Source of the DNA: a virus
IMG/VR virus record: IMGVR_UViG_3300037560_000117
Location: 1 to 59,921 of that record
Direction: 5' to 3' (one strand)
Length of the DNA: 59,921 bases
Positions 1 through 59,921 of this stretch are shown piece by piece. The notes under the pieces are model-generated. The model made no database searches and was not told the origin of the DNA. It was given only the letters and a program-made list of their open reading frames with translations. Position numbers and translations under genes: made by a program. The first letter of the stretch is position 1. Each line of letters starts with the position of its first letter.

Positions 1-167
1 GGCCAATACATAATACCACCGGCTTCTAACAGTAGAGAATACATCGGCGTTTTTGTAATGTTGCCACTGTTATCCACACGAAAGATTGTGGCTCTGGGTC
101 CATCACTCATATTACTACAAGCCATAAATATCCCCGCACCAACTTTTATGACCTCTACCCCAATCAC
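1..167. repeat. Left copy of terminal direct repeat
   Basis: These 167 bases recur at 59755-59921 with a single difference, G at 63 versus A at 59817. The difference is synonymous (GGC/GGT Gly) in the tail gene that crosses the ends. The repeat shows that the sequence closes on itself: the unit genome is 59,754 bp and circular or circularly permuted. It is more likely an assembly overlap of a circular map than a physical terminal repeat, because it falls inside a coding region. Confidence 0.95.
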
Positions 168-380
168 CGCCCCCGCATAGTAGTTCCATGAATCTAGCTC
201 AGTTATGGATGTGCCATCGTCTGAGATATCTACGGCACCCACATACGGGTATCCGCTGCTGTCGGTGTATGCGATCACATAGGTGGTACCGGAGTGATGA
301 ATGATGCTGTATGCGTCGGTACTCGTAGATTCTATCTGGGTTTCGGCCAGTTTCGATTTTGTAATGTCTCCGATAATCAT
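1..380 (-). CDS. LamG/discoidin tail protein, 5' part (cut by window edge)
   Basis: This is the N-terminal part of the gene that continues at 57459-59754; joined, they give 2,676 nt and 891 aa. The ATG is at 380-378 and overlaps the TAA of the upstream gene (TAATG). The first residues read MIIGDITKSKLAETQIES, followed by a stretch rich in beta-strand-like sequence with Gly-Tyr and Asp-Gly turns, resembling repeat-blade (propeller-like) folds. Its position after the tape measure and another discoidin-like tail gene makes it a tail-tip or receptor-contacting protein. The exact role is inferred from context and domain type. Confidence 0.85.
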   Translation of the reverse strand, partial: MIIGDITKSKLAETQIESTSTDAYSIIHHSGTTYVIAYTDSSGYPYVGAVDISDDGTSITELDSWNYYAGAVIGVEVIKVGAGIFMACSNMSDGPRATIFRVDNSGNITKTPMYSLLLEAGGIMYW

Positions 381-1240
381 TAGTGGTACTTGTCCTTCTT
401 TACGACGGGGATTTCGACCAGATTGAGTGTGAGTCGATTTAATCCCACATCAAGTATCTCTTCTTTGATTTGATCCGTACGAAATTTGCATAGTCGTCGC
501 ACACCATCTGCCTCCACCAATATAAACGGACGATACTGGCCATTGCAAGCAGTGATAACACCTCGTAGAATATCATATTCTGCCTGCGGTGCCGTCCACG
601 TACGAGTAAATACTGTGTGATGATTTATATTATGCCCCGTACGATATACTTTACCGTGTGGGAGTTGTGCGGTTTTATCTGGATATACGATTTGATCGTC
701 GACAGGAAAATTAGAACCGAGATCGATCTGATGAATATTGAACAACCATAGCATACTGACACGTGCATTGTCCGGCGCAAAAAACGGAGTCACCGGTGAC
801 CTTATTGTAAATCTCCAATAACGGGCCGTGCACCGGATCGGTGTTGTACCATCTACGAAGTGACGTAGTTTAAGTTGCATATTCAGGTTTACCAGATCGT
901 TTGGGGTCTGGGTTCCATCGCTGTTAGGTGCTAAGGTTACTCCATCATAATTGGAGCCGTCATTTGATTTTTCTAGTAGAACATCGACCGCGATAATGGC
1001 ACCCCCGAAATCAAGTTCCAGTTCATGATGTACAAAACTGAAACCGTCACATGTGCGAGATTCGCCAAGGTCTACAATGATCGTGTGTTGGTCATCTGAT
1101 CCATCGGCCTCCCACGCGAAATTAGGCTCTAGAGGCGACACGCAGTGTTCAGCAGGGTGCCCTGTGGCCTCACTACTCACACTATCAATAATCACACCCT
1201 CCATTACCTCGTATGTGTATATTTCAGTTAACATCGACAT
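380..1240 (-). CDS. Distal tail protein with discoidin-like domain
   Basis: 286 aa, ATG at 1240 preceded by GGAGG and a 5-nt spacer, overlapping the end of the tape measure gene by 17 nt. The first ~165 residues look like an F5/8-type C (discoidin) beta-sandwich: HTIIVDLGESRTCDGFSF, then SNDGSNYDGV and ARYWRFTIRS. The last ~100 residues (RTWTAPQAEYDIL to the end) resemble the C-terminal beta domain of distal tail proteins. The next gene (57459-59921 plus 1-380) has the same two modules in the same order, so the pair probably arose by duplication. Position after the tape measure supports a distal-tail role; ligand unknown. Confidence 0.75.
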   Translation of the reverse strand: MSMLTEIYTYEVMEGVIIDSVSSEATGHPAEHCVSPLEPNFAWEADGSDDQHTIIVDLGESRTCDGFSFVHHELELDFGGAIIAVDVLLEKSNDGSNYDGVTLAPNSDGTQTPNDLVNLNMQLKLRHFVDGTTPIRCTARYWRFTIRSPVTPFFAPDNARVSMLWLFNIHQIDLGSNFPVDDQIVYPDKTAQLPHGKVYRTGHNINHHTVFTRTWTAPQAEYDILRGVITACNGQYRPFILVEADGVRRLCKFRTDQIKEEILDVGLNRLTLNLVEIPVVKKDKYH

Positions 1241-3167
1241 CTCGTCCTCCGGTCACTTGTTCTGGTGTGGTAGCCAACAACGTACGACCGTCACTTGCTA
1301 GTTGCTTGATCTTTGGTGCGACGGTACCCTCGATGAACTCGTCGGACATAACATTTCCTGTGATGTATACGTTCATCATCATCATTCCACCGCCACCACC
1401 GCCGCCCTGTGCTACAGGGTCGATGCGGGTGGAAGATCGGGTGATACCAACGGCGAGTTCGGACCCGCCCTGTGCTTCTGCCAATGCTCCACGTGTGAAC
1501 CACTGCATGAAGTCGCGTCCTTGGTTAGCTGCCATGCGATCATTGACAGGTGTGTCGAACATGCCACCCAGCAATTTACCAAGGCCGGGGATAAACGCAG
1601 TCACGACCGCATTGAGTGCGGTCTTTATGAAGAAGATCATAAAGTCCTGTGCGATGCCTTTGAAGATTTCAGCCATGCTGTGTCTGCCAGTTACCATATT
1701 CTCTATCATACTACCCACGGCCCAGCCGATTGAGTTCTTCATGTGATTTGCCATACTATCGATGCCAATTCTCACTTGACTCACATTCGCCAGTGTGGAT
1801 TTCGCTACCATAGCCATCTGTTCGTCCAGTAACTCTGCTATTTCGCCATCATCCTCAATCATAGCGGGAATGTCCACTGTTGGGATGATCGCATCGACTT
1901 TCTCTTGTAGTCCTTGTGCGTTGATCGCTATCGTGCCGACCTGTAGTGCGAAATCAATAACGGCCTGTTCTGAATCGTTGATCGCATCTTTGATGTCTTT
2001 CCAGTCGCCAGTCAGGCCATCCATCGAGGACGAGATGATATCGCCCGCAGCCGACCATGCGTCGAGATTGAACGGATCGGAGAGTGCGGTTGCGAAAGCA
2101 GCAACTGCGGATGCAGCTAAGTCAAGCGGGCCGATGACCATGATCTCCATGACGTTCCACATGACCTGCCCGAAGTTGAATGCTAGCTTCGTGCCAAGCA
2201 CTAATCCAGCTGTGATTTCACCAATAGTCTCGCCAAGGCGCACAGCGTCATCGCCTGTGTCACCTTTAAACGCCACATTTAGGCCCTTGATCATCGTTGT
2301 TAGCTCTTGTGTGAGGATGCCAAGTGATGGTGTGAAACCCTGCCCAATTGTCACCTGTAGATTCTGGATGTGACGATCCATAGACCGGAGTTGCTTAGAT
2401 GCAAAGCCCATGGCTGTATCGTACGCTCCGGCAATAGTCACACCGCCTGCGAATACGAGATTTAGCCTTGCTTGCCTTTTTTCAGCTTCGGTCAATTCGA
2501 CTTGCGTTTTGCCGAGTGTTTTTGCTAGTCTTCGATACTCGGCTTGGAAAGTGCCCTGAATACCGAGACTCTTGAGCATAACCACACGACCCTTAACAAC
2601 CGCATCGATTAGCGTTTGGAACGCCTCCGACGAATTGACTTGGCCAATCGTGGCTGCGTCCTGTGCGATCCTGCCAAGCTTTACCGCATCGGATAGTGCG
2701 ATGTTACCCTGAATAGAACGCAACAGTGCTTGGTTGGTTTCTTTCTGTGCGATGCCGTTTTTCATCAGCTCTTCGCGATAGCCTTTGAGCTGTTCAGTGG
2801 AGTAACCCGCTCTTTGGCCGACGAAGGTTAACACACCGGCTAATTCTTCTACATTAGCTGCAACCATAATCGCATCGCCCAGTGCAGTTATACCTGATGT
2901 GAGTAGGCCGATCACCTTGGTAACAGCCGTGGCTGCTAAATTGCCAATAGCGATACCGTTGGTAAACTTGGAAAAGACGCCGGTCGATTTCTTCGTAGTG
3001 CCAGTGAGTGAGTTGATATCGCGCTCTAGCTTCTTGATTGCCTTTTGCGACTTGACGAGCTTCGGACCGCCCATCGCCGCGAGTGTCTTGTTGAGGTGTG
3101 CGATCTTCTTGGACGCATGTTCCTGTGCCTCGAATACGAGTTGGAACTTCTCCCTACTTGTTGCCAT
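1224..3167 (-). CDS. Tail tape measure protein
   Basis: 647 aa, directly after the frameshifted chaperone gene, where tape measure genes normally lie. The N-terminus (to about residue 60) is charged and helical (HASKKIAHLNKTLAAMGG, KKLERDINSLTG), followed by Ala/Gly-rich hydrophobic helices (NLAATAVTKVIGLLTSGI) and another hydrophobic block near residues 340-370 (ASAVAAFATAL). A Gly run and a Met run stand near residue 600. By the usual ~0.15 nm per residue, the length predicts a tail of roughly 95-100 nm. No lysozyme or peptidase domain was recognised. Confidence 0.88.
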   Translation of the reverse strand: MATSREKFQLVFEAQEHASKKIAHLNKTLAAMGGPKLVKSQKAIKKLERDINSLTGTTKKSTGVFSKFTNGIAIGNLAATAVTKVIGLLTSGITALGDAIMVAANVEELAGVLTFVGQRAGYSTEQLKGYREELMKNGIAQKETNQALLRSIQGNIALSDAVKLGRIAQDAATIGQVNSSEAFQTLIDAVVKGRVVMLKSLGIQGTFQAEYRRLAKTLGKTQVELTEAEKRQARLNLVFAGGVTIAGAYDTAMGFASKQLRSMDRHIQNLQVTIGQGFTPSLGILTQELTTMIKGLNVAFKGDTGDDAVRLGETIGEITAGLVLGTKLAFNFGQVMWNVMEIMVIGPLDLAASAVAAFATALSDPFNLDAWSAAGDIISSSMDGLTGDWKDIKDAINDSEQAVIDFALQVGTIAINAQGLQEKVDAIIPTVDIPAMIEDDGEIAELLDEQMAMVAKSTLANVSQVRIGIDSMANHMKNSIGWAVGSMIENMVTGRHSMAEIFKGIAQDFMIFFIKTALNAVVTAFIPGLGKLLGGMFDTPVNDRMAANQGRDFMQWFTRGALAEAQGGSELAVGITRSSTRIDPVAQGGGGGGGMMMMNVYITGNVMSDEFIEGTVAPKIKQLASDGRTLLATTPEQVTGGRDVDVN

Positions 3168-3531
3168 ATCTGTTTCGTCCCATCATACGCAACATCGACG
3201 CCTGTTGCTGTTTTGCCTTGTCAGACCGTACCTTATCAATGCGTGCGGTTTCTCTCTCGATTACGGCGCACGCGTCCACCCAGAATGCGGGTAGGTTGTT
3301 GTAGCTTTCGTATGTCTCGTTGGTTGTGCCCTGTATGCGTTGATACAAAAACCACAGCTTCATAGACAGTGGTGTGACCAACGATGGTATACACACACTA
3401 TAGTAGTTCACCAGTGCGCTCCACATCGGGAGATTCGGGTCGCCCGCTTTTATGCGTGCGGCGTCGATTATGCGCTCCCACTGGTCGGGCCGCACGGTGA
3501 TCGGCTTCATGTTCTGGCCAGTGACCGTCAC
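3154..3531 (-). CDS. Tail assembly chaperone, frameshift extension (GT-type)
   Basis: Second reading frame of the tail chaperone locus. It has no good ribosome binding site; the first usable start is GTG at 3531. Its frame stays open upstream to a slippery A AAA AAC heptamer at 3639-3645 in the preceding gene, and a -1 shift there gives a 264-aa fusion (795 nt including the re-read base). The extension contains WERIIDAARIKAG and a Lys/Arg/Gln-rich C-terminus. In lambda and many siphophages the equivalent fusion (gpGT) helps wrap the tape measure protein. It is most likely made only as the C-terminal half of the fusion. Confidence 0.82.
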   Translation of the reverse strand: MTVTGQNMKPITVRPDQWERIIDAARIKAGDPNLPMWSALVNYYSVCIPSLVTPLSMKLWFLYQRIQGTTNETYESYNNLPAFWVDACAVIERETARIDKVRSDKAKQQQASMLRMMGRNRYGNK

Positions 3532-3545
3532 ACACCCACTATCAT

Positions 3546-3947
3546 CTAGGTTGTAGAAGCAGGCTCTTTGTCCGGACTTGCATCGTTGTCCACATTCCCC
3601 GCCGATTCCGGAGTAGGCTGCTCCGACGAGGATGGTGAGTTTTTTGCTTCTGTAAGATTCAGACTGCAGTGTGCGATAATCGCCTTCATAACCGCACGTA
3701 GCTGTTCGAAATCCTCAAGTTTCCGTAGCACTTCGACTGGCTTTTGGCCCTCGAAGCCATCGATGCTTACAATCGCATCGCCCAGTAGTGAGAGTAGACG
3801 ATCGAATGCGTTCTTTGGGTCGCCCAGATTGAGTAGGCCGTCGAGCAGCTCGCTCTTTTCGCCGATAGACATGCTGATGATGTTGATGTTGGTATCACAC
3901 GCTACAACGGCATGTGTGCGGTTCTTGTTTACTAGTCTTAGTGGCAT
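3546..3947 (-). CDS. Tail assembly chaperone (G-type)
   Basis: 133 aa between the tail tube and tape measure genes, the standard place for the G chaperone. ATG at 3947 follows AAGGAG. Residues 30-100 are helical (KSELLDGLLNLGD, PVEVLRKLEDFEQLR) and the tail is acidic and Ser/Pro/Asn-rich. The codons GCA AAA AAC near residue 103 form a canonical -1 slippery site, so a fraction of ribosomes should continue into the 3154-3531 frame. Role by family knowledge: folding and delivery of the tape measure protein during tail assembly. Confidence 0.85.
   Translation of the reverse strand: MPLRLVNKNRTHAVVACDTNINIISMSIGEKSELLDGLLNLGDPKNAFDRLLSLLGDAIVSIDGFEGQKPVEVLRKLEDFEQLRAVMKAIIAHCSLNLTEAKNSPSSSEQPTPESAGNVDNDASPDKEPASTT
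3639..3645 (-). other. -1 ribosomal frameshift site A AAA AAC
   Basis: On the minus strand the codons GCA AAA AAC contain the heptamer A AAA AAC, which fits X XXY YYZ. After a -1 slip no stop codon occurs until 3154, and the combined length is a multiple of three. Location in the tail chaperone gene matches programmed frameshifts of lambda-like phages. Confidence 0.88.
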
Positions 3948-3962
3948 AGTTTCTCCTTAGAG

Positions 3963-3991
3963 AATGCCCGCAACCAGTAGCCACGGGCATT
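3963..3991 (-). terminator. Intergenic hairpin after tail tube gene
   Basis: Perfect 8-bp stem AATGCCCG/CGGGCATT with a 13-nt loop, between the tail tube stop and the chaperone RBS. The downstream minus-strand sequence has no T run, so it may be a partial terminator, an RNA-stability hairpin or a processing site. Confidence 0.5.
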
Positions 3992-4006
3992 TGTGTTTAA
4001 GTTCGA

Positions 4007-5023
4007 TTAAGCGTCGGGCCATCCGCGATCTACGCTGTTGGCAATAACAAGTGTGAAGCACTCGCCCACGGAGCCTGTTGTGTAACTGGACAGCATGCGA
4101 CATGTGATTTCGTTGACTAACAGTCCCTCGGTATCATACTCAAGTGACTCGATCTTTCCAGTCACGGAGATGGTCACTGTGGTTCCAAATGCGACGTCAA
4201 ACTGGATAAGCTCGCCTTCCTTCATGCTAATGAGCGATTGGTCAGCGGTCGCATCCCGTAACATCTTAATTTTGAAGGTGCCAGAGCGATTTTTCATTCC
4301 GTGTTGTTCGAAGCCGTTGGTTGCATCGTGTCCCACTTGCTCGTGGTCGAATGTGCCCTCAACTTCGAATGACGCCAATGACAGGGCGACCGGTGACGAT
4401 AGAGACGCGCCGTGTGTGAGTGTGGCACTTGAAATGCTGTTGAAGTACAGATAGTTTGTGCCATCTCCCGGTGTTGGTGTCCATGTGCCCGATGGTGTCG
4501 CGCTGTCCTCAGTGGTGCCTAACCCGACCCACTCAGTCTCAAACATCATCATCTCGTTTCGCTCGCCTGAAATCTTAAAGCGCGTTGCGATACAGCCTTT
4601 GACCTTTTGCGATGTTCCATCTTCCGGCATGCGCTTCATCCATGTGAGGAAGTGGCCACTGTCCGCACTAAAGTCGGGGTGGTCGACAAAGTAAGTGAAG
4701 GTCTTCTCGTATGTGCCTGCACCTGCCTCTATGACCTTCTGAAAGTGTGCGTAAGCGAACTGGTCGATGTCGGTCAACTCGATAGGTCCATTGACAGGGA
4801 GTTTGGAAGCACTGCCTTGTGTTGAGTGTGATGTGGTCTGTTCGACGGGCTGTCGTGTGCCGTGGTTATGTGGTGTCTCTGCGATCATCACATCTGGGTC
4901 AATATCGAACGGGTCACACGTGACTTCGCTTACCGCAACGCCATCGGCCTCAGCGGTAGCGAATACCGACTGCTCCGCGTACCCGAATCTGGTCTGTCGA
5001 CTCTCGTATGTGTTATCTGGCAT
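4007..5023 (-). CDS. Major tail tube protein
   Basis: 338 aa, upstream of the tail chaperone, the expected place for the tube protein. The sequence is beta-rich with Thr/Ser/Gly-rich stretches (TEDSATPSGTWTPTPGDG, ATLTHGASLSSPVALSLAS) and a pattern typical of phage tail tube proteins of the TTP type: ISGERNEMMMFETEWVG, LASFEVEGTFDHEQ and a C-terminal beta block (VTISVTGKIESLEYD). It would polymerise into rings around the tape measure protein. The hairpin right after the stop fits a highly expressed gene. Confidence 0.75.
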   Translation of the reverse strand: MPDNTYESRQTRFGYAEQSVFATAEADGVAVSEVTCDPFDIDPDVMIAETPHNHGTRQPVEQTTSHSTQGSASKLPVNGPIELTDIDQFAYAHFQKVIEAGAGTYEKTFTYFVDHPDFSADSGHFLTWMKRMPEDGTSQKVKGCIATRFKISGERNEMMMFETEWVGLGTTEDSATPSGTWTPTPGDGTNYLYFNSISSATLTHGASLSSPVALSLASFEVEGTFDHEQVGHDATNGFEQHGMKNRSGTFKIKMLRDATADQSLISMKEGELIQFDVAFGTTVTISVTGKIESLEYDTEGLLVNEITCRMLSSYTTGSVGECFTLVIANSVDRGWPDA

Positions 5024-5384
5024 CTAGCTCTTCCTTATCTTTGTCGTCGGGAATAACGTCCACGGATGTGACGATTTCCTCGGTTGTGTTGTCTGCGGCG
5101 TCAACGAGTGTGTTTGTAACTTCAGTATCCGCTGTGTCCGCTGTGTTTATGCCATTCACACGTTCTTGTTGGGAGCGTGGCTTTTTCTTTGCGCTTTTAG
5201 CGAATCCGGCACCGATCATCTTCTCTGCGACGGGTGCGGGTAATTCTACGACAAACCCGCCCTGTAGTTCACGTATGTCGATGGGTGCCACACCAAATCG
5301 GCGTGCGAGTCGTTTAACACGGCGTTGATCGGCTTTGCCAGTCTTCACTATGCGCTTGGTTTTCTGTTCGTCAGGTTTGCTCAT
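5013..5384 (-). CDS. Unknown protein, head-tail/tail region
   Basis: 123 aa; ATG at 5384 after AGGTAGAGTTCT, overlapping the tail tube start by 11 nt. The N-terminal 30 residues are very basic (KTKRIVKTGKADQRRVKRL); the middle (PIDIRELQGGFVVELPAPVAEKMI) could be a small beta/alpha domain; the last ~45 residues are acidic and Asn/Thr-rich. The gene sits between the tail terminator candidate and the tube gene. No family recognised. Confidence 0.7.
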   Translation of the reverse strand: MSKPDEQKTKRIVKTGKADQRRVKRLARRFGVAPIDIRELQGGFVVELPAPVAEKMIGAGFAKSAKKKPRSQQERVNGINTADTADTEVTNTLVDAADNTTEEIVTSVDVIPDDKDKEELDAR

Positions 5385-5808
5385 AGAACTCTACCTTATG
5401 TATGTTAACGGTTATTTCGGCCCCCGTTGTCCCACTCGATGTGTGTTCCACATTATATACACTACCCGCCACTTCAAACACACGGAACCCATCCCCCAGC
5501 TCGATGTTCTCTCTGAGCCATCGAATCACGGAATCGGCGATTTGTGAGGCACCATCGGTATCGACAGGGCCTAGGCGGTAGTTCATGTGGACACGCACTG
5601 TAAGTTGTGTGAGCCTGTTATCTTGTAGTTCTTGTTGGTTGATGGCACCTTGATTTTCCATCGGTATGTCGGTTTCAACCTCCACACTGAGTGAGGGCAC
5701 TGCCAAGTCTGCCTTTTCGTGGGTTGGGTACACGGCGGACCACAACGGGTCTACCTTGGCTCGTAGTAATGCCACGATCAGCGAGTGTGCGGTACGTGAT
5801 GCACTCAT
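5371..5808 (-). CDS. Tail terminator / minor tail completion protein candidate
   Basis: 145 aa; ATG at 5808 with AAAAGGAG upstream. The layout is alpha/beta with a helix SLIVALLRAKVDPLWSAVYP, a conserved-looking core PSLSVEVETD and LTVRVHMNYRLG, helix IADSVIRWLRENIELGDG, and a final strand. This resembles lambda gpU/DUF3168-like tail terminator proteins, which cap the tube and join it to the head. Location just before the tail tube gene supports that. Assignment by position and fold pattern, not by a clear signature. Confidence 0.55.
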   Translation of the reverse strand: MSASRTAHSLIVALLRAKVDPLWSAVYPTHEKADLAVPSLSVEVETDIPMENQGAINQQELQDNRLTQLTVRVHMNYRLGPVDTDGASQIADSVIRWLRENIELGDGFRVFEVAGSVYNVEHTSSGTTGAEITVNIHKVEFYEQT

Positions 5809-5809
5809 G

Positions 5810-7924
5810 TTAGAACGCTCCTTTTGCTGCTACGTAGGTTATGGTCATTACGATTCGTGTGGAGCTGAAAGAATCCACGTCAATTAACGCTACTTCTTCT
5901 TGACCTATCACACGTACCTGTAACGCACCGATATCTGTGGCTAGTGTATTGGCATACAGCAGGGTCTCAACAGATGCCAGCATCTCTTCTATGTCGCGTC
6001 CTTTTTTCAATAGGATAAGATCGACGTCCAACTCGTATCTAACGTGCGTGGTATCTTCCACTATCTTTTCTTCGGTACCGGATATCAAACCCGCATAAGG
6101 CGAGTGCTTCCGTGCCGCACTGGGCAACAGTAATACGCGCGTGGCCGTGGTCACTGCCGGTAAACTGCCAATCTGCACCACCAAGGCATCAAGTATCACG
6201 GTCTTCTTATGTAAGATGGCGGTGCTGGTAAGGGTAACATCTATGCCGGTTAGGGTGAACACACCCTCTGCCGCTGAGAGGATATAGCCCTTGTCTAACC
6301 CGACGTCTATGCCAGTAAGAGTGAACACACCCCTGCTTGTTGTGAGTGTGCGTCCTTTCGGTAACCCAACGGGCAGGCCATTTAACGTAAAAGCACCCTC
6401 TATCGCTGTCAATATGCGATCAGCAATCATCGCTGTCGAGATTCCTGTGAGGGCAAAGGCACCCGACGATGCCGTAATAGTGCGATCCCTTGTTATTGTG
6501 GGGTTAACCCCAACAAGGGCAAACACGCCCGTTGATGTGGGTAATTGCCGATCCGCGGTTATAGGTGTACTAACTCCGGAGAGTGTGAATACACCTACCT
6601 CAGCCATCAAGGTAAACGCACCGACTTTTATTAAGTCAACATCGATGCCAGTAAGAGTGAATACGCCCTCTGCCGCCGGTAGCTGTCTGTCTGCGACCAT
6701 GGGTGTGCTAGTGCCAGTAAGAGTGAATACACCCTCCGCCGCTGATAGCTTTCTTGCCGCCACTAAGTTTGCATCAATCCCAGTAAAGGCAAAGGTGCCC
6801 GTGTCTGCTGTGAGCACCTTATCGGCAACCACTATCAAGCCCGCATCGATGCCAGTAAGGGTGAACACACCCTCTTCCGTAGCAACAGTGCGGCCTTTCG
6901 TTATCGTGGGGTTAATTCCACTGAGGGCAAATGCGCCCTTTGCCGCCGTAACTGTGCGACCTTTCGTTATCGTGGGGCTAATTCCAGTTAAGGCGAAGGT
7001 ACCCTCGGAAGCGGGTAGCTTTCTTGCTGTTATTGTGTCCGCATCAATGCCGGTAAGTGAAAACACACCCTCTGAGGCAGGTAACTGCCTAGTTGCAACC
7101 GTGGGTGCACTAATGCCGGTGAATGTGAAGGTACCCTTAGATACGGGCAGTTGTCTTTCTGCCCTTGGGTTCGTATCTATCCCAGTTAGTGTGAAAACTC
7201 CTGTCTCCGCTGTGAGTGTTTTATCCTCGCCTGCTTCGGTCGGTTGTTGTGTATATTCATCAAATCCGAATGCGGTTGCTACAGGAGCGTGATCGGCTTG
7301 AATCGCACCCGTAACTGTCATATCTAAATCGAGCGAATTACCAGCAAGTTCAGGCTCTTGTGCACCATTACCGTATAAGGGATAATAAGCCACTAGATTT
7401 TGTCTACGTATTTTAAGCGGAGATACACCTCGTGCGAGTGCGTTTATCTCTTCGAGGCTGAGTGCGACATTCCAAATTCCCACTTCTGCTACTCGTCCAT
7501 CGAATCTATTCGAATTAGAGCTATTTGCAATCTGTCCAATAGTCGTTTCGTTAACGGATACTGGAGTTATTCCCGGATCGACACTTCCCTTACTTCCACC
7601 ATCAATATAGGCATCGACCGAGGATGAACTAGTCCACACACCGCACGCATGGTGCCATGTATTAGCTGAAAATCCGGTAGTTGTTACGGCATAACGATGA
7701 GAACTAGCGGATGTCCGTGCGCGAACTGGATCACCAGGAGTACCTCCTCTGGCTTCCAGTGAGAAATGATTATTATTGGAACTATTATTGCCGATTGATA
7801 CAAGGGCACCATCATTGTTAATAACATCCGGTCGAAACCAAGCTGCCATCGTAATAGGATAAGTAGATGTCGCATCATTGTTAGCAGTTAGATTATCAGT
7901 TGAGCCATTAAATAGGCGTGCCAT
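5810..7924 (-). CDS. LamG + 15-repeat virion protein fused to a tail-completion-like domain
   Basis: 704 aa with three parts. Residues 1-~170 are a LamG/concanavalin-type sandwich (ITMAAWFRPDVINNDGALVS, FSANTWHHACGVW, FDGRVAEVGIWN). Residues ~235-570 hold 15 imperfect repeats of 22-24 aa around the core GVFTLTGID. Residues ~575-704 closely match the separate protein at 9158-9565 (shared DLILLKKGRDIE, GALQ, IGQEEVALID, DSFSSTR). A LamG/repeat adhesin thus appears fused to a second copy of a head-tail or tail-completion domain, which would anchor it to the virion. The ATG at 7924 follows AGGGGGTAGCTA. Function as a surface or neck decoration is inferred. Confidence 0.8.
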   Translation of the reverse strand: MARLFNGSTDNLTANNDATSTYPITMAAWFRPDVINNDGALVSIGNNSSNNNHFSLEARGGTPGDPVRARTSASSHRYAVTTTGFSANTWHHACGVWTSSSSVDAYIDGGSKGSVDPGITPVSVNETTIGQIANSSNSNRFDGRVAEVGIWNVALSLEEINALARGVSPLKIRRQNLVAYYPLYGNGAQEPELAGNSLDLDMTVTGAIQADHAPVATAFGFDEYTQQPTEAGEDKTLTAETGVFTLTGIDTNPRAERQLPVSKGTFTFTGISAPTVATRQLPASEGVFSLTGIDADTITARKLPASEGTFALTGISPTITKGRTVTAAKGAFALSGINPTITKGRTVATEEGVFTLTGIDAGLIVVADKVLTADTGTFAFTGIDANLVAARKLSAAEGVFTLTGTSTPMVADRQLPAAEGVFTLTGIDVDLIKVGAFTLMAEVGVFTLSGVSTPITADRQLPTSTGVFALVGVNPTITRDRTITASSGAFALTGISTAMIADRILTAIEGAFTLNGLPVGLPKGRTLTTSRGVFTLTGIDVGLDKGYILSAAEGVFTLTGIDVTLTSTAILHKKTVILDALVVQIGSLPAVTTATRVLLLPSAARKHSPYAGLISGTEEKIVEDTTHVRYELDVDLILLKKGRDIEEMLASVETLLYANTLATDIGALQVRVIGQEEVALIDVDSFSSTRIVMTITYVAAKGAF
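6216..7221 (-). repeat. 15 tandem ~67-bp coding repeats
   Basis: About 1,006 bp encode 15 consecutive repeats of 22-24 residues with consensus L(P/T)A-EGVFTLTGID followed by a variable half ending in R(Q/T/K). Individual units differ at many codons, so the array is old or diversified. It also creates a long open frame on the opposite strand that is not a gene. Confidence 0.93.
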
Positions 7925-7940
7925 TAGCTACCCCCTAGTT

Positions 7941-8447
7941 TTAAGCGTCTGCGTATTCGAACATTAATGCGAACAACAAAGCCGCCGCCGCCATGGTATC
8001 AGAGCCATTGGCTCCATTACGGATAAACTTAAATAATACGGTATCACCTGCGGCAAAGTTCCCAGAAGTCAATGTGATAGTTGGAATTAACCGCTCTAAT
8101 GCGGCACTGGGCGCGGTATCTGTAACCGTTGCTTGTTCATCTTGTCCTGACTGGTCTAGACTTTCTGTGTCATCGCCGCTATGCGCTCGATAATCGAAGT
8201 CCCACACTACATCGCCCGATTCAGCAGTCGATGTCCATATTGGCATTATCTTAGCTGTGCCGACGTAATTTTCCGGCACCGTAAATGAGCCATACAATAC
8301 AAGATCGGTGCCTGAGTCATTAAACACCCACACTGCGGATTTCCACACGTCGTTTGTGGCTTTGATGTCGAAAGGCTCAGGGAATATATCACCGCTCGTA
8401 TCCGGCAAAGTGCCGAATCCAAGTATCGGTATTCTGTGTGTCGCCAT
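7941..8447 (-). CDS. Structural protein, beta-rich, unknown
   Basis: 168 aa; ATG at 8447 overlaps the preceding stop (TAATG). Beta-strand-rich with motifs WKSAVWVFNDSGTDLVLYG, VVWDFDYRAHSGDD and VLFKFIRNGANGSDTMA, resembling jelly-roll virion or receptor-binding modules seen in environmental siphophages. It lies between small virion genes and the LamG-repeat gene. Likely a virion component; no specific family recognised. Confidence 0.7.
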   Translation of the reverse strand: MATHRIPILGFGTLPDTSGDIFPEPFDIKATNDVWKSAVWVFNDSGTDLVLYGSFTVPENYVGTAKIMPIWTSTAESGDVVWDFDYRAHSGDDTESLDQSGQDEQATVTDTAPSAALERLIPTITLTSGNFAAGDTVLFKFIRNGANGSDTMAAAALLFALMFEYADA

Positions 8448-8698
8448 TATGCACCGTCCTGTTTAGCTTGTTGTGATATGAATAGTGCGACTAGTTTCTT
8501 CTTTTGCGTCACCGTAAATACCGGCCCACCAGTCGCATTGTTAATTATGATAGAGACATTGCCCTTTTCTGACTCGAACCACTCTTCGAGGGCTTGTATG
8601 GCCGCATCAACAGTGGGCTTGTCCCACGGCACGGACGCTCGACCGCGTGCCATGCCTTGTCTTATTTGTGCTAATTGCTTTGTGGTTAATGCTACCAT
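8447..8698 (-). CDS. Small virion-associated protein, unknown
   Basis: 83 aa; ATG at 8698, with stop shared in TAATG with the next gene. Predicted helical ends (TTKQLAQIRQGMARGRA, KKKLVALFISQQAKQ) around VSIIINNATGGPVFTVTQ. Located in the virion gene block and presumably translated together with 7941-8447. No family recognised. Confidence 0.72.
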   Translation of the reverse strand: MVALTTKQLAQIRQGMARGRASVPWDKPTVDAAIQALEEWFESEKGNVSIIINNATGGPVFTVTQKKKLVALFISQQAKQDGA

Positions 8699-8701
8699 GG
8701 C

Positions 8702-9130
8702 TTACTCTATGGTCAACACGCCATTTGCACCGTCGAAGTCGATAGTGAGTGTCTCCGTATCCAACAGAGTGATACTTGAGCCGTAATCGTAATAGCCAAC
8801 TAGCTCTTTACTGACCGCATCATTATTGAGTAACACAACGTATCTGAATGGTCCTATCGATCCACCTGCCGCTGTGATCACTTTGTCTGCGATGTCTAGT
8901 TTGTAAACCCCGCCTGTTTGTGCCGATCCCGTCGCTGTTCCGACTGACACACCGCCTGCGGTGTAGCCGAATTCGGTCGATAAATCAGCCGGTAAGTCTG
9001 TCTCTACCGCATCAGCCGCCCCGTCAGGTGCTGAGTTCATAAGCTGTACGTAGAATTCATCTGTTCCCAGATCGTGCTTTTTCTCGGCTGCGGCTTCCAC
9101 GAACGATTCGAATTTGTTAAAGATTGCCAT
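8702..9130 (-). CDS. Virion protein with MAIFNKFESFVEAAAEKKHDL-type start
   Basis: 142 aa; ATG at 9130 with AAAGGAA upstream. The N-terminus (helix, then LGTDEFYVQLMNSAPDG) followed by alternating strands and FRYVVLLNNDAVSKELVGYY is a pattern I recall in many phage proteins annotated as hypothetical or tail/head structural. The domain is small and beta-rich and probably oligomerises on the virion. Its exact location in the particle is not known. Confidence 0.7.
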   Translation of the reverse strand: MAIFNKFESFVEAAAEKKHDLGTDEFYVQLMNSAPDGAADAVETDLPADLSTEFGYTAGGVSVGTATGSAQTGGVYKLDIADKVITAAGGSIGPFRYVVLLNNDAVSKELVGYYDYGSSITLLDTETLTIDFDGANGVLTIE

Positions 9131-9157
9131 GTGAGATTTCCTTTGTATGTGTGTGTA

Positions 9158-9565
9158 CTAGAGCGCACTTTTGCTGCTCACGTAGGTTATAGTTGCCACA
9201 ACGCGTGTGGAGCTGAAAGAATCCGCATCAATTAATGCGACTTCCTCTTGGCCTATTATACTTATTTGCAAGGCTCCGATGGTAACAGCCAAAGAATCGG
9301 TGTGTAGTAGCTGCTTAACGGAATCTAGCATGATTTCTATGTCGCGCCCTTTTTTCAACAGGATAAGATCGACGTCCAACTCAAATCTAACATCGGTGGT
9401 GTCTTCGACGATCATTTCCTTGGGCCCCGCTATTAGCCCGATGTACGGTGCCTTTTTGCGGGCACTGGCGGGGGATAGCAGTATGCGTGTGGCTGTAGCC
9501 ACTGTCAACATGCCCCCCAGTTGTATTGTTAGGGCATCTAAGATGCCAGTTTTAGTGTTGGCCAT
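9158..9565 (-). CDS. Tail completion-like protein, paralogue of the 5810-7924 C-terminus
   Basis: 135 aa from ATG at 9565 (MANTKTGILDAL), which has GGTGGAG just upstream; an upstream in-frame start would read through the end of the previous gene. It is homologous over its whole length to the last ~130 residues of the LamG-repeat protein, sharing LDALxxQIG, ATRxLL, DLILLKKGRDIE, IGQEEVALID and TITYVxxK. Position after the HK97 gp10-like gene suggests a neck or tail-completion role. Confidence 0.78.
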   Translation of the reverse strand: MANTKTGILDALTIQLGGMLTVATATRILLSPASARKKAPYIGLIAGPKEMIVEDTTDVRFELDVDLILLKKGRDIEIMLDSVKQLLHTDSLAVTIGALQISIIGQEEVALIDADSFSSTRVVATITYVSSKSAL

Positions 9566-9971
9566 GGCTCCACCATATCTGCGCCGTGAAATCGCGCAGG
9601 ACACGTCGCACAGCGGTTTTCTTTTTCATCACGGCCTTTGATACGTAACGTGTTTTCTTAATTTTAGTGGCGTAGTTAGCACCTGTCCATCCACCGAATT
9701 CGTGGATGCGTGCGTATACTACATCACTGCCAATAATTAACCGCCATCCTCGGTTTATCGCTTCAACGGCCCACTGCCATGAGTTGTACAAGTCGCCTGA
9801 GCGTCGCTTGAGAATGCGACCGGAGACGTTGCGTTTGATTTCACCTGTTATCAGATCACCGATCTTGGCCAATTGGAGCGGAAGCTTACCCAGATTGGCC
9901 AGTGCTGCTGTCAAGTGTGGGCTCTTAAATCCGCGAGGGTGTGTCTTCGAGTAGACCTTAATGCTTACCAT
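9552..9971 (-). CDS. HK97 gp10-like head-tail connector/tail completion
   Basis: 139 aa. The segment VVYARIHEFGGWTGANYATKI carries the YA-x-HEFGG hallmark of the HK97 gp10 / virion morphogenesis family, preceded by basic helices (NVSGRILKRRSGDLYNSW). These proteins form part of the neck between portal-adaptor rings and tail. The gene follows the gp6-like adaptor with a 7-nt overlap, the usual order in HK97-type phages. Confidence 0.82.
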   Translation of the reverse strand: MVSIKVYSKTHPRGFKSPHLTAALANLGKLPLQLAKIGDLITGEIKRNVSGRILKRRSGDLYNSWQWAVEAINRGWRLIIGSDVVYARIHEFGGWTGANYATKIKKTRYVSKAVMKKKTAVRRVLRDFTAQIWWSHGQH

Positions 9972-10537
9972 GTGTGCTTGTACCTTCGCACGACCTTGGC
10001 CATTTCTTCGGGTGGCTTGTGGTCATACCAGAAGTTCTGCTCCCCGTCCTCCTGTCGTTTTATGCCAAGTCGCTCAGAGTTGTCTACTTCGTGCTTGGCC
10101 ATGAGGTAGCACGCATACTTGAGGTCGGTGGGGAAGGCGGAGGCATACCCGTACTCAAATGTCACACGTATGTTGTCGCGCCCTTTGTAGAATTTGTGAC
10201 CCTGTGTGAAGTAGATGTGGTTGGTTCCGGTTTTGAATGTGTAAGGTGTGGTTATGGCGTCGTATTCGACCCACGCTCTGCCGTCCCAATACTCCAGTGT
10301 GGTTAGGGCTGTGATCGGCGAGTTGGCTACGTAGAGGTAGCGTCCGCCCAGTCCACTGACGATTACGGTCTCGACTACGGGTGAAGGATCACCCACAACC
10401 TCGAACACACGACCTGTCTGGTTTTCGATCCATGCGGTGGCCGATGCGATTGCGTTTTGAATTTGTGTGGCGTTGTCGGCGGGACTTGGCAAGTCGTCAT
10501 AGGCGTCATACTCAGAATATGTGATGATGTTGGCCAT
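9965..10537 (-). CDS. Head-tail adaptor (HK97 gp6-like)
   Basis: 190 aa from ATG at 10537, which follows AAAGGAA and an ACACACGC spacer; an earlier in-frame start at 10555 lacks this spacing. N-terminal helices (ATQIQNAIASATAWIENQTGRVF) match the 'x-AxxxIxxxTGR' opening of gp6-like adaptors, followed by a beta domain (PITALTTLEYWDGRAWVEYD) and C-terminal helix (FPTDLKYACYLMAKHEVDN). The protein would bind below the portal. A strong hairpin lies just upstream. Confidence 0.82.
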   Translation of the reverse strand: MANIITYSEYDAYDDLPSPADNATQIQNAIASATAWIENQTGRVFEVVGDPSPVVETVIVSGLGGRYLYVANSPITALTTLEYWDGRAWVEYDAITTPYTFKTGTNHIYFTQGHKFYKGRDNIRVTFEYGYASAFPTDLKYACYLMAKHEVDNSERLGIKRQEDGEQNFWYDHKPPEEMAKVVRRYKHTW

Positions 10538-10556
10538 GCGTGTGTTTCCTTTCAAA

Positions 10557-10580
10557 AGTGCGGGAGATTAAACCCGCACT
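10557..10580 (-). terminator. Hairpin with short T run before adaptor gene
   Basis: Perfect 8-bp stem AGTGCGGG/CCCGCACT with an 8-nt loop, followed on the minus strand by TTTTG. It sits between 10604-11413 and 9965-10537 and could lower transcription into the adaptor genes or protect the upstream message. Confidence 0.6.
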
Positions 10581-10603
10581 CTATATTGTATGTGTATGTG
10601 CGA

Positions 10604-11413
10604 TTATGCTAGGTCGTTTGCTTTCTGGTAAAAGCAGAGCATCTTAGACCCTGCGGTGGCCGACGTAGGCGACGGTTCACCTGTGATGAGTATTTCGTCA
10701 TCGGATGCTACTGTGATAAGACTTGCGAATTCGTCGAGGATGTCATAGTCGGTCTCGTCTACAGTTAGTGCGACCAACACAGTATCACCTACTCTTACGC
10801 CTGTGAGTGTGGCAGTCGACGGCTGTAAGGTAGGCGATGCATCGATGGTGGCGATACCTACCTGCAAGTTAAGTGAACTGAAAGCACGCGGACCAGTTCG
10901 GTCCATGTACATACACCACACGCTATTGCCTGCAGTAGAATCAGAACACTGGATCGTGTCAGCGTCCGTAATCGAGCTATTACCTGTGCGATCAGTCCAC
11001 GCACCGGTGGTGGCATCTATCTCGATCACACTAATCAGTAGATCGGAGGTAGCAATACCCGTGATCGTGATGTCACTGGAACTGCCCGCACCTGCGCCGA
11101 CTTCTGATGCGACGAAGGGTGAGGCCACTTGTCGTCCTGCGTCGGTGGCCATCCACCAGATCGCTACGGTGTCCGATGCCGAGTTCGGTATCGTCACCTT
11201 TCCGCCTGCGATTATCTCCGCATCGGCGGTTATCTCGTCCCACGCGTTGGTTGTTGTTGCCAACTCCAACACGCCTATGAGAATGTCGCTAGTTGTGATA
11301 GCCACACCGTCCTGTGCCGCAACTGCGATTCCTGCCGTAGCTGAATCTGCGGCTCCACTTACGAAGGCAAATTTAATCAGCCCCGCACGTGTAGCTTGTG
11401 TCATTCCGCCCAA
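10604..11413 (-). CDS. Triple-repeat capsid decoration candidate
   Basis: 269 aa from TTG at 11413, the codon correctly spaced (6 nt) after GGAG; an ATG three codons later is possible. It contains three diverged repeats of ~80 residues, each starting with a (T/A)SD(I/L)LI-type strand and ending in a hydrophobic strand (TVAIWWM, NSVWCMYMD, SKMLCFYQK). Location directly after the capsid gene, flanked by terminators, and the small repeated beta unit suggest a decoration protein built as a pseudo-trimer. That role is inferred. Confidence 0.72.
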   Translation of the reverse strand: MGGMTQATRAGLIKFAFVSGAADSATAGIAVAAQDGVAITTSDILIGVLELATTTNAWDEITADAEIIAGGKVTIPNSASDTVAIWWMATDAGRQVASPFVASEVGAGAGSSSDITITGIATSDLLISVIEIDATTGAWTDRTGNSSITDADTIQCSDSTAGNSVWCMYMDRTGPRAFSSLNLQVGIATIDASPTLQPSTATLTGVRVGDTVLVALTVDETDYDILDEFASLITVASDDEILITGEPSPTSATAGSKMLCFYQKANDLA

Positions 11414-11426
11414 ATTAGGCTCCTTT

Positions 11427-11455
11427 CAAAAAAGCGGGCCGTGTGACCGACCCGC
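11427..11455 (-). terminator. Rho-independent terminator after capsid gene
   Basis: Stem GCGGG/CCCGC with extra G-C and G-T pairs possible across the loop TCGGTCACACGG, followed on the minus strand by six T residues and then the AAAGGAG of the next gene. Classical intrinsic terminator geometry, probably partial, so that capsid mRNA is most abundant. Confidence 0.8.
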
Positions 11456-11483
11456 GATATGTCATTGTAATTAGTGCCGCAAC

Positions 11484-13586
11484 TTAGGTAGTGTGCTGCA
11501 TGTTGATCATACCAGAAACTGGCGTGATCGAGTCGGCGGAAATCTTACCGAAATCCCAACGACCTGTGGCAACGAACTGCTGCTGCTGTGTGAGGACGTT
11601 CTTTGCAAATTCCAGTGTGACACCTCTACGCTGACCAATTCGGAAGGAAGGCTTGTGGATGCACGCCATGGAGGTGTGCTTCACATCAGCTGTGGAGTCC
11701 TGAATGCCTGCTGAGGACAGTGTTTCGACGTACTGGCCAGAGACATAAATTTCGGAACCGTCGATGTTCGGCAGTGTACCGGAAATCATGAATGCGAGGA
11801 CACCAAGCGCATCTTCTTTGAAGAGAGCCTGTTGTACCTGTGTGCGGCCCTTAATGCCGGTGAGGTAGATGCAGTCGCTTGGATTGAGGCCTGCAACACC
11901 AAGGTCCTGCTTGGCATCGGTGAAGTTGACAAGTTCGAGCGCGTTCACACCGGTGGATGCAGACGAATCTTCGATGTCACGTGCGTTCCCAATGGCCAAC
12001 TTACGGAAGCCCTTAAACGTAGTTTCGACGTTGTAAACCGCGTAAGGTGTAGTTCCTGCGGCATTATCGAAGTGTGTGCCACTGTCATCACCGTTACACA
12101 TTGCGGATTCGAGACCTTCGAGCAATGCGGTAGCAAGTTCGTTGCGGATAAAGGCAACCATATCGAGAATCGCATCCTCTGTCAACTCTTCGGAAGCGAC
12201 AAGCGCACCGATGAAAAGTTCCGGAGTGAAGGTCTTCACACCTGTTGCGATCTGCGTTTTGCGTGCTTCCTCAGCGTTGTCGACTAAGGCCTCGCCACCC
12301 TTATAAACGACAGCCTTGCCATTCTGGAATGGGTACTTGGCTGATCCGCCCTTCGGCATGTTCCATGTGATGATTTTGGATGCGAGTCTTGGCTGCACAC
12401 GGAGGATTTCGTTGAATTCAGACGACAGCTCGGACGGGAGCCACTCAGCACCGTATCCGGCGTTGCCACCAGCCATAGCCAATGCAACTTCCTTATCGAA
12501 CTTCTCGGTCTGTACGATTAGCTCTTTGTGTAGTGCGAGTGTCTGGATGCTGTGGCGTTCACGACTACGGAATCGAGCCATCGCATCGGCGATTAGTGTG
12601 GCATCATGAAGATCACGGAGATTCTTCAACTGATAACCATTCTCCATCTTGTCGTAGTCGACAGGCATCTGGAAGAGGCAGTACGCACGCTGTGCGACGC
12701 CACCTAGCCTATTGCCGTTGTCATCAGTGAGCCATGTAAAGCTCGTAATCATTGAGCGGTAGTCTTTGAATGCGAGTCTGCCATCCATGACGTTTCGTTC
12801 GGTTTGCGAGGCTTCCACCTGCGCCTTAATCGTAGCGAGTTCAACAGAGATGGTCTCCATGCGCTCGGCAAAGTCGGTCTTTGTGATAACACGATCACTG
12901 AACTGTGACTGTGTGTCCTTGACGGCGTTAAGTAGTTCTTGTAGCTCGGTAACCTTTGCGCCAAGTGATTCTTGGTCGGTCATGTACTGGTCAAGTTTTA
13001 CAGTGTTCTCAGACAATGTAATACTCCTAACTTGTGTGTGTTGTGTGTTTATTTCTTCGAGTGAATTGCGTACTTCGAAGAGTGCTTTGGTATCGGCCCC
13101 GATGTTAACCACCGAGATTTCTTTCATGCGACCCTGTGTCACAGTTATAATCTCGGTCTTTTCATCAAATGACCACTTATCGATAGCGAAGCCAATCGAG
13201 AATGCGGATAGTGTGCCTTCATGTATGGCACGCTTCAAAAGCTCGCTGTTTTCGCGGAAGATTCGTACCTTACCGCGTAGGCCCTTGCCCTTGATTATCC
13301 TAAACTCGGTGACCATGCCGATTGGCTCTTTGCCGTCGTCGTGGAAGGCCAGAACGCGACCATTGAAGAGCGACATGCCCTTCGCATGACTAAAAGCATC
13401 GGCTTTTACGATCATGTTTCGTGACTCGATTAGCGATTCGGTAACGAACCACCCTTCGATGTCAATGTCGCCTTCCGCTCCCACGGACACATCAGCGAAC
13501 TGAGTGTCACACGACAGGAGGACCGTATCGGTGCGTGTTTCGTCGTATAGTTGGCTGAGGGCTTCTTGCCCCCGCTCGGATACCAT
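11484..13586 (-). CDS. Prohead protease-major capsid protein fusion
   Basis: 700 aa. Residues ~1-190 are an HK97-type prohead protease: LAFHDDGKEPIG with catalytic His82, SELLKRAIHEGTLSAFSIGF with likely Ser130. Residues ~190-270 form a charged coiled-coil resembling a scaffold/delta domain (LGAKVTELQELLNAVKD). The remainder is an HK97-fold capsid protein (WLPSELSSEFNEILRVQPRL, TPELFIGALVASEELTEDA, C-terminal FRIGQRRGVTLEF). Protease and capsid are usually separate genes; here they share one frame without a stop, so self-processing must release the capsid subunit. ATG at 13586 follows AAGGAGACGTCT. Confidence 0.9.
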   Translation of the reverse strand: MVSERGQEALSQLYDETRTDTVLLSCDTQFADVSVGAEGDIDIEGWFVTESLIESRNMIVKADAFSHAKGMSLFNGRVLAFHDDGKEPIGMVTEFRIIKGKGLRGKVRIFRENSELLKRAIHEGTLSAFSIGFAIDKWSFDEKTEIITVTQGRMKEISVVNIGADTKALFEVRNSLEEINTQHTQVRSITLSENTVKLDQYMTDQESLGAKVTELQELLNAVKDTQSQFSDRVITKTDFAERMETISVELATIKAQVEASQTERNVMDGRLAFKDYRSMITSFTWLTDDNGNRLGGVAQRAYCLFQMPVDYDKMENGYQLKNLRDLHDATLIADAMARFRSRERHSIQTLALHKELIVQTEKFDKEVALAMAGGNAGYGAEWLPSELSSEFNEILRVQPRLASKIITWNMPKGGSAKYPFQNGKAVVYKGGEALVDNAEEARKTQIATGVKTFTPELFIGALVASEELTEDAILDMVAFIRNELATALLEGLESAMCNGDDSGTHFDNAAGTTPYAVYNVETTFKGFRKLAIGNARDIEDSSASTGVNALELVNFTDAKQDLGVAGLNPSDCIYLTGIKGRTQVQQALFKEDALGVLAFMISGTLPNIDGSEIYVSGQYVETLSSAGIQDSTADVKHTSMACIHKPSFRIGQRRGVTLEFAKNVLTQQQQFVATGRWDFGKISADSITPVSGMINMQHTT

Positions 13587-13615
13587 AGACGTCTCCTTGT
13601 GGTAGAATTTAGCTG

Positions 13616-15409
13616 TTATTTAGTGAAGATAACCGACGTGCGGTCATCTTGGCGGAGGTGCTTCATATCCGACAGTGTGCTTACTGTGTCGGCGATAAAG
13701 GCACGTAGAATCTGGTGTGCTATGCCTTGGGTGCGAGTTTGTGACAGGATACCTCGTATCCGTCTTTCCAACTGCCAGTACGTCCAGTGGTACTGGTCGG
13801 CGTCGCTAAACGCAACCTGTAGCATGGCGGTATTTTGCTCTATGACACTCTCGATCTTAAAGTCAATCTCGCGCAGTAGTCGCACCACCCTCATATCGGA
13901 CATGTCAGGTGTGAATGACAGGGCCTTGGCCCCGCGTTCCATTACGATCTTACGTAAGATTGGCTTGAGTGCGTTGCCTACGATCCTGTTTGCTGATACC
14001 CCGTCATATAGGCGGGGAACCTGTGTGACCGGATCACATAGCACACTCATAAGTGAGCCACTGGCTGTAAGTTTACTCAGATTAGCCAACAGCCTCGTGC
14101 GTTGGAATCGAGTCGCTCTAGCCAGAGCGTTGTCGACTTCATTCTGCTCCTCCTTCGTGGGTTGTTCTTCATCAGTATCATTAACCGGAATCGCATCCGG
14201 ATCAATTATCGCTTCATCGGGCTTCGCATTTTCGTCGATGTTTAGCTGTTCCCGCACGTAACCTGCACTCACTATGCCTTTTTGTTTTAGTTTCAGTAGG
14301 CGATCTTCAATTTCAGTTCGTGTGCCTTTAATCGATGCCACGCTGTCGAGATCGAATTTCAATCGTACCTCAGGACCGTAAATCGGCCAGAGAAGTTGCT
14401 TATTAAATGCATCTTCGATCACTTTAAGTATCGGTTGTATCGTGTTAAGCCAGAAGTCCTTATCTTGTGCGATTGCGTTCGCATAGTTAGCGAATCGCAT
14501 TACACCGCCACGGAATGGTGGCAGTCCATAGACACCGAAGATTTTCTCACGGTTCATTTCAAGGAGTTCCTTGAATGCGATATCCTTGTGTTTTTGTTCT
14601 GGTGTCTCGAATTTACCCGCATAACGATTTATGAAAATCTTAAAAGCCTGATCCGCACCGCCCACTTCGGATGACATCGCATCTAGTATCTGTAAATGCT
14701 GATCTTCGGTTAGGTCGTGGTCGGGTGTGAACATCAGGTTAATAGTCGCACCATACCGGAAGAAATTCGAATTGAAGCGATTAATGAAGTAATCCATCAT
14801 AATCTCTTCCCGCACGGTGTTTATGCGGCCTACACCCCAGAACGGATCGTCCACATCCATATCACGAATGTGAATCACACGGTTGCGTGGGAATGTCTTC
14901 TGTGCGGTGGTGTACACACCAAATCGGTAGCTTCTGTCTCTGGTGTTGATGTCCAGATTGCGCGGATCACGTGGCCATATTTCAACGTTGGTGTTGGGAC
15001 CGGTCTTCTTTTCGATTGTGAGGACCGCGTTGCCGTCGTTAAGGTACGACTTCGTGACGTGATCGATCACATCGGACCACGAGTGTTCCGTGTTAGGATT
15101 ACGTAACATTTCATTTGCGGGGTGGTCGTTGTTTATCTCTCGTTCGATTCCCCCAATCGATTCAACTTCTACCACATGTACTGGTAAGCTCTTAATCGCA
15201 TCAGAGATGGCACGTGTGGCGATGTACACGTTCGCATTGACCTTGGGTGCGTCGATGTCGTGTCTCGTTTTCGGGTGACGCTGTGCCCATTCTTGATTTC
15301 CGTATTTTTTGAATATCTCCACACTGCCTGCTGTGTCTTTGAATTTGACAAAGCGTGTGCGTACCTTGGTCCACAGGTGTCGTACGGCGGTTACAAGTTC
15401 CACTATCAT
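13616..15409 (-). CDS. Portal protein
   Basis: 597 aa. Typical HK97-family portal pattern: NVYIATRAISDAIKSLPVHV near residue 60, NEMLRNPNTEHSWSDVIDHV, NGNAVLTIEKK-like beta segment, FINRFNSNFFRYGATINLMF and MNREKIFGVYGLPPF (the conserved 'I...fgvPP' element). The C-terminal ~200 residues are helical and extend beyond the core (longer than the ~420-aa minimum). It forms the dodecameric DNA gate at one capsid vertex. It lies upstream of the protease-capsid gene and downstream of the terminase and a methyltransferase gene. Confidence 0.92.
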   Translation of the reverse strand: MIVELVTAVRHLWTKVRTRFVKFKDTAGSVEIFKKYGNQEWAQRHPKTRHDIDAPKVNANVYIATRAISDAIKSLPVHVVEVESIGGIEREINNDHPANEMLRNPNTEHSWSDVIDHVTKSYLNDGNAVLTIEKKTGPNTNVEIWPRDPRNLDINTRDRSYRFGVYTTAQKTFPRNRVIHIRDMDVDDPFWGVGRINTVREEIMMDYFINRFNSNFFRYGATINLMFTPDHDLTEDQHLQILDAMSSEVGGADQAFKIFINRYAGKFETPEQKHKDIAFKELLEMNREKIFGVYGLPPFRGGVMRFANYANAIAQDKDFWLNTIQPILKVIEDAFNKQLLWPIYGPEVRLKFDLDSVASIKGTRTEIEDRLLKLKQKGIVSAGYVREQLNIDENAKPDEAIIDPDAIPVNDTDEEQPTKEEQNEVDNALARATRFQRTRLLANLSKLTASGSLMSVLCDPVTQVPRLYDGVSANRIVGNALKPILRKIVMERGAKALSFTPDMSDMRVVRLLREIDFKIESVIEQNTAMLQVAFSDADQYHWTYWQLERRIRGILSQTRTQGIAHQILRAFIADTVSTLSDMKHLRQDDRTSVIFTK

Positions 15410-16158
15410 TCAATTTCTCCTTTGACGAACATTACACGCTTGATGTCACCCGCTTTTATCTTCTCGGCTGATACTTGGTCGTATGGGCGTGCGAATCGAT
15501 AACCGTGCGCCTGCATGAAATTCGATAGCTGCTGAGGTGTATAGCCGTACTGTGCGAAGTGACCGATTGAGTATTCAACCATGACGAGCATCTGTTCATT
15601 TTCGGTTAAAACGCCTCGTGCGCCGTTAAGTACCATCAGCTCCGCACCCTCTACGTCGATTTTGATTACGTCCACTAAGCGATTACCGCTCTCCGATACA
15701 GTATCAAGTGTGACTGCCTGTACTTTTAGGGTATCTTCTGCGTTACCGACCACGGACTCAATCACACGATGGCGACCCGGATTTTCGTTCATCTTTAAGT
15801 GTAGGTGTGTATTTTTGTTCCAGGCAGCGACTTGTGCGGGCACAATTCCCGTAACGCACGTCTGCGCGTTGCGTCGTAGCTCGATGTAGTTTGACGAATC
15901 TGGCTCCATTGCATAGATAGTCGGGACGATGTGATATCGTGCTTGGTAGTAGTGGCTCATATTTATCGACCACAAACCAACGTGCGCACCCACATCAACG
16001 AATATGCCGCTGAGCAGTTTAGCCTCGGCCACACGGTCGAGGTAATTGCACACAAAGGCGATCTCGGTGGATTCGTAGTCCTTCATATAACACGGCGAGC
16101 ACTTATCATACCCGCACGTGTGGAATTTTGGTTGTAATGTGTGTGTGTTAGATGTCAT
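15406..16158 (-). CDS. FkbM-family methyltransferase
   Basis: 250 aa. SAM-binding motif GIFVDVGAHVGLWSINMSHY (residues ~52-70), acidic pocket AMEPDSSNYIEL, and the FkbM signature DVIKIDVEGAELMVLNGA followed by MLVMVEYS. FkbM enzymes O-methylate sugars or similar hydroxyl groups. It is inserted between terminase and portal with 4-nt overlaps on both sides, an unusual place for a metabolic gene. With three glycosyltransferase-like genes elsewhere in the genome it could modify a virion or host surface glycan; the substrate is unknown. Confidence 0.87.
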   Translation of the reverse strand: MTSNTHTLQPKFHTCGYDKCSPCYMKDYESTEIAFVCNYLDRVAEAKLLSGIFVDVGAHVGLWSINMSHYYQARYHIVPTIYAMEPDSSNYIELRRNAQTCVTGIVPAQVAAWNKNTHLHLKMNENPGRHRVIESVVGNAEDTLKVQAVTLDTVSESGNRLVDVIKIDVEGAELMVLNGARGVLTENEQMLVMVEYSIGHFAQYGYTPQQLSNFMQAHGYRFARPYDQVSAEKIKAGDIKRVMFVKGEIE

Positions 16159-17888
16159 AAATGCCAGCTCCTTCGTGGCCTCCCATTATTGGGCTTTTCT
16201 TGGATTTGGCCGATTACTCGTGCTTTCGGTTCACCGTGATTCCTCGCTAGGTTTGTCGATCCGGCACGCCAACTCACATCGCCTGCGATGCTGTTATTCA
16301 CACCACTTACTAGCTTGGCAAGGTAACGATATCCGCTTGAGTGGAAGAAGTGATCGACACCCTTAGTCCACACAGGACGCCCTGCGGTATTAGTGATGCG
16401 TGACGGCACTAACATTTGTTTCATAAAACTGCCGCCCTCGGAAGATTGGAAGTCATGTTTAGCATGAATTTTCTTATCTAAAATGCCCTTGACCATAAGA
16501 TCAAGCATCTCCGTGCGATTGGTATCGACAATGCGGTCTTTGTAGTTTAGCTTGTAAGCTTTATTTCCTTTTATCTGGTCTTTAGGTCGATAGTAACACA
16601 TCCATCGGTTGCCTTTTGCCATCACAAAATCGCGTGTGTCAGCATAACCACCGCCCTGTGCGTCAATAACGGTACAGATCACATTCCATCGATCCTCTAA
16701 CGCCTCTACATCGGTCCATCGATCAACGTTGGTGTAGTGTAAATCGATAATCTCACCGTCCCACACCATAGAGATTACACAGGTAAATTTCTTGCCTTGG
16801 TCAACTCCCATGATCGTGCGACAAGCCTGTACGTCAAAATCGAATTTGTCCATATCAGGGAATACGGATCGTTTGAGGATCGTTTCAGTCAACTTGAACT
16901 CGATATTTTCATATGTCATACCGAGATAATTGTTATGAAAATTTTGTAATGCGGTCGGATCGTTCTGTGCGGACATAAATTTACGGAACAAGTGAATCAT
17001 ATCACTCGGTTTTTTCTTTTTGTCAACAAACAAACGAGTAATGCGATAGCCACTCGCTCTGTTTTTGCCAGGATTCATTGCGATCCATCGCCCGTACCCC
17101 ATGCGATCAAAACTTCGGTCACACTCGCTACATACTGCCAATCCGGCAGGGTGTCGTAACTTCCATGAGTTGTGGTATGGCTCGACGAAATGCTCGTACC
17201 AGTCTAATATCTGTTCTTTGCCACAGTGCTCGCATTCTACGTGCCATTCCTTCTGATCGGATGCCATGAATTCTTTGTGTATGCCTTTGCCGTCGATTGT
17301 GGGGTTGCCAAATTTCCAAATTATCGGATTCGCAACATCCTCTACACGGTCATATGCGTACCACAAATTCGCTTGATCGAGTTGGTCATATTCGTCAAAG
17401 AATAACACTTCACACGGGAATTCAAAGAAATCTTTTCGCACATTGGAACCAACGAACTTCCAGCCTTTACCAAAAATCGATTTATATACGTTGCTGTCAG
17501 ATTCGTTACTGATAGTCTTAATCGCATTCTCATACAAGGGTGAGAAATCTCGCATGTGATTAATGCGATCCTGTACAAATGTCTTTCGATGCTCTTTACT
17601 TGGTAGCACATACATCCCACGCTTACCTTGGTTAGCAAATGTATACATGGCGCATAGTGCGTGTTCTGTCATGTGAACCTGCGAACACTTAACGATAACC
17701 ATCTCGTGTGATTGGTCTTTGTAGATAGCTGTTAACCATGGTTTATCACGGAATTTCATCCGGTCGCCTTTGGTCGTGCGATGATGTACCATGCCCATAA
17801 ACAAACGTGGATGCTTCTCTGACACAACATCTAAGCCACACCCTAACATTTGCTGTGCGTCTCTTGAGAGTGATGATTTGTTACTCAA
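16155..17888 (-). CDS. Terminase large subunit (GpA-like)
   Basis: 577 aa starting at TTG (TTGA overlap with the preceding stop; AGG 5 nt upstream). The N-terminal half is an ATPase: EMVIVKCSQVHMTEHAL in the Walker A region, Walker B EVLFFDEYDQLD, coupling RVEDVANPIIWKFGNPT. A zinc-finger-like segment HVECEHCGKEQIL...VCSECDRSF lies near residues 215-260. The nuclease half has IMGVDQGKKFTCVISMVWDG and TVIDAQGGGYAD. These features match GpA-type terminases. It pumps and cuts genome DNA. A separate small subunit was not identified with certainty. Confidence 0.92.
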   Translation of the reverse strand: MSNKSSLSRDAQQMLGCGLDVVSEKHPRLFMGMVHHRTTKGDRMKFRDKPWLTAIYKDQSHEMVIVKCSQVHMTEHALCAMYTFANQGKRGMYVLPSKEHRKTFVQDRINHMRDFSPLYENAIKTISNESDSNVYKSIFGKGWKFVGSNVRKDFFEFPCEVLFFDEYDQLDQANLWYAYDRVEDVANPIIWKFGNPTIDGKGIHKEFMASDQKEWHVECEHCGKEQILDWYEHFVEPYHNSWKLRHPAGLAVCSECDRSFDRMGYGRWIAMNPGKNRASGYRITRLFVDKKKKPSDMIHLFRKFMSAQNDPTALQNFHNNYLGMTYENIEFKLTETILKRSVFPDMDKFDFDVQACRTIMGVDQGKKFTCVISMVWDGEIIDLHYTNVDRWTDVEALEDRWNVICTVIDAQGGGYADTRDFVMAKGNRWMCYYRPKDQIKGNKAYKLNYKDRIVDTNRTEMLDLMVKGILDKKIHAKHDFQSSEGGSFMKQMLVPSRITNTAGRPVWTKGVDHFFHSSGYRYLAKLVSGVNNSIAGDVSWRAGSTNLARNHGEPKARVIGQIQEKPNNGRPRRSWHL

Positions 17889-18349
17889 TATGACCTTTGT
17901 GCGCGGATGAACTCCAATAGGAGGGCTTCACCTTCTACGCTTACTCCAAATGCTAAGTTGTGTGTGCGACCATGTAGAATTATCAGGCACTCGCCTTCCT
18001 TTTTCAGTTGCCTGCGTAATGCACCCGCATGGACGCTGTAGTCGAAGACCTCAAGTGTGCAATCGTCGTCGATTGGTATGATCTCGCCACCACGTCGGAC
18101 TGCCGGTAGGTGTACGGAATCGATTAGGCTGTAGATTGTAATGTCTCGCACTGCGATTGTGCTATCACACATAGCTAACATTCCCACGAAGTGGTAGTCG
18201 TTGTCGGCCTTGCGTACGAATCGGAAATCGACTGGGCTTTGGTTGTATATGATAACCTGATCTGGCGGTCTGGACTGCGACAGGGTAGAGGGACTAAGAG
18301 CCAGAAGCAACGCAGTAATCATAAGCGCATGCAGTAGTCTTCGTATCAT
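17885..18349 (-). CDS. Secreted/periplasmic small protein
   Basis: 154 aa from ATG at 18349 (AAGGAGACACAC upstream). It begins with a clear Sec signal peptide, MIRRLLHALMITALLLALS, with likely cleavage near LSQS. The mature part is beta-rich with two Cys residues (MLAMCDST, DDDCTLEVF, GECLIILHG). No family recognised. Placement directly before the terminase gene is unusual; a superinfection-exclusion or envelope role is possible but unproven. Confidence 0.75.
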   Translation of the reverse strand: MIRRLLHALMITALLLALSPSTLSQSRPPDQVIIYNQSPVDFRFVRKADNDYHFVGMLAMCDSTIAVRDITIYSLIDSVHLPAVRRGGEIIPIDDDCTLEVFDYSVHAGALRRQLKKEGECLIILHGRTHNLAFGVSVEGEALLLEFIRAQRSY

Positions 18350-18426
18350 GTGTGTCTCCTTGGGCGTTATAAACCTGCGAATGCACGATAACATGCCGTG
18401 TGTTACGGTGCATTTTGTAATTTACA

Positions 18427-18460
18427 TGGGATCGGTCACACACCGCTATAACCGATCCCA
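18427..18460. other. Perfect inverted repeat TGGGATCGGT/ACCGATCCCA
   Basis: 10-bp perfect arms with a 14-nt spacer between two genes. There is no downstream T run in either direction, so it is either a processing hairpin or an operator. Confidence 0.5.
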
Positions 18461-18488
18461 CTTTGAGACTAATGCCGACAAGCACAGT

Positions 18489-18941
18489 CTAGCTTTTAAT
18501 GGACAATATTTCTGTCAGTGCCCTGATATCGCTGATTTCGTCTTGGTACACCTTACGCCCTATTAGGGCCTTAGTAGCAACTACCAGCTCTGGGTCTATG
18601 AATGTCTCCAACACACCATAAACACGGCCGCACAGCGTACTGATTACAGACTGGTAACTGTCATGTAATTCTCTTTCGGTGCCGTTTTCAATTTGCATCA
18701 GTTCATACGTGCGACATTCAATTTTACGCATTAACTCATCACGCAGGATGGTGATTCCGCACGCAACTCTACGCTCACTTTCAATTTGCGCACCCAAGAT
18801 ACTCTGTGCCCGACTCATGAATGCGTCGATAGTTGTCATCAGTACTCGGTGTACTTTGCGCTGTGCGCTACAGTTGCTTGTGTCATTAAACGGATAAGCC
18901 TCTGGCAGCCCACCCATCACTTTGTTGTTGTTTTCGGCCAT
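18489..18941 (-). CDS. Unknown helical protein near terminase
   Basis: 150 aa, almost entirely helical by composition (KVHRVLMTTIDAFMSRAQSIL, GITILRDELMRKIECRTYEL, DEISDIRALTEIL). Size and position upstream of the terminase would fit a small terminase subunit, but no helix-turn-helix signature is clear. Start at ATG 18941. Confidence 0.65.
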   Translation of the reverse strand: MAENNNKVMGGLPEAYPFNDTSNCSAQRKVHRVLMTTIDAFMSRAQSILGAQIESERRVACGITILRDELMRKIECRTYELMQIENGTERELHDSYQSVISTLCGRVYGVLETFIDPELVVATKALIGRKVYQDEISDIRALTEILSIKS

Positions 18942-18996
18942 TACTGGACCTCACTTTACGTTACGTTACTTTGGTACGATATGTACCGTGTGATAC

Positions 18997-19605
18997 TCAG
19001 TCTCTTTGCCGGATCGCATCACATACCAAGATAGCCTTGGTGTCCGACGTCTGAATTTTTACTACGGCGTTAATGCCAAGCTTGCCTCGGTAGTACGCCT
19101 GCACACTATCGGTGTCTGGGTAGGTTCGTAGGTGTGACTTGCTATCGAAATTGGGCACAGAGAAAATCACACGCGTTCTGGCAGGTATATACTTGAGGAT
19201 GCGATGATCGTCCAGATGTTCGAACACCTCGACCGCGATCACGCAGGTGAAATTTCGATTGTGTGCTACCCACGTCTCTCGATCATAAGCTGATCCGCAC
19301 CACACGGACTTTTTCACACGATTCGGACATCGGTTGATACCCGCTTGACTAAAATCGAAGCCGTTGTATGTGGCCCGCAGTGTGTCATCTGCAATCAAGC
19401 CGATGATCTGCTCGCCCAGTGCGCCATTTCCACACCCAACTTCCAAGATCGATAGGTCTTGGCGTTGAGGGAACCGCACTAGCCAATCAAGTACCACGTC
19501 GTATATGGGCTGAAAGCGTGTCGTGTTGTACCCACCTTTCCGTGCGTATATCCTGTTGTAGTAGCGGTGGTCTTCTTCGAGTCGACCTGTATATTCTACT
19601 GCCAT
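18997..19605 (-). CDS. Class I SAM methyltransferase (UbiG-like)
   Basis: 202 aa. Motif I LSILEVGCGNGALGEQIIGL (residues ~52-70), acidic motif II NGFDFSQAGI, and VIAVEVFEHLDDHRIL then ARTRVIFSVPNF, the arrangement of UbiG/Methyltransf_11 enzymes. The target could be a sugar, nucleotide or small molecule. It adjoins three small zinc-ribbon genes. Together with the FkbM enzyme it is the second small-molecule-type methyltransferase in the structural half. Confidence 0.83.
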   Translation of the reverse strand: MAVEYTGRLEEDHRYYNRIYARKGGYNTTRFQPIYDVVLDWLVRFPQRQDLSILEVGCGNGALGEQIIGLIADDTLRATYNGFDFSQAGINRCPNRVKKSVWCGSAYDRETWVAHNRNFTCVIAVEVFEHLDDHRILKYIPARTRVIFSVPNFDSKSHLRTYPDTDSVQAYYRGKLGINAVVKIQTSDTKAILVCDAIRQRD

Positions 19606-19787
19606 AGTAAGTTCGTGTATGCAGGTTCGCGATTATCTACCAGAAGCGATGGCACATTGCACTTATCGCACATAACCGGTATGTCATCCTCATGCTCGAT
19701 GGTATCATATTTAATACCGCAGTGAGAGCATGTGACTTCGCACCAGTCCATTTTTGCGCCTGTTTGGTTGATGAATTGTGAATTCAT
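19596..19787 (-). CDS. Small zinc-ribbon protein
   Basis: 63 aa; two CxxC knuckles, CSHCGIKYDTIEHEDDIPVMC and CDKC, separated by ~18 residues, typical of a rubredoxin-like zinc ribbon. Start ATG at 19787 overlaps the preceding stop region. Probably a nucleic-acid or protein-binding accessory protein. Confidence 0.75.
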   Translation of the reverse strand: MNSQFINQTGAKMDWCEVTCSHCGIKYDTIEHEDDIPVMCDKCNVPSLLVDNREPAYTNLLWQ

Positions 19788-20035
19788 ATTCGTGTGTCCT
19801 CGCCGACTTTTTCAACAAGCCTAGCTTCTTCTTTTACTAAGTCATTCACACGTACAATAAACGCTTCAACTTCTTTTTTAGTGACTTTTCCTGTTGCAAC
19901 AAGCAAATCAACTAAACAAAGTACACACTCACCCCCGCCACGTCTGGACTTACGCCCGCACGGGCACTGTGAGAAGGTCGAGACACCGCGTGGGAAGTTG
20001 TACCATACCGCGCTGAACCAGTCATATATTCGCAT
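19784..20035 (-). CDS. Small Cys-containing protein, unknown
   Basis: 83 aa with SQCPCGRKSRRGGGECVLC (a possible zinc site) followed by a helical, charged tail (KVTKKEVEAFIVRVNDLVKE). ATGA/TAATG-type overlaps with neighbours show it belongs to the same translation unit as the two flanking zinc-ribbon genes. Confidence 0.72.
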   Translation of the reverse strand: MRIYDWFSAVWYNFPRGVSTFSQCPCGRKSRRGGGECVLCLVDLLVATGKVTKKEVEAFIVRVNDLVKEEARLVEKVGEDTRI

Positions 20036-20232
20036 TAGATTTGTCCTGTTCGTTTGGTGTCACCCCACTTGGAAGGAGTGCTACCGATTACGGAGACCTG
20101 TGGCCTCAGTCTACCGGCGCAACAATCCTCGCACATAGGAGCAGGCATCTGCTCGTGCTCCTCGTGTGTCAATAGTCTCTCGATTTTTTCGTCGCACTTG
20201 GGGTTGTCACACGCGTATTCGTAGAGTGGCAT
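20035..20232 (-). CDS. FmdB-like zinc-ribbon protein
   Basis: 65 aa. The start MPLYEYACDNPKCDEKIERL followed by MPAPMCEDCCAGRLRPQVS is the FmdB/CxxC regulatory-type zinc ribbon (P-x-YEY-x-C...F...C-x-x-C-G). Such proteins are common in phages and bacteria, function unknown. Confidence 0.82.
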   Translation of the reverse strand: MPLYEYACDNPKCDEKIERLLTHEEHEQMPAPMCEDCCAGRLRPQVSVIGSTPSKWGDTKRTGQI

Positions 20233-20249
20233 TAGAGCTTCCTTTGATT

Positions 20250-20780
20250 TTAACCCCGAAAGACGGGTTCGGTTACGTGTGAGTTTGAGCCTTGTGGCAT
20301 CTTGTCTATATCGATAGGCCGTGTGGCCTTCCCTTGCGTCATCTTGGCCTTATCTTCGGTCCGTTTTTGGCGCACTTCGAATTGTCTGCGCCATCTACGG
20401 AGCCACTTGTGTGCCTCTTTGTGGATTTTACGGGACTGTTGGCGTGAGTGGCTCTTGTCATGCGACATTTGAAGTAGGGACTCATACATGTGGCGTGCGT
20501 GGTCTGGACACTCAGCTGTGTCGTGTTGTTTACCATCCCGCAATATCGCATGTTTTCCACAACCCATACAGGCCAAGATCGGTACCTCGACGCAGTGCCG
20601 TGGCAGTTTGAGTATCTCGCCCCATGGCGTACGGGCTATCACATGCTCGTCTAATATATCGCCGATCATCAGAGGTGTGCGAGTGGCATCAACCGAGTAG
20701 GATGTGAATACCAACTGTCCCATGCCCTTGATCGGGTGTTCTGCTGTTTTGTCTATGTCTTCGGTGACTGTCAGTTTCAT
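20250..20780 (-). CDS. Unknown protein with central Cys pair and basic tail
   Basis: 176 aa from ATG at 20780, which overlaps the preceding TGA (ATGA) and follows GGGGGA. The N-terminal ~70 residues are beta-rich (LTVTEDIDKTAEH, QLVFTSYSVDATRTPLMIGD); ILACMGCGKHA holds one CxxC; the rest is Arg/Lys/His-rich helix (HKEAHKWLRRWRRQFEVRQKR). Possibly nucleic-acid binding. No family recognised. Confidence 0.7.
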   Translation of the reverse strand: MKLTVTEDIDKTAEHPIKGMGQLVFTSYSVDATRTPLMIGDILDEHVIARTPWGEILKLPRHCVEVPILACMGCGKHAILRDGKQHDTAECPDHARHMYESLLQMSHDKSHSRQQSRKIHKEAHKWLRRWRRQFEVRQKRTEDKAKMTQGKATRPIDIDKMPQGSNSHVTEPVFRG

Positions 20781-21100
20781 ACGTCCCCCGAATTTATCTT
20801 CGCACCACAGGCGAAGCATGTAACGTTCTCGTGTGAGCAATCGGCGTGCTCACCGTCGTAACGTGACCAGATCACACTATAGCATAGGCACCACAGGGAG
20901 ATTTGGTGTGTGAGGAAGCTACGCGGGTCACACTGGAAGGTGAAATCCAAGTCCCGTGCGTCTGGACCTTCAATCCCGACCGCAATTTCGATGCTCCCGA
21001 TACGTGTGTGCCACTTCTTTTCGTACCAGTGCGGGCCAAGAAAACCCACGACGAGGTTTGCCACAATCAACAGCGCAAGAATGTATAGTAGTGTAATCAT
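20777..21100 (-). CDS. Membrane-anchored protein with Cys pairs
   Basis: 107 aa. One N-terminal transmembrane helix (LLYILALLIVANLVVGFLG), then a soluble region with FQCDPRSF and a C-terminal CSHENVTCFACGAKI likely binding a metal. ATG at 21100 overlaps the GroES gene stop. Role unknown. Confidence 0.72.
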   Translation of the reverse strand: MITLLYILALLIVANLVVGFLGPHWYEKKWHTRIGSIEIAVGIEGPDARDLDFTFQCDPRSFLTHQISLWCLCYSVIWSRYDGEHADCSHENVTCFACGAKINSGDV

Positions 21101-21483
21101 TAGTCGAACTCCCTGTCTATTACGATTGGGTTCCCGTCAATTTCTCGTGGGCCATTTTTCCCTGCGAAGTTTTCGAGTGCGTCCTTTTCCACCTTACGTT
21201 CAATGATACCGATGATGTCAGATTCCCGCATAACGAGGACCTGTGCGCCGTCGATGGTCAACTTGGACCCGACGAACTTAGACCATAGCACGTGATCGCC
21301 TACCTGTAGTGAGGTGGGGATTAGCACGCCATTGTCGTAGCGTCCTGTGCCCGCGCTGATAACAACGCCGGATGTTGGGATTTTGTTGTTGTCTGATGTC
21401 GTTATGATGATGCCCTGTGCGGTTCTTTCTTCAACCGAGTCGGGTACAATAACGATGCGATCTAATAGCGGTATGAAAGCCAT
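21100..21483 (-). CDS. groES: GroES-type co-chaperonin
   Basis: 127 aa from ATG at 21483 (AAAAGGAG then CCACAC). It reads as a Cpn10 fold: FIPLLDRIVIVPDSVEERTA (core strand of GroES 'L-P-L-DRV-V'), QGIIITTSDNN in the place of the mobile loop, SGVVISAGTGRYDNG, LQVGDHVLWSKFVG, and VLVMRESDIIGIIE at the C-terminal core, plus ~30 extra residues. It would pair with host GroEL. T4 gp31 and other phage GroES homologues are needed to fold large capsid proteins. Here the gene opens the structural operon, directly downstream of the tRNA cluster, consistent with folding the fused protease-capsid protein. Confidence 0.88.
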   Translation of the reverse strand: MAFIPLLDRIVIVPDSVEERTAQGIIITTSDNNKIPTSGVVISAGTGRYDNGVLIPTSLQVGDHVLWSKFVGSKLTIDGAQVLVMRESDIIGIIERKVEKDALENFAGKNGPREIDGNPIVIDREFD

Positions 21484-21584
21484 GTGTGGCTCCTTTTTAG
21501 AAGTTAATAATAGACGATGGGTGATCTGATCTACTAGTAAATTTTCACCAGCTAGACCATCTATTACATATTGTGTGTGTGATT

Positions 21585-21659
21585 TGGCAGACCCAGTAGG
21601 AATCGAACCTACCCAGTCGATTTTGGAGACCAACTCGCCGCCTTGGAACATGCGGGCCT
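21585..21659 (-). tRNA. tRNA-Trp (CCA)
   Basis: Canonical cloverleaf of 75 nt with encoded CCA. Acceptor AGGCCCG/TGGGTCT (with G-T pairs), anticodon stem TTGGT/ATCGA around loop CTCCAAA giving anticodon CCA, T arm GTAGG-TTCGATT-CCTAC, discriminator G. It is the best-formed tRNA in the cluster, followed by the spacer AAATCACAC seen after other members. Confidence 0.9.
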
Positions 21660-21670
21660 GTGTGATTTGA

Positions 21671-21793
21671 TTTGCTCGGTAGGATTCGAACCTACAGCTT
21701 GGCCTTACGGTTGTCAATTGTCCTGCCGGTATATCACGTGCAGGGTGCTCTGCCTTGCAGGGGAGTGTTCCCGTGTCTTCGAGCTACGAACTC
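21671..21793 (-). tRNA. tRNA-like RNA with enlarged D, anticodon and variable loops
   Basis: 123 nt. Canonical pieces are TA + D stem GCTC/GAGC (with GGCA before the 3' strand), an anticodon-position stem CCTGC/GCAGG, and a perfect T arm GTAGG-TTCGAAT-CCTAC. But the D loop is 30 nt, the anticodon loop 13 nt and the variable region 26 nt. The acceptor GAGTTCG/CGAGCAA pairs over five bases only. No anticodon can be named. Either a decayed tRNA or a tRNA-shaped RNA with another role. Confidence 0.5.
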
Positions 21794-21803
21794 ATGTAAT
21801 TTG

Positions 21804-21892
21804 TGGTTGTAGTCGGAATCAAACCGACGTCTTTATGTGTGTGTGATTGTGCACGTCACACACATACTGTTCTGCCACTGAACTATACATCC
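21804..21892 (-). tRNA. tRNA-like RNA with (TG)n/(CA)n-extended anticodon arm
   Basis: 89 nt. Acceptor GGATGTA/TACAACC with one A-A mismatch, perfect D arm GTTC-AGTGGCA-GAAC, T arm GTCGG-TTTGATT-CCGAC. The anticodon arm is 34 nt instead of 17: TATGTGTGTGA pairs with TCACACACACATA (2-nt bulge) around the loop CGTGCACAA. Anticodon uncertain; GCA or GTG triplets can be drawn but none has normal context. Confidence 0.5.
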
Positions 21893-21909
21893 GTAATTTG
21901 GTTACGCGA

Positions 21910-21977
21910 CAGGGCAGACCGGATTTGAACCGGCGACCTTGCGAACTCGCCGCTCTACCAACTGAGCTACTGGCCCT
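21910..21977 (-). tRNA. tRNA-like RNA with shortened anticodon arm
   Basis: 68 nt. Good D arm GCTC-AGTTGGTA-GAGC and T arm GCCGG-TTCAAAT-CCGGT. The acceptor AGGG(C)CAG/CTGCCCT has one bulged C and extends outward (GACAGGG/CCCTGTC). Only 17 nt separate D and T arms, against ~23 in a normal tRNA; a TTCGCAA loop-like sequence is present, but its 3' stem strand is missing. Anticodon uncertain (CGC would be Ala). Confidence 0.5.
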
Positions 21978-22003
21978 GTCGTCGCATTTTGTGAACACTC
22001 ACT

Positions 22004-22138
22004 ACGTAATGCGGGGAACCTAATATCCCGCGCCAATCAAGGTCGTTACCATGGTAACTGGCTCGATCCCGTCACATACTCGGATTCGTCAATCGACTCA
22101 GTGTGATGGCTCTTTAAGGCTACGTGAGCTAATTACGC
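22004..22138 (-). ncRNA. 135-nt tRNA-shaped structured RNA
   Basis: The ends pair as a 7-bp acceptor-like stem GCGTAAT/ATTACGT; next to it are TA and a D-type stem GCTC/GAGC, and a T-type stem GCGGG/CCCGC directly joins the 3' acceptor strand. The T loop is 11 nt without TTCRA, and the centre holds a perfect palindrome GTTACCATGGTAAC and further hairpins. It is the same architecture as its neighbours but not a functional tRNA by normal rules. Confidence 0.4.
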
Positions 22139-22162
22139 AGTGAATGTTCATGTGTGATTTTA

Positions 22163-22229
22163 GGTCCCATCATGATAACTTTACCTGAACGGTCGCGAGC
22201 CGCCCTCGAAGTTATCAATGATGGGGTCC
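22163..22229 (-). ncRNA. Long hairpin within tRNA cluster
   Basis: Arms of 19 and 21 nt (GGTCCCATCATGATAACTT on the plus strand and its near reverse complement) pair with two 1-nt bulges and one mismatch, around a 27-nt GC-rich loop holding CGGTCGCGAGCCG. It fills the gap between two tRNA-type genes and could be a processing (RNase III) site, terminator or small RNA. Confidence 0.5.
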
Positions 22230-22234
22230 GATTT

Positions 22235-22309
22235 TGGGCGGAGCAACCAGATTTGAACTGGTGACCTCCCGCTCCATAGCGGGTGCGCTACCAACTGTGC
22301 CATACTCCG
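22235..22309 (-). tRNA. tRNA with 6-nt anticodon loop, identity uncertain
   Basis: 75 nt including encoded CCA. Acceptor CGGAGTA/TGCTCCG (7 bp, one G-T), D arm GCAC-AGTTGGTA-GCGC, T arm ACCAG-TTCAAAT-CTGGT all normal. The anticodon stem CCCGC/GCGGG closes a six-base loop TATGGA rather than seven, so the anticodon cannot be read with confidence (ATG or TGG-like triplets). Confidence 0.65.
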
Positions 22310-22314
22310 CAATT

Positions 22315-22389
22315 TGGTGTACCCACAAGGATTCGAACCCTCGATCTCACTGGGTATAAGCCAATGCGCTTTCCTTAAGCTATAAGCAC
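22315..22389 (-). tRNA. tRNA-Ile (TAT)
   Basis: 75 nt with encoded CCA. Acceptor GTGCTTA/TGGGTAC with several G-T pairs, D arm GCTT...AAGC, anticodon stem ATTGG/CCAGT around CTTATAC giving anticodon TAT (reads AUA), T arm with TTCGAAT loop. AUA is a rare codon in many Gram-negatives, a usual reason for phages to carry this tRNA. Confidence 0.78.
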
Positions 22390-22400
22390 GTGTGATTTAG

Positions 22401-22484
22401 TTTGCGGGTGATCGCGTACAGGTACCGGATGTGCGCACATCTAATGGTACCGGAGGACGGCCCTATTGGGACACAGCCCGCAAA
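22401..22484 (-). ncRNA. 84-nt structured RNA, tRNA cluster end
   Basis: The ends form a perfect 8-bp stem TTTGCGGG/CCCGCAAA. Inside are a hairpin CCC-AATA-GGG, two GGTACC sites and the 14-bp palindrome GATGTGCGCACATC. There is no TTCRA T loop, so this is not a tRNA. It carries the same AAATCACAC spacer after its 3' end as the tRNAs. Confidence 0.4.
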
Positions 22485-22983
22485 TTTTGTGTGAAGCGTT
22501 AGGCCCGCAATGCGGGGGTCGCGCCTCCTGCTCTTATCGAAAATTTCCCAAAGTCGAGAGATGCCCTCAGGCAAATCAATCGCATTGCTCTAGCTCTGTG
22601 TGACATCACACGCCGCACACTACTTAGTGAGTGACGCACGCATGATACCGTGTGTGTGACCACGGCTACTGTGTGAGTGTGTGAACAAGTCGATGGCGCA
22701 CTGGCGGCTCGCACACTAACTGCCGTGTGTGCGATGCGGGGCTACACCATCAGCTTGTTTATTGGCACGTGTGCTGTGTGAGTGGGAGACACCGACGTTG
22801 ATCAGAGCGTACGTGTCAACGGCGTGTGTCTGCTACCATCACACGTATTTTAGAGTGTGTGGGCAGTCCGTATCTCACGGTCGTGGATATCACATGGACC
22901 GTGCGGGACACTGCCGCACACTTACTCAAGCGTGTCACACTACTTTCACACGCCATGAACGTGTTACATTTCGTGTGAGGTGC
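22485..22983. other. Gene-free leader of tRNA cluster with inverted repeat
   Basis: About 500 bp without a convincing gene. It contains a hairpin CCCGC-ATT-GCGGG near 22505-22517, many TGTG/CACA tracts, and at 22598-22639 a copy of the element that recurs inverted at 23861-23899 (core TGTGACATCACAC and CACTA--TAGTG). It probably holds the promoter of the tRNA/structural transcript; no standard promoter could be picked with confidence. Confidence 0.5.
22598..22639. repeat. Inverted repeat element, copy 1
   Basis: GTGTGACATCACAC followed by CACACTACTTAGTGAGTGACGCAC (in two parts) matches, in opposite orientation and with few changes, 23861-23899. Both the TGTGACATCACA half and the CACTACTTAGTG half are themselves palindromic, as expected of protein-binding sites. 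The two copies flank the genes at 22984-23641. Confidence 0.7.
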
Positions 22984-23379
22984 TTATTTTGGGATATGTG
23001 CAATGCGTCGTATCACCTCGTTTATAACGTGTGATTGTATGACACTGCTTCCGCGTGCTTCACGTATCAGTTCACCGGAGATTGTCACACGATCAAGATC
23101 GCTACACTGAGTACAGGGGAAACAATGTGACGTCGCATCAGGCTTCAGCACACACTCACTATCTTCTACTTCGGTGAATCGCACGTACCGACGCCAGATG
23201 CGCTTGAATAGTCGGTCGTACGGATACCACGTAATCGCACGGAAGGTAGGATATACCAAGCCAAGTGCGAGAGCTGATTCACGGTCACCGGTAATGGCCC
23301 ACGTGTAAAGGAAGAGGATCACACAGCCGAGCAACTCCCAGAGTACGCCCTTGGCGAGTGTGTTATATTTGATTTTCAT
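22984..23379 (-). CDS. DUF2061-like membrane protein
   Basis: 131 aa. The N-terminal 75 residues follow the DUF2061 pattern: KGVLWELLGCVILFLYTWA, TGDRESALALGLVYPTFRAI, TWYPYDRLFKRIWRR (in the family, 'K..sWRi...t...ay..tG....A......e...k...YY.HE..W'). Two transmembrane helices are likely. The C-terminal part has CFPCTQCSDL, a possible metal site. ATG at 23379 follows GAGGCACACACAC. Function unknown. Confidence 0.75.
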   Translation of the reverse strand: MKIKYNTLAKGVLWELLGCVILFLYTWAITGDRESALALGLVYPTFRAITWYPYDRLFKRIWRRYVRFTEVEDSECVLKPDATSHCFPCTQCSDLDRVTISGELIREARGSSVIQSHVINEVIRRIAHIPK

Positions 23380-23641
23380 GTGTGTGTGCCTCTATTAGAT
23401 TATGCTGTACCCCTGTTAGAATGCGCTGTACGGCGACGCGGAACTCTCGGCCCTTGAGCCGTGTGAGTTGCTTCGCCTGCTGTGTGATGTTACACTTGCT
23501 GAGCCAGTCCGCATTCGAAAGCAGCGATGCGTATACTGAGTTGGGGTGCCACGTCGCAATGTCAGTGACGGTCACTTTAGCGTGCGGCTGTTTAATGCCA
23601 CGGTAAGCGGCTATATCGGAGGGGATGTGTGTGACGGTCAT
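23363..23641 (-). CDS. Unknown protein
   Basis: 92 aa; ATG at 23641 with AGGAAG upstream and a 17-nt overlap with the next gene. Mixed alpha/beta composition, basic C-terminal half (QLTRLKGREFRVAVQRIL). It is the first gene after the repeat-rich 23642-24437 region, so it may be an early regulatory gene; no family recognised. Confidence 0.65.
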   Translation of the reverse strand: MTVTHIPSDIAAYRGIKQPHAKVTVTDIATWHPNSVYASLLSNADWLSKCNITQQAKQLTRLKGREFRVAVQRILTGVQHNLIEAHTHENQI

Positions 23642-24437
23642 ATAAACTTCCTGTGTGTGCGTGTGTCACTCACTATATAGTGTGTGAGTGGCGTGTGTGT
23701 GACGAAGCCCGGCAGCAAACGGGAGCGATAGATGGCTGCTGGTCGGCCCTTGGCCGGTTTACGCGGAGCGTTCCGGATTAGTTGATGCGAGTGTGTGACG
23801 GCTTAATATGCATTGCGTCTCTCCTGTGTATGTGACTCGCATCGGTTTGCGGTTGCGTGTGTGCGTCGCTCACTACTTAGTGTGTGTGTGATGTCACACG
23901 CGGCGGAGGATGCGACGCAGCGAACGGGAGTAATAGATGGCTGTTTACGCCCTGCGTTTCCTCCGTGCGTCGGTCGCCGTCCAGCCCCTATAAGTTTAGC
24001 CGTATGATCGACCCGCCCGTACCGAGAGGAACGACTAACCTGACTATGCAACGCATTGCACATACACCCCCCTAGAGGGCCTCCAATGCGACACACCCCG
24101 TCCACAGTGCGATGCCTTGGAATGCCTGCCCAAGCGTGCAGTATACCTCGTATCCCTTAGGGATATAGAGTCCTCACGGTCCTGACGGTACTGACGTGTT
24201 CCGGAGTGTGTATGTAACCGTACGCTGAACGCAGGGCGGTACCTCTCCGTGCCTCGAACCCTCATTGGACCCGTTAGACGGTACGTTCCGACGTGTAATC
24301 GAACGCCATACGTACCACGGTAGCCATGTGTCCCGGAAAGTGCCCGCCTAACGCTCCGATATGTATCCGGCGCACGGGGAGGGGTCACCGTTACATTTGC
24401 GTACTCCGAATGGATGTCCACAGAGCCGTTAGGACCG
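23642..24437. other. 800-bp gene-free repeat region
   Basis: Contains two related units. At 23667-23740: CACTCAC-TATATA-GTGTGTGAG then AACGGGAGCGATAGATGGCT. At 23861-23942: GCTCACTACTTAGTGTGTG, TGTGATGTCACAC, then AACGGGAGTAATAGATGGCT. At 24151-24206 a palindrome TATCCCTTAGGGATA precedes TCACGGTCCTGACGGTACTG, and 24427-24447 carries a 21-bp sequence also found at 52509-52529. A 125-residue open frame at 24044-24421 is judged accidental. Likely promoter/operator, origin or packaging DNA. Confidence 0.6.
23861..23899. repeat. Inverted repeat element, copy 2
   Basis: Reverse complement of the 22598-22639 element with a few changes; carries CACTACTTAGTG and TGTGATGTCACAC palindromes. It belongs to the second of two related units, ~200 bp apart, upstream of the 23363-23641 gene. 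Confidence 0.7.
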
Positions 24438-24824
24438 TCAGGACCGTCCGGACCTTGAGCTAATACCGGACTTATTAGGTGTGAACTTCACCGTGCCATC
24501 GGCGATGCCCTTTTTTAGAGCGTTACTACACCTTGGCATTGCTAGTCGCCTACTGGGCTTAACTTCATCCTTCATGGCCCTGACTCCCCGATACAACTCG
24601 CCTAGATCGGCACCGGCCCTGAGACGAAACACCGTGCCACCTACTCTAATAACCGCACGCTCCTTGGACCGAATTGTAAAAGCCGTACGTGTAAACGCCG
24701 TGCAATTATCCTTGAGCCAGTACACAAACTCCGACACTCTAGTTATACCAGTGGGAGCGTTGTCATCGAGCGGTATCTTGTCTAACTCGATAAACATCAG
24801 TTGCTTGAATTTTTTATTGGTCAT
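24438..24824 (-). CDS. Unknown basic protein
   Basis: 128 aa from ATG at 24824 (GTGGAGG, 5-nt spacer), 11 nt inside the upstream gene. Basic, mixed alpha/beta: TRVSEFVYWLKDNCTAFTRT, RAVIRVGGTVFRLRAG. The last ten residues (SGISSRSGRS) are encoded by the GGTCCTGACGGTCC-type repeat, so the repeat module has reached into or defines the C-terminus. No family recognised. Confidence 0.65.
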   Translation of the reverse strand: MTNKKFKQLMFIELDKIPLDDNAPTGITRVSEFVYWLKDNCTAFTRTAFTIRSKERAVIRVGGTVFRLRAGADLGELYRGVRAMKDEVKPSRRLAMPRCSNALKKGIADGTVKFTPNKSGISSRSGRS

Positions 24825-25083
24825 TTTCGCCTCCACACGGATTGTATTGTTTCTTTGACAGAGTGTCGCGCCACTGCCTCGGACAATACCACCACGGTTC
24901 GGAGTATGGATTACCTTTGGGCAGGTAGCTGTACATATCGAATCCGCAATCTGGGCAGATGTGCTTGCAGGTCAACAAGTACCACCGTCGTACGGCAGGC
25001 GCGTACGCCCATGTGATGCCGATTATCATAAGGGCACCGACAACGAGATTTATGATAACGGACGGGTGTGAGAACATTGTCAT
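24814..25083 (-). CDS. Membrane zinc-ribbon paralogue 1
   Basis: 89 aa. One N-terminal transmembrane helix (VIINLVVGALMIIGITWAYA), then the shared signature RRWYLLTCKHICPDCGFDM and a second Cys module WYCPRQ...YNPCGG. The four cysteines (CPDC, C, C) should form a zinc ribbon at the inner membrane face. It is one of three tandem homologues (24814-25672) with ATGA-type overlaps. Function unknown. Confidence 0.82.
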   Translation of the reverse strand: MTMFSHPSVIINLVVGALMIIGITWAYAPAVRRWYLLTCKHICPDCGFDMYSYLPKGNPYSEPWWYCPRQWRDTLSKKQYNPCGGENDQ

Positions 25084-25403
25084 GCGTTCCTCCTTCGTTT
25101 GGCCCGTTGGGACTTTGAGTAAGAATGGTGCGGTGACGCGACTGGTACTTCACCGCACGGGTTATAACTTCTAAGGAAGTCGTAGTTATGGGTGAGTTTT
25201 GGACAGTAGAACACACGATCATCAGCTCCACAACCTCGAACCATATAGCTTACCATAAGGCGGCGACAGTCTGAGCATTGGTGCCTGCAAGTCAACAGAT
25301 ACCAACGGCGAACTGCGGGTATAAAATAATACAGCCCGCAGAGTATCATGCCACCTAAAGCGATACACATTACCCACGCTGAGCCGGTTTGTAGTTCGGT
25401 CAT
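25080..25403 (-). CDS. Membrane zinc-ribbon paralogue 2
   Basis: 107 aa. Hydrophobic N-terminus (AWVMCIALGGMILCGLYYFI), signature RRWYLLTCRHQCSDCRRLM, then FYCPKLTHNYDFLRSYNPCG and a basic Ser/His-rich tail not present in the other two copies. Overlaps the next paralogue by 4 nt. Confidence 0.82.
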   Translation of the reverse strand: MTELQTGSAWVMCIALGGMILCGLYYFIPAVRRWYLLTCRHQCSDCRRLMVSYMVRGCGADDRVFYCPKLTHNYDFLRSYNPCGEVPVASPHHSYSKSQRAKRRRNA

Positions 25404-25672
25404 CGCCTATCTCCTTGTCTTTCGCACGGGTTATACATTCTGGAATTATAATTTCTGTGCGTCAACTTCGGACAATACCAGATGGTAATAACCGAGAAAG
25501 GATCACTGCCACAACCTCGAATACGACTTACCATATTAAATCTGCAGTCTGGACAGATGTGTTTGCGTGTCAACAGGTACCACCGCCGTATGATCGGTAT
25601 TACTTCCCGCACGGCTCCGGCCACTACTATTGCAAGTGCGACCAACACCACCAACATCGATGGGTGTGTCAT
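25400..25672 (-). CDS. Membrane zinc-ribbon paralogue 3
   Basis: 90 aa. N-terminal helix (MLVVLVALAIVVAGAVREVI), signature RRWYLLTRKHICPDCRFNM, RGCGSDPFS, then WYCPKLTHRNYNSRMYNPC. Same layout as its two neighbours; the RGCG motif is shared with paralogue 2 only, so those two are closest. Confidence 0.82.
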   Translation of the reverse strand: MTHPSMLVVLVALAIVVAGAVREVIPIIRRWYLLTRKHICPDCRFNMVSRIRGCGSDPFSVITIWYCPKLTHRNYNSRMYNPCERQGDRR

Positions 25673-26055
25673 TGTTTGTCTCCGTAATCTATCGCTACGA
25701 TCTCATTGTTTAACCAGCCCCAACTATCGGCTTTGTGTTCTGCTAATACCCATGCGATTTCTCTGTCTCCGAGGTCGCCTTGCCTTATACTGCCCTCAAA
25801 CAACCCAAATTCGGTGTCTGTTAGTTCCTTCGCCCTTAGCATCACATTGCAAAATCCCCACACACAAAATACAACAGGGCATAGGTGCGTGTGACCAGCC
25901 TTGAACAGACGATACTCGTTGATGTTCTGGATGATTCCCTTGCACAGACTATCGAGATAACCAAAAGCGAAGTTGTAGTTATGGCAACGGGGGAATTTGA
26001 GGGCGTATTTTCCTGTTAAAACAACCCAACGTGTACAGCCTCGTTTAATTGTCAT
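25669..26055 (-). CDS. Miniature kinase-like protein
   Basis: 128 aa. Spaced elements of the protein-kinase/APH fold can be read: a strand with Lys (KYALKFP, K20), a helix Glu (IQNINEYRLFK, E47), hinge HLCPVVFCVW, a catalytic-loop-like HKADSWGWLNN (H107, D110, N116) and EIVAIDYGD with D123 in DxG position. A glycine loop is not obvious and the whole C-lobe after DYG is missing, so it is about half the size of a normal kinase. It could be a small-molecule kinase relic or a host-directed effector. Inference from motif order only. Confidence 0.6.
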   Translation of the reverse strand: MTIKRGCTRWVVLTGKYALKFPRCHNYNFAFGYLDSLCKGIIQNINEYRLFKAGHTHLCPVVFCVWGFCNVMLRAKELTDTEFGLFEGSIRQGDLGDREIAWVLAEHKADSWGWLNNEIVAIDYGDKQ

Positions 26056-26183
26056 AGGCCTCTCCTTTGTTTACGTTCAATTTCGCGGTCCTCTCGGTAG
26101 CTTCGCATCAGCGGCGGTAGTTTGCTAAGCAACACGACTATTGCAAGGACGCAAACACCTATAATACATAGGGGGTAGTTCAT
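26052..26183 (-). CDS. 43-aa membrane peptide
   Basis: ATG at 26183 overlaps the TAA of the gene before it (TAATG), and its TGA overlaps the next ATG. It reads MNYPLCIIGVCVLAIVVLLS, one transmembrane helix, followed by a charged tail (MRSYREDREIERKQRRG). Translational coupling on both sides supports a real gene. Confidence 0.7.
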   Translation of the reverse strand: MNYPLCIIGVCVLAIVVLLSKLPPLMRSYREDREIERKQRRGL

Positions 26184-26296
26184 TATTCTTTCCTTCGGTT
26201 ATAACATTTAGGGCACCAACAATCCCAGTGGTTAAAACGGCCCCACAGGCGACGGAGTACGGCGGCGGCGGTTTTGATTACAGCATGTACATTCAC
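26183..26296 (-). CDS. 37-aa CxxC peptide
   Basis: GTG at 26296 overlaps the TGA of the RHH-like gene (GTGA). The peptide is basic and aromatic (AAAVLRRLWGRFNHWD) and ends with CWCPKCYNRRKE, a CxxC zinc knuckle. Both ends are translationally coupled. Confidence 0.6.
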   Translation of the reverse strand: MNVHAVIKTAAAVLRRLWGRFNHWDCWCPKCYNRRKE

Positions 26297-26541
26297 TTGG
26301 TCTCACCTCCCCGCACTCTACGGACCAGATCGTCCAGTGTGTCTGCGATGGTCTTGGCGATGGTAGGGTCGCACATGGAGTCAAGCCCACGTCTCAACAG
26401 GAGAATGAGGACCTGACCTTCGGTGGCGTTGGTATCCTTGGCTATGCGCTGGATTGTCTCTAGTGCCTTGCCACTGACGTTGATCTTGTATTGTGTCTTT
26501 AGTGTTGACATTTTGACCACTCGGCCGTTTTTCATTCCCAT
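26293..26541 (-). CDS. Ribbon-helix-helix-like protein B
   Basis: 82 aa. After a short lead, LKTQYKINVSGKALETIQRIAKDTN followed by GQVLILLLRRGLDSM resembles a MetJ/Arc-type ribbon-helix-helix (one strand, two helices). It is a paralogue of the 26688-26972 protein (shared I-x-V/TxxGxAxELI-x-IAKD pattern). It lies in the same frame as the upstream 33-aa membrane peptide, separated by one TGA. Confidence 0.65.
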   Translation of the reverse strand: MGMKNGRVVKMSTLKTQYKINVSGKALETIQRIAKDTNATEGQVLILLLRRGLDSMCDPTIAKTIADTLDDLVRRVRGGETK

Positions 26542-26589
26542 TAGATTTCTCTTTGCTTCTTGTAATGTGACGTTGGCTAAAATCTCGGC

Positions 26590-26691
26590 TCATTTTTCAT
26601 CTTTACGGCGTTGACGGTACCGCACTTGGGTAAAGTACCAACATAGCCAAGCCACACCAAACAGAATGACGCCGATTTGTGCGATGGTCAT
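26590..26691 (-). CDS. 33-aa membrane peptide (truncated paralogue)
   Basis: ATG at 26691 overlaps the preceding TGA. One transmembrane helix (IGVILFGVAWLCWYFTQV), then KDEK and TGA. Downstream of the TGA the same frame encodes AEILANVTLQEAK, matching AEILSNVTLQEAR in the C-terminus of the paralogue at 26887-27051. So the copy has gained an in-frame stop, and reading through it would fuse the membrane segment to the RHH-like protein. Confidence 0.65.
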   Translation of the reverse strand: MTIAQIGVILFGVAWLCWYFTQVRYRQRRKDEK

Positions 26692-26972
26692 TTGTTCTTC
26701 TTCGCGGAGTATATCTTTGATTCCACCGCATTTAGTTTTAACTCGATGTCGATTGCTTGAACGGGCATTTCACGTAACGCCTGCACACCAAGTCTGAGAG
26801 CGGTCAACACGACTTGAACAGGTAATATCTCTCTGTCTTTGGCTATCTGCTCGATCAACTCCGCCGCATTGCCCTTGGTTGTAATTTTAAATTTTCCCAC
26901 GGGTTCTCCTTCGTGCTTCTTGTAATGTGACGTTGGATAAGATTTCTGCGTGCTTTCTGTCTCGTTTGTCAT
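26688..26972 (-). CDS. Ribbon-helix-helix-like protein A
   Basis: 94 aa. GKFKITTKGNAAELIEQIAKD (strand plus first helix) and VQVVLTALRLGVQALREM (second helix) resemble an RHH fold; the C-terminal 30 residues are helical. It overlaps the end of the small membrane gene. The pair [membrane peptide + RHH-like] occurs twice in tandem here. Confidence 0.62.
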   Translation of the reverse strand: MTNETESTQKSYPTSHYKKHEGEPVGKFKITTKGNAAELIEQIAKDREILPVQVVLTALRLGVQALREMPVQAIDIELKLNAVESKIYSAKKNK

Positions 26973-27051
26973 TCATTCGTCTATCGTACATCCTCCCTGC
27001 CACAAACACGAAAATACCCGCTATCCCTACTATTCCCAATAAATACCACAT
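26887..27051 (-). CDS. 54-aa membrane peptide, full-length paralogue
   Basis: ATG at 27051 follows AAGGAG with 6 nt spacing. Transmembrane helix WYLLGIVGIAGIFVFVAG, then RMYDRRMNDKRDRKHAEIL and SNVTLQEARRRTRGKI. The last part is duplicated (about 28 bp nearly identical) at 26552-26580, within the truncated copy. Confidence 0.7.
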   Translation of the reverse strand: MWYLLGIVGIAGIFVFVAGRMYDRRMNDKRDRKHAEILSNVTLQEARRRTRGKI

Positions 27052-27061
27052 TCGCTTCTCC

Positions 27062-27406
27062 TTAGTAAGTGACACACCACATACGGATGCCACGTTTAAT
27101 TGCTAGTCTTGCCATGTGCTGTGTGCCCTTGGACTTACCGTCCCAGAACAGGAGTACAGCATCACATTTGAGTAACATGTCTTCATTGCGCACAAATCCG
27201 GCCGCATTGCCGAACTCTTCCCAGTCGGCGGGCATCTGGATCAATTCAAGGCCGTGTTCTCTGGCGTACCGTTCTCCGAGTCTGTCGGCACCTCTGGCAC
27301 AACCCGATATGATGATTGGCTTGACACCCGCACAAAACTGGCGCACCTTGGCTTTCAACAGGGAATAGTCGGTGAAGTCTCTACTGCCCGCTATGATCAG
27401 CTTCAT
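27062..27406 (-). CDS. SLOG/DUF2493-type protein
   Basis: 114 aa from ATG at 27406. MKLIIAGSRDFTDY at the N-terminus and IIISGCARGADRLGERYA in the middle are the DUF2493 (SLOG superfamily, YspA-like) signatures: a Rossmann-like nucleotide-ligand binding fold with the GSR-F and SG-ARGAD motifs. The C-terminal half (CDAVLLFWDGKSKGTQHMARLA) completes it. Family members bind nucleotide-derived ligands; substrate unknown here. Confidence 0.88.
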   Translation of the reverse strand: MKLIIAGSRDFTDYSLLKAKVRQFCAGVKPIIISGCARGADRLGERYAREHGLELIQMPADWEEFGNAAGFVRNEDMLLKCDAVLLFWDGKSKGTQHMARLAIKRGIRMWCVTY

Positions 27407-27534
27407 CGCTCGGCCTCGGTATAACCGCAACGTGAACAATAATCGTAATAAGGCGCACATCCGCAGAGCGGACATTCGGGTGGTTCGGTTGGGTCAGGTG
27501 TCTGGACGACCCACTCGATCTTGGTTATTCGCAT
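27403..27534 (-). CDS. 43-aa zinc-ribbon peptide
   Basis: ATG at 27534 after GGAG (7-nt spacer). It carries CPLCGCAPYYDYCSRCGY, a compact zinc ribbon, and its stop overlaps the SLOG start (ATGA). A longer upstream frame overlaps another small gene and is less likely. Confidence 0.7.
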   Translation of the reverse strand: MRITKIEWVVQTPDPTEPPECPLCGCAPYYDYCSRCGYTEAER

Positions 27535-27641
27535 GACGGTACTCCGCACAGCGAGCATACTACGGCGGCAATACCCGTCGCCACAATAATAATACCGAAT
27601 CCCACGCACAATGAAATGAAATCCCAACATAACTTTTTCAT
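27525..27641 (-). CDS. 38-aa membrane peptide
   Basis: ATG at 27641 overlaps the sigma-factor TGA (ATGA). One transmembrane helix (FISLCVGFGIIIVATGIAAVV) followed by CSLCGVPSCE, a short Cys cluster. Coupled to both neighbours. Confidence 0.65.
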   Translation of the reverse strand: MKKLCWDFISLCVGFGIIIVATGIAAVVCSLCGVPSCE

Positions 27642-28210
27642 AATGACTCCTTAATCCACGTGCGCCAGTCACGCAACCAGAGTGTGACAGTGCTTTTGGC
27701 AACGCTGTGTTTTTCGGCTACCTGTTCCATGGTTAATCCGTACAACAGATCGGCGATTAAGTCGTACGCGGTAACTTCGAGTAGTTCATCACACACGTAC
27801 ATCTCGGCTAACTCTAACGCCTGCTCGATGCGTGTGACGTTGGGGTTGTCCGTTATCTCTCCCCACTTCCGGAACGCGATCTTGTCGAGTTCTGGGTGGT
27901 CACCGGAGAAGCCGTCGCCGGTGATGATGATCGACTGCTCCATAGTTGGTGTGCGCCCCGATTTGCGCATGTGGTCAATTGCCATATCGCGGGCGATTTT
28001 AGCACAGAAGCCTCTGGGCGTCCGTACGGTCGATAGGTCGCGGTCCGATTCTAATAGCCGCAGGTAAATGTCCTGCCGTGCGTCTTCACAGTCATCGGGC
28101 TTCACACCATAGAGGCGTAAGCATCGCAACAGGTAGTCGCCGTATCCCGCATGTAGATTATGCACATTGAGCATCTTCTGCTCATTCACGTGCGATTTTT
28201 TAGTTGTCAT
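27638..28210 (-). CDS. ECF-like sigma factor
   Basis: 190 aa. Region 2 is visible: CEDARQDIYLRLLESDRD (core-binding, 'EDl.QevFlrl') and TPRGFCAKIARDMAIDHMRK ('w.....Ar....d..R'). Region 4 is AYDLIADLLYGLTMEQVAEK then HSVAKSTVTLWLRDW, a helix-turn-helix. Region 3 is absent, as in ECF sigma factors. A phage-encoded sigma would redirect host RNA polymerase, likely to late promoters. The long stretch between regions (residues ~85-130) is atypical, and a non-sigma HTH regulator remains possible. Confidence 0.75.
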   Translation of the reverse strand: MTTKKSHVNEQKMLNVHNLHAGYGDYLLRCLRLYGVKPDDCEDARQDIYLRLLESDRDLSTVRTPRGFCAKIARDMAIDHMRKSGRTPTMEQSIIITGDGFSGDHPELDKIAFRKWGEITDNPNVTRIEQALELAEMYVCDELLEVTAYDLIADLLYGLTMEQVAEKHSVAKSTVTLWLRDWRTWIKESL

Positions 28211-28436
28211 TTGATCCCACCAATCCCAGCTTTATGAGGAAGCAGTACCACCACGTCCGGCACGTTGCTTGGCTGTACAACATGTATGAGCTATCGCCTC
28301 GCGGTACCCACGTCACACTCACACCCCCAACAGGTCTCCACCCATAGCCCATGGCGGAATTTACCTGATTGGCTAGGTCGGTTTCATTGCTTGAGTCTAG
28401 TACCATGTACGATTTCATCAGCTTTCTAATTGTCAT
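28200..28436 (-). CDS. DUF1737-like protein
   Basis: 78 aa from ATG at 28436. SYMVLDSSNETDLANQVNSA followed by MGYGWRPVGGVSVTW matches the DUF1737 pattern ('y.vv.....eL...VN..l..GW.p.GG..v'). Overlaps the sigma gene by 11 nt. Role unknown; the family is common in phages. Confidence 0.78.
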   Translation of the reverse strand: MTIRKLMKSYMVLDSSNETDLANQVNSAMGYGWRPVGGVSVTWVPRGDSSYMLYSQATCRTWWYCFLIKLGLVGSNDN

Positions 28437-28548
28437 ATGCGAACCTATGCCTCCTGTGTACAAACCACGCTGGATTAATATACACCAGTAAAAATTGCGA
28501 TGCCATCCATGTGAACTTCAAATACGATTCCACACGATCTATGATCAT
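28426..28548 (-). CDS. 40-aa peptide, possible membrane association
   Basis: ATG at 28548 overlaps the TGA of the Cys-rich gene (ATGA); stop TAG lies inside the next gene. Aromatic, hydrophobic centre (LKFTWMASQFLLVYINPAWF) and basic end. Translational coupling supports it, but it has no recognised homologue. Confidence 0.55.
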   Translation of the reverse strand: MIIDRVESYLKFTWMASQFLLVYINPAWFVHRRHRFAYDN

Positions 28549-29093
28549 AATTGATCCCCTTTCTTTACATCGCGCACACTGGGGTGAGTGTATGCGTCGC
28601 AATTTTGAGCGTGGATACCTGCATGCTTGTGGGCTTCACACGTACACTTTAATACCGATCCTTCACTGCGATAAAGCAGGCTGGGACAGAACGGTTCGTG
28701 TATACCCTTCATGCGATCCACTATGGGACAATTACATTTTGGTTCCGACTTCGGACACACACACGGATTGCCTTTGCAGGCGCAATCCCACGAGTGCGGT
28801 TTGGCTCTTCCCCCAGATAGGCCCTTGAATTCGCCATACGGGCAACCTACGTGGTGCAGTGGGGCGAGACGCGGTTTCTTGTCTGCACAGTCACACGGCG
28901 GGACTAGAAGTTGGAGGCCTTCGAGTTCGGTGCTGTCAGTCGCCTCGATGGTCATGTTGTATGTCTCCTGTGTACGTGGTCGGCTGAGGTAGCGATTTAG
29001 CCACTTGCCCCATGCGACGAGTGTGACGTGCATGAACATCGACATCCAGATCAGTGCGACAGCGAGTATAAGTTCTTGTGGTGTTGCGTTCAT
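28545..29093 (-). CDS. Membrane-anchored Cys-rich protein with CxC-HxxxC repeats
   Basis: 182 aa from ATG at 29093 (AAAGGAAAATAAA). An N-terminal transmembrane helix (LILAVALIWMSMFMHVTLVA) is followed by repeated metal-binding-like units of form CxC-x(n)-H-x3-C: CDCADKKPRLAPLHHVGC, CNCPIVDRMKGIHEPFC and CTCEAHKHAGIHAQNC, plus CACKGNPCVC. Each unit could bind one Zn ion. The neighbour at 29095-29304 has two more units. I do not recognise this as a named family. Confidence 0.75.
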   Translation of the reverse strand: MNATPQELILAVALIWMSMFMHVTLVAWGKWLNRYLSRPRTQETYNMTIEATDSTELEGLQLLVPPCDCADKKPRLAPLHHVGCPYGEFKGLSGGRAKPHSWDCACKGNPCVCPKSEPKCNCPIVDRMKGIHEPFCPSLLYRSEGSVLKCTCEAHKHAGIHAQNCDAYTHPSVRDVKKGDQL

Positions 29094-29094
29094 T

Positions 29095-29304
29095 TTATTT
29101 TCCTTTTCTATATCGACATTTAGATTGGTGTGTGGTAGGGTCTGCTTTACCCCACTCGCTACCCCAGTGATCTTTATCACACGTACACGCAAGATTACAA
29201 ATATGAAGACTGCACTTTTCTTTATGTACGCCATCCCAACCACTATCACATGTACATGAGTACGTACATACGGGCTTAAAAGGATCGTCGTATTTTCGTG
29301 TCAT
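29095..29304 (-). CDS. Small protein with two CxC-HxxxC repeats
   Basis: 69 aa from ATG at 29304, which overlaps the MazG-like gene's TGA (ATGA). Units CTCDSGWDGVHKEKC and CTCDKDHWGSEWGKAD...HQSKC match the pattern in the next gene. Lacks a membrane helix. Likely a soluble zinc-binding partner or paralogue. Confidence 0.72.
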   Translation of the reverse strand: MTRKYDDPFKPVCTYSCTCDSGWDGVHKEKCSLHICNLACTCDKDHWGSEWGKADPTTHQSKCRYRKGK

Positions 29305-29870
29305 TGTGGTGGGTCCCATGGACCGCCACTATTAACAGGGCCTCTGTCCTGTGTGAATTCACGTTTACCAACTTCGGCCCACGCATCGATTATACAACTC
29401 TCAAGGCTAATGCGCGATCTCTTGCAGAAATCCGCAAGAAAGATAGTAATATCGCCTACCGCATCGCGCATTTTAGCTTTGTAGTCGATGTCCGGTTCAC
29501 GACTTCCCATTTGACTTTTAAGTACAGCGTGCGATAACTCCCCTAGTTCCTCTATCAAACCAAGTACAGTGAGAGTAGGGGTCGAGTTAGGGAAATTGCG
29601 ATCACTCCACACCCCGACTTCATTTTGAAACCGTACCAGATCAAGTCTGCCCGTTGTCGCATTGTTGAGTTCACTGACATTCACTTTAGTTTCAATAGAC
29701 ACAACTTCGTCCATCGGTATCGAATCCCAGACTTCACCTTCATCGGTTGTATATTTGATTTCATAATACGCGCCATTTACACCGTGCGCTTTTATATTAT
29801 TGTATGTGAATCGCGAATTAGGTTTGTCGGCTCCACTCTTGTTTATCATTGTCAGTATTAGTTTATTCAT
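29301..29870 (-). CDS. MazG-like nucleotide pyrophosphohydrolase
   Basis: 189 aa. The C-terminal ~110 residues carry the MazG/DUF550-type all-helical fold: LDLVRFQNEVGVWSDRNF, LGLIEELGELSHAVLK (metal-binding EExxE-like) and MRDAVGDITIFLADFCKR (second acidic pair), ending WAEVGKREF. The N-terminal ~75 residues are an extra domain. MazG proteins hydrolyse (d)NTPs to monophosphates. In Z-genome phages a MazG-type enzyme (MazZ) supplies dGMP to PurZ, which is encoded 4 kb away here. Activity on dGTP is inference. Confidence 0.8.
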   Translation of the reverse strand: MNKLILTMINKSGADKPNSRFTYNNIKAHGVNGAYYEIKYTTDEGEVWDSIPMDEVVSIETKVNVSELNNATTGRLDLVRFQNEVGVWSDRNFPNSTPTLTVLGLIEELGELSHAVLKSQMGSREPDIDYKAKMRDAVGDITIFLADFCKRSRISLESCIIDAWAEVGKREFTQDRGPVNSGGPWDPPQ

Positions 29871-30375
29871 TGTGTCCTTTCGACGGCCACTCTGGAAGGA
29901 ATGATGCCGTGTATGTTAGTTCTTTGGCTAAGCTGAAATCGACAGTGTACCCTTGACCATGGCATCGTCTTTCACAGATGCGAGTCTCCTGTATGATATA
30001 TTGCAGACATTGTTGGTCACTCCAGCCGTTAATATCACGTAGATGTTCGATCATTCGTTGTATATATCGAGGTGAGGCGGATTTTGCAGTCTGCCAGTAA
30101 TGCGCAATACGATGGCACAAAGGACAAAGTGCGATAACACTTGCGAGTCTTTGTATTTTCTTAGTGTCGTCATATTCGTATTGCTCATGCGCCTCCACAG
30201 GCCATTTTTCCCCGACACCGCCGCATACCTCACATTGATAGTTGGCTTGTTGGTACACGTACCGAGTAATACGCTTCCACAGATAAACCGGAATGTACTT
30301 TCCGTCATTACTGGACAACCGCTCGCCATGGAGAGACGTTGGCACCAACATGAGTGGCAATTTACTGGTTATCAT
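29863..30375 (-). CDS. HNH-type nuclease domain protein
   Basis: 170 aa from ATG at 30375 (AGGTG upstream). YQCEVCGGVGEKWPVEAHEQ followed by LASVIALCPLCHRIAHYW is an HNH-like treble clef: CxxC, the EAHE/H element in place of the DHI strand, then CxxCH...H. Found in free-standing phage HNH proteins. Could be a homing nuclease or a DNA-processing enzyme; it lies inside the replication block rather than next to the terminase. Confidence 0.78.
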   Translation of the reverse strand: MITSKLPLMLVPTSLHGERLSSNDGKYIPVYLWKRITRYVYQQANYQCEVCGGVGEKWPVEAHEQYEYDDTKKIQRLASVIALCPLCHRIAHYWQTAKSASPRYIQRMIEHLRDINGWSDQQCLQYIIQETRICERRCHGQGYTVDFSLAKELTYTASFLPEWPSKGHNE

Positions 30376-30377
30376 TG

Positions 30378-30983
30378 TCACACACCTAATTTTATCAATT
30401 TCAGGGATCGCATACAACCCACAACGTACTCGGCCTGTGTCATTGCATCGTGGAGCGCATTATGAGGGGTACGACCTGTACGCTCGCAGGTGCTGTTATT
30501 ACGTTTCATTGTGCCATAGTTAGGGAATACATCCTGTACCTGTTGTCCCATTAAACGCAAGGCTCGCATACAACACTCGGCTTTACGATGCCACGGTACA
30601 GAAAATCCGCACGAAAGAAAAGCATGGCGTAATATTCGAAAATCGAATGTCGCACCGTTAACCCAGATGCTGTGCCCTTTTTTACGGGTCGGTACGTTGT
30701 GTTGTTCGAGATAACATCCGAGGTCGTTAAGTGCGCCTAGTAACGTCACATCAAATTCCTGTGGTTGTAGTTCGGCCCGTGCTTTATCACTCTGTGCCGT
30801 CCACCACCGCACGGTTTCAGGGTCCATACTCCTATTGCGTTGTGTTTCGCAATCAATCGGTATTGTGCGATAGAATTCGGTATCCTTAACAATACCCTCC
30901 TGTGTGAAACCTATTGCGCCAATAGCGACGATTTTCGCATCGTCCTGTCCACCCATAGTTTCAATGTCAATCATTATATTCAT
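30378..30983 (-). CDS. DEDDh 3'-5' exonuclease
   Basis: 201 aa. Exo I MIDIETMG near residue 5, Exo II VNGATFDFRILRHAF, Exo III HNALHDAMTQAEYV: a DEDDh exonuclease. The sequence FYRTIPIDCETQRNRSMDPETVRWW resembles the Rv2179c-like phage 3'-5' exonuclease/exoribonuclease family. Adjacent to the primase-helicase operon, so likely used in DNA or RNA turnover during replication. Confidence 0.87.
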   Translation of the reverse strand: MNIMIDIETMGGQDDAKIVAIGAIGFTQEGIVKDTEFYRTIPIDCETQRNRSMDPETVRWWTAQSDKARAELQPQEFDVTLLGALNDLGCYLEQHNVPTRKKGHSIWVNGATFDFRILRHAFLSCGFSVPWHRKAECCMRALRLMGQQVQDVFPNYGTMKRNNSTCERTGRTPHNALHDAMTQAEYVVGCMRSLKLIKLGV

Positions 30984-31687
30984 TATTCATCATCCTCATT
31001 TGCTTCGTCGGACGTCACATCAGCCGACTCCGCTTCTTCTATGGCATTTAGTTTATTAGTGATCTCACGGATCACCGCATCTCGAAGTTGTTCTAGCTCT
31101 ATCATACTCAGTGCGGTCATATCGAGGTTGTGAAGACCGCCGATCTCTTCGCGATATACCAATATCAACTCTGACACGTACTCGCTGTTTATTACCACGC
31201 TCTTTGGATTGGCTAGTAGAATGCGAGTTCCGCTTGCCGAGAGTGCTTTCCGGTCGGCGTCCGCGTGGACTTCCTTTCGGATTTGTTCGTACAAGCCACG
31301 TAGCTGTGCGACCAAAGCTGCAAGCGTGCCTGTGGTGTCCTTCTCGTATGTGTTATCGTCGATCTGCTTTGTGACCTTATCCACTAAATCCGAGATGCCT
31401 TGTAGTCGGGCTTTATCCTCGGCCCACCGAATCGCACCAGTCTCAAGTTGCCATTCATGGTGCGCATGCGCAACCGTATCTTTTGGTACACGTGCACACC
31501 GCATCCGGAATTGGTCGTAATTGTGGACTATAGGGTCCAAGGGTGGAATACCGCTTGACTCTTTCTCAAAGTCAGGTCCGGTTACCTTAATCCAGATGTC
31601 TTTGTAAGGTATCCACTGTGCGAGTTGTCCGATAATGTACAACCGCATTGACTTTGACCATTTAGGGGCTATTGTATTTTTGCCCAT
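30983..31687 (-). CDS. Unknown protein with N-terminal HTH-like region (possible small terminase)
   Basis: 234 aa. Begins basic with SKSMRLYIIGQLAQWIPYKD, which could be a helix-turn-helix, followed by long charged helices (IRWAEDKARLQGISDLVDKV, LAALVAQLRGLYEQIRKEV) and an acidic tail (ADVTSDEANEDDE). The overall plan resembles some small terminase subunits, but the gene is next to the primase-helicase and far from the large subunit. Not assigned with confidence. Confidence 0.65.
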   Translation of the reverse strand: MGKNTIAPKWSKSMRLYIIGQLAQWIPYKDIWIKVTGPDFEKESSGIPPLDPIVHNYDQFRMRCARVPKDTVAHAHHEWQLETGAIRWAEDKARLQGISDLVDKVTKQIDDNTYEKDTTGTLAALVAQLRGLYEQIRKEVHADADRKALSASGTRILLANPKSVVINSEYVSELILVYREEIGGLHNLDMTALSMIELEQLRDAVIREITNKLNAIEEAESADVTSDEANEDDE

Positions 31688-33759
31688 TAGTTACCTCTTG
31701 TTAGATCAGATGCCTTAGCGGGCTGTGCGATCTTATATGTTAAACCAGAACCTACTACTTTGGTCCCCATACCAATTTCTCCGACTTTTCGGAGTTCGGA
31801 CAGTGCGCTTTTAAACGCACGCCCTTGGTCGGGGTCTTCTTTGAAATGGTCGCGGTACGCTTGTGCGCATTCGCTTCTCTCAAATGTATCACCATCGTGT
31901 GTTTTTACGAAATCACGGAGCCAATCAAGCACTATCTCGTTTTTCGACTTTTCGTCATGTTCGTTTTGCACTTTCGGGTCCCAATCTTTCACGTGCTTAT
32001 AACCTCGAACTTCGTCGATATAGTCAATCGCACAGTTATTACTTGAATTAACACGGCGACCGATAAAGGACAATTGCCGCCTATTTTCTTTACGAGCAGG
32101 TGTCATAGTGACAATCGCATCCACAGCGGATGTGATACCAATCGAGCCTGTTGATAGGCCGGTCGATTTGTTGGCGTGATGTAACCACACAATAGCAGTG
32201 TTAAGTGCAATGGCTAACGGTCGTAATTTGGATACGAGTTTTTGCCACTCCGCGCTTTCTGAACTATCGGGTATTTTACCGTTATTAATGATCGGAAAGA
32301 TCGAGTGAATCGAATCTAAAATCACAATATCCGGCTTTGCCTCTGCTATAAAGCTACCCAATTCGGACCACGATGTCGGTACATTCATATCCCCAGCAAT
32401 GATGCATTGATCGGAAAACTCACTACCTCCGGCTTTTGCGAAACGATATACGATGTCTTCGCATGGTTCGTCTGGTGAAATCCACAGGACACGGTAACCT
32501 TTACGTAAAGCGGCCACACACTCGAAAGTGCAGATGGTCGATTTACCGCTTAGTTTTTCACGCCCAACAAGTAATGTGATGCGCTTACGCCACGAAAACC
32601 ACTCACCGACAAGCTCTGGCATCGGTGGTGCATCGCCTCCGTCCAGTAATTCGGTCAGTGTGCGAGGACGGCGCACGAATACTTCATCGTCATCATCGGT
32701 GCCAATGTCACCGGACAATAATGCGTCAACGTCTATCTCTTCTATTGATTTGCGTCCCGCCTCTCGCGCCTCTTTTAACGAGGGGTGATGTGTCCCGAAA
32801 TCGTACCCTGCGCCGGTAAACGCCGATACAATCACACGGTCCACATCCGGTGAACTCAAGGGCGGGTCATTTAATTTATTCCATGTGAGCACTTTGGTTA
32901 GGGTATCGTCTTCGGAGAACCCTAACTTTCGACACTCGGAAGCCCGTAATAGGGCTTCATTGTCGCGGTCGCCTCGTGTGGCTCCACGTGCCAACAAGAT
33001 ATCTAAACTTGCCAGCATCATTTTTGCGCGACTATCCGACAGCGGAGGTGCGTCCCAGTTTGCGCTTTTTTCAATCGATCCCACACTGGTTTCATGGGAT
33101 AGTTTAACTAAGGACTCAACAGGGACAACGTTATCACACAACACGTAACCGCGATGGCCGCGATTCTTTGAGGACGATGCGATCTTTTTGATATCTTCGA
33201 TTGAAGATTCCATCGCAATGCCCATGTCTAATTGTGTCTTTCGCAGTTTGGTCTTGCTATGGTATGTGTTAGGCACACGCCACAGCCTGTTGTGATTATA
33301 TATCTTCGTGTCGATTTCTACGTGAAACAAGGACGCGATCTGGGTGCACGTATATCGCATTCGATCTGGGAGGTCTTGAGACGGCTCAAAGCCGAACACT
33401 CCCGAATCAATGCCAACGTGATACCCCTTCGATCCGGAGAAATAGACGATTGTTTCGTCAATCACTCCCATCGACTTAATCCCACGCAAGAGAGCTTGCA
33501 TATCAATCGTCGCATCCTGTAAATCAGATGCGTCAATATCAAACCAAAGATAATCGGACCAAACCTCAAACTTACTCGCCCCCCGCACACTACCTGTTGT
33601 ATCAACGTGCTTTTGGTATTCCTCGCGGAACCTAAACATCGTTGTGTACGTGTCGGTAGCGTCTTTGGGTATCGGTAGTTTGTCAAGTTTGACAACGTTG
33701 TTGCGCTTAGTTGCGCCTCCTACTGCCAGATCAACAAATGTGAATTCCGTATGTCTCAT
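31687..33759 (-). CDS. AEP primase-helicase fusion
   Basis: 690 aa. Residues ~1-230 resemble an archaeo-eukaryotic-type primase: YLWFDIDASD (catalytic D74/D76), YFSGSKGYHVGID, and RLWRVPNTYHSKTKL. A helical linker follows (RKLGFSEDDTLTKVLTWNKL, PriCT-like). Residues ~380-600 are a RecA/RepA-type ATPase: TLLVGREKLSGKSTIC (Walker A), PDIVILDSIHSIFP (Walker B) and NTAIVWLHHANKSTG. It would prime and unwind at the fork with the family A polymerase 3 kb away. Confidence 0.88.
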   Translation of the reverse strand: MRHTEFTFVDLAVGGATKRNNVVKLDKLPIPKDATDTYTTMFRFREEYQKHVDTTGSVRGASKFEVWSDYLWFDIDASDLQDATIDMQALLRGIKSMGVIDETIVYFSGSKGYHVGIDSGVFGFEPSQDLPDRMRYTCTQIASLFHVEIDTKIYNHNRLWRVPNTYHSKTKLRKTQLDMGIAMESSIEDIKKIASSSKNRGHRGYVLCDNVVPVESLVKLSHETSVGSIEKSANWDAPPLSDSRAKMMLASLDILLARGATRGDRDNEALLRASECRKLGFSEDDTLTKVLTWNKLNDPPLSSPDVDRVIVSAFTGAGYDFGTHHPSLKEAREAGRKSIEEIDVDALLSGDIGTDDDDEVFVRRPRTLTELLDGGDAPPMPELVGEWFSWRKRITLLVGREKLSGKSTICTFECVAALRKGYRVLWISPDEPCEDIVYRFAKAGGSEFSDQCIIAGDMNVPTSWSELGSFIAEAKPDIVILDSIHSIFPIINNGKIPDSSESAEWQKLVSKLRPLAIALNTAIVWLHHANKSTGLSTGSIGITSAVDAIVTMTPARKENRRQLSFIGRRVNSSNNCAIDYIDEVRGYKHVKDWDPKVQNEHDEKSKNEIVLDWLRDFVKTHDGDTFERSECAQAYRDHFKEDPDQGRAFKSALSELRKVGEIGMGTKVVGSGLTYKIAQPAKASDLTRGN

Positions 33760-33999
33760 TTACCATCTTTTTATTGTATAAGTGGGCAGTTGTATTTTAG
33801 GATAGTTGGCAACAAATAGCCATCCCATGCCGAGACAGTTAGAACACCGCGCTACAGGTGCGTCTATATTTCGACTGAGAACGTGTGGGAGCTTACCGGT
33901 ATTAGAAATTGTGCGAATCACGAGCTTGCGTTCTTCCACACTGAGTTCAATACCAAAACTCACACACCGCTTGCATATTTGGGTGCCGTATCTGATCAT
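33760..33999 (-). CDS. Small zinc-ribbon protein beside purZ
   Basis: 79 aa. Two Cys pairs, ICKRCVSFG and CSNCLGMGWL, separated by ~38 residues, a zinc-ribbon layout. Start ATG at 33999 overlaps the purZ stop (ATGA), so it is co-translated with purZ. Function unknown. Confidence 0.72.
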   Translation of the reverse strand: MIRYGTQICKRCVSFGIELSVEERKLVIRTISNTGKLPHVLSRNIDAPVARCSNCLGMGWLFVANYPKIQLPTYTIKRW

Positions 34000-35057
34000 T
34001 GTTGTCGTCTTATTACACTAAGTTTTGGACCGCCTGTGCCAACGAATGTGACAGGCAGGCCAGTTAACTTTTCAAGACTCGAAACAAAACCACGGCTTTT
34101 TTCGGATAGCCAATCATAGAGGTCTTGCCCTTCGTCGTCGGGGTTAACATAATCAATAAAAGTAAGTGCAATCTCAGTCGGCCCATGCAACAACACACAC
34201 TGTCTAGCCAATTCGTCATCCCACTTGCCGATGCGGCGTGTTTTTAAGGTAACAGTCGTTATCTCGGTAGTTTCACGTCCGAGACGTTTCGACATTTCCT
34301 CCCACGTCATTTCGTCCTTTAGCGGGCCGCTAGTGCCTGCCACACGAATCGGGAATGTGCGGAATACAGCGATAATGCGACCAATGTCTTTTAACGGAAT
34401 ACCGACATCAGCGCATAACTGAGCGGGGCCGGGGTCTGTGCTCGTGCAATGCGGCCATGGACCGTGGATCAATGACAGCCCTTGACCCTGTGCGCCTTCA
34501 AGTAATACCTTGTACCCGTGTGCGGTGCGTAACGCCTCTATGTAGGCGGGTGTATCTTCACGCTCAAATTGCGCAAACCACACATCCTCTTCGGCAAGGT
34601 CCCTGTATAGGCGGAATCGTTCAGGATCACGTGAAATCCGGGCTTCACGTGCGGGGCCGACACCCTCACCTGTCGAACCAATTCTGTCGTGCATTTCTCC
34701 GTGAATACCGCCCTCCATTTCGTGAAAGACAAGATCAAGAATACCGCACAACGGGTCAATCACCAGTCTGGTGTAAATGGACGGGTCAACCTCGGCAATG
34801 GCCTCAACTTCACGACGCAACAGTACAGGATCGATTAAACCACCACGACCGATAATTAACACGGCCTCAGGATTAGCCCATCCGCACGGTATTGTCTGCA
34901 TTTTCCACAGCCTATCGTACGCTATAAACGAATGACCCGCATTAGGTGCACCAACACGGATGTGGACGTCGTAGTCATCTGCAAGGTGTCCGGCTATTAC
35001 GCCTTTGCCCTCTGACCCGAACTGGCCACCGAATATAATATCAACTTTGGGTTTCAT
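33996..35057 (-). CDS. purZ: PurZ-type adenylosuccinate synthetase homologue (2-aminoadenine pathway)
   Basis: 353 aa, ATG after AAGGAGATACA. Clear PurA superfamily: P-loop FGGQFGSEGKGV, APNAGHSF with the catalytic-type His42, STGEGVGPAREARISR, LLEGAQGQGL, and KTRRIGKWDDEL. In PurA the P-loop reads GDEGKG with catalytic Asp; here Ser15 replaces it (GSEGKG), the substitution described for phage PurZ, which joins Asp to dGMP as a step toward dZTP. The nucleotide-specificity loop reads LTFIDYVNP instead of PurA TKLD, fitting non-GTP use. Short (353 versus ~430 aa), as phage PurZ is. Neighbours are a polymerase, a DUF5664 protein and a primase. Confidence 0.9.
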   Translation of the reverse strand: MKPKVDIIFGGQFGSEGKGVIAGHLADDYDVHIRVGAPNAGHSFIAYDRLWKMQTIPCGWANPEAVLIIGRGGLIDPVLLRREVEAIAEVDPSIYTRLVIDPLCGILDLVFHEMEGGIHGEMHDRIGSTGEGVGPAREARISRDPERFRLYRDLAEEDVWFAQFEREDTPAYIEALRTAHGYKVLLEGAQGQGLSLIHGPWPHCTSTDPGPAQLCADVGIPLKDIGRIIAVFRTFPIRVAGTSGPLKDEMTWEEMSKRLGRETTEITTVTLKTRRIGKWDDELARQCVLLHGPTEIALTFIDYVNPDDEGQDLYDWLSEKSRGFVSSLEKLTGLPVTFVGTGGPKLSVIRRQQ

Positions 35058-35066
35058 TGTATCTCC

Positions 35067-35447
35067 TTATGTCCAGTCACATTCGCCACAGTGGCAGTCC
35101 GGAAAGTTACACGCCTTGCTTTCGATGACGGCTGAGGGGATTGGGATAGTGGTGCCAACGGCCTCTGTGAACTGTGGTGCCGGTGTCGCATTCTTACGCA
35201 TTCTTGCGAGTTCTTCGTTGCGTGCCGTAGCTTTGAGGTTCATTCCGGCCAGAGTCTCGGCTTGATTGTCAATCTTCCTCTGCATGATGATCGTCTCTTG
35301 CCGGAGGTGATTGTTGCTCTTACGATATTTACGCACCTGATCACACAGCTCACCTATGCGTCTGATGTGCCAACAGGCTTGGTTCGGCAAAGCCGCCGTA
35401 CACGATCTACGTCGTCTTTTTGAACTTTGGGATTTTGTTTCTTTCAT
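35067..35447 (-). CDS. Coiled-coil protein with C-terminal Cys cluster
   Basis: 126 aa from ATG at 35447, overlapping the upstream TGA (ATGA). Basic N-terminus (SSKRRRRSC), a helical/coiled-coil middle (IGELCDQVRKYRKSNNHLRQ to ARNEELARMRKN) and C-terminal CNFPDCHCGECDWT, a probable metal site. Sits between purZ and the deoxyribosyltransferase-like gene. Function unknown. Confidence 0.7.
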   Translation of the reverse strand: MKETKSQSSKRRRRSCTAALPNQACWHIRRIGELCDQVRKYRKSNNHLRQETIIMQRKIDNQAETLAGMNLKATARNEELARMRKNATPAPQFTEAVGTTIPIPSAVIESKACNFPDCHCGECDWT

Positions 35448-36109
35448 ATTAAGTGATGTCCTTTCGCACGGCAATCGTCACAATCGCCTTGGTCAGTGCA
35501 ATTACCACAACGAGTTTTCGGTTGTGAGTCTTGGATTCCTTGACTACATGTACCATCACAGCCCGCACAATCAGCACAATCACAACCGCGACCATCAAGC
35601 GGTGTGGCTTCCTGCGCCATTGTCGGGTTATTATAGACTTCTTCTTCGACTAACTCTCCGTACCAATGTCCGATGTGAGTGGCCACTTTGAGCAGTGCTT
35701 CGTCGAGTGTTTCCCCAGCTTCTTCATCAATAAATACAACATGCGAACAAAGACCCCTGACCCAGAAATGTTTAGCGAGATACGCTTCATTAGTGATTAA
35801 AATGACGGGAGTGCGTTGCATCCAAGCGTACATAATCTCACAGGGCGTACCAAAACTGGCATCTTCACATTTCATCGACACAGCCAACATACAATGTGCA
35901 CGGTCGATATCTTGTAAGTCCCGGACTACTACCTCATTTGGCGATAGTGAGTCCCAAGATTGCATCGCGTATTTTGCTCTTAAGGGATCGAGGCTGTAGA
36001 TACCAAACTTAGCAAGGATAGGAGCAATAATCGCACGATACCCAGTTGCGCCATGTCCCAACTTAATTTTCCCCGCTAAGTAAATGTAGCGTTTGTTTGA
36101 AAAAGCCAT
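35444..36109 (-). CDS. Nucleoside deoxyribosyltransferase-like (DUF4406) protein with Cys-rich tail
   Basis: 221 aa. Residues 1-~165 follow the nucleoside 2-deoxyribosyltransferase plan: IYLAGKIK, VVVRDLQDIDRAHCMLAVSM and SFGTPCEIMYAWMQRTPVIL. The last ~45 residues form a Cys cluster (CDCADCAGCDGTC, CGNCTDQGDCDDC) not normal for the family. Such enzymes exchange or hydrolyse bases on deoxynucleosides or nucleotides. In this setting it may adjust the purine pool for Z-DNA. Activity not proven. Confidence 0.72.
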   Translation of the reverse strand: MAFSNKRYIYLAGKIKLGHGATGYRAIIAPILAKFGIYSLDPLRAKYAMQSWDSLSPNEVVVRDLQDIDRAHCMLAVSMKCEDASFGTPCEIMYAWMQRTPVILITNEAYLAKHFWVRGLCSHVVFIDEEAGETLDEALLKVATHIGHWYGELVEEEVYNNPTMAQEATPLDGRGCDCADCAGCDGTCSQGIQDSQPKTRCGNCTDQGDCDDCRAKGHHLI

Positions 36110-36110
36110 A

Positions 36111-36716
36111 TCAGCTTCCTTTCGGTGTTTCGTTTGGTCTGTCCCACCGGATAGGTGTGAACATCTTCTGTATTTGCTTCGGTTTAATTGTTTGTCGGTC
36201 GTCGTTGCCCTGTCCTGTGGTCACGTACTCCATGAGAAATAGGCAGTTGGCGATCACATGTGCGAGGTGGCTGACACCAGATTCGTCGTCGTCATTTTCA
36301 CCAAGGCTCCACTTGAGGAAGTGTCGCCAGATAGAGCCGATACAGCGCGAATAACTGAACCCTTCCTCCCAGTTGCGATCACCGTAAGTGAACGCTCCGA
36401 AAGTGAAGACCTGTGCGACGGCGGTTAACGGTCCGAGAGGCAAAAGATCGAATCGCACTTTCTGTTTTGGTGATCGTGCGGCGATGCCATCTTGCTTATT
36501 GGAAGTTGGACCACCGCCATCGACGGGTGTGCTCTTCCAGTTCTCAATTTCGTAGAACTCAGGTCGCACGGACCCTGACACCATATCAGCCAACATGCCG
36601 ATTTCTTCGACAAGCTCCTTATGTGCGAGAGCGTAGAGGCCCTGCTGTGTGTCAGCTTCTACCTCGTACTCGTACTCTTTGCGGTTCGCCATGAAGAATC
36701 GTACTTTAGCTTTCAT
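36111..36716 (-). CDS. DUF5664 dATP/dGTP diphosphohydrolase-like protein
   Basis: 201 aa from ATG at 36716. The core RFDLLPLGPLTAVAQVFTFG, followed by YGDRNWEEGFSYSR, IGSIWRHFLKW and SGVSHLAHVIANCLFLMEY, is the DUF5664 pattern. Related phage proteins are annotated dATP/dGTP diphosphohydrolase in the Z-genome pathway (from memory). Such an enzyme removes dATP and yields dGMP for PurZ. The N-terminal ~60 residues are an additional beta domain. It stands between the polymerase and purZ. No HD-type DatZ was found elsewhere, so this protein may do the dATP-clearing. Confidence 0.75.
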   Translation of the reverse strand: MKAKVRFFMANRKEYEYEVEADTQQGLYALAHKELVEEIGMLADMVSGSVRPEFYEIENWKSTPVDGGGPTSNKQDGIAARSPKQKVRFDLLPLGPLTAVAQVFTFGAFTYGDRNWEEGFSYSRCIGSIWRHFLKWSLGENDDDESGVSHLAHVIANCLFLMEYVTTGQGNDDRQTIKPKQIQKMFTPIRWDRPNETPKGS

Positions 36717-36969
36717 CCGTACTCTCCCTCTCCTTTTCAGTTTGTCGTTTCGCACTGTCTTTTAACTTCTCTTTGTAGTCTAACAATAGACCTGCAAGTG
36801 TGGCACGGATCGTGTTGTCCGGCTCACCAATCACACGCTGACCGGCTACTGTGTTGATGTACTGACTTATCGTGTATGCCGCGTCATCAATCAGCTTACC
36901 TGCGAGTTTTTGTAGTTCACCTTCGATGGCAGTTTGCGATATTGCGTCTGCCTGTTCACTGTTACCCAT
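36706..36969 (-). CDS. Unknown helical protein
   Basis: 87 aa from ATG at 36969 (GGAG, 6-nt spacer). Helical and charged: IEGELQKLAGKLIDDAAYTI, ATLAGLLLDYKEKLKDSAKR. The end overlaps the DUF5664 start by 11 nt. May act with the polymerase or the nucleotide enzymes; no family recognised. Confidence 0.7.
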   Translation of the reverse strand: MGNSEQADAISQTAIEGELQKLAGKLIDDAAYTISQYINTVAGQRVIGEPDNTIRATLAGLLLDYKEKLKDSAKRQTEKERESTDES

Positions 36970-36988
36970 TATAATCTCCAATCTAGAG

Positions 36989-39055
36989 TTAGTGGGCAAT
37001 TGCCCAATTAGCACCGGACCCGATATCGACAACAAGCGGGACCCACCCTTCGGCGAGTTGCTTGAATTCCATCGCTTCGCGAATCATCGGATAAAAATCA
37101 TTCGACATCTCCGGCGGGTGATCGAATAATAATTCATCATGCACTGTTAAAATCATCTTCACGTGTTTTCTTGTTGGACGATCTTTTTGAATGGCACGGT
37201 GCATTCGAACTAATGCTATTTTCATAATATCGGCCGCAGTTCCCTGTACCACATGTGATAGTCCTTGGCGTTCGGCCGCTAAAACGAGATTTCGACGTGC
37301 GACAGCGGCCACTTCTTCATACGTTTTGTTTCTAGTCCATGGTCGTTTCATTAAATTCTGTACCGTCTCTGCAACTATCTCGACCGAAGGACACACAGCA
37401 TCGGGAAGTGGACGCACACGACCAAAGAAGGTCACAGCCTCACCGTGTACCCGTATTTGACGTTTGATTTCATTGGCCCATCTGTTAAGAACTGGCAACG
37501 CCGCCCACCACTTATCGATAATATCTATACCGTCTTGTGCCGTAGGTAGTGTGTGTCGATTTCGAGCCGATAAAGTGTACCCTGAAATGCCGTTTAATAT
37601 CGAGAAATTAGCGATCTTGGAAATATCACGCATCCAAGATTCTACATTTTCTAGTGTCACATCATACATAGAACATGCAGTTTGAGCGTGTACATCAACA
37701 TTGCCCGCCATATAAGCGTCATATAGTACAGGCTCGTGGCACAATGACGCAGGGATACGCAATTCAATTTGCGAATAATCTGCCGCAGTTAGTATATTCC
37801 CTCTGCTTGGAATAAAGCACGTACGAAGTTGTGCAGGGTCACCGTCTTTGTGATCCTTACTCACACCCTGTAAGTTGGGATTAGAGCAGGAGAATCGACC
37901 GGACTTCGTACCTGTGGACCACAGTGAAGGATGGATGCGACCAGTTACCGGATCAGCTAACTTTGCAAGTTTGGTCTTTGTGAACGAATTACGACGTGAA
38001 TTTAGTTGGTTGTATCGCATAATAAGAGGTATAATGTCATGTTCACCTTCAATTTCAACCATCGCACGACTGTCGGTACTATATCCGGTATCTGTCTTGC
38101 GCGTGTGTGGCATGTGAAGTTCATCGAATAACAATATCTGCTTTTGTTTAAAGGACCCAAGATTCAGTCCTTTTTTCTTCGATAGTCGTTGTAATTCTTC
38201 GTTGTCGAAGCACACAGCACCTTCATCGTCTTTGTGAGTGGCACAATCACGTAAGGCCATTGTATGTACCTGTTCGCTACACTTCCCGCATTCGGTTTCG
38301 AGTATCTTGTCTATTTGTGCCACGATTTTTAGATCACATCCGATACCGTTTTTTTCCATCTCAATTACGGGCTGTATTACTTCATTTTCCAGTGTCCAAA
38401 TTTCACCCGCTTTTTCAACGGCCTTTTGTATAGACGGTAGCTGCCATAACATTAATGTGATATCAGCATCCTGACAACCGTAGATACGTTGTTGTTCCAG
38501 TGTCAACAACAAGAAATCAATTTCGTCTTTCTTAATTTTTTTGCCGAGGTTAGCTGAAATTATATCGATCATTTCAACAGTGGGCAGTGACAACCATTGT
38601 TCGGCCTGTGCTTTCAATCCGGCATTGCGCTTGTACCCGTTAATGTCGTGTAAGTGGCATGCGATCATCACATCCTTGACTCGTTCTTCCGGCACGTTAC
38701 ACCTATATTTGCGGATGATCGGTAAATCGTAACCCGCATTAAAGAATATGATGTCCTTGCCCTTTATTAGTTCTTTGAGTAACTTCATCCGTGGGTCCAT
38801 TTTTATCGGTACCCAATATGCGACGTGTGGCTCAAAAGCGAACGAATAACCATGACATTTAGCCACTCTTGTATTAAGGCTCGATGTCTCTGTATCGAGA
38901 GACATGAACGTCTTATCCGCATTGGCGCGAATTAGTCGTTCCAACTCCGGCGTTGTTACGGTAGTGTAAGTTGACATCGCATCCCACTGATCGAGAGTCG
39001 ATAGGATTGGATGCCCTCCTAAGCACTCAGTTTCGGTTTCTGTCTTTGATGACAC
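36989..39055 (-). CDS. Family A DNA polymerase with 3'-5' exonuclease (DpoZ candidate)
   Basis: 688 aa from GTG at 39055 (AAAGGA 9 nt upstream). Exonuclease motifs: FMSLDTETSSL (D54, E56), FFNAGYDLP (D110), YGCQDADIT. Polymerase motif A AADYSQIELR (D426), O-helix R476-K480-F484, motif C LTVHDELLF (H639-E641). The residue at the E. coli Tyr766 position is Asn488 (NFSILNG instead of NF..xYG), and the following Gly-Ile-Ser is kept. A polymerase of this family next to purZ is the DpoZ arrangement of known Z-phages. Whether the Asn affects A/Z choice is untested. Confidence 0.9.
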   Translation of the reverse strand: MSSKTETETECLGGHPILSTLDQWDAMSTYTTVTTPELERLIRANADKTFMSLDTETSSLNTRVAKCHGYSFAFEPHVAYWVPIKMDPRMKLLKELIKGKDIIFFNAGYDLPIIRKYRCNVPEERVKDVMIACHLHDINGYKRNAGLKAQAEQWLSLPTVEMIDIISANLGKKIKKDEIDFLLLTLEQQRIYGCQDADITLMLWQLPSIQKAVEKAGEIWTLENEVIQPVIEMEKNGIGCDLKIVAQIDKILETECGKCSEQVHTMALRDCATHKDDEGAVCFDNEELQRLSKKKGLNLGSFKQKQILLFDELHMPHTRKTDTGYSTDSRAMVEIEGEHDIIPLIMRYNQLNSRRNSFTKTKLAKLADPVTGRIHPSLWSTGTKSGRFSCSNPNLQGVSKDHKDGDPAQLRTCFIPSRGNILTAADYSQIELRIPASLCHEPVLYDAYMAGNVDVHAQTACSMYDVTLENVESWMRDISKIANFSILNGISGYTLSARNRHTLPTAQDGIDIIDKWWAALPVLNRWANEIKRQIRVHGEAVTFFGRVRPLPDAVCPSVEIVAETVQNLMKRPWTRNKTYEEVAAVARRNLVLAAERQGLSHVVQGTAADIMKIALVRMHRAIQKDRPTRKHVKMILTVHDELLFDHPPEMSNDFYPMIREAMEFKQLAEGWVPLVVDIGSGANWAIAH

Positions 39056-39533
39056 GATGCACCATCCTTTCTATGAATTGCATGTCCCAATGCGTGTATG
39101 CTCCTGTGCGCTGTGTACCAGTGCGACAGTTTTCGAATAACTCTTCAACGCGGACCGACTTTCTGCCGTCTTTTATTGCCATCCTAACAGCCGAGTTCCA
39201 CTGGGCAATGGGGATGATGTACACACACTTGTCTTTTGGTCCTTTGTATTTGGCGATCATCAACAGCCCGACTCCGCCTGCGACCTCGATGTCACACAGC
39301 GTAGCAACTTGACCGTCTCTCACACGCTTTATCGGAAAAGCGCGATCATCTTTTTTCAATTTCCATTCCATACCGATAAATATACCGTCGTAACACGCGA
39401 CCACATCCACTGCTCTACCACCAGTCACATCCCCGCCGAAAGTAGGGTCAGCGATCTTATGATACCATAACATACTAGGTTGCTGTCGATGCCAATTTTG
39501 CATCACTTGGCGTGTGATTGTAGTCTCATTCAC
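39027..39533 (-). CDS. VRR-NUC-type nuclease
   Basis: 168 aa from GTG at 39533 (GTGA overlap). PSMLWYHKIADPTFGGDVTG then GRAVDVVACYDGIFIGMEWK has the VRR-NUC/Holliday-resolvase-like layout: G-x-pDhhh-x(n)-E-x-K catalytic set. Lies just before the polymerase and overlaps it. Likely a structure-specific nuclease in replication or recombination. Confidence 0.82.
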   Translation of the reverse strand: MNETTITRQVMQNWHRQQPSMLWYHKIADPTFGGDVTGGRAVDVVACYDGIFIGMEWKLKKDDRAFPIKRVRDGQVATLCDIEVAGGVGLLMIAKYKGPKDKCVYIIPIAQWNSAVRMAIKDGRKSVRVEELFENCRTGTQRTGAYTHWDMQFIERMVHRVIKDRNRN

Positions 39534-39682
39534 TTTGAATCTTTCGTTATCTGCCTACTAATCATACGTGATATCGAAGACACCTCTTGTTCATGGGTCG
39601 AGTAGGTTCCTGAGGTTGTATCGGAGTTTCTTATATCCGTTATTCTATTTAAGATTCTCTCTGCTAACTTCTCATATTTCAT
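39530..39682 (-). CDS. 50-aa unknown protein
   Basis: ATG at 39682 overlaps the preceding TGA (ATGA), and the TGA overlaps the nuclease GTG (GTGA). Helical and charged: YEKLAERILNRITDIRNSD, HEQEVSSISRMISRQITK. Coupled on both sides, so probably real; unknown role. Confidence 0.68.
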   Translation of the reverse strand: MKYEKLAERILNRITDIRNSDTTSGTYSTHEQEVSSISRMISRQITKDSK

Positions 39683-39972
39683 AGGTTAAAACTCCATCCG
39701 GTCTTTATGAGGCTGGTGATATTAATGATAAAATGCGGGTGAATGGTAAAGTCTGACGAACTTTTAGATCGTGCGACAATCCCCAACTCGACCGCGATAT
39801 CGCGTTGTAGCTGTTGTAGTCTGTGTACTTCCTCAACTAAGTCTTCTTTCGATTTGTTTTTTAGTTGCGCCTTGGACGTCACCTCGTAGGTGTTGGCCCT
39901 CTGTACTGTATTAGGTAAACGAATCCGCTTTTCAGTTTTGGGTAAAGGTGCCCAACCATCGTCGCCTATCAT
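39679..39972 (-). CDS. Unknown protein with coiled-coil
   Basis: 97 aa. KSKEDLVEEVHRLQQLQRDI is a coiled-coil; the end is hydrophobic (HFIINITSLIKTGWSF). Overlaps the CgeB-like gene by 4 nt. No family recognised. Confidence 0.68.
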   Translation of the reverse strand: MIGDDGWAPLPKTEKRIRLPNTVQRANTYEVTSKAQLKNKSKEDLVEEVHRLQQLQRDIAVELGIVARSKSSSDFTIHPHFIINITSLIKTGWSFNL

Positions 39973-40949
39973 GATTTAACCCAACAACCGAATGCGCCTG
40001 TTTCAATTTCACCGGTGTTATCACGAATAGCCCTTAATACCTTCCAGTATTCTTTCACACGCTGTTCGAGTGTGTGGTATATCAGCACCTGTCGTTGACC
40101 ACTGCGAGCTATATACTCACGAAGTCGATCCTCTCTTAAATAAAAGTCGATTTTGGCACACATATCTTCGAATGTATTGTCGTGTGATACCAAGTCATCG
40201 CCTTCCTTGAATACCAAACCAAGGTCGGTGACAGGGTGATTCAGGAAGAATGCGCCACTGCCCATCGCATTGTATATGCGATTGCTGACGACATACGATC
40301 CACAGTTGGTGAATGCGGTGCGTTGTATATTGATCGCGATCTTGCTTTGTGCATACATCTGCGCCATTCGGTAACCACGCACCTCTCGACCACGGCGGAT
40401 AGCGTCACGAGAGAATGTGCAATTATATCGATCCCTTAGCTTATCGAGCCACTCGTTCCGGATGCCATCACACGACCCAATAAAGCACACATCGTAGATC
40501 GGCTTTGTCGGATCGAGTCGTGCGGGCAGATTACCTCGTGGCGAAGAACAGAAGCGATGGTCGAAATACTGAGGCATCCACAGCACTGTGGGAGCTAAGT
40601 GCTTGTATCGCTGTGCGGTTTCCTTAATCGAGAAGATCAGGACATCAGCGACGTTGGCCAGTTTAGTGCGCCACATGTAATCGCGGGTTCTCTCTGTCAT
40701 GTCTGGGTACCACAGGACAAGCTTGGCTCCGGTGTTTTTGATCGCTTGGTAGTACGAGCCGAAGGTTGGCCGTATGGCAAAGCAGAACACCACATCGGGC
40801 TTGTACTCTGCCAGTGCTATCATCGCCTCTTGTGGCTTCGTGCGACTTCCTGTTATCCGCACTTCGAGTCCTTGGCGTTGTGCTTCTCTGCCTAAGTGTG
40901 GTCCGGCGAATCGACCTTGGTGGCCACACGCCCATATTAGCACTTTCAT
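39969..40949 (-). CDS. CgeB-like glycosyltransferase
   Basis: 326 aa. GT-B type pattern of CgeB/Glyco_trans_1_2 proteins: LIWACGHQGRFAGPHLGREA at the start, LVLWYPDMTERTRDYMW, LWMPQYFDHRFC, DVCFIGSCDGIRNEWL, then SNRIYNAMGSGAFFLNHPVT and FKEGDDLVSHDNTFEDMCAK. Would transfer a sugar to an unknown acceptor. One of three glycosyltransferase-like genes here (with 42292-43200 and 52629-53303). Confidence 0.83.
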   Translation of the reverse strand: MKVLIWACGHQGRFAGPHLGREAQRQGLEVRITGSRTKPQEAMIALAEYKPDVVFCFAIRPTFGSYYQAIKNTGAKLVLWYPDMTERTRDYMWRTKLANVADVLIFSIKETAQRYKHLAPTVLWMPQYFDHRFCSSPRGNLPARLDPTKPIYDVCFIGSCDGIRNEWLDKLRDRYNCTFSRDAIRRGREVRGYRMAQMYAQSKIAINIQRTAFTNCGSYVVSNRIYNAMGSGAFFLNHPVTDLGLVFKEGDDLVSHDNTFEDMCAKIDFYLREDRLREYIARSGQRQVLIYHTLEQRVKEYWKVLRAIRDNTGEIETGAFGCWVKS

Positions 40950-40950
40950 T

Positions 40951-41505
40951 CTAGTCCCACCTTTCGGGTGAAATAGTGTCGAATTTGGCTATATTCTCAG
41001 CAGGGGCGTTATTCAGTGCTTTTGCTAAATCTCGAATGGTGCCAATACAGGGGATGTACCCTTGTTTCGCATACTTGAATGCCCGACGTAAACTGTCAAT
41101 CTCGTAACCTGCCTGTATCACATTCACCCCTAAATGTTTCCGTAGTGTGCTAGTGATCGCATTGGTAGTTGTAATGATCGACTTACCGTCCCACGCAAAC
41201 TGACAAAGTGTATAATCAAAACTCTCTATAGTTTTTTCAGCGTTGGCAAATAATGGCCGAAGTATGATCTGCACGGGACTACTATAAAACATAATCATCC
41301 GCGTATTCTGCACTCGTATATTTAGCCCATTCTCCGCTATAAAATTCTCGGCGGATGTAGTATCACGACAAAATACATCGATGTCATTACACAAAGGTTC
41401 ACCGGTAAACCAACGCCGCACAGCACCGCCTGCCACCCAAGTACCTTCGACTAACTTAACTGGCGGCTTAGTTCCTCGCATGTGCATTTCTAATAACTCG
41501 ATCAT
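40951..41505 (-). CDS. Nucleotidyltransferase-fold protein
   Basis: 184 aa. VAGGAVRRWFTGEPLCNDID followed by VFCRD is the pol-beta-type nucleotidyltransferase signature (GG-x-R...DxD-x-F) also seen in tRNA nucleotidyltransferase heads. The following ESFDYTLCQFAWDGKSI gives the third carboxylate position. Phage proteins of this type are usually called nucleotidyltransferase; substrate unknown. It might mend or modify the odd tRNAs of this phage, which is speculative. Confidence 0.8.
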   Translation of the reverse strand: MIELLEMHMRGTKPPVKLVEGTWVAGGAVRRWFTGEPLCNDIDVFCRDTTSAENFIAENGLNIRVQNTRMIMFYSSPVQIILRPLFANAEKTIESFDYTLCQFAWDGKSIITTTNAITSTLRKHLGVNVIQAGYEIDSLRRAFKYAKQGYIPCIGTIRDLAKALNNAPAENIAKFDTISPERWD

Positions 41506-41696
41506 TTGCAGGCCTCTTTCACTTCATCTGTGATGTCTTCGGTTGTGACCGTCTGTTTTGTGACTGTCACATCGAAGACGTCATCTTTCAATCCGGCGTA
41601 CCGCTCTTTGGCAGAGCCAAGGTCCGGACAGCTGTTGCCCGTTGTTGTACTCCCCATATACCTGCCGGTGACATAGTAGGTCGTGGTTGTATTCAT
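41502..41696 (-). CDS. Small Thr-rich protein
   Basis: 64 aa; the ATG at 41696 is coupled to the preceding TGA (ATGA). Thr/Val-rich, beta-like (TTTTYYVTGRYMGSTTTGNS), helical end. Unknown. Confidence 0.65.
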   Translation of the reverse strand: MNTTTTYYVTGRYMGSTTTGNSCPDLGSAKERYAGLKDDVFDVTVTKQTVTTEDITDEVKEACK

Positions 41697-41794
41697 TGTG
41701 GACACTCATGCGCGAACGCCATCAGAAAATAAAACCACCCGATGCCGAATATGACACACCCAATAAGGTAAGCTATAAATTTTTTGTTACTCAT
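41693..41794 (-). CDS. 33-aa membrane peptide
   Basis: ATG at 41794 overlaps the previous TAA; TGA overlaps the next ATG. KFIAYLIGCVIFGIGWFYFL is one transmembrane helix, ending MAFAHECPQ. Confidence 0.65.
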   Translation of the reverse strand: MSNKKFIAYLIGCVIFGIGWFYFLMAFAHECPQ

Positions 41795-42090
41795 ACGACA
41801 CCACAGCAGTACTTGTACTTGTTCACTTTGGTGACGTCGCGGTCGCCTGTGCGCATCTTACCACACGGACACGGCGCATTCCGTCCAATCTTCGGGGCCT
41901 GTCGGCGATAGGTACCGTGTCGGCCACTGTCCCAGATCAGTTTTCCCTGACCCTTGTATTTATTGCCTGTTATAGTGTCGATTAAGTCGCACGCTCTGTC
42001 TTTCATTGCGTGGGCAATTCCCCGCCAACCACCACGTGTGGTGAGTAGTGCCGATAGCCATCTCCAGATTCGGTGTGTGAATGATCTCAA
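41791..42090 (-). CDS. SEC-C motif protein
   Basis: 99 aa from TTG at 42090, chosen because AAAGGAG lies 7 nt upstream and TTGA overlaps the preceding stop. The C-terminus KIGRNAPCPCGKMRTGDRD plus YKYCCG is a SEC-C zinc motif (GRN-x-PCPCGSGKKYK-CC), here with an insert before YCC. The rest is basic helix. SEC-C motifs bind SecB or ribosomal partners; this one may target a host factor. Confidence 0.72.
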   Translation of the reverse strand: MRSFTHRIWRWLSALLTTRGGWRGIAHAMKDRACDLIDTITGNKYKGQGKLIWDSGRHGTYRRQAPKIGRNAPCPCGKMRTGDRDVTKVNKYKYCCGVV

Positions 42091-42305
42091 GACGCGTCTC
42101 CTTTTGTTACATTTTTCCGGTCTTCCGATTCGAATCGGTCGATGTTGGCGAGTGGGAATTGCATGATGCCATTGTTCGACAGTGGCACCTGTAAGCAACC
42201 CTCAGTGAGAACCCAAGACAGGGCGTCGCCTGTGTTCCAATCAGAGCTGGCATTTGCGCCATTACCCTTAAACCACACACGTACCCAGTATCTATTCACG
42301 GCCAT
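42087..42305 (-). CDS. Unknown small beta-rich protein
   Basis: 72 aa; ATG at 42305 after AAGGAGACATACACA. Beta-rich (RYWVRVWFKGNG, DALSWVLTEGCLQVPL). Its stop couples to the SEC-C gene. Unknown. Confidence 0.66.
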   Translation of the reverse strand: MAVNRYWVRVWFKGNGANASSDWNTGDALSWVLTEGCLQVPLSNNGIMQFPLANIDRFESEDRKNVTKGDAS

Positions 42306-43200
42306 TGTGTATGTCTCCTTCTATTACGGATAGCGTACGCTCGATTGTATAATCGAGAGTCGGTACCCAGAGGTTACGATTCTTCCAATACGAGTCATTG
42401 CCCGCACATAATGTCTCTACCTGTGTTTCGTACGGGTTCCACGCCACCGATACTCGGCGAGCGTGTTCTTTGCAAGTCTGCCAACAGACCTGAGGTAGTT
42501 CACACAGTGTGGCGAAGTGCGTCGGCCCGCATTGTGGCCCGACTATCACCTTCGAGTTGCGCATGACATCTGCCAACTCTACAAGCGGTATGTCTCTCAG
42601 ATCGACGGTTCCTGCGATGTGCGCGGACGATTCAGACTTGCCAACGCAAGCGACAGTGTGACCACGGGCGACCATGGAGTTTGCGAAGTCGGTTGCATGT
42701 GTCCTTGGCCAGTTACGAAATCCGGTATCGCACTTGTGGGTGTTTCGCACTATCATCAGTACAGTGAAGCCGAGTTGCATGTTATAACCACTGCCAAGTT
42801 TCCTGAGGTCTTGTCTGAGACTCCAGTGCTCGCCTTGGACGTGCTCGGTTTTCCAACCACCGTGGCCATCCGGTACATTACCACTGCGAGTAGCCCACCA
42901 CCGTGCGGTGTAACGATCACCTCTGACAAAGGTCAGCTCGCCATGGTGATCACCGAAGGTGAAGAGGTCCTCCGCTTTTCGTCGTGGGCCTTTCCTGTTG
43001 TGCCACATGTCGGTTTCTTCGTATAGTGGATCGAAATGCATGATGGTGTGAGCGAAGTCGTCGTAGAGTACGTCATGTCCTGTGCGACAAACAACAATGG
43101 TGCGGTCGAATTGCTTGGCATACCGTCGCAAAAAGCCCTGCCAACAAAACAACTCCCACCCAAATTCACCAATCCACGGTCCTGCTATCACTGTTTTCAT
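42292..43200 (-). CDS. GT9-like glycosyltransferase
   Basis: 302 aa from ATG at 43200 (AACACAC before the start). IGEFGWELFCWQGFLRRYAK at the N-terminus, then GFTVLMIVRNTHKCDTG, VACVGKSESSAHIAGTVDLR and KVIVGPQCGPTHFATLCELP: the last two are typical of heptosyltransferase/GT9 C-terminal nucleotide-sugar sites ('G..GP.H.A.l...P'). Likely a sugar transferase of GT-B fold; acceptor unknown. Confidence 0.75.
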   Translation of the reverse strand: MKTVIAGPWIGEFGWELFCWQGFLRRYAKQFDRTIVVCRTGHDVLYDDFAHTIMHFDPLYEETDMWHNRKGPRRKAEDLFTFGDHHGELTFVRGDRYTARWWATRSGNVPDGHGGWKTEHVQGEHWSLRQDLRKLGSGYNMQLGFTVLMIVRNTHKCDTGFRNWPRTHATDFANSMVARGHTVACVGKSESSAHIAGTVDLRDIPLVELADVMRNSKVIVGPQCGPTHFATLCELPQVCWQTCKEHARRVSVAWNPYETQVETLCAGNDSYWKNRNLWVPTLDYTIERTLSVIEGDIHNGRE

Positions 43201-43227
43201 GTGTGTTCTATTTCTCTTTTGTTTTAC

Positions 43228-43253
43228 AAGTCCGAAGCGATTAAACTTCGGAC
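43228..43253 (-). terminator. Hairpin after ssDNA-binding candidate gene
   Basis: Perfect 9-bp stem AGTCCGAAG/CTTCGGACT with 8-nt loop, followed by TTGTAAAAC on the minus strand. Lies between the 43277 stop and the 43200 start; probable weak terminator. Confidence 0.55.
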
Positions 43254-43276
43254 TGTGTAATTTGACCGGTGTTAAT

Positions 43277-43963
43277 CTAACTTTTAGTGGCTTGGCTAGC
43301 ACTACCTTTAGGGGCACTGCCCGTAGCACCGTTCACACCGACTGCTTCTTGTAGCTCGTCCTCGGTAACAGTGCGTGCGATCCACTTATTAGCATCGCGG
43401 TATTGGTACGCGGCGAATTCAGTCTCCACGCGCTCTTTGATTCCGGCCTGTAGGCACACAGCATCTTTGGCCGCTATCGCGAGTTCGGCATTGAGATATC
43501 TGCCCTTTTTTATACCGGTAACAAGTATGTCTTTCTTATTGAAGTCATCAATTCCCCATTCCATCACCATACCGAAAAGTTTCTTATAATCGGCGGCATA
43601 AAAACTCCACAGTTGGAATTCGTATTCGATGTTAGCGGGTTTTTTGTTTCCGACTGATCCCTTTTTGTCGGTGTCATACACCAGCACTGGGACCATCCAC
43701 ATTAGTTGCGGTTCTTTGCCGAGAAGTTCCATATCCAGACCTTCGTTCTCTAATATCAACACGCCATTGACATCTTTATATTCTGTGAACGAACGAATGA
43801 AACCGAGTTCTTTTACGTACTGAACGTGCGCCCGCACAGGGTCACCCATCAGTTTAATGCGTCTAGTTTTGCCGTCCTCCGGTTTGAAAAAGGAACGATC
43901 ATTGATTCCGAGATTCTTCGGGTCAGCCCATGTGTTTTCGGCTGTTGTACCATTTTTAGTCAC
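43277..43963 (-). CDS. Probable ssDNA-binding protein
   Basis: 228 aa from GTG at 43963 (GGAGTCACACA). The opening (FFKPEDGKTRRIKLMGDPVRAHV) and EYEFQLWSFYAADYKKLFG resemble phage single-strand-binding OB-fold proteins that begin 'f....gk.rlRiL..pv..h', and the Ala/Gly/Ser-rich flexible C-terminus fits. It lies near replication genes and has its own flanking hairpin, as expected for an abundant protein. Assignment is tentative. Confidence 0.6.
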   Translation of the reverse strand: MTKNGTTAENTWADPKNLGINDRSFFKPEDGKTRRIKLMGDPVRAHVQYVKELGFIRSFTEYKDVNGVLILENEGLDMELLGKEPQLMWMVPVLVYDTDKKGSVGNKKPANIEYEFQLWSFYAADYKKLFGMVMEWGIDDFNKKDILVTGIKKGRYLNAELAIAAKDAVCLQAGIKERVETEFAAYQYRDANKWIARTVTEDELQEAVGVNGATGSAPKGSASQATKS

Positions 43964-44132
43964 TGTGTGACTCCTTGTTTATTGTTTTTGTTTACTGCTG
44001 TTTGTCTATCACGCTTCGCGCTATTGCGCCATTGTTTAGTAGATGTTGCACCACCCCCAATCGCGGGTTCTTCTTAACACTTCACCGTGCGTAGGGTATC
44101 AACCTGAGCACGTCCTACACGGCTTTTCCTGA

Positions 44133-44732
44133 TTACATGCCCTCTTTTATATGATCTACTGCCCTGTTGACATCCGAGACTTTCCACCCAACAACAACAG
44201 CGATACCCTCTACAGAACGTGTGTCCATCATCGCACGTATCGTCTTGAGGTCTTTCTTTGCTTTTGCTTCCTGTTTCTCTGATGTCCGGTATCCATTAAG
44301 CACTTCACGAAAACTTACCATCCGTGGTTCGGCGGGAGTGGGGATATGCCCCTGTTGAATTTTGAGATACTTCGACTCACACGCCACTACAGTACGAGAG
44401 AGAGCATCGGAGATCGCGAGCGGACTTTCACCAATCTTGACGGCTTGTACTAACGTATCGATTTCTTGTTGTGTCCAGTCTGTCTGTCGTAACAGGAAGT
44501 CGTTTTTTGATACCACTGTTCGGCGAAATCCTGTCGGGTGTATTTTTCCGTGTGCGGATGCTATTGTCGCGGCAGGAATTTTCCAAAGTCGGCTTAGAGT
44601 ATTCCAGTCTCGTTTTTTGCATAAATCCGGCTCAAGATCAAATAAGCGAATCCAAGCGGCGTGTGTTGTATGACCTTGACGCGGGCAGTTAACCCTGCTT
44701 TTTTTAACGGTGGGTGCGGCGAGTATTGTCAT
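44133..44732 (-). CDS. SANT/Myb-like DNA-binding protein
   Basis: 199 aa. TDWTQQEIDTLVQAVKIGES followed by AISDALSRTVVACESKYLKI matches a SANT/Myb-like helix-turn-helix (W...E...L......G.....IA..L.RT...c..k...). The N-terminal DWNTLSRLWKIPAATIASAHGK could be a second HTH, and VEGIAVVVGWKVSDVNRAVD a third. Probably a regulator or DNA-binding structural protein; target unknown. Confidence 0.7.
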   Translation of the reverse strand: MTILAAPTVKKSRVNCPRQGHTTHAAWIRLFDLEPDLCKKRDWNTLSRLWKIPAATIASAHGKIHPTGFRRTVVSKNDFLLRQTDWTQQEIDTLVQAVKIGESPLAISDALSRTVVACESKYLKIQQGHIPTPAEPRMVSFREVLNGYRTSEKQEAKAKKDLKTIRAMMDTRSVEGIAVVVGWKVSDVNRAVDHIKEGM

Positions 44733-44770
44733 TTTAACTTTTTCTATTCGGTTGTTTATCGGTTCGAGGT

Positions 44771-44799
44771 AAAAAAGCGGGCCGGTTATCAGCCCGCTT
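44771..44799 (-). terminator. Rho-independent terminator after basic protein gene
   Basis: Stem AAGCGGGC/GCCCGCTT, 9-nt loop, followed on the minus strand by six T residues. A strong intrinsic terminator between 44832 and 44732. Confidence 0.82.
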
Positions 44800-44831
44800 G
44801 GATTGACTAGATCAGACGGATCAAATTAAGA

Positions 44832-45242
44832 CTACTTAGAGGCTCTGCCTTTGGCCTTGCTTCTTCTAGTGGTCTTAGTTGCTGTCTTTCTTGTTTTGGC
44901 CTTTGCCTTGGTCTTCGTCTTGGCTTTTCCGGTGCCCTTGTTGGCAGGGGCGATGCCGGTTTTTATGCCCTTATTCCAAGGCGCAATACCAGTCTTTACG
45001 CCCTTGTTCCAAGGCACGATACCGGTCTTTACGCCTGCATTCCACGGCTTACGGCCTTTGTTAGCCTTGGATAGCTTCGCCTTGTGTTCAGCCGACAGAG
45101 GTTTTCCGGTTGTCGTCTTGGTCTTCGCTTTGGCGTTGACCCTTGTTTTCGCGGTTGTCTTCTTCGCGGCTTTTCTGGTTGTCTTCTTCGCGACCTTTTT
45201 GGCGGTCTTCTTCTTGGCGTTTGTTTTTGCGGTTGCGTTCAT
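44832..45242 (-). CDS. H1-like basic protein with NUMOD3-type repeats
   Basis: 136 aa, about half Lys, Ala and Thr. Flanks are histone H1/Hc1-like (AKKVAKKTTRKAAKK, KAKTKTKAKAKTRK). The centre holds LSAEHKAKLSKANKGRKPWN, the NUMOD3 opening of homing nucleases, then three copies of (P/A)WNKGxKTGI. So a DNA-binding NUMOD3 array without nuclease is framed by polycationic tails. It is followed by a strong terminator, consistent with high expression. Likely a genome-binding or packaging protein. Confidence 0.78.
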   Translation of the reverse strand: MNATAKTNAKKKTAKKVAKKTTRKAAKKTTAKTRVNAKAKTKTTTGKPLSAEHKAKLSKANKGRKPWNAGVKTGIVPWNKGVKTGIAPWNKGIKTGIAPANKGTGKAKTKTKAKAKTRKTATKTTRRSKAKGRASK

Positions 45243-45277
45243 GTTACGGTCTCCATTTAAGTTAAGTGGTGTGTTAA

Positions 45278-45745
45278 TTATCTACAAATACAGCCCAGAT
45301 GCGTCTTACCAGTTTGCATTTTTCGTACATCATCGACAAAAGCCCGTGGTGATTTACGTTGAGTGCGTTCGCATCTTGAGCAACTATGGCACGTCAGAGG
45401 ATGAATATGGTGTGTACGACATTCACACTCCCAAAAATCGATCTGTGTTACTTGACCATTACGTGCGGCCAATACTCCGATCTCGCCATTCTCTTTAGCC
45501 TTTTCATTTTCATACGGCACGACGTGTTTTCGATAAAACTCAGAGGCCGCACAAGTCAAACAACCCATCAGGGCGTTAGCCATAAAATAACGACGTGTCT
45601 TGGTCCACAGGGTCAGGACTAGTACAGTGATGATGTAGTTAAGAAAACCGATTACTTCATTCGATTCCTTTTGCACCAATATTACTGCCAATTGATGTAA
45701 CGCCGGATCGACTTCGGCGCGTTGTTCGGGTGTGATATACGGCAT
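45278..45745 (-). CDS. DUF6899-like protein with Cys-rich extension
   Basis: 155 aa. MPYITPEQRAEVDPALHQLA, EVIGFLNYIITVLV, ALMGCLTCAASEFYRKHV and PYENEKAKENGEIG follow a phage family (DUF6899, 'MPYi....R..lD...') seen in many tailed phages. The C-terminal ~50 residues add CECRTHHIHPLTCHSCSRC, a possible zinc site. Function unknown. Confidence 0.78.
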   Translation of the reverse strand: MPYITPEQRAEVDPALHQLAVILVQKESNEVIGFLNYIITVLVLTLWTKTRRYFMANALMGCLTCAASEFYRKHVVPYENEKAKENGEIGVLAARNGQVTQIDFWECECRTHHIHPLTCHSCSRCERTQRKSPRAFVDDVRKMQTGKTHLGCICR

Positions 45746-45963
45746 CAGTTAATACCTCTTTCGAAATAAGGGACAGCCTGATTAATTCGCTCTTGCAAAC
45801 CAGAACGAAATTGTCTCATAATTTCTTTCCCTATACAGGGCCACCAGCAACTTAGGCCGTGCTTAAATTCCCTGTGCGGGTTTGACTTAGCCAGTTTGAT
45901 AGCAGTCACATACTGGCCGATTGTAACTGCCTTACCAATGGCAGGTAGATTGATCAGTCTCAT
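45745..45963 (-). CDS. Small conserved phage protein, unknown
   Basis: 72 aa. TIGQYVTAIKLAKSNPHREF followed by KHGLSCWWPCIGKEIMRQF is a pattern I recall in phage hypothetical proteins ('T.g.Y...v..a..np...fk.gl..WwP.tg.ei'). Coupled to both neighbours by single-base overlaps. Function unknown. Confidence 0.72.
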   Translation of the reverse strand: MRLINLPAIGKAVTIGQYVTAIKLAKSNPHREFKHGLSCWWPCIGKEIMRQFRSGLQERINQAVPYFERGIN

Positions 45964-46307
45964 TAGCTAATTTCTCCCTCGAATGTGACCTTCTTCGGGG
46001 TGACATACTCCTGCCAATCACAGTCACGACAACAATTAAACCCGCTCAATAGGCCGAAATCGGCGAAGCGGCCAACGTCCACCGATAAACAATCGGGGCA
46101 GGCTCCATCGTCGCGGAGGGGTCGGTGTTTACGGACAATCAACTTTCTTTCCTGTGCCTCTTGCGATTCTTGCGCCTCTTGTTCGGCGTGTTGTTCATCG
46201 GTCATGTGATTCCAACAACAATATCCAGTCCCGTTAAGGTAGGCACCATCGTTGTCGTGATCGAGATCGACGTAATGGTCGCCTGTGTGACAATATTCAA
46301 CAGGCAT
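45963..46307 (-). CDS. Zinc-ribbon protein
   Basis: 114 aa. N-terminal HTGDHYVDLDHDNDGA and CCWNH; acidic Gln/Glu-rich helix (HAEQEAQESQEAQERK); C-terminal CPDCLSVDVGRFADFGLLSG and CCRDCDW, a treble-clef-like Cys set. Unknown role. Confidence 0.7.
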   Translation of the reverse strand: MPVEYCHTGDHYVDLDHDNDGAYLNGTGYCCWNHMTDEQHAEQEAQESQEAQERKLIVRKHRPLRDDGACPDCLSVDVGRFADFGLLSGFNCCRDCDWQEYVTPKKVTFEGEIS

Positions 46308-46309
46308 AA

Positions 46310-46495
46310 TTATCCCCGCCTTTCATGGTTGTAGCGATAGTACGGTAGGTCCTGCCAATCAGGGCCCTTGCGTATGCTGTCGGCAACCGGCACATCACGG
46401 CCATCGTCGGACGGATAATCCATTATCGGATTTTTTTCACACGCGGCAAGACTCAATAGAATTGCCATTGTAATAAGGATTGCGATTCTTTTCAT
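46310..46495 (-). CDS. Small lipoprotein
   Basis: 61 aa. Signal MKRIAILITMAILLSLAAC with lipobox LAAC, so Cys19 would be lipidated. Short mature part with Asp/Tyr. May be an Rz1-like spanin or exclusion lipoprotein, but it is far from the lysis genes. Leader has GGAACAGAAAATG. Confidence 0.78.
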   Translation of the reverse strand: MKRIAILITMAILLSLAACEKNPIMDYPSDDGRDVPVADSIRKGPDWQDLPYYRYNHERRG

Positions 46496-46567
46496 TTTCT
46501 GTTCCTTCCGTTTCTTCCGTTTCTTTTGTTGGTTTCGTTTCTACAATATCGGTATATTATGTCTTAA

Positions 46568-47557
46568 TTAGGACGGGCCAGTACAATCACCAAAAGCACC
46601 GACCGGCTGAGCCCAGTCACCTTCAACGATAATCGGTTGTGTGTATTCTAATGAAGTGGCCGCTATAATATTTTCATCTGTCATTGATTCGTATGCTGTG
46701 CCGTTGGCGATTTGTTCCATCACAGCCTTAGTCCGATGGATGGTCTTACCAAATGCAGATTCGTAATTAGCAATTTTCGTCACCTTATCCGGTGAAATTT
46801 TGAAAGTCGATGCCCATTGGTTTGCATTGCCGAAAATACAAGTCATACAAGATAGCCGCCCCCAGCCTAAACGGTAAGCCGGATGCGGGTTGATCTTCCA
46901 GCTTTTCATAATACCCCATATCCGCGATTCGGTCCACTTGTGAACCGGTCGCCATTGATGTACTACACGATTAAGATTACCGCCTTCGCGATTGCAGGCA
47001 TGCGGTTCAAATGTCTCGTACTTGGCTCTGGCTGATGATTCCTCTGCACGTTCACCAGAAATAAACAAAGTACGGTTACTTAAAAAACGCTTTTGGTTGT
47101 TGATGGCAATACGGCCAACATCGATCTTCAAATAGGCCGAACACCAGCGAACCGACAACGAAGCCGATGTCTGTGGAAATATTTTGCGAGTCGATAGTTT
47201 ACCTCTGATACCACCGGCTTGCTGTACTGTACCGTCAGGACATTCAAATTTCACAGGCGCGGTTAGTGAGTTTTCTCTGTTCATCTCGCCCTCGAAACCG
47301 CCCACTTTCCAGCTGAAATAGATTTTGATTCCCATAGCGTCAGCAAACTTTCTACAATAGTCCCTTGTGCAAGACCAGTCCATCAACGTCGAACCCTCCC
47401 GACCATCGATATCGTGATGCCACAGTTCTATCCGATCTCTGCTGATTCCCCTATCTAGTAAATGAAGCACACAGGCCACGGAGTCTTTACCGCCAGAGAA
47501 GGCAACAATGTAGATGTTGTAATTGTACAAATCAAAAGTCCTACTTTGCTTGTTCAT
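46568..47557 (-). CDS. PAPS reductase-like ATP pyrophosphatase
   Basis: 329 aa. PP-loop IYIVAFSGGKDSVACVLHLL at the N-terminus, IELWHHDIDGREGS, later SVRWCSAYLKID and LFISGERAEESSARAKYE, and WGRLSCMTCIFGN with Cys pair. This matches the phosphoadenosine phosphosulfate reductase/DndC-like family common in phages. Such enzymes adenylate and transfer sulfur. Possible uses are tRNA thiolation or DNA modification; nothing else of a phosphorothioation system was found. Confidence 0.85.
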   Translation of the reverse strand: MNKQSRTFDLYNYNIYIVAFSGGKDSVACVLHLLDRGISRDRIELWHHDIDGREGSTLMDWSCTRDYCRKFADAMGIKIYFSWKVGGFEGEMNRENSLTAPVKFECPDGTVQQAGGIRGKLSTRKIFPQTSASLSVRWCSAYLKIDVGRIAINNQKRFLSNRTLFISGERAEESSARAKYETFEPHACNREGGNLNRVVHQWRPVHKWTESRIWGIMKSWKINPHPAYRLGWGRLSCMTCIFGNANQWASTFKISPDKVTKIANYESAFGKTIHRTKAVMEQIANGTAYESMTDENIIAATSLEYTQPIIVEGDWAQPVGAFGDCTGPS

Positions 47558-47570
47558 CTCCTACCTCTTT

Positions 47571-48740
47571 CTACACCACTTCTATTATTTCTAATTCACT
47601 GTGGAAGTGCGCGCTGTCTCCGTTAGTTAACTTAGCTTCGATGTCCATCCAGTACGGGGTGTCATGTGTGATGCCGTCATTGAAAGAACACCTGTATAGG
47701 GTGTCGGCGTTGTTGGGGCAATCTTCGGGCAATATTATTTCGGCAATAGTCGCCGTACGACCTACATTGCGGGGATCGCCGGTATCGGCAACAGCGATAA
47801 TGCGAACCAGAGTTCCGGGAGGGTAGGCTCGATTATTCATCTGAGTCCGACACACAGGACATTGACTAACACCGCGATTTGTTGCTTTAATTACGTGAAA
47901 TTCGTCGATAGTTAGTTTAGGGAAACACCGAGTGCCGCTAGCACGTATCCAAAAATGAAGACAAAAGCCACACACCGCGTAATTCTCAGGCTCATTATCA
48001 TAAAGAGCAAGACGGGCATCGCGTGGTTCACCGAAGGCCATCGGCGGTGGTATTGGGGCATCTGGATCGATGTGGTTTCCGTGGGCAGATGGTCCGCCAC
48101 AGCCATCAAAACAAATACTACAATCCTGCGCAGGACCAATGTTCGATAAACACGAGTCGTCGGACTCCCCCGTGTTACGGTCCTCCTCCTTAAGCGGTAT
48201 GTCCCGCATTACATTTCCGAGTTCGATCATTCCACGTTTAACAGCGTCTGGTCCTGTGCCGTGGTCGTCATTCTCCGCGTCCCAGTCACACTCAGTACAG
48301 CCAAGTGCACCTTCATCGATGCTGTAGGCAGGTCGCGTAGCAAGACTATCCTGTCCACAGTCGGGGCATAGTCCTTTGGTCAGCCGTTGTTCTCGGATGT
48401 AATATCGTAAGTTGTCCATTTTCTCGGCCGCTGTGTCATCGATTTCCTCAAATGGAATGTTCTTACTGGCATAACGACCACTACATGTCTCCGGCTTTTC
48501 GGGGTCGCGGTCCACGACAATCTTAGCAGTGGGGATGCTGATCTCCACGAGTTCGGCGTCTTGTTCTGCTTGTTTTATGGTTTCCCAATCTTTCAATTTG
48601 AGGTTATGATACACGCCGTATGTGCCATCTCCGTATTTTACGTGGGCCAGATAAGTCTTGTCGTCGTTCTGTGCCCAGTAGTGGATTTGCTCAACATCGG
48701 TCAAGCGATCCATTCTGTTCTGTTGGCTTTGGTTGTTCAT
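47571..48740 (-). CDS. Large zinc-binding protein, unknown
   Basis: 389 aa from ATG at 48740 (AAAGGAACGGAAA). Three metal modules: GLCPDCGQDSLATRPAYSID...CTECDWD near residues 123-150, CSICFDGCGGPSAHGNH, and a RING/treble-clef-like CGFCLHFW...CFPKL...CPVCRTQM. The C-terminal ~90 residues look like a KOW/SH3-type barrel (PPGTLVRIIAVADTGDPRNV, ATIAEIILPE). Possibly interacts with nucleic acid or host proteins. Confidence 0.72.
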   Translation of the reverse strand: MNNQSQQNRMDRLTDVEQIHYWAQNDDKTYLAHVKYGDGTYGVYHNLKLKDWETIKQAEQDAELVEISIPTAKIVVDRDPEKPETCSGRYASKNIPFEEIDDTAAEKMDNLRYYIREQRLTKGLCPDCGQDSLATRPAYSIDEGALGCTECDWDAENDDHGTGPDAVKRGMIELGNVMRDIPLKEEDRNTGESDDSCLSNIGPAQDCSICFDGCGGPSAHGNHIDPDAPIPPPMAFGEPRDARLALYDNEPENYAVCGFCLHFWIRASGTRCFPKLTIDEFHVIKATNRGVSQCPVCRTQMNNRAYPPGTLVRIIAVADTGDPRNVGRTATIAEIILPEDCPNNADTLYRCSFNDGITHDTPYWMDIEAKLTNGDSAHFHSELEIIEVV

Positions 48741-48757
48741 TTTCCGTTCCTTTCTGT

Positions 48758-49177
48758 TCACACACCAGCGGTCGGGCTAGTGTTGTTCTTTTGTTCCTCT
48801 AACCACTCATTAAGGAAGTCTTCGCCGTTCTCCGAGTACCACTCGTTAACAGCATCGCAGATATAATAGTATATAGCCGTCATTCCGTTGTTTTCGAGCG
48901 GGTTGTTACCGGCTCCCGCGTTTTCGTAGGCTTCTTCGAGTTCGGACTTATGTAAGAACCACTGGGCTTCGATTTCGTAAGTCTGTACAGGGACATTGCT
49001 GTCGATGATTTGATTGACTTGGCCGTCGTGGTCAAGTTCTCCTATCTCCGGTACGCTGTCTCCTTCTTCAAGTCGATCATCCTTGAATGCGACGATCAAG
49101 ATTGCTTTTACCTCTTCTATTGCCGTATCGCAATAGTCTTGGAGGTTGTCTTCGATTTCGATTGTTCGCTTGCTCAT
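48758..49177 (-). CDS. Acidic unknown protein
   Basis: 139 aa, strongly acidic (EIEDNLQDYCDTAIEEVKAI, GEDFLNEWLEEQKN). Mixed alpha/beta. Leader GGAACAGAAAAATG is shared with neighbouring genes. DNA-mimic or inhibitor function is possible from charge only. Confidence 0.68.
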   Translation of the reverse strand: MSKRTIEIEDNLQDYCDTAIEEVKAILIVAFKDDRLEEGDSVPEIGELDHDGQVNQIIDSNVPVQTYEIEAQWFLHKSELEEAYENAGAGNNPLENNGMTAIYYYICDAVNEWYSENGEDFLNEWLEEQKNNTSPTAGV

Positions 49178-49210
49178 TTTTCTGTTCCTTTTTGTTTGGT
49201 CGTTCTTATC

Positions 49211-49780
49211 CTATATTGTGGCTTCGGTATTTTCGGATTCTCCGCACTGGTCACAACCGTCTCCGCAAGTGCCCTGTCCACAGTTGGCGCAATATCTGTC
49301 GAGGTCTTCTTCTTCCTTAATAGGGGTAAGTTGAACCGCCGTAAGGAAGTCAGTTTGAGTGTATCGGCCACACAGCTTGGCACCGGCCAAAGCGCACGCT
49401 TCTTCGTAAGAGTTCAGGACTTCCGGTGTCAGGACTCTTGGGATGACCGAATCTAGTCGGGCCTCTCGTAAAATTAGACGAGTGACAGGAACAGCAGCGA
49501 ATAGGCGATCAGGGTCGTGCCTGAGTATGTGCCCGAATCTACATTTGATTACATCGGCCAATCTGCCGACTTGGGCCTCGGTCAATGCGCCCTCCTTTTT
49601 TGCCTCTGCTTCTGTACAGTCGGCGTGATGATCGCCGGATTCATTGCGTGTGACTTTCGAAAAAGAGCCGTCCCTGTTCTGAAAATACGTAGTGTAATAT
49701 TCGCGGGCACGGTCGGTCCATACGGTACGGAGGATTGTGGCTCCGCCATCCGTCTTGTTCTGTTCGTTTGATCTGGTCAT
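49211..49780 (-). CDS. Unknown protein with C-terminal Cys cluster
   Basis: 189 aa. N-terminal region is polar; GALTEAQVGRLADVIKCRFG and LTPEVLNSYEEACALAGAKL are helical; the end CANCGQGTCGDGCDQCGES is a dense Cys cluster likely binding Zn. Leader AAAGGAACAGAACAATG. Unknown role. Confidence 0.68.
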   Translation of the reverse strand: MTRSNEQNKTDGGATILRTVWTDRAREYYTTYFQNRDGSFSKVTRNESGDHHADCTEAEAKKEGALTEAQVGRLADVIKCRFGHILRHDPDRLFAAVPVTRLILREARLDSVIPRVLTPEVLNSYEEACALAGAKLCGRYTQTDFLTAVQLTPIKEEEDLDRYCANCGQGTCGDGCDQCGESENTEATI

Positions 49781-49809
49781 TGTTCTGTTCCTTTCGGTCG
49801 TTTCTTCTA

Positions 49810-50016
49810 TTAACTGCGGATAATCAAATACGCGGGGTTCGAGCCGTTACGATATCGCATGCCAAATCCGGCTTGACATACGGCCCTGTTAAGTCCGCCT
49901 GAACCGATGCTATTATAATCGAGAGTCGATATGTCGATTTCCGTTTGGCCGGTCATCCGATCACGGATCACCTGAGCGAGTAGGGCGATTTTGGTTTTTT
50001 GTGTTGGCTTTCTCAT
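49810..50016 (-). CDS. Small unknown protein
   Basis: 68 aa; ATG at 50016 with AAAAGGAACAGAAAA. Basic start (MRKPTQKTKIALLAQVIRDR), then a small alpha/beta body. Preceded by a hairpin at about 50035-50063 (GGGCATCGG/CCGGTGCCC). Unknown role. Confidence 0.66.
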   Translation of the reverse strand: MRKPTQKTKIALLAQVIRDRMTGQTEIDISTLDYNSIGSGGLNRAVCQAGFGMRYRNGSNPAYLIIRS

Positions 50017-50073
50017 TTTTCTGTTCCTTTTCCAAAGGGCACCGGGATTAGCCGATGCCCCCTTATATAATTG

Positions 50074-50214
50074 TTAACTTCGCGGACAGGTGCCATACTC
50101 GAAATAGTCGAACATTTCATCTGCGGTGATGGTGTCCGCGTTAACTGCGTCCGTGGCCTGTTCGCTGTTCAGCGTTCCGGCCTTCATCATTCTGATTGTC
50201 TTCGTTCTGGTCAT
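50074..50214 (-). CDS. 46-aa protein, first gene after sigma-54 promoter P1
   Basis: ATG at 50214 with GGAAGGAACAGGAA. Reads MTRTKTIRMMKAGTLNSEQA then an acidic, aromatic end (ADEMFDYFEYGTCPRS). It is 46 nt downstream of a sigma-54-type promoter at 50260-50275, so probably the leader gene of the 50.2-46.3 kb operon. Confidence 0.7.
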   Translation of the reverse strand: MTRTKTIRMMKAGTLNSEQATDAVNADTITADEMFDYFEYGTCPRS

Positions 50215-50259
50215 TTCCTGTTCCTTCCAGTTAGTGGGTTTTGTTTCACCCTAATAAAA

Positions 50260-50275
50260 AGCAAACATCGTGCCA
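50260..50275 (-). promoter_or_regulatory. Sigma-54-type promoter P1
   Basis: Minus strand TGGCACG-ATGT-TTGCT fits the RpoN consensus TGGCACG-N4-TTGCW exactly. Transcription should start near 50248 and run into the 50074-50214 gene and the small-gene operon. A palindrome TTGCATATATATGCAA lies ~140-165 bp upstream (50412-50427), where activators of sigma-54 usually bind. Confidence 0.82.
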
Positions 50276-50411
50276 GAACGACCAAAACAAAGAGGAGGCA
50301 CTGCCCTTGAATTCTCCTTGCGCCTGCTCCCAAATAGCCCTGCCTCCAAGGAAGGCCAAGGGCGACCCCTCTACGGACGCCGGAGAGGTAAGAGGCGGGG
50401 GTGTTGTTGTT

Positions 50412-50427
50412 TTGCATATATATGCAA
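50412..50427. promoter_or_regulatory. 16-bp palindrome, possible activator site
   Basis: TTGCATATATATGCAA is a perfect 16-bp palindrome in a gene-free region, 137-167 bp upstream of P1. A half site TTTTGCATA occurs again at about 50453-50461, and TTGCATACT twice upstream of P3. The spacing fits an enhancer for a sigma-54 activator; the binding protein is unknown. Confidence 0.5.
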
Positions 50428-50485
50428 CGGAGGGGTATAGGGAGTTGCCCTTTTGCATACGTCGGGCACCTATACGTATAAGCCG

Positions 50486-50579
50486 AAAACCCGCGCGGAG
50501 CGCGGGCTTCTGGCTGTATGTAAGGAACGACCAACCATAGGGGGAACAACCCTATATTTTTGCTCTGGGGCATCATACC
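50486..50579 (-). ncRNA. Candidate sigma-54-driven small RNA (~94 nt)
   Basis: Promoter P2 predicts a start near 50579; an intrinsic terminator follows at 50486-50506 (stem CCCGCGC/GCGCGGG, loop TCC in RNA sense, then TTTT). Between them are two more hairpins: GGGGTATGATGCCCC and ATAGGG-TTGTTCC-CCCTAT. No RBS plus start of useful length is present. It has the layout of a regulatory RNA with three stem-loops. Confidence 0.6.
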
Positions 50580-50588
50580 CCTAAGTAA

Positions 50589-50604
50589 AGCAATTAACGT
50601 GCCA
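50589..50604 (-). promoter_or_regulatory. Sigma-54-type promoter P2
   Basis: Minus strand TGGCACG-TTAA-TTGCT, an exact match to TGGCACG-N4-TTGCW. It lies directly downstream of the terminator that closes the metallophosphoesterase transcript and upstream of the putative small RNA. Confidence 0.82.
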
Positions 50605-50613
50605 AATTTTAAA

Positions 50614-50644
50614 CGGGGCGGCATTTTCATAAACCACCGCCCCG
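50614..50644 (-). terminator. Rho-independent terminator of metallophosphoesterase unit
   Basis: Perfect 8-bp GC-rich stem CGGGGCGG/CCGCCCCG with a 15-nt loop, followed by TTTAAAATTT on the minus strand. Located 32 nt after the 50676 stop. Confidence 0.78.
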
Positions 50645-50675
50645 CCCAGAATAGAACAGAAGAAAGAATCATAGA

Positions 50676-51557
50676 CTAGCCTCTCGGCTTTTGAAAGTTG
50701 CTCTTGGTCCGTGTGATCGGCACCAATGGTCGGGGTTTTCGTCCGTCGATTACAATGTCCGTGCCGATTAAGGTACACTGCCCGTTGATAATTGGGACAG
50801 CGTGTACCGAGAAAAGACCGCCTGCGTAGAAATCAACAACACCGAACATGTGTGCCCAGTTGACGGGTCGCTTGTTGAGCCATGTATTCGCTTCGGGGGT
50901 CATGTCCTTTAAGCAACCAAGGGAGTAAGCACCCTTCGGACCGTCAGCGTGTGTGACGTGCATCGCTTGATAGTCGTGCCAGTGGCCATAGACGATGTTC
51001 ACACCCATGCGGAGCAGGTGGTTTCGAGCGTGATGGATGCCACCGTACAAGTGACCATGGTAGAAATTCAACTTTCCGATTTTAAGTAACTTGCCACAGG
51101 GGAGGACCTGCCACCCGCGTTTCCTCCAATCGAATATCTGTTTGAATTGATACCCAGTCGCTTCGTCAAATGGCGTGTCAGCGTAGTCTGGGTTAGTTTC
51201 CACGAATCGATCTAACCATATATCGTGATTGCCAGTTAACATATGCTTTATCTTCACACCCGCTTTTTCACAGGCACGGTCAAGTGGATCGAGTATGTAC
51301 TTTCTAACCATACGGGCATCGTGCCGGATACCGACAGCGACTTCGCAAGGGTCGGGAGTTCGTGTTCGTTTATGTCTATGGTGGTTAACGCTGATCCACT
51401 CACCGAGGTCGCCCAGATGAATAATGCCCGTGGGTTTTATTAATTCAATTGCCTGTAGTACACACTCAAGCGCAGGCCGATCAACAAGGTCACCATGTGT
51501 GTCCGGTAATACAATATACCGTTGTGTTATCTTCTTTTTCTTCTTAGTCACTCTCAT
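50676..51557 (-). CDS. Metallophosphoesterase
   Basis: 293 aa from ATG at 51557. Calcineurin-type motifs in order: YIVLPDTHGD (DxH), IIHLGDLGEW (GDxxE-like), LTGNHDIW (GNHD), NFYHGHLYGG and VYGHWHDY (GHxH). Would hydrolyse phosphodiesters or nucleotides with two metal ions. It begins with a Lys-rich run (TKKKKKITQ). It overlaps the upstream gene by 14 nt and is closed by a terminator. Confidence 0.9.
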   Translation of the reverse strand: MRVTKKKKKITQRYIVLPDTHGDLVDRPALECVLQAIELIKPTGIIHLGDLGEWISVNHHRHKRTRTPDPCEVAVGIRHDARMVRKYILDPLDRACEKAGVKIKHMLTGNHDIWLDRFVETNPDYADTPFDEATGYQFKQIFDWRKRGWQVLPCGKLLKIGKLNFYHGHLYGGIHHARNHLLRMGVNIVYGHWHDYQAMHVTHADGPKGAYSLGCLKDMTPEANTWLNKRPVNWAHMFGVVDFYAGGLFSVHAVPIINGQCTLIGTDIVIDGRKPRPLVPITRTKSNFQKPRG

Positions 51558-52245
51558 TCGTGGGCTTACCCTTCTTTCGTTCTGTACCGGCAATCACAAC
51601 CGTGAAAGGTCCTTCTATTCCAAGGGAAGCGAAGGTCCGAGCCACGGATAGATTGATGACTTGTTCTATTTGTTGTGTTGTTTTTGCTGTGAATATTCGC
51701 ATCTGGCCGGTTAACTCTACACCTTGCGTGTGAATCTTATAATCAACGGCTGTGTGCTCTCTTGGTAGGGCAGGGGTGAAACTTGGCTGGGTCGAGTCGG
51801 TGGAGGAGGGGGGATGCTCTTCACCATCGACGGGTGAAGGCACGGAAGCAACCTCCGCATTGGTGACGTCGGCTTCTCCGGTGGTAAGGTCTGTGAGGTA
51901 AGCACCAGATACTAAATCCATCGATGCGATGATGATGGCTCCGACATACGTGTTGAGGTCGGCGAGGAAGTGCTTCGATACCGGTATTTTCTTCTTTTTC
52001 CCTGTATTGATGGTCTGCTTGATTCTGCTATCGCAAATCAATCTATCTGTTATTGGGGTTGATGGTATATCAACCGCGAGTGTGGTCACACTTACCTTAT
52101 TGGCAGGGTGCTTACCGGTTAGAATGGTGACGCGCTCGATTTCTTCTTCCAGTTGTTTTAAGAATTCCTTGGTGATTAGCGTCTTTTCTGTGCGCTGTGC
52201 CTTTGCGAATCGCTTCACTTTTGAATCTACTGTGTGTCCGATCAT
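51544..52245 (-). CDS. Unknown protein, first gene after sigma-54 promoter P3
   Basis: 233 aa from ATG at 52245 (GAAGGAGACACACC). Helical N-terminal half (TLITKEFLKQLEEEIERVTI, VSKHFLADLNTYVGAIIIAS), a Pro/Ser-rich linker (EEHPPSSTDSTQPSFTPALP), then a C-terminal alpha/beta domain (IEQVINLSVARTFASLG, GPFTVVIAGTERKKG). The two helical segments with basic loops could be nucleic-acid binding. No family recognised. Lies ~70 nt downstream of promoter P3. Confidence 0.68.
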   Translation of the reverse strand: MIGHTVDSKVKRFAKAQRTEKTLITKEFLKQLEEEIERVTILTGKHPANKVSVTTLAVDIPSTPITDRLICDSRIKQTINTGKKKKIPVSKHFLADLNTYVGAIIIASMDLVSGAYLTDLTTGEADVTNAEVASVPSPVDGEEHPPSSTDSTQPSFTPALPREHTAVDYKIHTQGVELTGQMRIFTAKTTQQIEQVINLSVARTFASLGIEGPFTVVIAGTERKKGKPTNESD

Positions 52246-52322
52246 GTGTGGGTGTGTCTCCTTCTATTCTGTTGTTTATCTGGCTTGTCGGGCACCGGTC
52301 GGCCGATACCCACCCCGTATAA

Positions 52323-52338
52323 AGCAAACTTCGTGCCA
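52323..52338 (-). promoter_or_regulatory. Sigma-54-type promoter P3
   Basis: Minus strand TGGCACG-AAGT-TTGCT, an exact RpoN consensus match. Predicted start near 52312, reading into 51544-52245 and the metallophosphoesterase. Repeats 100-270 bp upstream are in enhancer position. Confidence 0.83.
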
Positions 52339-52435
52339 AATTCTCAGAGCGGTCCCGCGCGGGCACCCGTCCACAGGAGATTTTAAGCGGGGCACGGGCT
52401 TCGAGGCGTCCGGAGTATCTTAAGATATACAGACT

Positions 52436-52529
52436 CCTGACGGTCCTAACGGTCCTGACGGCAACGCGTTGCGTAATCTTGTATGTCGGATTGCATACTC
52501 AGTCGGCACGTTAGGACCGTCAGGACCGT
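52436..52529. repeat. ACGGTCCT inverted-repeat module
   Basis: The left arm (52436-52461) reads CCTGACGGTCCTAACGG then TCCTGACGG; the right arm (52509-52529) is the reverse complement of such units (CGTTAGGACCGTCAGGACC plus GT). The right arm is identical over 21 bp to 24427-24447. Candidate protein-binding array. Confidence 0.8.
52466..52503. repeat. 38-bp direct repeat, copy 1
   Basis: GCGTTGCGTAATCTTGTATG followed by TCGGATTGCATACTCAGT; matches 52567-52604 with three differences. Contains TTGCATA, also present near promoter P1. Confidence 0.85.
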
Positions 52530-52566
52530 GCGGAGTCTGTACGGGGTCCCGACAGTTTATCGCACT

Positions 52567-52604
52567 GCGTTGCGTAATTTTGTATGTCAGATTGCATACT
52601 GAGT
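52567..52604. repeat. 38-bp direct repeat, copy 2
   Basis: GCGTTGCGTAATTTTGTATG followed by TCAGATTGCATACTGAGT, 101 bp from copy 1. The spacing is close to ten helical turns, which would put both copies on the same face of the DNA. Confidence 0.85.
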
Positions 52605-52628
52605 TGCAATGCGATGCATCCGGCTCCT

Positions 52629-53303
52629 CTACGGTAACAGTCTCGGACTGCCATCATTGACAATCCATGATCTTTGTGCTCTGCCTGTGTGTTCGATTAG
52701 CGAATCTGGGTGAATGCTCGCGTTAACGTACCCACGGCCCCGTGCATTCCGGTAATACGAGGTGTCCACAGTTCGGATTAGTCGCCTAGTGTCGAAGGTA
52801 CCATTCGCACGATACATTTCAGCCGACATTAAGATACAACAACCCATCGGGTATTTGGTCACACTGATCTGTGTTGTTGATCCTTCTTTAACGTTGAGTT
52901 TGGTGGAAGGCCAACGGGCACCGGACAGCCCGCACAGTAGTAAGTCCTTATGTTCTTCGTATGCACGGGTTAATTTCTCATGCCACCCGTGCTTGAAGTC
53001 GAGATCACTATCACAGAATAGATAGTGTGTGGGTTCCTCTATCTTCCCTACAATACACCGCTCCTTTGCGACCGATGCACCGAGATTCCAGCCGTACGGC
53101 TTACCTCTGTTGACACGTAGGAATACGAGGTTGTCAATTCGATCTCTAAATTCAGCCAATAGCTCGATCATCTCTGGCTGTGATCCGTTGTCGATTACGG
53201 TGACCGACACCTTATCAGGACTGATGCCACTGTTGAACAACGTCTCCAGTGTGCGTCGTGTCAGAGCTACACGCCCAAAGGTGACGATGATGACCGCCGT
53301 CAC
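52629..53303 (-). CDS. Family 2 glycosyltransferase
   Basis: 224 aa. GT-A pattern: MTAVIIVTFGRVALTRRTLE, VSVTVIDNGSQPEMIELL, NRGKPYGWNLGASVAKE and the DxD-like HYLFCDSDLDFKHGWHEKL. Likely transfers a sugar from a nucleotide donor. It sits between the lysis genes and the control region; acceptor unknown. Confidence 0.86.
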   Translation of the reverse strand: MTAVIIVTFGRVALTRRTLETLFNSGISPDKVSVTVIDNGSQPEMIELLAEFRDRIDNLVFLRVNRGKPYGWNLGASVAKERCIVGKIEEPTHYLFCDSDLDFKHGWHEKLTRAYEEHKDLLLCGLSGARWPSTKLNVKEGSTTQISVTKYPMGCCILMSAEMYRANGTFDTRRLIRTVDTSYYRNARGRGYVNASIHPDSLIEHTGRAQRSWIVNDGSPRLLP

Positions 53304-53737
53304 TCTGCAACTCGCTCGAAGTGTGGTCCATCAAAGAAGCCCTTAAAGCTACCGCCCCAACGAAGCTTGACGCCCTTGGAGTAAGCAACAGTGAGGATCA
53401 CACCCGCTAGCATGTAGAATGCGCCCATGCGCTTTACATATTCCATGGTGGTTTGTTTGCGGATATCAGGCCACTTAATCGGGAAGGGCGCAATATCAAC
53501 CGCATCGGACTTTTCTGTGTTGTATGTACCGTCATCATTACGGGACCGATTGTGCCGACTCTTGGGATACGTGGCCTTACTGCGGCCATTAGCTACTGCC
53601 GCGTTCTGTGCTTCTTCGCCTCGTAAGCCGTCAAGGACCGAGAAGTCTACGATCTCGATGGCGGTATACAGTACATCCTGTATGTCCTTGTGCAGTGTGG
53701 CGATTGTCTTTTTGCTTCTTGTGCTGAAATGTGGCAT
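53300..53737 (-). CDS. Endolysin, M15-type peptidase
   Basis: 145 aa. VLDGLRGEEAQNAAVANGRS, then SRHNRSRNDDG, KSDAVDIAPFP and a terminal WGGSFKGFFDGPHFE: the zinc ligands H-x(n)-D and the final H of M15 peptidases (L-alanyl-D-glutamate or D,D-carboxypeptidase endolysins such as T5 Lys). Compact single-domain form without signal peptide, as usual when a holin is present two genes away. Confidence 0.87.
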   Translation of the reverse strand: MPHFSTRSKKTIATLHKDIQDVLYTAIEIVDFSVLDGLRGEEAQNAAVANGRSKATYPKSRHNRSRNDDGTYNTEKSDAVDIAPFPIKWPDIRKQTTMEYVKRMGAFYMLAGVILTVAYSKGVKLRWGGSFKGFFDGPHFERVAE

Positions 53738-53738
53738 G

Positions 53739-53972
53739 TCATGCTCCTCTTCGTTTAGTGGGTCTTGATTGACGAATCATCAGTCTTGCTTTGCGAGCTG
53801 CTTTTCTTTTACAATCCTCACACCAAAGTGCTCTGGGTATGCCTGGCACCAGTGTGACATAAATGTCGCCGTTGTGTGCAGTGGTAGTGGTGACTGTACC
53901 GCCCTCACACTCCGCGATTTGAGTTAACAGACTCTCGATTAAGTCTTGTCGATGCGTACTTAATTCAGCCAT
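53739..53972 (-). CDS. Small protein in lysis cassette
   Basis: 77 aa from ATG at 53972, 13 nt inside the preceding gene. Helical start (HRQDLIESLLTQIAECEGG), a beta centre (DIYVTLVPGI), CEDCKRK and a basic end (RKARLMIRQSRPTKRRG). No signal or membrane helix. Unknown. Confidence 0.66.
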   Translation of the reverse strand: MAELSTHRQDLIESLLTQIAECEGGTVTTTTAHNGDIYVTLVPGIPRALWCEDCKRKAARKARLMIRQSRPTKRRGA

Positions 53973-54250
53973 CCCATCGCCCTCGCTCCGGTAGCCAACA
54001 GCCCAAGACCCCCACCTGTGGAGACTACCCACACGAAGATTCTGGTTGTTGTGCGCCGATATTGCGAGTTCTTTGCGACGCGCCTATCGACGCTAATGTG
54101 TACTTCATCGTGCTTGGCTAGGTGTTGCTCGATTTTCAACACCAAGCTACCCATCTTAGTATGGACTTGGTGTTGTTTTAGTTCAATAACGCGCAGTCGC
54201 TCTGCATCACCACGTGTGAACTCGACAGGCTCGTTTTTGCCATTTCCCAT
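53960..54250 (-). CDS. Membrane protein of lysis cassette (second holin/spanin candidate)
   Basis: 96 aa. Helical, charged N-terminus with a coiled-coil (RLRVIELKQHQVHTKMGSLV) and one C-terminal transmembrane segment (IFVWVVSTGGGLGLLATGA). This layout resembles haemolysin-XhlA-like phage lysis accessory proteins. Six nt after the holin gene. Confidence 0.68.
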   Translation of the reverse strand: MGNGKNEPVEFTRGDAERLRVIELKQHQVHTKMGSLVLKIEQHLAKHDEVHISVDRRVAKNSQYRRTTTRIFVWVVSTGGGLGLLATGARAMGWLN

Positions 54251-54256
54251 GGTTGT

Positions 54257-54661
54257 TTATTTCCCTCCGAGTTTATTGACGATCTGCGGTATAATCTTTT
54301 CTGCTCCTCTACTCCCAATATAACCGCCAATGCCGATTTGTAACAACGTCCACATCTGGTCGGCAATTTCGAAAGCCAATATTCCGCAGTAGTGTGCGAC
54401 AATTAGTGTTAAGAACGTGAGCATAGTGAGGGGCCGCCAGTTGCGCTGTAGCCATGAATCGCCCTTGGCCTCCGTCATAATGACGTCGGCTTTCATTTGT
54501 GTGATCTTAGCTTCGTAGTCGAGCACACGCTCGGCGAAGCTGTTCTCGATACTGGACAACTCATTGTGTAGTGTGATCTTTTCTTCATCAGATGTGTGAA
54601 GGTTGTCGATCAGGCTTGTGACCGGCTTGAGTATACCGCCAATTAAAGATAAAACGCCCAT
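54257..54661 (-). CDS. Holin (3-TM, GTA-type)
   Basis: 134 aa. N-terminal hydrophobic GVLSLIGGILKPVTSLID, then a coiled-coil (EEKITLHNELSSIENSFAER), SWLQRNWRPLTMLTFLTLIV, and a Gly-rich C-terminal hydrophobic segment (LLQIGIGGYIGSRGAEKI). The motif WLQRNWRP is typical of the GTA_holin_3TM family. Forms the membrane lesion that releases the M15 endolysin. Confidence 0.86.
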   Translation of the reverse strand: MGVLSLIGGILKPVTSLIDNLHTSDEEKITLHNELSSIENSFAERVLDYEAKITQMKADVIMTEAKGDSWLQRNWRPLTMLTFLTLIVAHYCGILAFEIADQMWTLLQIGIGGYIGSRGAEKIIPQIVNKLGGK

Positions 54662-54676
54662 GTGTGGCTCCTTATT

Positions 54677-57457
54677 TTAGTACATGAACAGCTCTGCTAA
54701 GCCCGCAGGACTCGCATCGCCGATTGAATTATTAATGTAAACTTTCCAGAACAGCGCACTAGTGCCACTTGATCCATTAGCGTGGACTCGCACATTTGCA
54801 GAACCTATGATAGTTAGACCGCCATTTGCAACCGTGCGTGTGGTTCCAAACTTGGTCCAGTTGTAGTTGTCGTCGCTGTAGTAAATATCCAGCGACCCCT
54901 GTTGTAGTTTTGGCACACCTGTCAACGGCCGATCTAGTGAGATATTAAAGGTTGTGGTCGGAACTTGTGCCTCTTGTGCGATATCAAATTCAAGACAATA
55001 ATGATCGGTAGGGGCTATATACCCGTGCCGTGCGCCAATCTCAGTACTTGTATCTCCGTCGAAAACTGCGGGATGTAATGGAAGTGTCACTTCATCGGCC
55101 CCTGTCTCGTGGTCGTATCTACCCCGTGGGAAGGATGGTGATGGACTCGGTGACGGACTTGGAGATGGTGATGGTGATGGACTCGGTGACGGACTTGGAG
55201 ATGGTGATGGTGACACACTCGGACTCGGAGACGGTGACGGCTCCGGGCTTGGTGATGGGTCCACCGACGCCGATGCGACAGTCTCGTACAACTCCATCGC
55301 TGTCACTTCCACACCATCCATCTGCTTTGATAGGTCTGTGACCAGTAGCTGCTTGCCCTGCCAACTCACACCAAACGCGGTCTTGAGTGCGTCGATGTCG
55401 TCATTAAACTCGATCCAGTCTCCTGTCTGTAGGTGTGACAATGCGAAGCCGTCCACTGCAAAGCTGACTTGGATGTGTTCCTTTGACCACACACCATCGC
55501 TGTCGTTGATATAATGTTCAGCCACGTGATCTACAGAGTCGCCCGCTATGTTCTTCCAGTCGAATGTAGCGTTTCTATCTCGAAGCGCAGTCTTGGAGTC
55601 AGAGTCCTCGTACACGGTGCGATTTAAGAATCGTTGGTACTCTTCCTGCCATCGCGAGTTTATCGTTGCGTTATTAACGATAAAGCGTGTCTTCGTCAGT
55701 GTGAAGTCGTCGTTTGCAAGTTGACCACGACGGATGATCTCCTGTGTGATCGGTGCCTTGTCATTAAGGGCGATGCACCGGAGTTTGCCTGCGCCGGAAG
55801 CTGACACGATGACGGTCGACTGCTCGGAGATCAACTTCACGACCGCACTCACTTTAGTGCGATTGAGTATCTGGATACGTGCTTCCACGTTGGTGTTGTA
55901 CGCATTGTCGAAGCTGTCCATGTCAATATCGGCATCCACAAGGCCTACCTGTGAGCGGTATAGGTCTTCGATGATGTAGCACGGGTCCTGTATCCCCGCG
56001 ACAACGCTGTAGTTATTGTCGCGTGTGTCTTTGCCCAGATCGCCATATTTCTTACCCACACAACTGAGCCACCCATAAGGCAGGTACGGTAGATTGTAGA
56101 TGTACCGCAAGTCGCTGTGTCCCATAGATGCGATGTGCTGGTTACCGATTATCGAATCCCCAGGTGACCCTACGGCTCCTGCCTGCCAATAGATACCAAC
56201 AGCCCACTCCGCACCAAGCAACTCCGTGTCACCTAAGCTTGCTCCATTGAAGCGGTGTGTTTCGTCTCCTGGGAAGCGTGTGATGAGTGAGTTGAATGTG
56301 AACAGACTCGACCCAAAGTGGATCAAGTCTGATGCATAGCCACAACTCGCACGCTCATCACTCACACCAAAGTAAATATAGAACTTGAGGTCGTGTATTT
56401 GACCTTCTACCCAGTCCATGTTGTCGATGTTCACATACGATGCGCTGACGTAGCTTGTGCTATTACCTAGTATATGTCCGCGCAAGATAGGCTCGTACTC
56501 GATACCCCATAGGGCAAGGCCCTCAACGTCATCGCCATCATCAGACAGACGATCTGCGAACTCACACAACACGAACGGATCACTGTTGACGAGATTTGCT
56601 CTCTCGGTGCCATTCTCGACGTAGCTTTCGTCACTGTACACATTAGGCAGATCAACAGACAAGTCGAAGTGAATCTGGCCGTTTTGGTGAACCTTGATAA
56701 ATTGTGCGATATCAGCATCGGTGTCACTCCCTAGGCCTTGGCCCACAGGGAGCACAGTAGGACCACCATTCGAGTAGTATGGTGTGATATAGCCGTTTAT
56801 GTTGTGATCGCAAATCGTAAAGTCGCCGCTAGTGCGATCTTCTACAGCTAGAATCTTCGCCAGTCCTGTCGCACTGTTGAGTTCGTCGTTGAACACGTCC
56901 GCCACTGTAAAGTTGCCGTACAGAATCGGAATCGGACGTAGTAGGTTGTCCTTTGGTGCGTCGGGCCACTCTTGTTCGATGATGCGAGAGGGGATGGTCG
57001 CATCCCACAACTTGCTTTTGTCCTTGGCTGTGAACCTGACTGTGCGCTTATCCGCAACTACCGACTGTAGGATGTAGCCATCGAATATGAGCAGGCAGTC
57101 GTCGATGTCGGTGATACCATTAGTCCAGTGGTACAACTTGCATACTTCGCCGTTGAGGTCACCCAACAGCTCCGATACTCGCACAGCTGGTTCACCGCTG
57201 ATAGGGTAGAACTTCTCCTCCGATAGTACAAAGCTAATGTCTGAGATGGACCACTGCTTAGCGAAGATATCGATGCCCTCACTCAGTGCGCCATGGCTGA
57301 GTAGCATCGGGTACACGGGACCTGTATTGAGTCCGCGTGGCATTGGTCGACGCGAGAAGTAATAAGTCACATCATTTTGTGTGATCGATAGGATAACATC
57401 ACGCTGATGCCCAGACGCCGAAGCGTAAGTTTCGAAGATAGATGATCGTGTGAGCAT
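54677..57457 (-). CDS. Large tail tip/baseplate protein with Ser-Pro linker and discoidin-like end
   Basis: 926 aa from ATG at 57457 (GGGGAA upstream). The N-terminal ~150 residues (VILSITQNDVTYYFSRRPMP, QWSISDISFVLSEE) and the long beta/alpha body look like a tail hub or baseplate protein. Residues ~755-795 are (SP)n with a few Glu/Val. The last ~130 residues form a discoidin-like sandwich (LEFDIAQEAQVPTTTFNISL, LDIYYSDDNYNWTKFG) that probably binds a ligand. So a tail hub carries a flexible tether to a receptor-type domain. Confidence 0.75.
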   Translation of the reverse strand: MLTRSSIFETYASASGHQRDVILSITQNDVTYYFSRRPMPRGLNTGPVYPMLLSHGALSEGIDIFAKQWSISDISFVLSEEKFYPISGEPAVRVSELLGDLNGEVCKLYHWTNGITDIDDCLLIFDGYILQSVVADKRTVRFTAKDKSKLWDATIPSRIIEQEWPDAPKDNLLRPIPILYGNFTVADVFNDELNSATGLAKILAVEDRTSGDFTICDHNINGYITPYYSNGGPTVLPVGQGLGSDTDADIAQFIKVHQNGQIHFDLSVDLPNVYSDESYVENGTERANLVNSDPFVLCEFADRLSDDGDDVEGLALWGIEYEPILRGHILGNSTSYVSASYVNIDNMDWVEGQIHDLKFYIYFGVSDERASCGYASDLIHFGSSLFTFNSLITRFPGDETHRFNGASLGDTELLGAEWAVGIYWQAGAVGSPGDSIIGNQHIASMGHSDLRYIYNLPYLPYGWLSCVGKKYGDLGKDTRDNNYSVVAGIQDPCYIIEDLYRSQVGLVDADIDMDSFDNAYNTNVEARIQILNRTKVSAVVKLISEQSTVIVSASGAGKLRCIALNDKAPITQEIIRRGQLANDDFTLTKTRFIVNNATINSRWQEEYQRFLNRTVYEDSDSKTALRDRNATFDWKNIAGDSVDHVAEHYINDSDGVWSKEHIQVSFAVDGFALSHLQTGDWIEFNDDIDALKTAFGVSWQGKQLLVTDLSKQMDGVEVTAMELYETVASASVDPSPSPEPSPSPSPSVSPSPSPSPSPSPSPSPSPSPSPSPSPSFPRGRYDHETGADEVTLPLHPAVFDGDTSTEIGARHGYIAPTDHYCLEFDIAQEAQVPTTTFNISLDRPLTGVPKLQQGSLDIYYSDDNYNWTKFGTTRTVANGGLTIIGSANVRVHANGSSGTSALFWKVYINNSIGDASPAGLAELFMY
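55130..55260 (-). repeat. Coding microsatellite for (Ser-Pro)n linker
   Basis: Tandem GATGGT/GATGGACTCGGTGACGG-type units (plus-strand view) encode a run of alternating Ser and Pro. A ~42-bp unit is repeated nearly exactly within 55138-55218. Such DNA is prone to length change, so linker length may vary between isolates. Confidence 0.88.
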
Positions 57458-57458
57458 A

Positions 57459-59921
57459 TTACATTCCCCATGTGCCGTAGTCAACACGGCCTGTGTAGCG
57501 GTTTAAGATTTCGGTCGCACTCATGGCAATACTGGAGATGCACAGTTCGTCTCGTTGTACCACGTCATCTTCCGTGAGTTGGTATATTCTAAGTACCGTG
57601 GATATGCCGATGTCATCTCCGGAGAGTGCGGCGATAGAAGTGGTAGACTGGTACACACCATCAGCATAGAACTTGACCTCATTGGCCGAGCGGTCGATGG
57701 TTATCGTGTGCAAGTGCCATATGTCATCGTTTATGGGGTCTCCGCCGCTAACGGCACCGATGAAGGTGACACCATCCCCCATGTTTATTCCGACTTTGTA
57801 CGCGCCGTCGAATGTGATGTTCCATCCCGTAGTGCCGGAGATGTGTCTGATAACGGAACGATCAGCTCCGGTTACGGACGATGATACCATCATCCACATC
57901 TCGACCGTGAAGTCGGTCGTGCCAAATTTAAAGTCGTCTGCGTCACCGGCGTCGATTTCGAATTTATCACCCACAACACCGGACCATGCGGACGGCCCTT
58001 GGTCCAGTATGCCTGATATGAAATCGTCGGCGACGATGCCAGTCATCGTGAAGTCATGGTCATTTGTGGTTTCATCGAGACCGTCTTGTCTGAATCGCCA
58101 CAGTCCCACTGTGTCGGTGGTAACAGTCAGTCGCCTATCCTGTGTGGGCACACGTAGGTGGCCGAGTTCGCGAAGAAGGATCGACGGCTCATGCCGTTCA
58201 TGCTCTGTCTGGTTCAACTTGAGTGAGCGTTCGAATTGGAGTGCGTAGTATTCGTTAGAGTCGAACTCGGTCTGCATGATGATCGGTAGGTTGCGACCCT
58301 TAGATGCGTGGTACGCGTCTGCCAGTCTCGCACCCTGCTCGGCATCGCCATTAAAGACGAAGTTGCGCTCTAATATACGTTGTTGACCAATAGTAGCCGG
58401 AGACGCAAACGGCGTACCTGATACAGCGGTCGATGTGTTATTAAAGTACAACAGCGTGTTACGCTCTGGATGTTCGTGCTTCCATCGCATGGAGTAGTCG
58501 TTCATAAACCACATAGCACTGATCTCAGGTCTAATAGTCTCCGGTATATTGTCAAAGTGCAGGAACTCCAAACACCAGTAGCGAGCTGTAATCGGCACGA
58601 CAAGTTCATCCACCACAATCGGCGACCCTGCCGTGTGATATGTTGCGAAGTCTTTAATTTTCAGTCGATAATAGGTCACATTATCGTCTGAATAGGATAC
58701 GGCCCATGATTTCTTATGATCTGTGCCGGTGACAGCGTAGATTTCGTTGTAGTTATGCAGCCAGAATGTGATTGCGTCCAACTCAACTAACGATCCAAGA
58801 TCGTAGTACAATTTACTAGTCACCCACCATGTAGGCTGCCACCATGTATCGGGGTCGTTATCAAGTGTGTACTTGGCGTCGTGCCCTGAGCTACTTCCGC
58901 CCTGTGGCGGTCGACCATTAGTCAGTACGGGGAGTGCGTCAACAGGCGCAAATAATCGGAGGGACCGAGATGGTGTGGGTCGCAGATCGGCTTCAATGGT
59001 AAGCGTGGTGATAGTACCGTACTCATTGATTGTGCGGGCTTTAAATACAGCAAATACGCCGGAGTTAAGATCGCCAATGGGCACCCATCGTGGGTTGCCG
59101 ATTGACGGGTTGATCCACTCCTCCGCTCCCATGCTCCACGTGTCTATAGAGTTGGATATGATACCTTGTGTATCAACCGAGAAGGTTTTCAGCCAACCGG
59201 CATCACTTGGTCCGTTATAACCAATTATGAAGTGGCCAGTGTGGCTGAGTTTTTGTATTTCCGGAATCCACCCATCGATTGTGTCGAATTCCTTGTTATC
59301 CAGTAGTGTGATTGCGCCTGATATGGTATCTATTCTGGCGGTTTGGAGGAAACCATCCTGATTTACTCCTTGATACGCAAACAACACCATATCACCACCA
59401 TTCTCATATACAGAGACTATGCTACATTCAAAAAATGCGGCACCGCCAGTCATGGATGTGTTATTATCCAAGTACGCCGATAAGTCACCTGTAACCGGAT
59501 CGACAGTGAACGTGCGAATGTGGCCTTGGAAAGTGCTATCGTTAGATACACTCACCATCATGTGATTATCTAGCTGTGTGATTCTTGACGAAATACCGTA
59601 AGAATCAGCTTCTGCAAATAACGAAGCCTGTAAAGCAGGCTCGCCGGTTACGGGGTTTAATTCTACGCTCCGTGTAACGAGTACATTAATTCCAGTGTTG
59701 GTATAGCGATATGTGATCAAGTAGCAATCGGTGTCCGTCACTCGCACTATACTGGGCCAATACATAATACCACCGGCTTCTAACAGTAGAGAATACATCG
59801 GCGTTTTTGTAATGTTACCACTGTTATCCACACGAAAGATTGTGGCTCTGGGTCCATCACTCATATTACTACAAGCCATAAATATCCCCGCACCAACTTT
59901 TATGACCTCTACCCCAATCAC
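57459..59921 (-). CDS. LamG/discoidin tail protein, 3' part (continues at 1-380)
   Basis: 820 codons of an 891-aa protein whose start is at 380 after circular closure. Order: N-terminal blades with repeated GNITKTP/TGDLSAY/SGAITLLD-type turns (to ~residue 370), a discoidin-like sandwich (KYTLDNDPDTWWQPTWW, ARYWCLEFLHFDN), a ~90-residue module shared with 380-1240 (ILERNFVFNGDAEQGARLAD, EFDSNEYYALQFER), and a C-terminal LamG domain (DFTVEMWMMVSSS, WHLHTITIDRSANEVKFYAD). Carbohydrate binding is likely; it is a prime candidate for the receptor-binding protein. Confidence 0.85.
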   Translation of the reverse strand: MIGVEVIKVGAGIFMACSNMSDGPRATIFRVDNSGNITKTPMYSLLLEAGGIMYWPSIVRVTDTDCYLITYRYTNTGINVLVTRSVELNPVTGEPALQASLFAEADSYGISSRITQLDNHMMVSVSNDSTFQGHIRTFTVDPVTGDLSAYLDNNTSMTGGAAFFECSIVSVYENGGDMVLFAYQGVNQDGFLQTARIDTISGAITLLDNKEFDTIDGWIPEIQKLSHTGHFIIGYNGPSDAGWLKTFSVDTQGIISNSIDTWSMGAEEWINPSIGNPRWVPIGDLNSGVFAVFKARTINEYGTITTLTIEADLRPTPSRSLRLFAPVDALPVLTNGRPPQGGSSSGHDAKYTLDNDPDTWWQPTWWVTSKLYYDLGSLVELDAITFWLHNYNEIYAVTGTDHKKSWAVSYSDDNVTYYRLKIKDFATYHTAGSPIVVDELVVPITARYWCLEFLHFDNIPETIRPEISAMWFMNDYSMRWKHEHPERNTLLYFNNTSTAVSGTPFASPATIGQQRILERNFVFNGDAEQGARLADAYHASKGRNLPIIMQTEFDSNEYYALQFERSLKLNQTEHERHEPSILLRELGHLRVPTQDRRLTVTTDTVGLWRFRQDGLDETTNDHDFTMTGIVADDFISGILDQGPSAWSGVVGDKFEIDAGDADDFKFGTTDFTVEMWMMVSSSVTGADRSVIRHISGTTGWNITFDGAYKVGINMGDGVTFIGAVSGGDPINDDIWHLHTITIDRSANEVKFYADGVYQSTTSIAALSGDDIGISTVLRIYQLTEDDVVQRDELCISSIAMSATEILNRYTGRVDYGTWGM
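59755..59921. repeat. Right copy of terminal direct repeat
   Basis: Same 167 bases as 1-167 except A59817 in place of G63. Marks the join of the circular map. Confidence 0.95.

What the first reader, a model, noticed from the sequence alone, without database searches (positions are those of the whole stretch)
29301..39055. Likely 2-aminoadenine (Z) genome: PurZ with Ser P-loop beside polymerase and nucleotide hydrolases
The protein at 33996-35057 is a PurA homologue in which the catalytic Asp of GDEGKG is Ser (GQFGSEGKG, Ser15). This is the hallmark of phage PurZ, the enzyme that ligates Asp to dGMP on the way to dZTP. The NAGH His, the STGxGVGPA loop and the RR of the Asp-binding loop are kept. 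Within 5 kb are a family A polymerase (DpoZ candidate) and a DUF5664 dATP/dGTP diphosphohydrolase-like protein; a MazG-like protein is 4 kb away. The set strongly suggests that A is replaced by Z in this genome. Family knowledge: PurZ/MazZ/DatZ/DpoZ of S-2L, phiVC8 and SH-Ab 15497-like phages.
Basis: partly seen in the sequence, partly recalled or inferred. Interest (0 to 1): 0.92.

Follow-up and report, generated by a model that had tools for sequence, protein, structure and literature searches.

The report
Third clade of phage PurZ enzymes
This uncultivated phage carries a new, deep branch of the enzyme that phages use to swap adenine for 2-aminoadenine (Z) in their DNA, beside genes that probably manage nucleotide pools, so its DNA probably contains Z, although its polymerase is not one of the known Z-selecting kinds.

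Summary
Minus-strand ORF 33996-35057 (353 aa) is an intact PurA-family protein with Ser15 in the P-loop.

In trees with PurA, PurZ, PurZ0 and bacterial homologues it falls in a well-supported clade, seen here only in uncultivated viruses, that is sister to PurZ0 (96/91). The dGMP-pocket residues match PurZ. Asp302 at the donor-base site matches PurA and PurZ0, so I predict GTP rather than ATP as phosphate donor. In 27 of 29 relatives purZ lies within 2.5 kb of a dUTPase-like, DUF5664 or NDT gene.

Three claims need correcting. Ser in the P-loop is not diagnostic: dozens of bacterial chromosomes carry it in a kinase-fused operon protein. The polymerase is not a known DpoZ; it clusters with ordinary Pol I. 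The MazG link to MazZ is weak.

The NDT protein resembles DmtZ in position and fold, but DmtZ's essential Asp12 is Lys here. Z in the DNA is probable; complete replacement of A is unproven without nucleoside mass spectrometry. New variant of a known kind.

The parts
33996..35057 (-). PurZ-like protein, 353 aa, third phage clade, Ser15 P-loop, Asp302 at the donor-base site
35444..36109 (-). NDT-family protein, 221 aa, in DmtZ-like position; Tyr10, Pro42, Asp64 and Glu91 kept, DmtZ Asp12 is Lys16; Cys-rich tail absent from L017
36111..36755 (-). DUF5664 (dATP/dGTP diphosphohydrolase, N-terminal) protein, no DUF550 partner domain detected
36989..39055 (-). Family A DNA polymerase with 3'-5' exonuclease domain; not in either known DpoZ group
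31687..33759 (-). Primase-helicase, order conserved next to purZ in L016 and L017
29301..29870 (-). MazG-like protein; role in the Z pathway unproven
39027..39533 (-). Holliday junction resolvase-like protein beside the polymerase, also in L017

Best explanation
The protein is a phage PurZ of a third, uncultivated clade, sister to PurZ0. It most likely ligates aspartate to dGMP, with GTP as phosphate donor, giving the succino intermediate dSMP. Host PurB and nucleotide kinases would turn this into dZTP, since no PurB was found in this genome. The DUF5664 protein would convert dATP and dGTP to monophosphates, making dGMP for PurZ and lowering dATP. The NDT-family protein would cleave a dNMP, most plausibly dAMP, so that dATP is not refilled. 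The polymerase would then place Z opposite T. Because the polymerase is not a known DpoZ, the choice of Z over A would rest mainly on the changed nucleotide pool, as proposed for S-2L. Shown here: family, clade, pocket residues, gene set and its conservation. Inferred: substrates, donor, fluxes, and Z in virion DNA.
For: Trees: window clade 100/99, sister to PurZ0 96/91, PurZ outside that, all Ser-P-loop proteins apart from PurA 100/98. Pocket: Ser15, Val239, Thr267 and the loop insertion after Val239 as in PurZ; Asp302 as in PurZ0 and PurA, invariant in 33 relatives (pocket residues from PMC8342488). Neighbourhood: 27 of 29 relatives have a dUTPase-like, DUF5664 or NDT gene within 2.5 kb of purZ, the classes shown to hydrolyse dATP and dGTP or cleave dAMP in PurZ0 phages (PMC12884076). 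Fold: pLDDT 95, matches PurA, PurZ0 and PurZ.
Against: NCBIfam scores archaeal PurA above PurZ, and the PurZ cut-off is not met. AU tests do not formally exclude grouping with PurA, the bacterial clade or PurZ proper (p 0.077, 0.092, 0.112). The polymerase is not DpoZ. No DatZ or dUTPase hit. The NDT protein lacks DmtZ's Asp12, whose changes to Ala or Arg abolish dAMP activity in Ghobes DmtZ.
Confidence: 0.7

Rival explanations
1. PurZ works as described, but Z replaces only part of the A, because the polymerase does not select Z and the pool enzymes do not clear dATP fully.
For: Polymerase outside the DpoZ groups; no DatZ-type, HD or dUTPase hit in a genome that looks complete.
Against: DUF5664 of phage Wayne hydrolyses dATP about ten times faster than dGTP (PMC12884076); S-2L replaces all A with a non-selective PrimPol plus dATP depletion (PMC8342488). 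L017 keeps the same four-gene block.
Confidence: 0.2
2. The protein is a Ser-P-loop PurA relative that does not serve Z-DNA, for example one with another nucleotide substrate, like the bacterial chromosomal clade.
For: A bacterial chromosomal clade has the same Ser, fused to a kinase domain, in an operon with no evident link to Z-DNA phages. DUF5664 genes also occur in many phages. AU p values for grouping with PurA or the bacterial clade are above 0.05.
Against: Best trees and bootstraps place it with PurZ0, inside the span of PurZ0 and PurZ, away from the bacterial clade. Tight linkage to pool enzymes. PurZ-type pocket and loop insertion.
Confidence: 0.1

Closest known systems
PurZ0 of Gordonia and Arthrobacter phages (PDB 7VF6; Ghobes, Wayne)
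   Same: Sister clade; Ser P-loop; Asp at the donor-base site; DUF5664 or dUTPase-like and NDT genes near purZ
   Different: About 31-34% identical; P-loop GSEGKG here, GSEAKG in the PurZ0 phages compared; no dUTPase in this genome; polymerase unrelated to DpoZ-1
PurZ of phiVC8, S-2L and Acinetobacter phages
   Same: Ser P-loop, dGMP-pocket residues, loop insertion after the conserved Val
   Different: P-loop GSTGKG there; Asn or Gln at the donor-base site (ATP); datZ/mazZ neighbours; separate clade (98/95)
Archaeal PurA (Pyrococcus horikoshii, 5K7X)
   Same: Closest solved fold and sequence score, short form, Asp at the donor-base site
   Different: GDEGKG with catalytic Asp; no PurZ-type loop insertion; other side of the 100/98 branch (representative archaeal row L221)
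Bacterial chromosomal Ser-P-loop clade (kinase-fused, beside IrrE/macro-domain and DUF7002 proteins)
   Same: Ser P-loop and PIRV motif; about 33-40% identical
   Different: Separate clade (100/100), fused kinase domain, chromosomal operon; function unknown
DmtZ (NDT family) of PurZ0 phages
   Same: NDT fold, near purZ, catalytic Tyr and Glu, Pro
   Different: No significant sequence similarity to Ghobes DmtZ beyond the family; Asp in place of Asn77; Asp12 is Lys

Membership tests
Phage PurZ/PurZ0 superfamily | Ser in place of the catalytic Asp of the PurA P-loop | tested here: met
   Ser15 in GQFGSEGKG; but also met by bacterial chromosomal proteins, so not sufficient
Phage PurZ/PurZ0 superfamily | Groups with PurZ and PurZ0, not with PurA | tested here: met
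   AU test against grouping with PurA is p 0.077, so not formally excluded
Phage PurZ/PurZ0 superfamily | dGMP-pocket residues and loop insertion that excludes the 2'-OH | tested here: met
   against residues named in PMC8342488
Phage PurZ/PurZ0 superfamily | Makes dSMP from dGMP and Asp | not testable with these tools
   Needs an enzyme assay
PurZ proper (ATP-using; S-2L, phiVC8) | Member of the PurZ clade and Asn/Gln at the donor-base site | tested here: not met
   Asp302; outside the PurZ clade; NCBIfam PurZ 217 bits, cut-off 300
PurZ0 (GTP-using) | Inside the PurZ0 clade | tested here: not met
   Sister clade to PurZ0, not inside it
PurZ0 (GTP-using) | GTP as phosphate donor | not testable with these tools
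   Predicted from Asp302 only
DpoZ | Groups with DpoZ-1 or DpoZ-2 polymerases | tested here: not met
   NCBIfam DpoZ 118 and 40 bits, cut-offs 500 and 350
DmtZ | NDT fold with catalytic Tyr and Glu, next to purZ | tested here: met
DmtZ | Asp12 required for dAMP activity | tested here: not met
   Lys16 at that position in the window and in L017
S-2L/phiVC8 Z-cluster | datZ beside purZ | tested here: not met
   No YfbR-like or HD hit in the genome
S-2L/phiVC8 Z-cluster | mazZ (MazZ-1, MazZ-2 or DUF550) beside purZ | tested here: inconclusive
   No DUF550 hit, but the control did not ring; MazG-like protein 4 kb away only weakly similar to S-2L MazZ; phiVC8-type MazZ-2 not compared

The most novel reading that the evidence does not exclude
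A third, separately assembled Z-DNA system: a GTP-type PurZ clade of uncultivated phages that pairs with DUF5664 and an NDT enzyme of altered specificity and, in this phage, replicates Z-DNA with an ordinary-type Pol I, so that base choice is set by the nucleotide pool. Most relatives instead carry a third polymerase lineage (20 rows, support 100) that could be a new kind of DpoZ.
Probability: 0.4. Interest if true: 0.62.

Novelty: new variant of a known kind. Interest (0 to 1): 0.5.

Why it matters
If true, phages that replace A with Z include a deep lineage absent from GenBank phage records (best match there about 36% identical), and Z replication need not involve a known DpoZ. It fits the published proposal that GTP use came before ATP use in PurZ evolution. 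It also sets a caution for genome surveys: Ser in the PurA P-loop alone does not identify a Z-DNA genome, because bacterial chromosomes carry the same change in a different operon.

Tried and rejected
DpoZ assignment of the polymerase: not supported by NCBIfam scores or tree. DatZ-type, HD and dUTPase genes in this genome: searched, none found. DUF550: none found, but the control did not ring. Phage PurB: none here. Ser alone as proof of Z-DNA: rejected. Ghobes gp51 was first taken as DmtZ; residue positions showed that DmtZ is gp53. A sequence search of the NDT protein against PDB chains gave nothing, GenBank phages gave nothing, and IMG/VR gave only the L017 contig. Megablast of 28000-48000 against GenBank phages found nothing. 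PADLOC found no match to PurZ, the NDT protein or DUF5664. Paper searches for DUF7002 found nothing.

Full report
Observation. The ORF at 33996-35057 lies on the minus strand, is intact, and codes for 353 aa with GGQFGSEGKG, NAGH, STGEGVGPA and RR as described. It matches Adenylsucc_synt at 165.5 bits, phrog_1211 at 220 bits, archaeal-type PurA at 254 bits and NCBIfam PurZ at 217 bits, below that model's cut-off of 300. Among solved structures the best sequence matches are Pyrococcus PurA (183 bits), phiVC8 PurZ (152) and PurZ0 (134). The predicted structure (pLDDT 95) matches Pyrococcus PurA, PurZ0 and phiVC8 PurZ best. The contig ends share 167 bases with one mismatch, so the genome is probably complete and absences in it carry some weight. 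Terminase, portal and head genes show a tailed phage.

Relatives. The best GenBank phage matches are about 36% identical (50,697 records). In IMG/VR there are relatives up to 72% identical. A scan of bacterial and archaeal genomes found many homologues, and nearly all of the 80 kept have Ser in the P-loop. Of 15 such genomes searched, 13 also have a separate full-length PurA; the two Nanoarchaeota bins do not.

Tree. A 163-row tree and a bootstrapped 59-row tree agree on the main groups. In the bootstrapped tree all Ser-P-loop proteins separate from PurA (100/98); the window clade is one group (100/99) and sister to PurZ0 (96/91); PurZ proper is separate (98/95, including Bacillus phage vB_BpsS-140); the bacterial chromosomal clade is separate (100/100) and outside the phage groups (90/90). 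The protein is thus inside the span of enzymes known to make the Z precursor, but in neither named group. AU tests with the window clade held together with PurA, with the bacterial clade, or with PurZ proper give p 0.077, 0.092 and 0.112, so those placements are disfavoured but not formally excluded.

Active site. Using the residues that the S-2L structure paper assigns to dGMP and donor binding (PMC8342488), the window has Ser15, Thr129, Arg143, Gln190, Cys204, Thr205, Arg238, Val239 and Thr267 like PurZ, and an insertion in the loop after Val239, which in PurZ brings that Val closer to C2'. Where ATP-using PurZ has Gln or Asn it has Asp302, as do PurA and PurZ0 and all 33 aligned relatives. 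GTP as donor is therefore the prediction; it is an inference from residues, not a measurement.

Gene neighbourhood. The order is polymerase, DUF5664, NDT-family protein, purZ, primase-helicase, and L017 keeps it. Of 29 relatives, 27 have a dUTPase-like, DUF5664 or NDT gene within 2.5 kb of purZ, most within 700 bases. One exception (L016) begins only 586 bases upstream of the purZ match. DUF5664 was found in 773 of 50,697 phage records by the window query but in 16 of 31 records of this set, so the linkage is well above background. In PurZ0 phages these classes were shown to hydrolyse dATP and dGTP (DutZ, DUF5664) and to cleave dAMP or move its sugar phosphate to Z base (DmtZ) (PMC12884076). 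The window DUF5664 protein is 41% identical over 90 aa to the characterised Wayne protein.

The NDT protein. The model (mean pLDDT 70, higher in the core) has the NDT fold, matching deoxyribosyltransferases, DNPH1 and MilB. Tyr10, Pro42, Asp64 and Glu91 align with catalytic or conserved positions; Asp64 stands for Asn77 of DmtZ. The Asp12 that Ghobes DmtZ needs is Lys in both the window and L017. It is DmtZ-like in place and fold, but its substrate is open.

The polymerase. It scores far below both NCBIfam DpoZ models. In a tree it pairs with L017 and sits among ordinary phage Pol I controls (support 89-90), away from DpoZ-1 and DpoZ-2. Nineteen polymerases of the window clade plus one more viral polymerase form a third separate group (support 100). 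The DpoZ claim is therefore not supported for this phage. Work on phiVC8 DpoZ found no single element that sets Z preference (PMC8599892), so a Z preference cannot be excluded from sequence.

Mechanism. Most likely DUF5664 yields dGMP and lowers dATP; PurZ makes dSMP with GTP; host PurB and kinases give dZTP (no PurB found in this genome); the NDT enzyme drains a dNMP, probably dAMP; and the polymerase uses what the pool offers. Only gene content, clade and residues are shown; every flux is inferred.

Verdict. This is a real and probably functional PurZ of a new clade with a PurZ0-like gene set. Z in the DNA is likely; complete replacement of A is less certain. Ser in the P-loop by itself is not proof, because a bacterial chromosomal operon has the same change.

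Noticed in passing
L103:6028-9044, L102:9038-9661 and the other bacterial loci among L100-L174: Bacterial chromosomal operon: an IrrE-type peptidase protein with a DarG-like macro domain, a P-loop kinase domain fused to a Ser-P-loop PurA-like domain, and a DUF7002 protein. Conserved in 37 of 59 and 50 of 59 loci for the flanking genes; only partial PADLOC matches such as capP and DarG; no paper on DUF7002 found. Possibly a defence or toxin-antitoxin system; function unknown.
   Followed up: partly
L018, L020-L022, L024-L029, L031, L033-L036, L095, L175, L176, L003: Polymerases of most window-clade relatives form a third family A group (support 100), apart from DpoZ-1, DpoZ-2 and the window's own polymerase: a candidate new Z polymerase lineage.
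   Followed up: partly
L006:5962-7083 (Bacillus phage vB_BpsS-140): This isolated phage has a Ser-P-loop protein (GSEGKG, Asn at the donor-base site) that groups with PurZ proper (98/95), so its DNA may contain Z.
   Followed up: no
L007:11480-12853; records of L048 and L022 (G092:23558-24385, G086:4222-5145): Some PurZ or PurZ0 relatives carry a PurB-like lyase family gene of their own, the step usually left to the host.
   Followed up: no
L041 and L175, P-loop: GSCGKG variants, with Cys in place of the Glu after Ser, in two viral PurZ-like proteins.
   Followed up: no
window 1-167 and 59755-59921: Direct terminal repeat of 167 bases with one mismatch, although the record is given no end repeats; a 914-aa open frame runs across the joined ends.
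   Followed up: yes
window 46568-47557, 27062-27475, 21100-21717, 27638-28210: PAPS reductase-like protein, YspA/SLOG-family protein, GroES-like co-chaperonin and a sigma-factor-like protein in the phage genome.
   Followed up: no
window 39969-40949, 52629-53303, 15406-16158, 18997-19605: Two glycosyltransferase-like and two methyltransferase-like proteins (FkbM type and class I), targets unknown.
   Followed up: no
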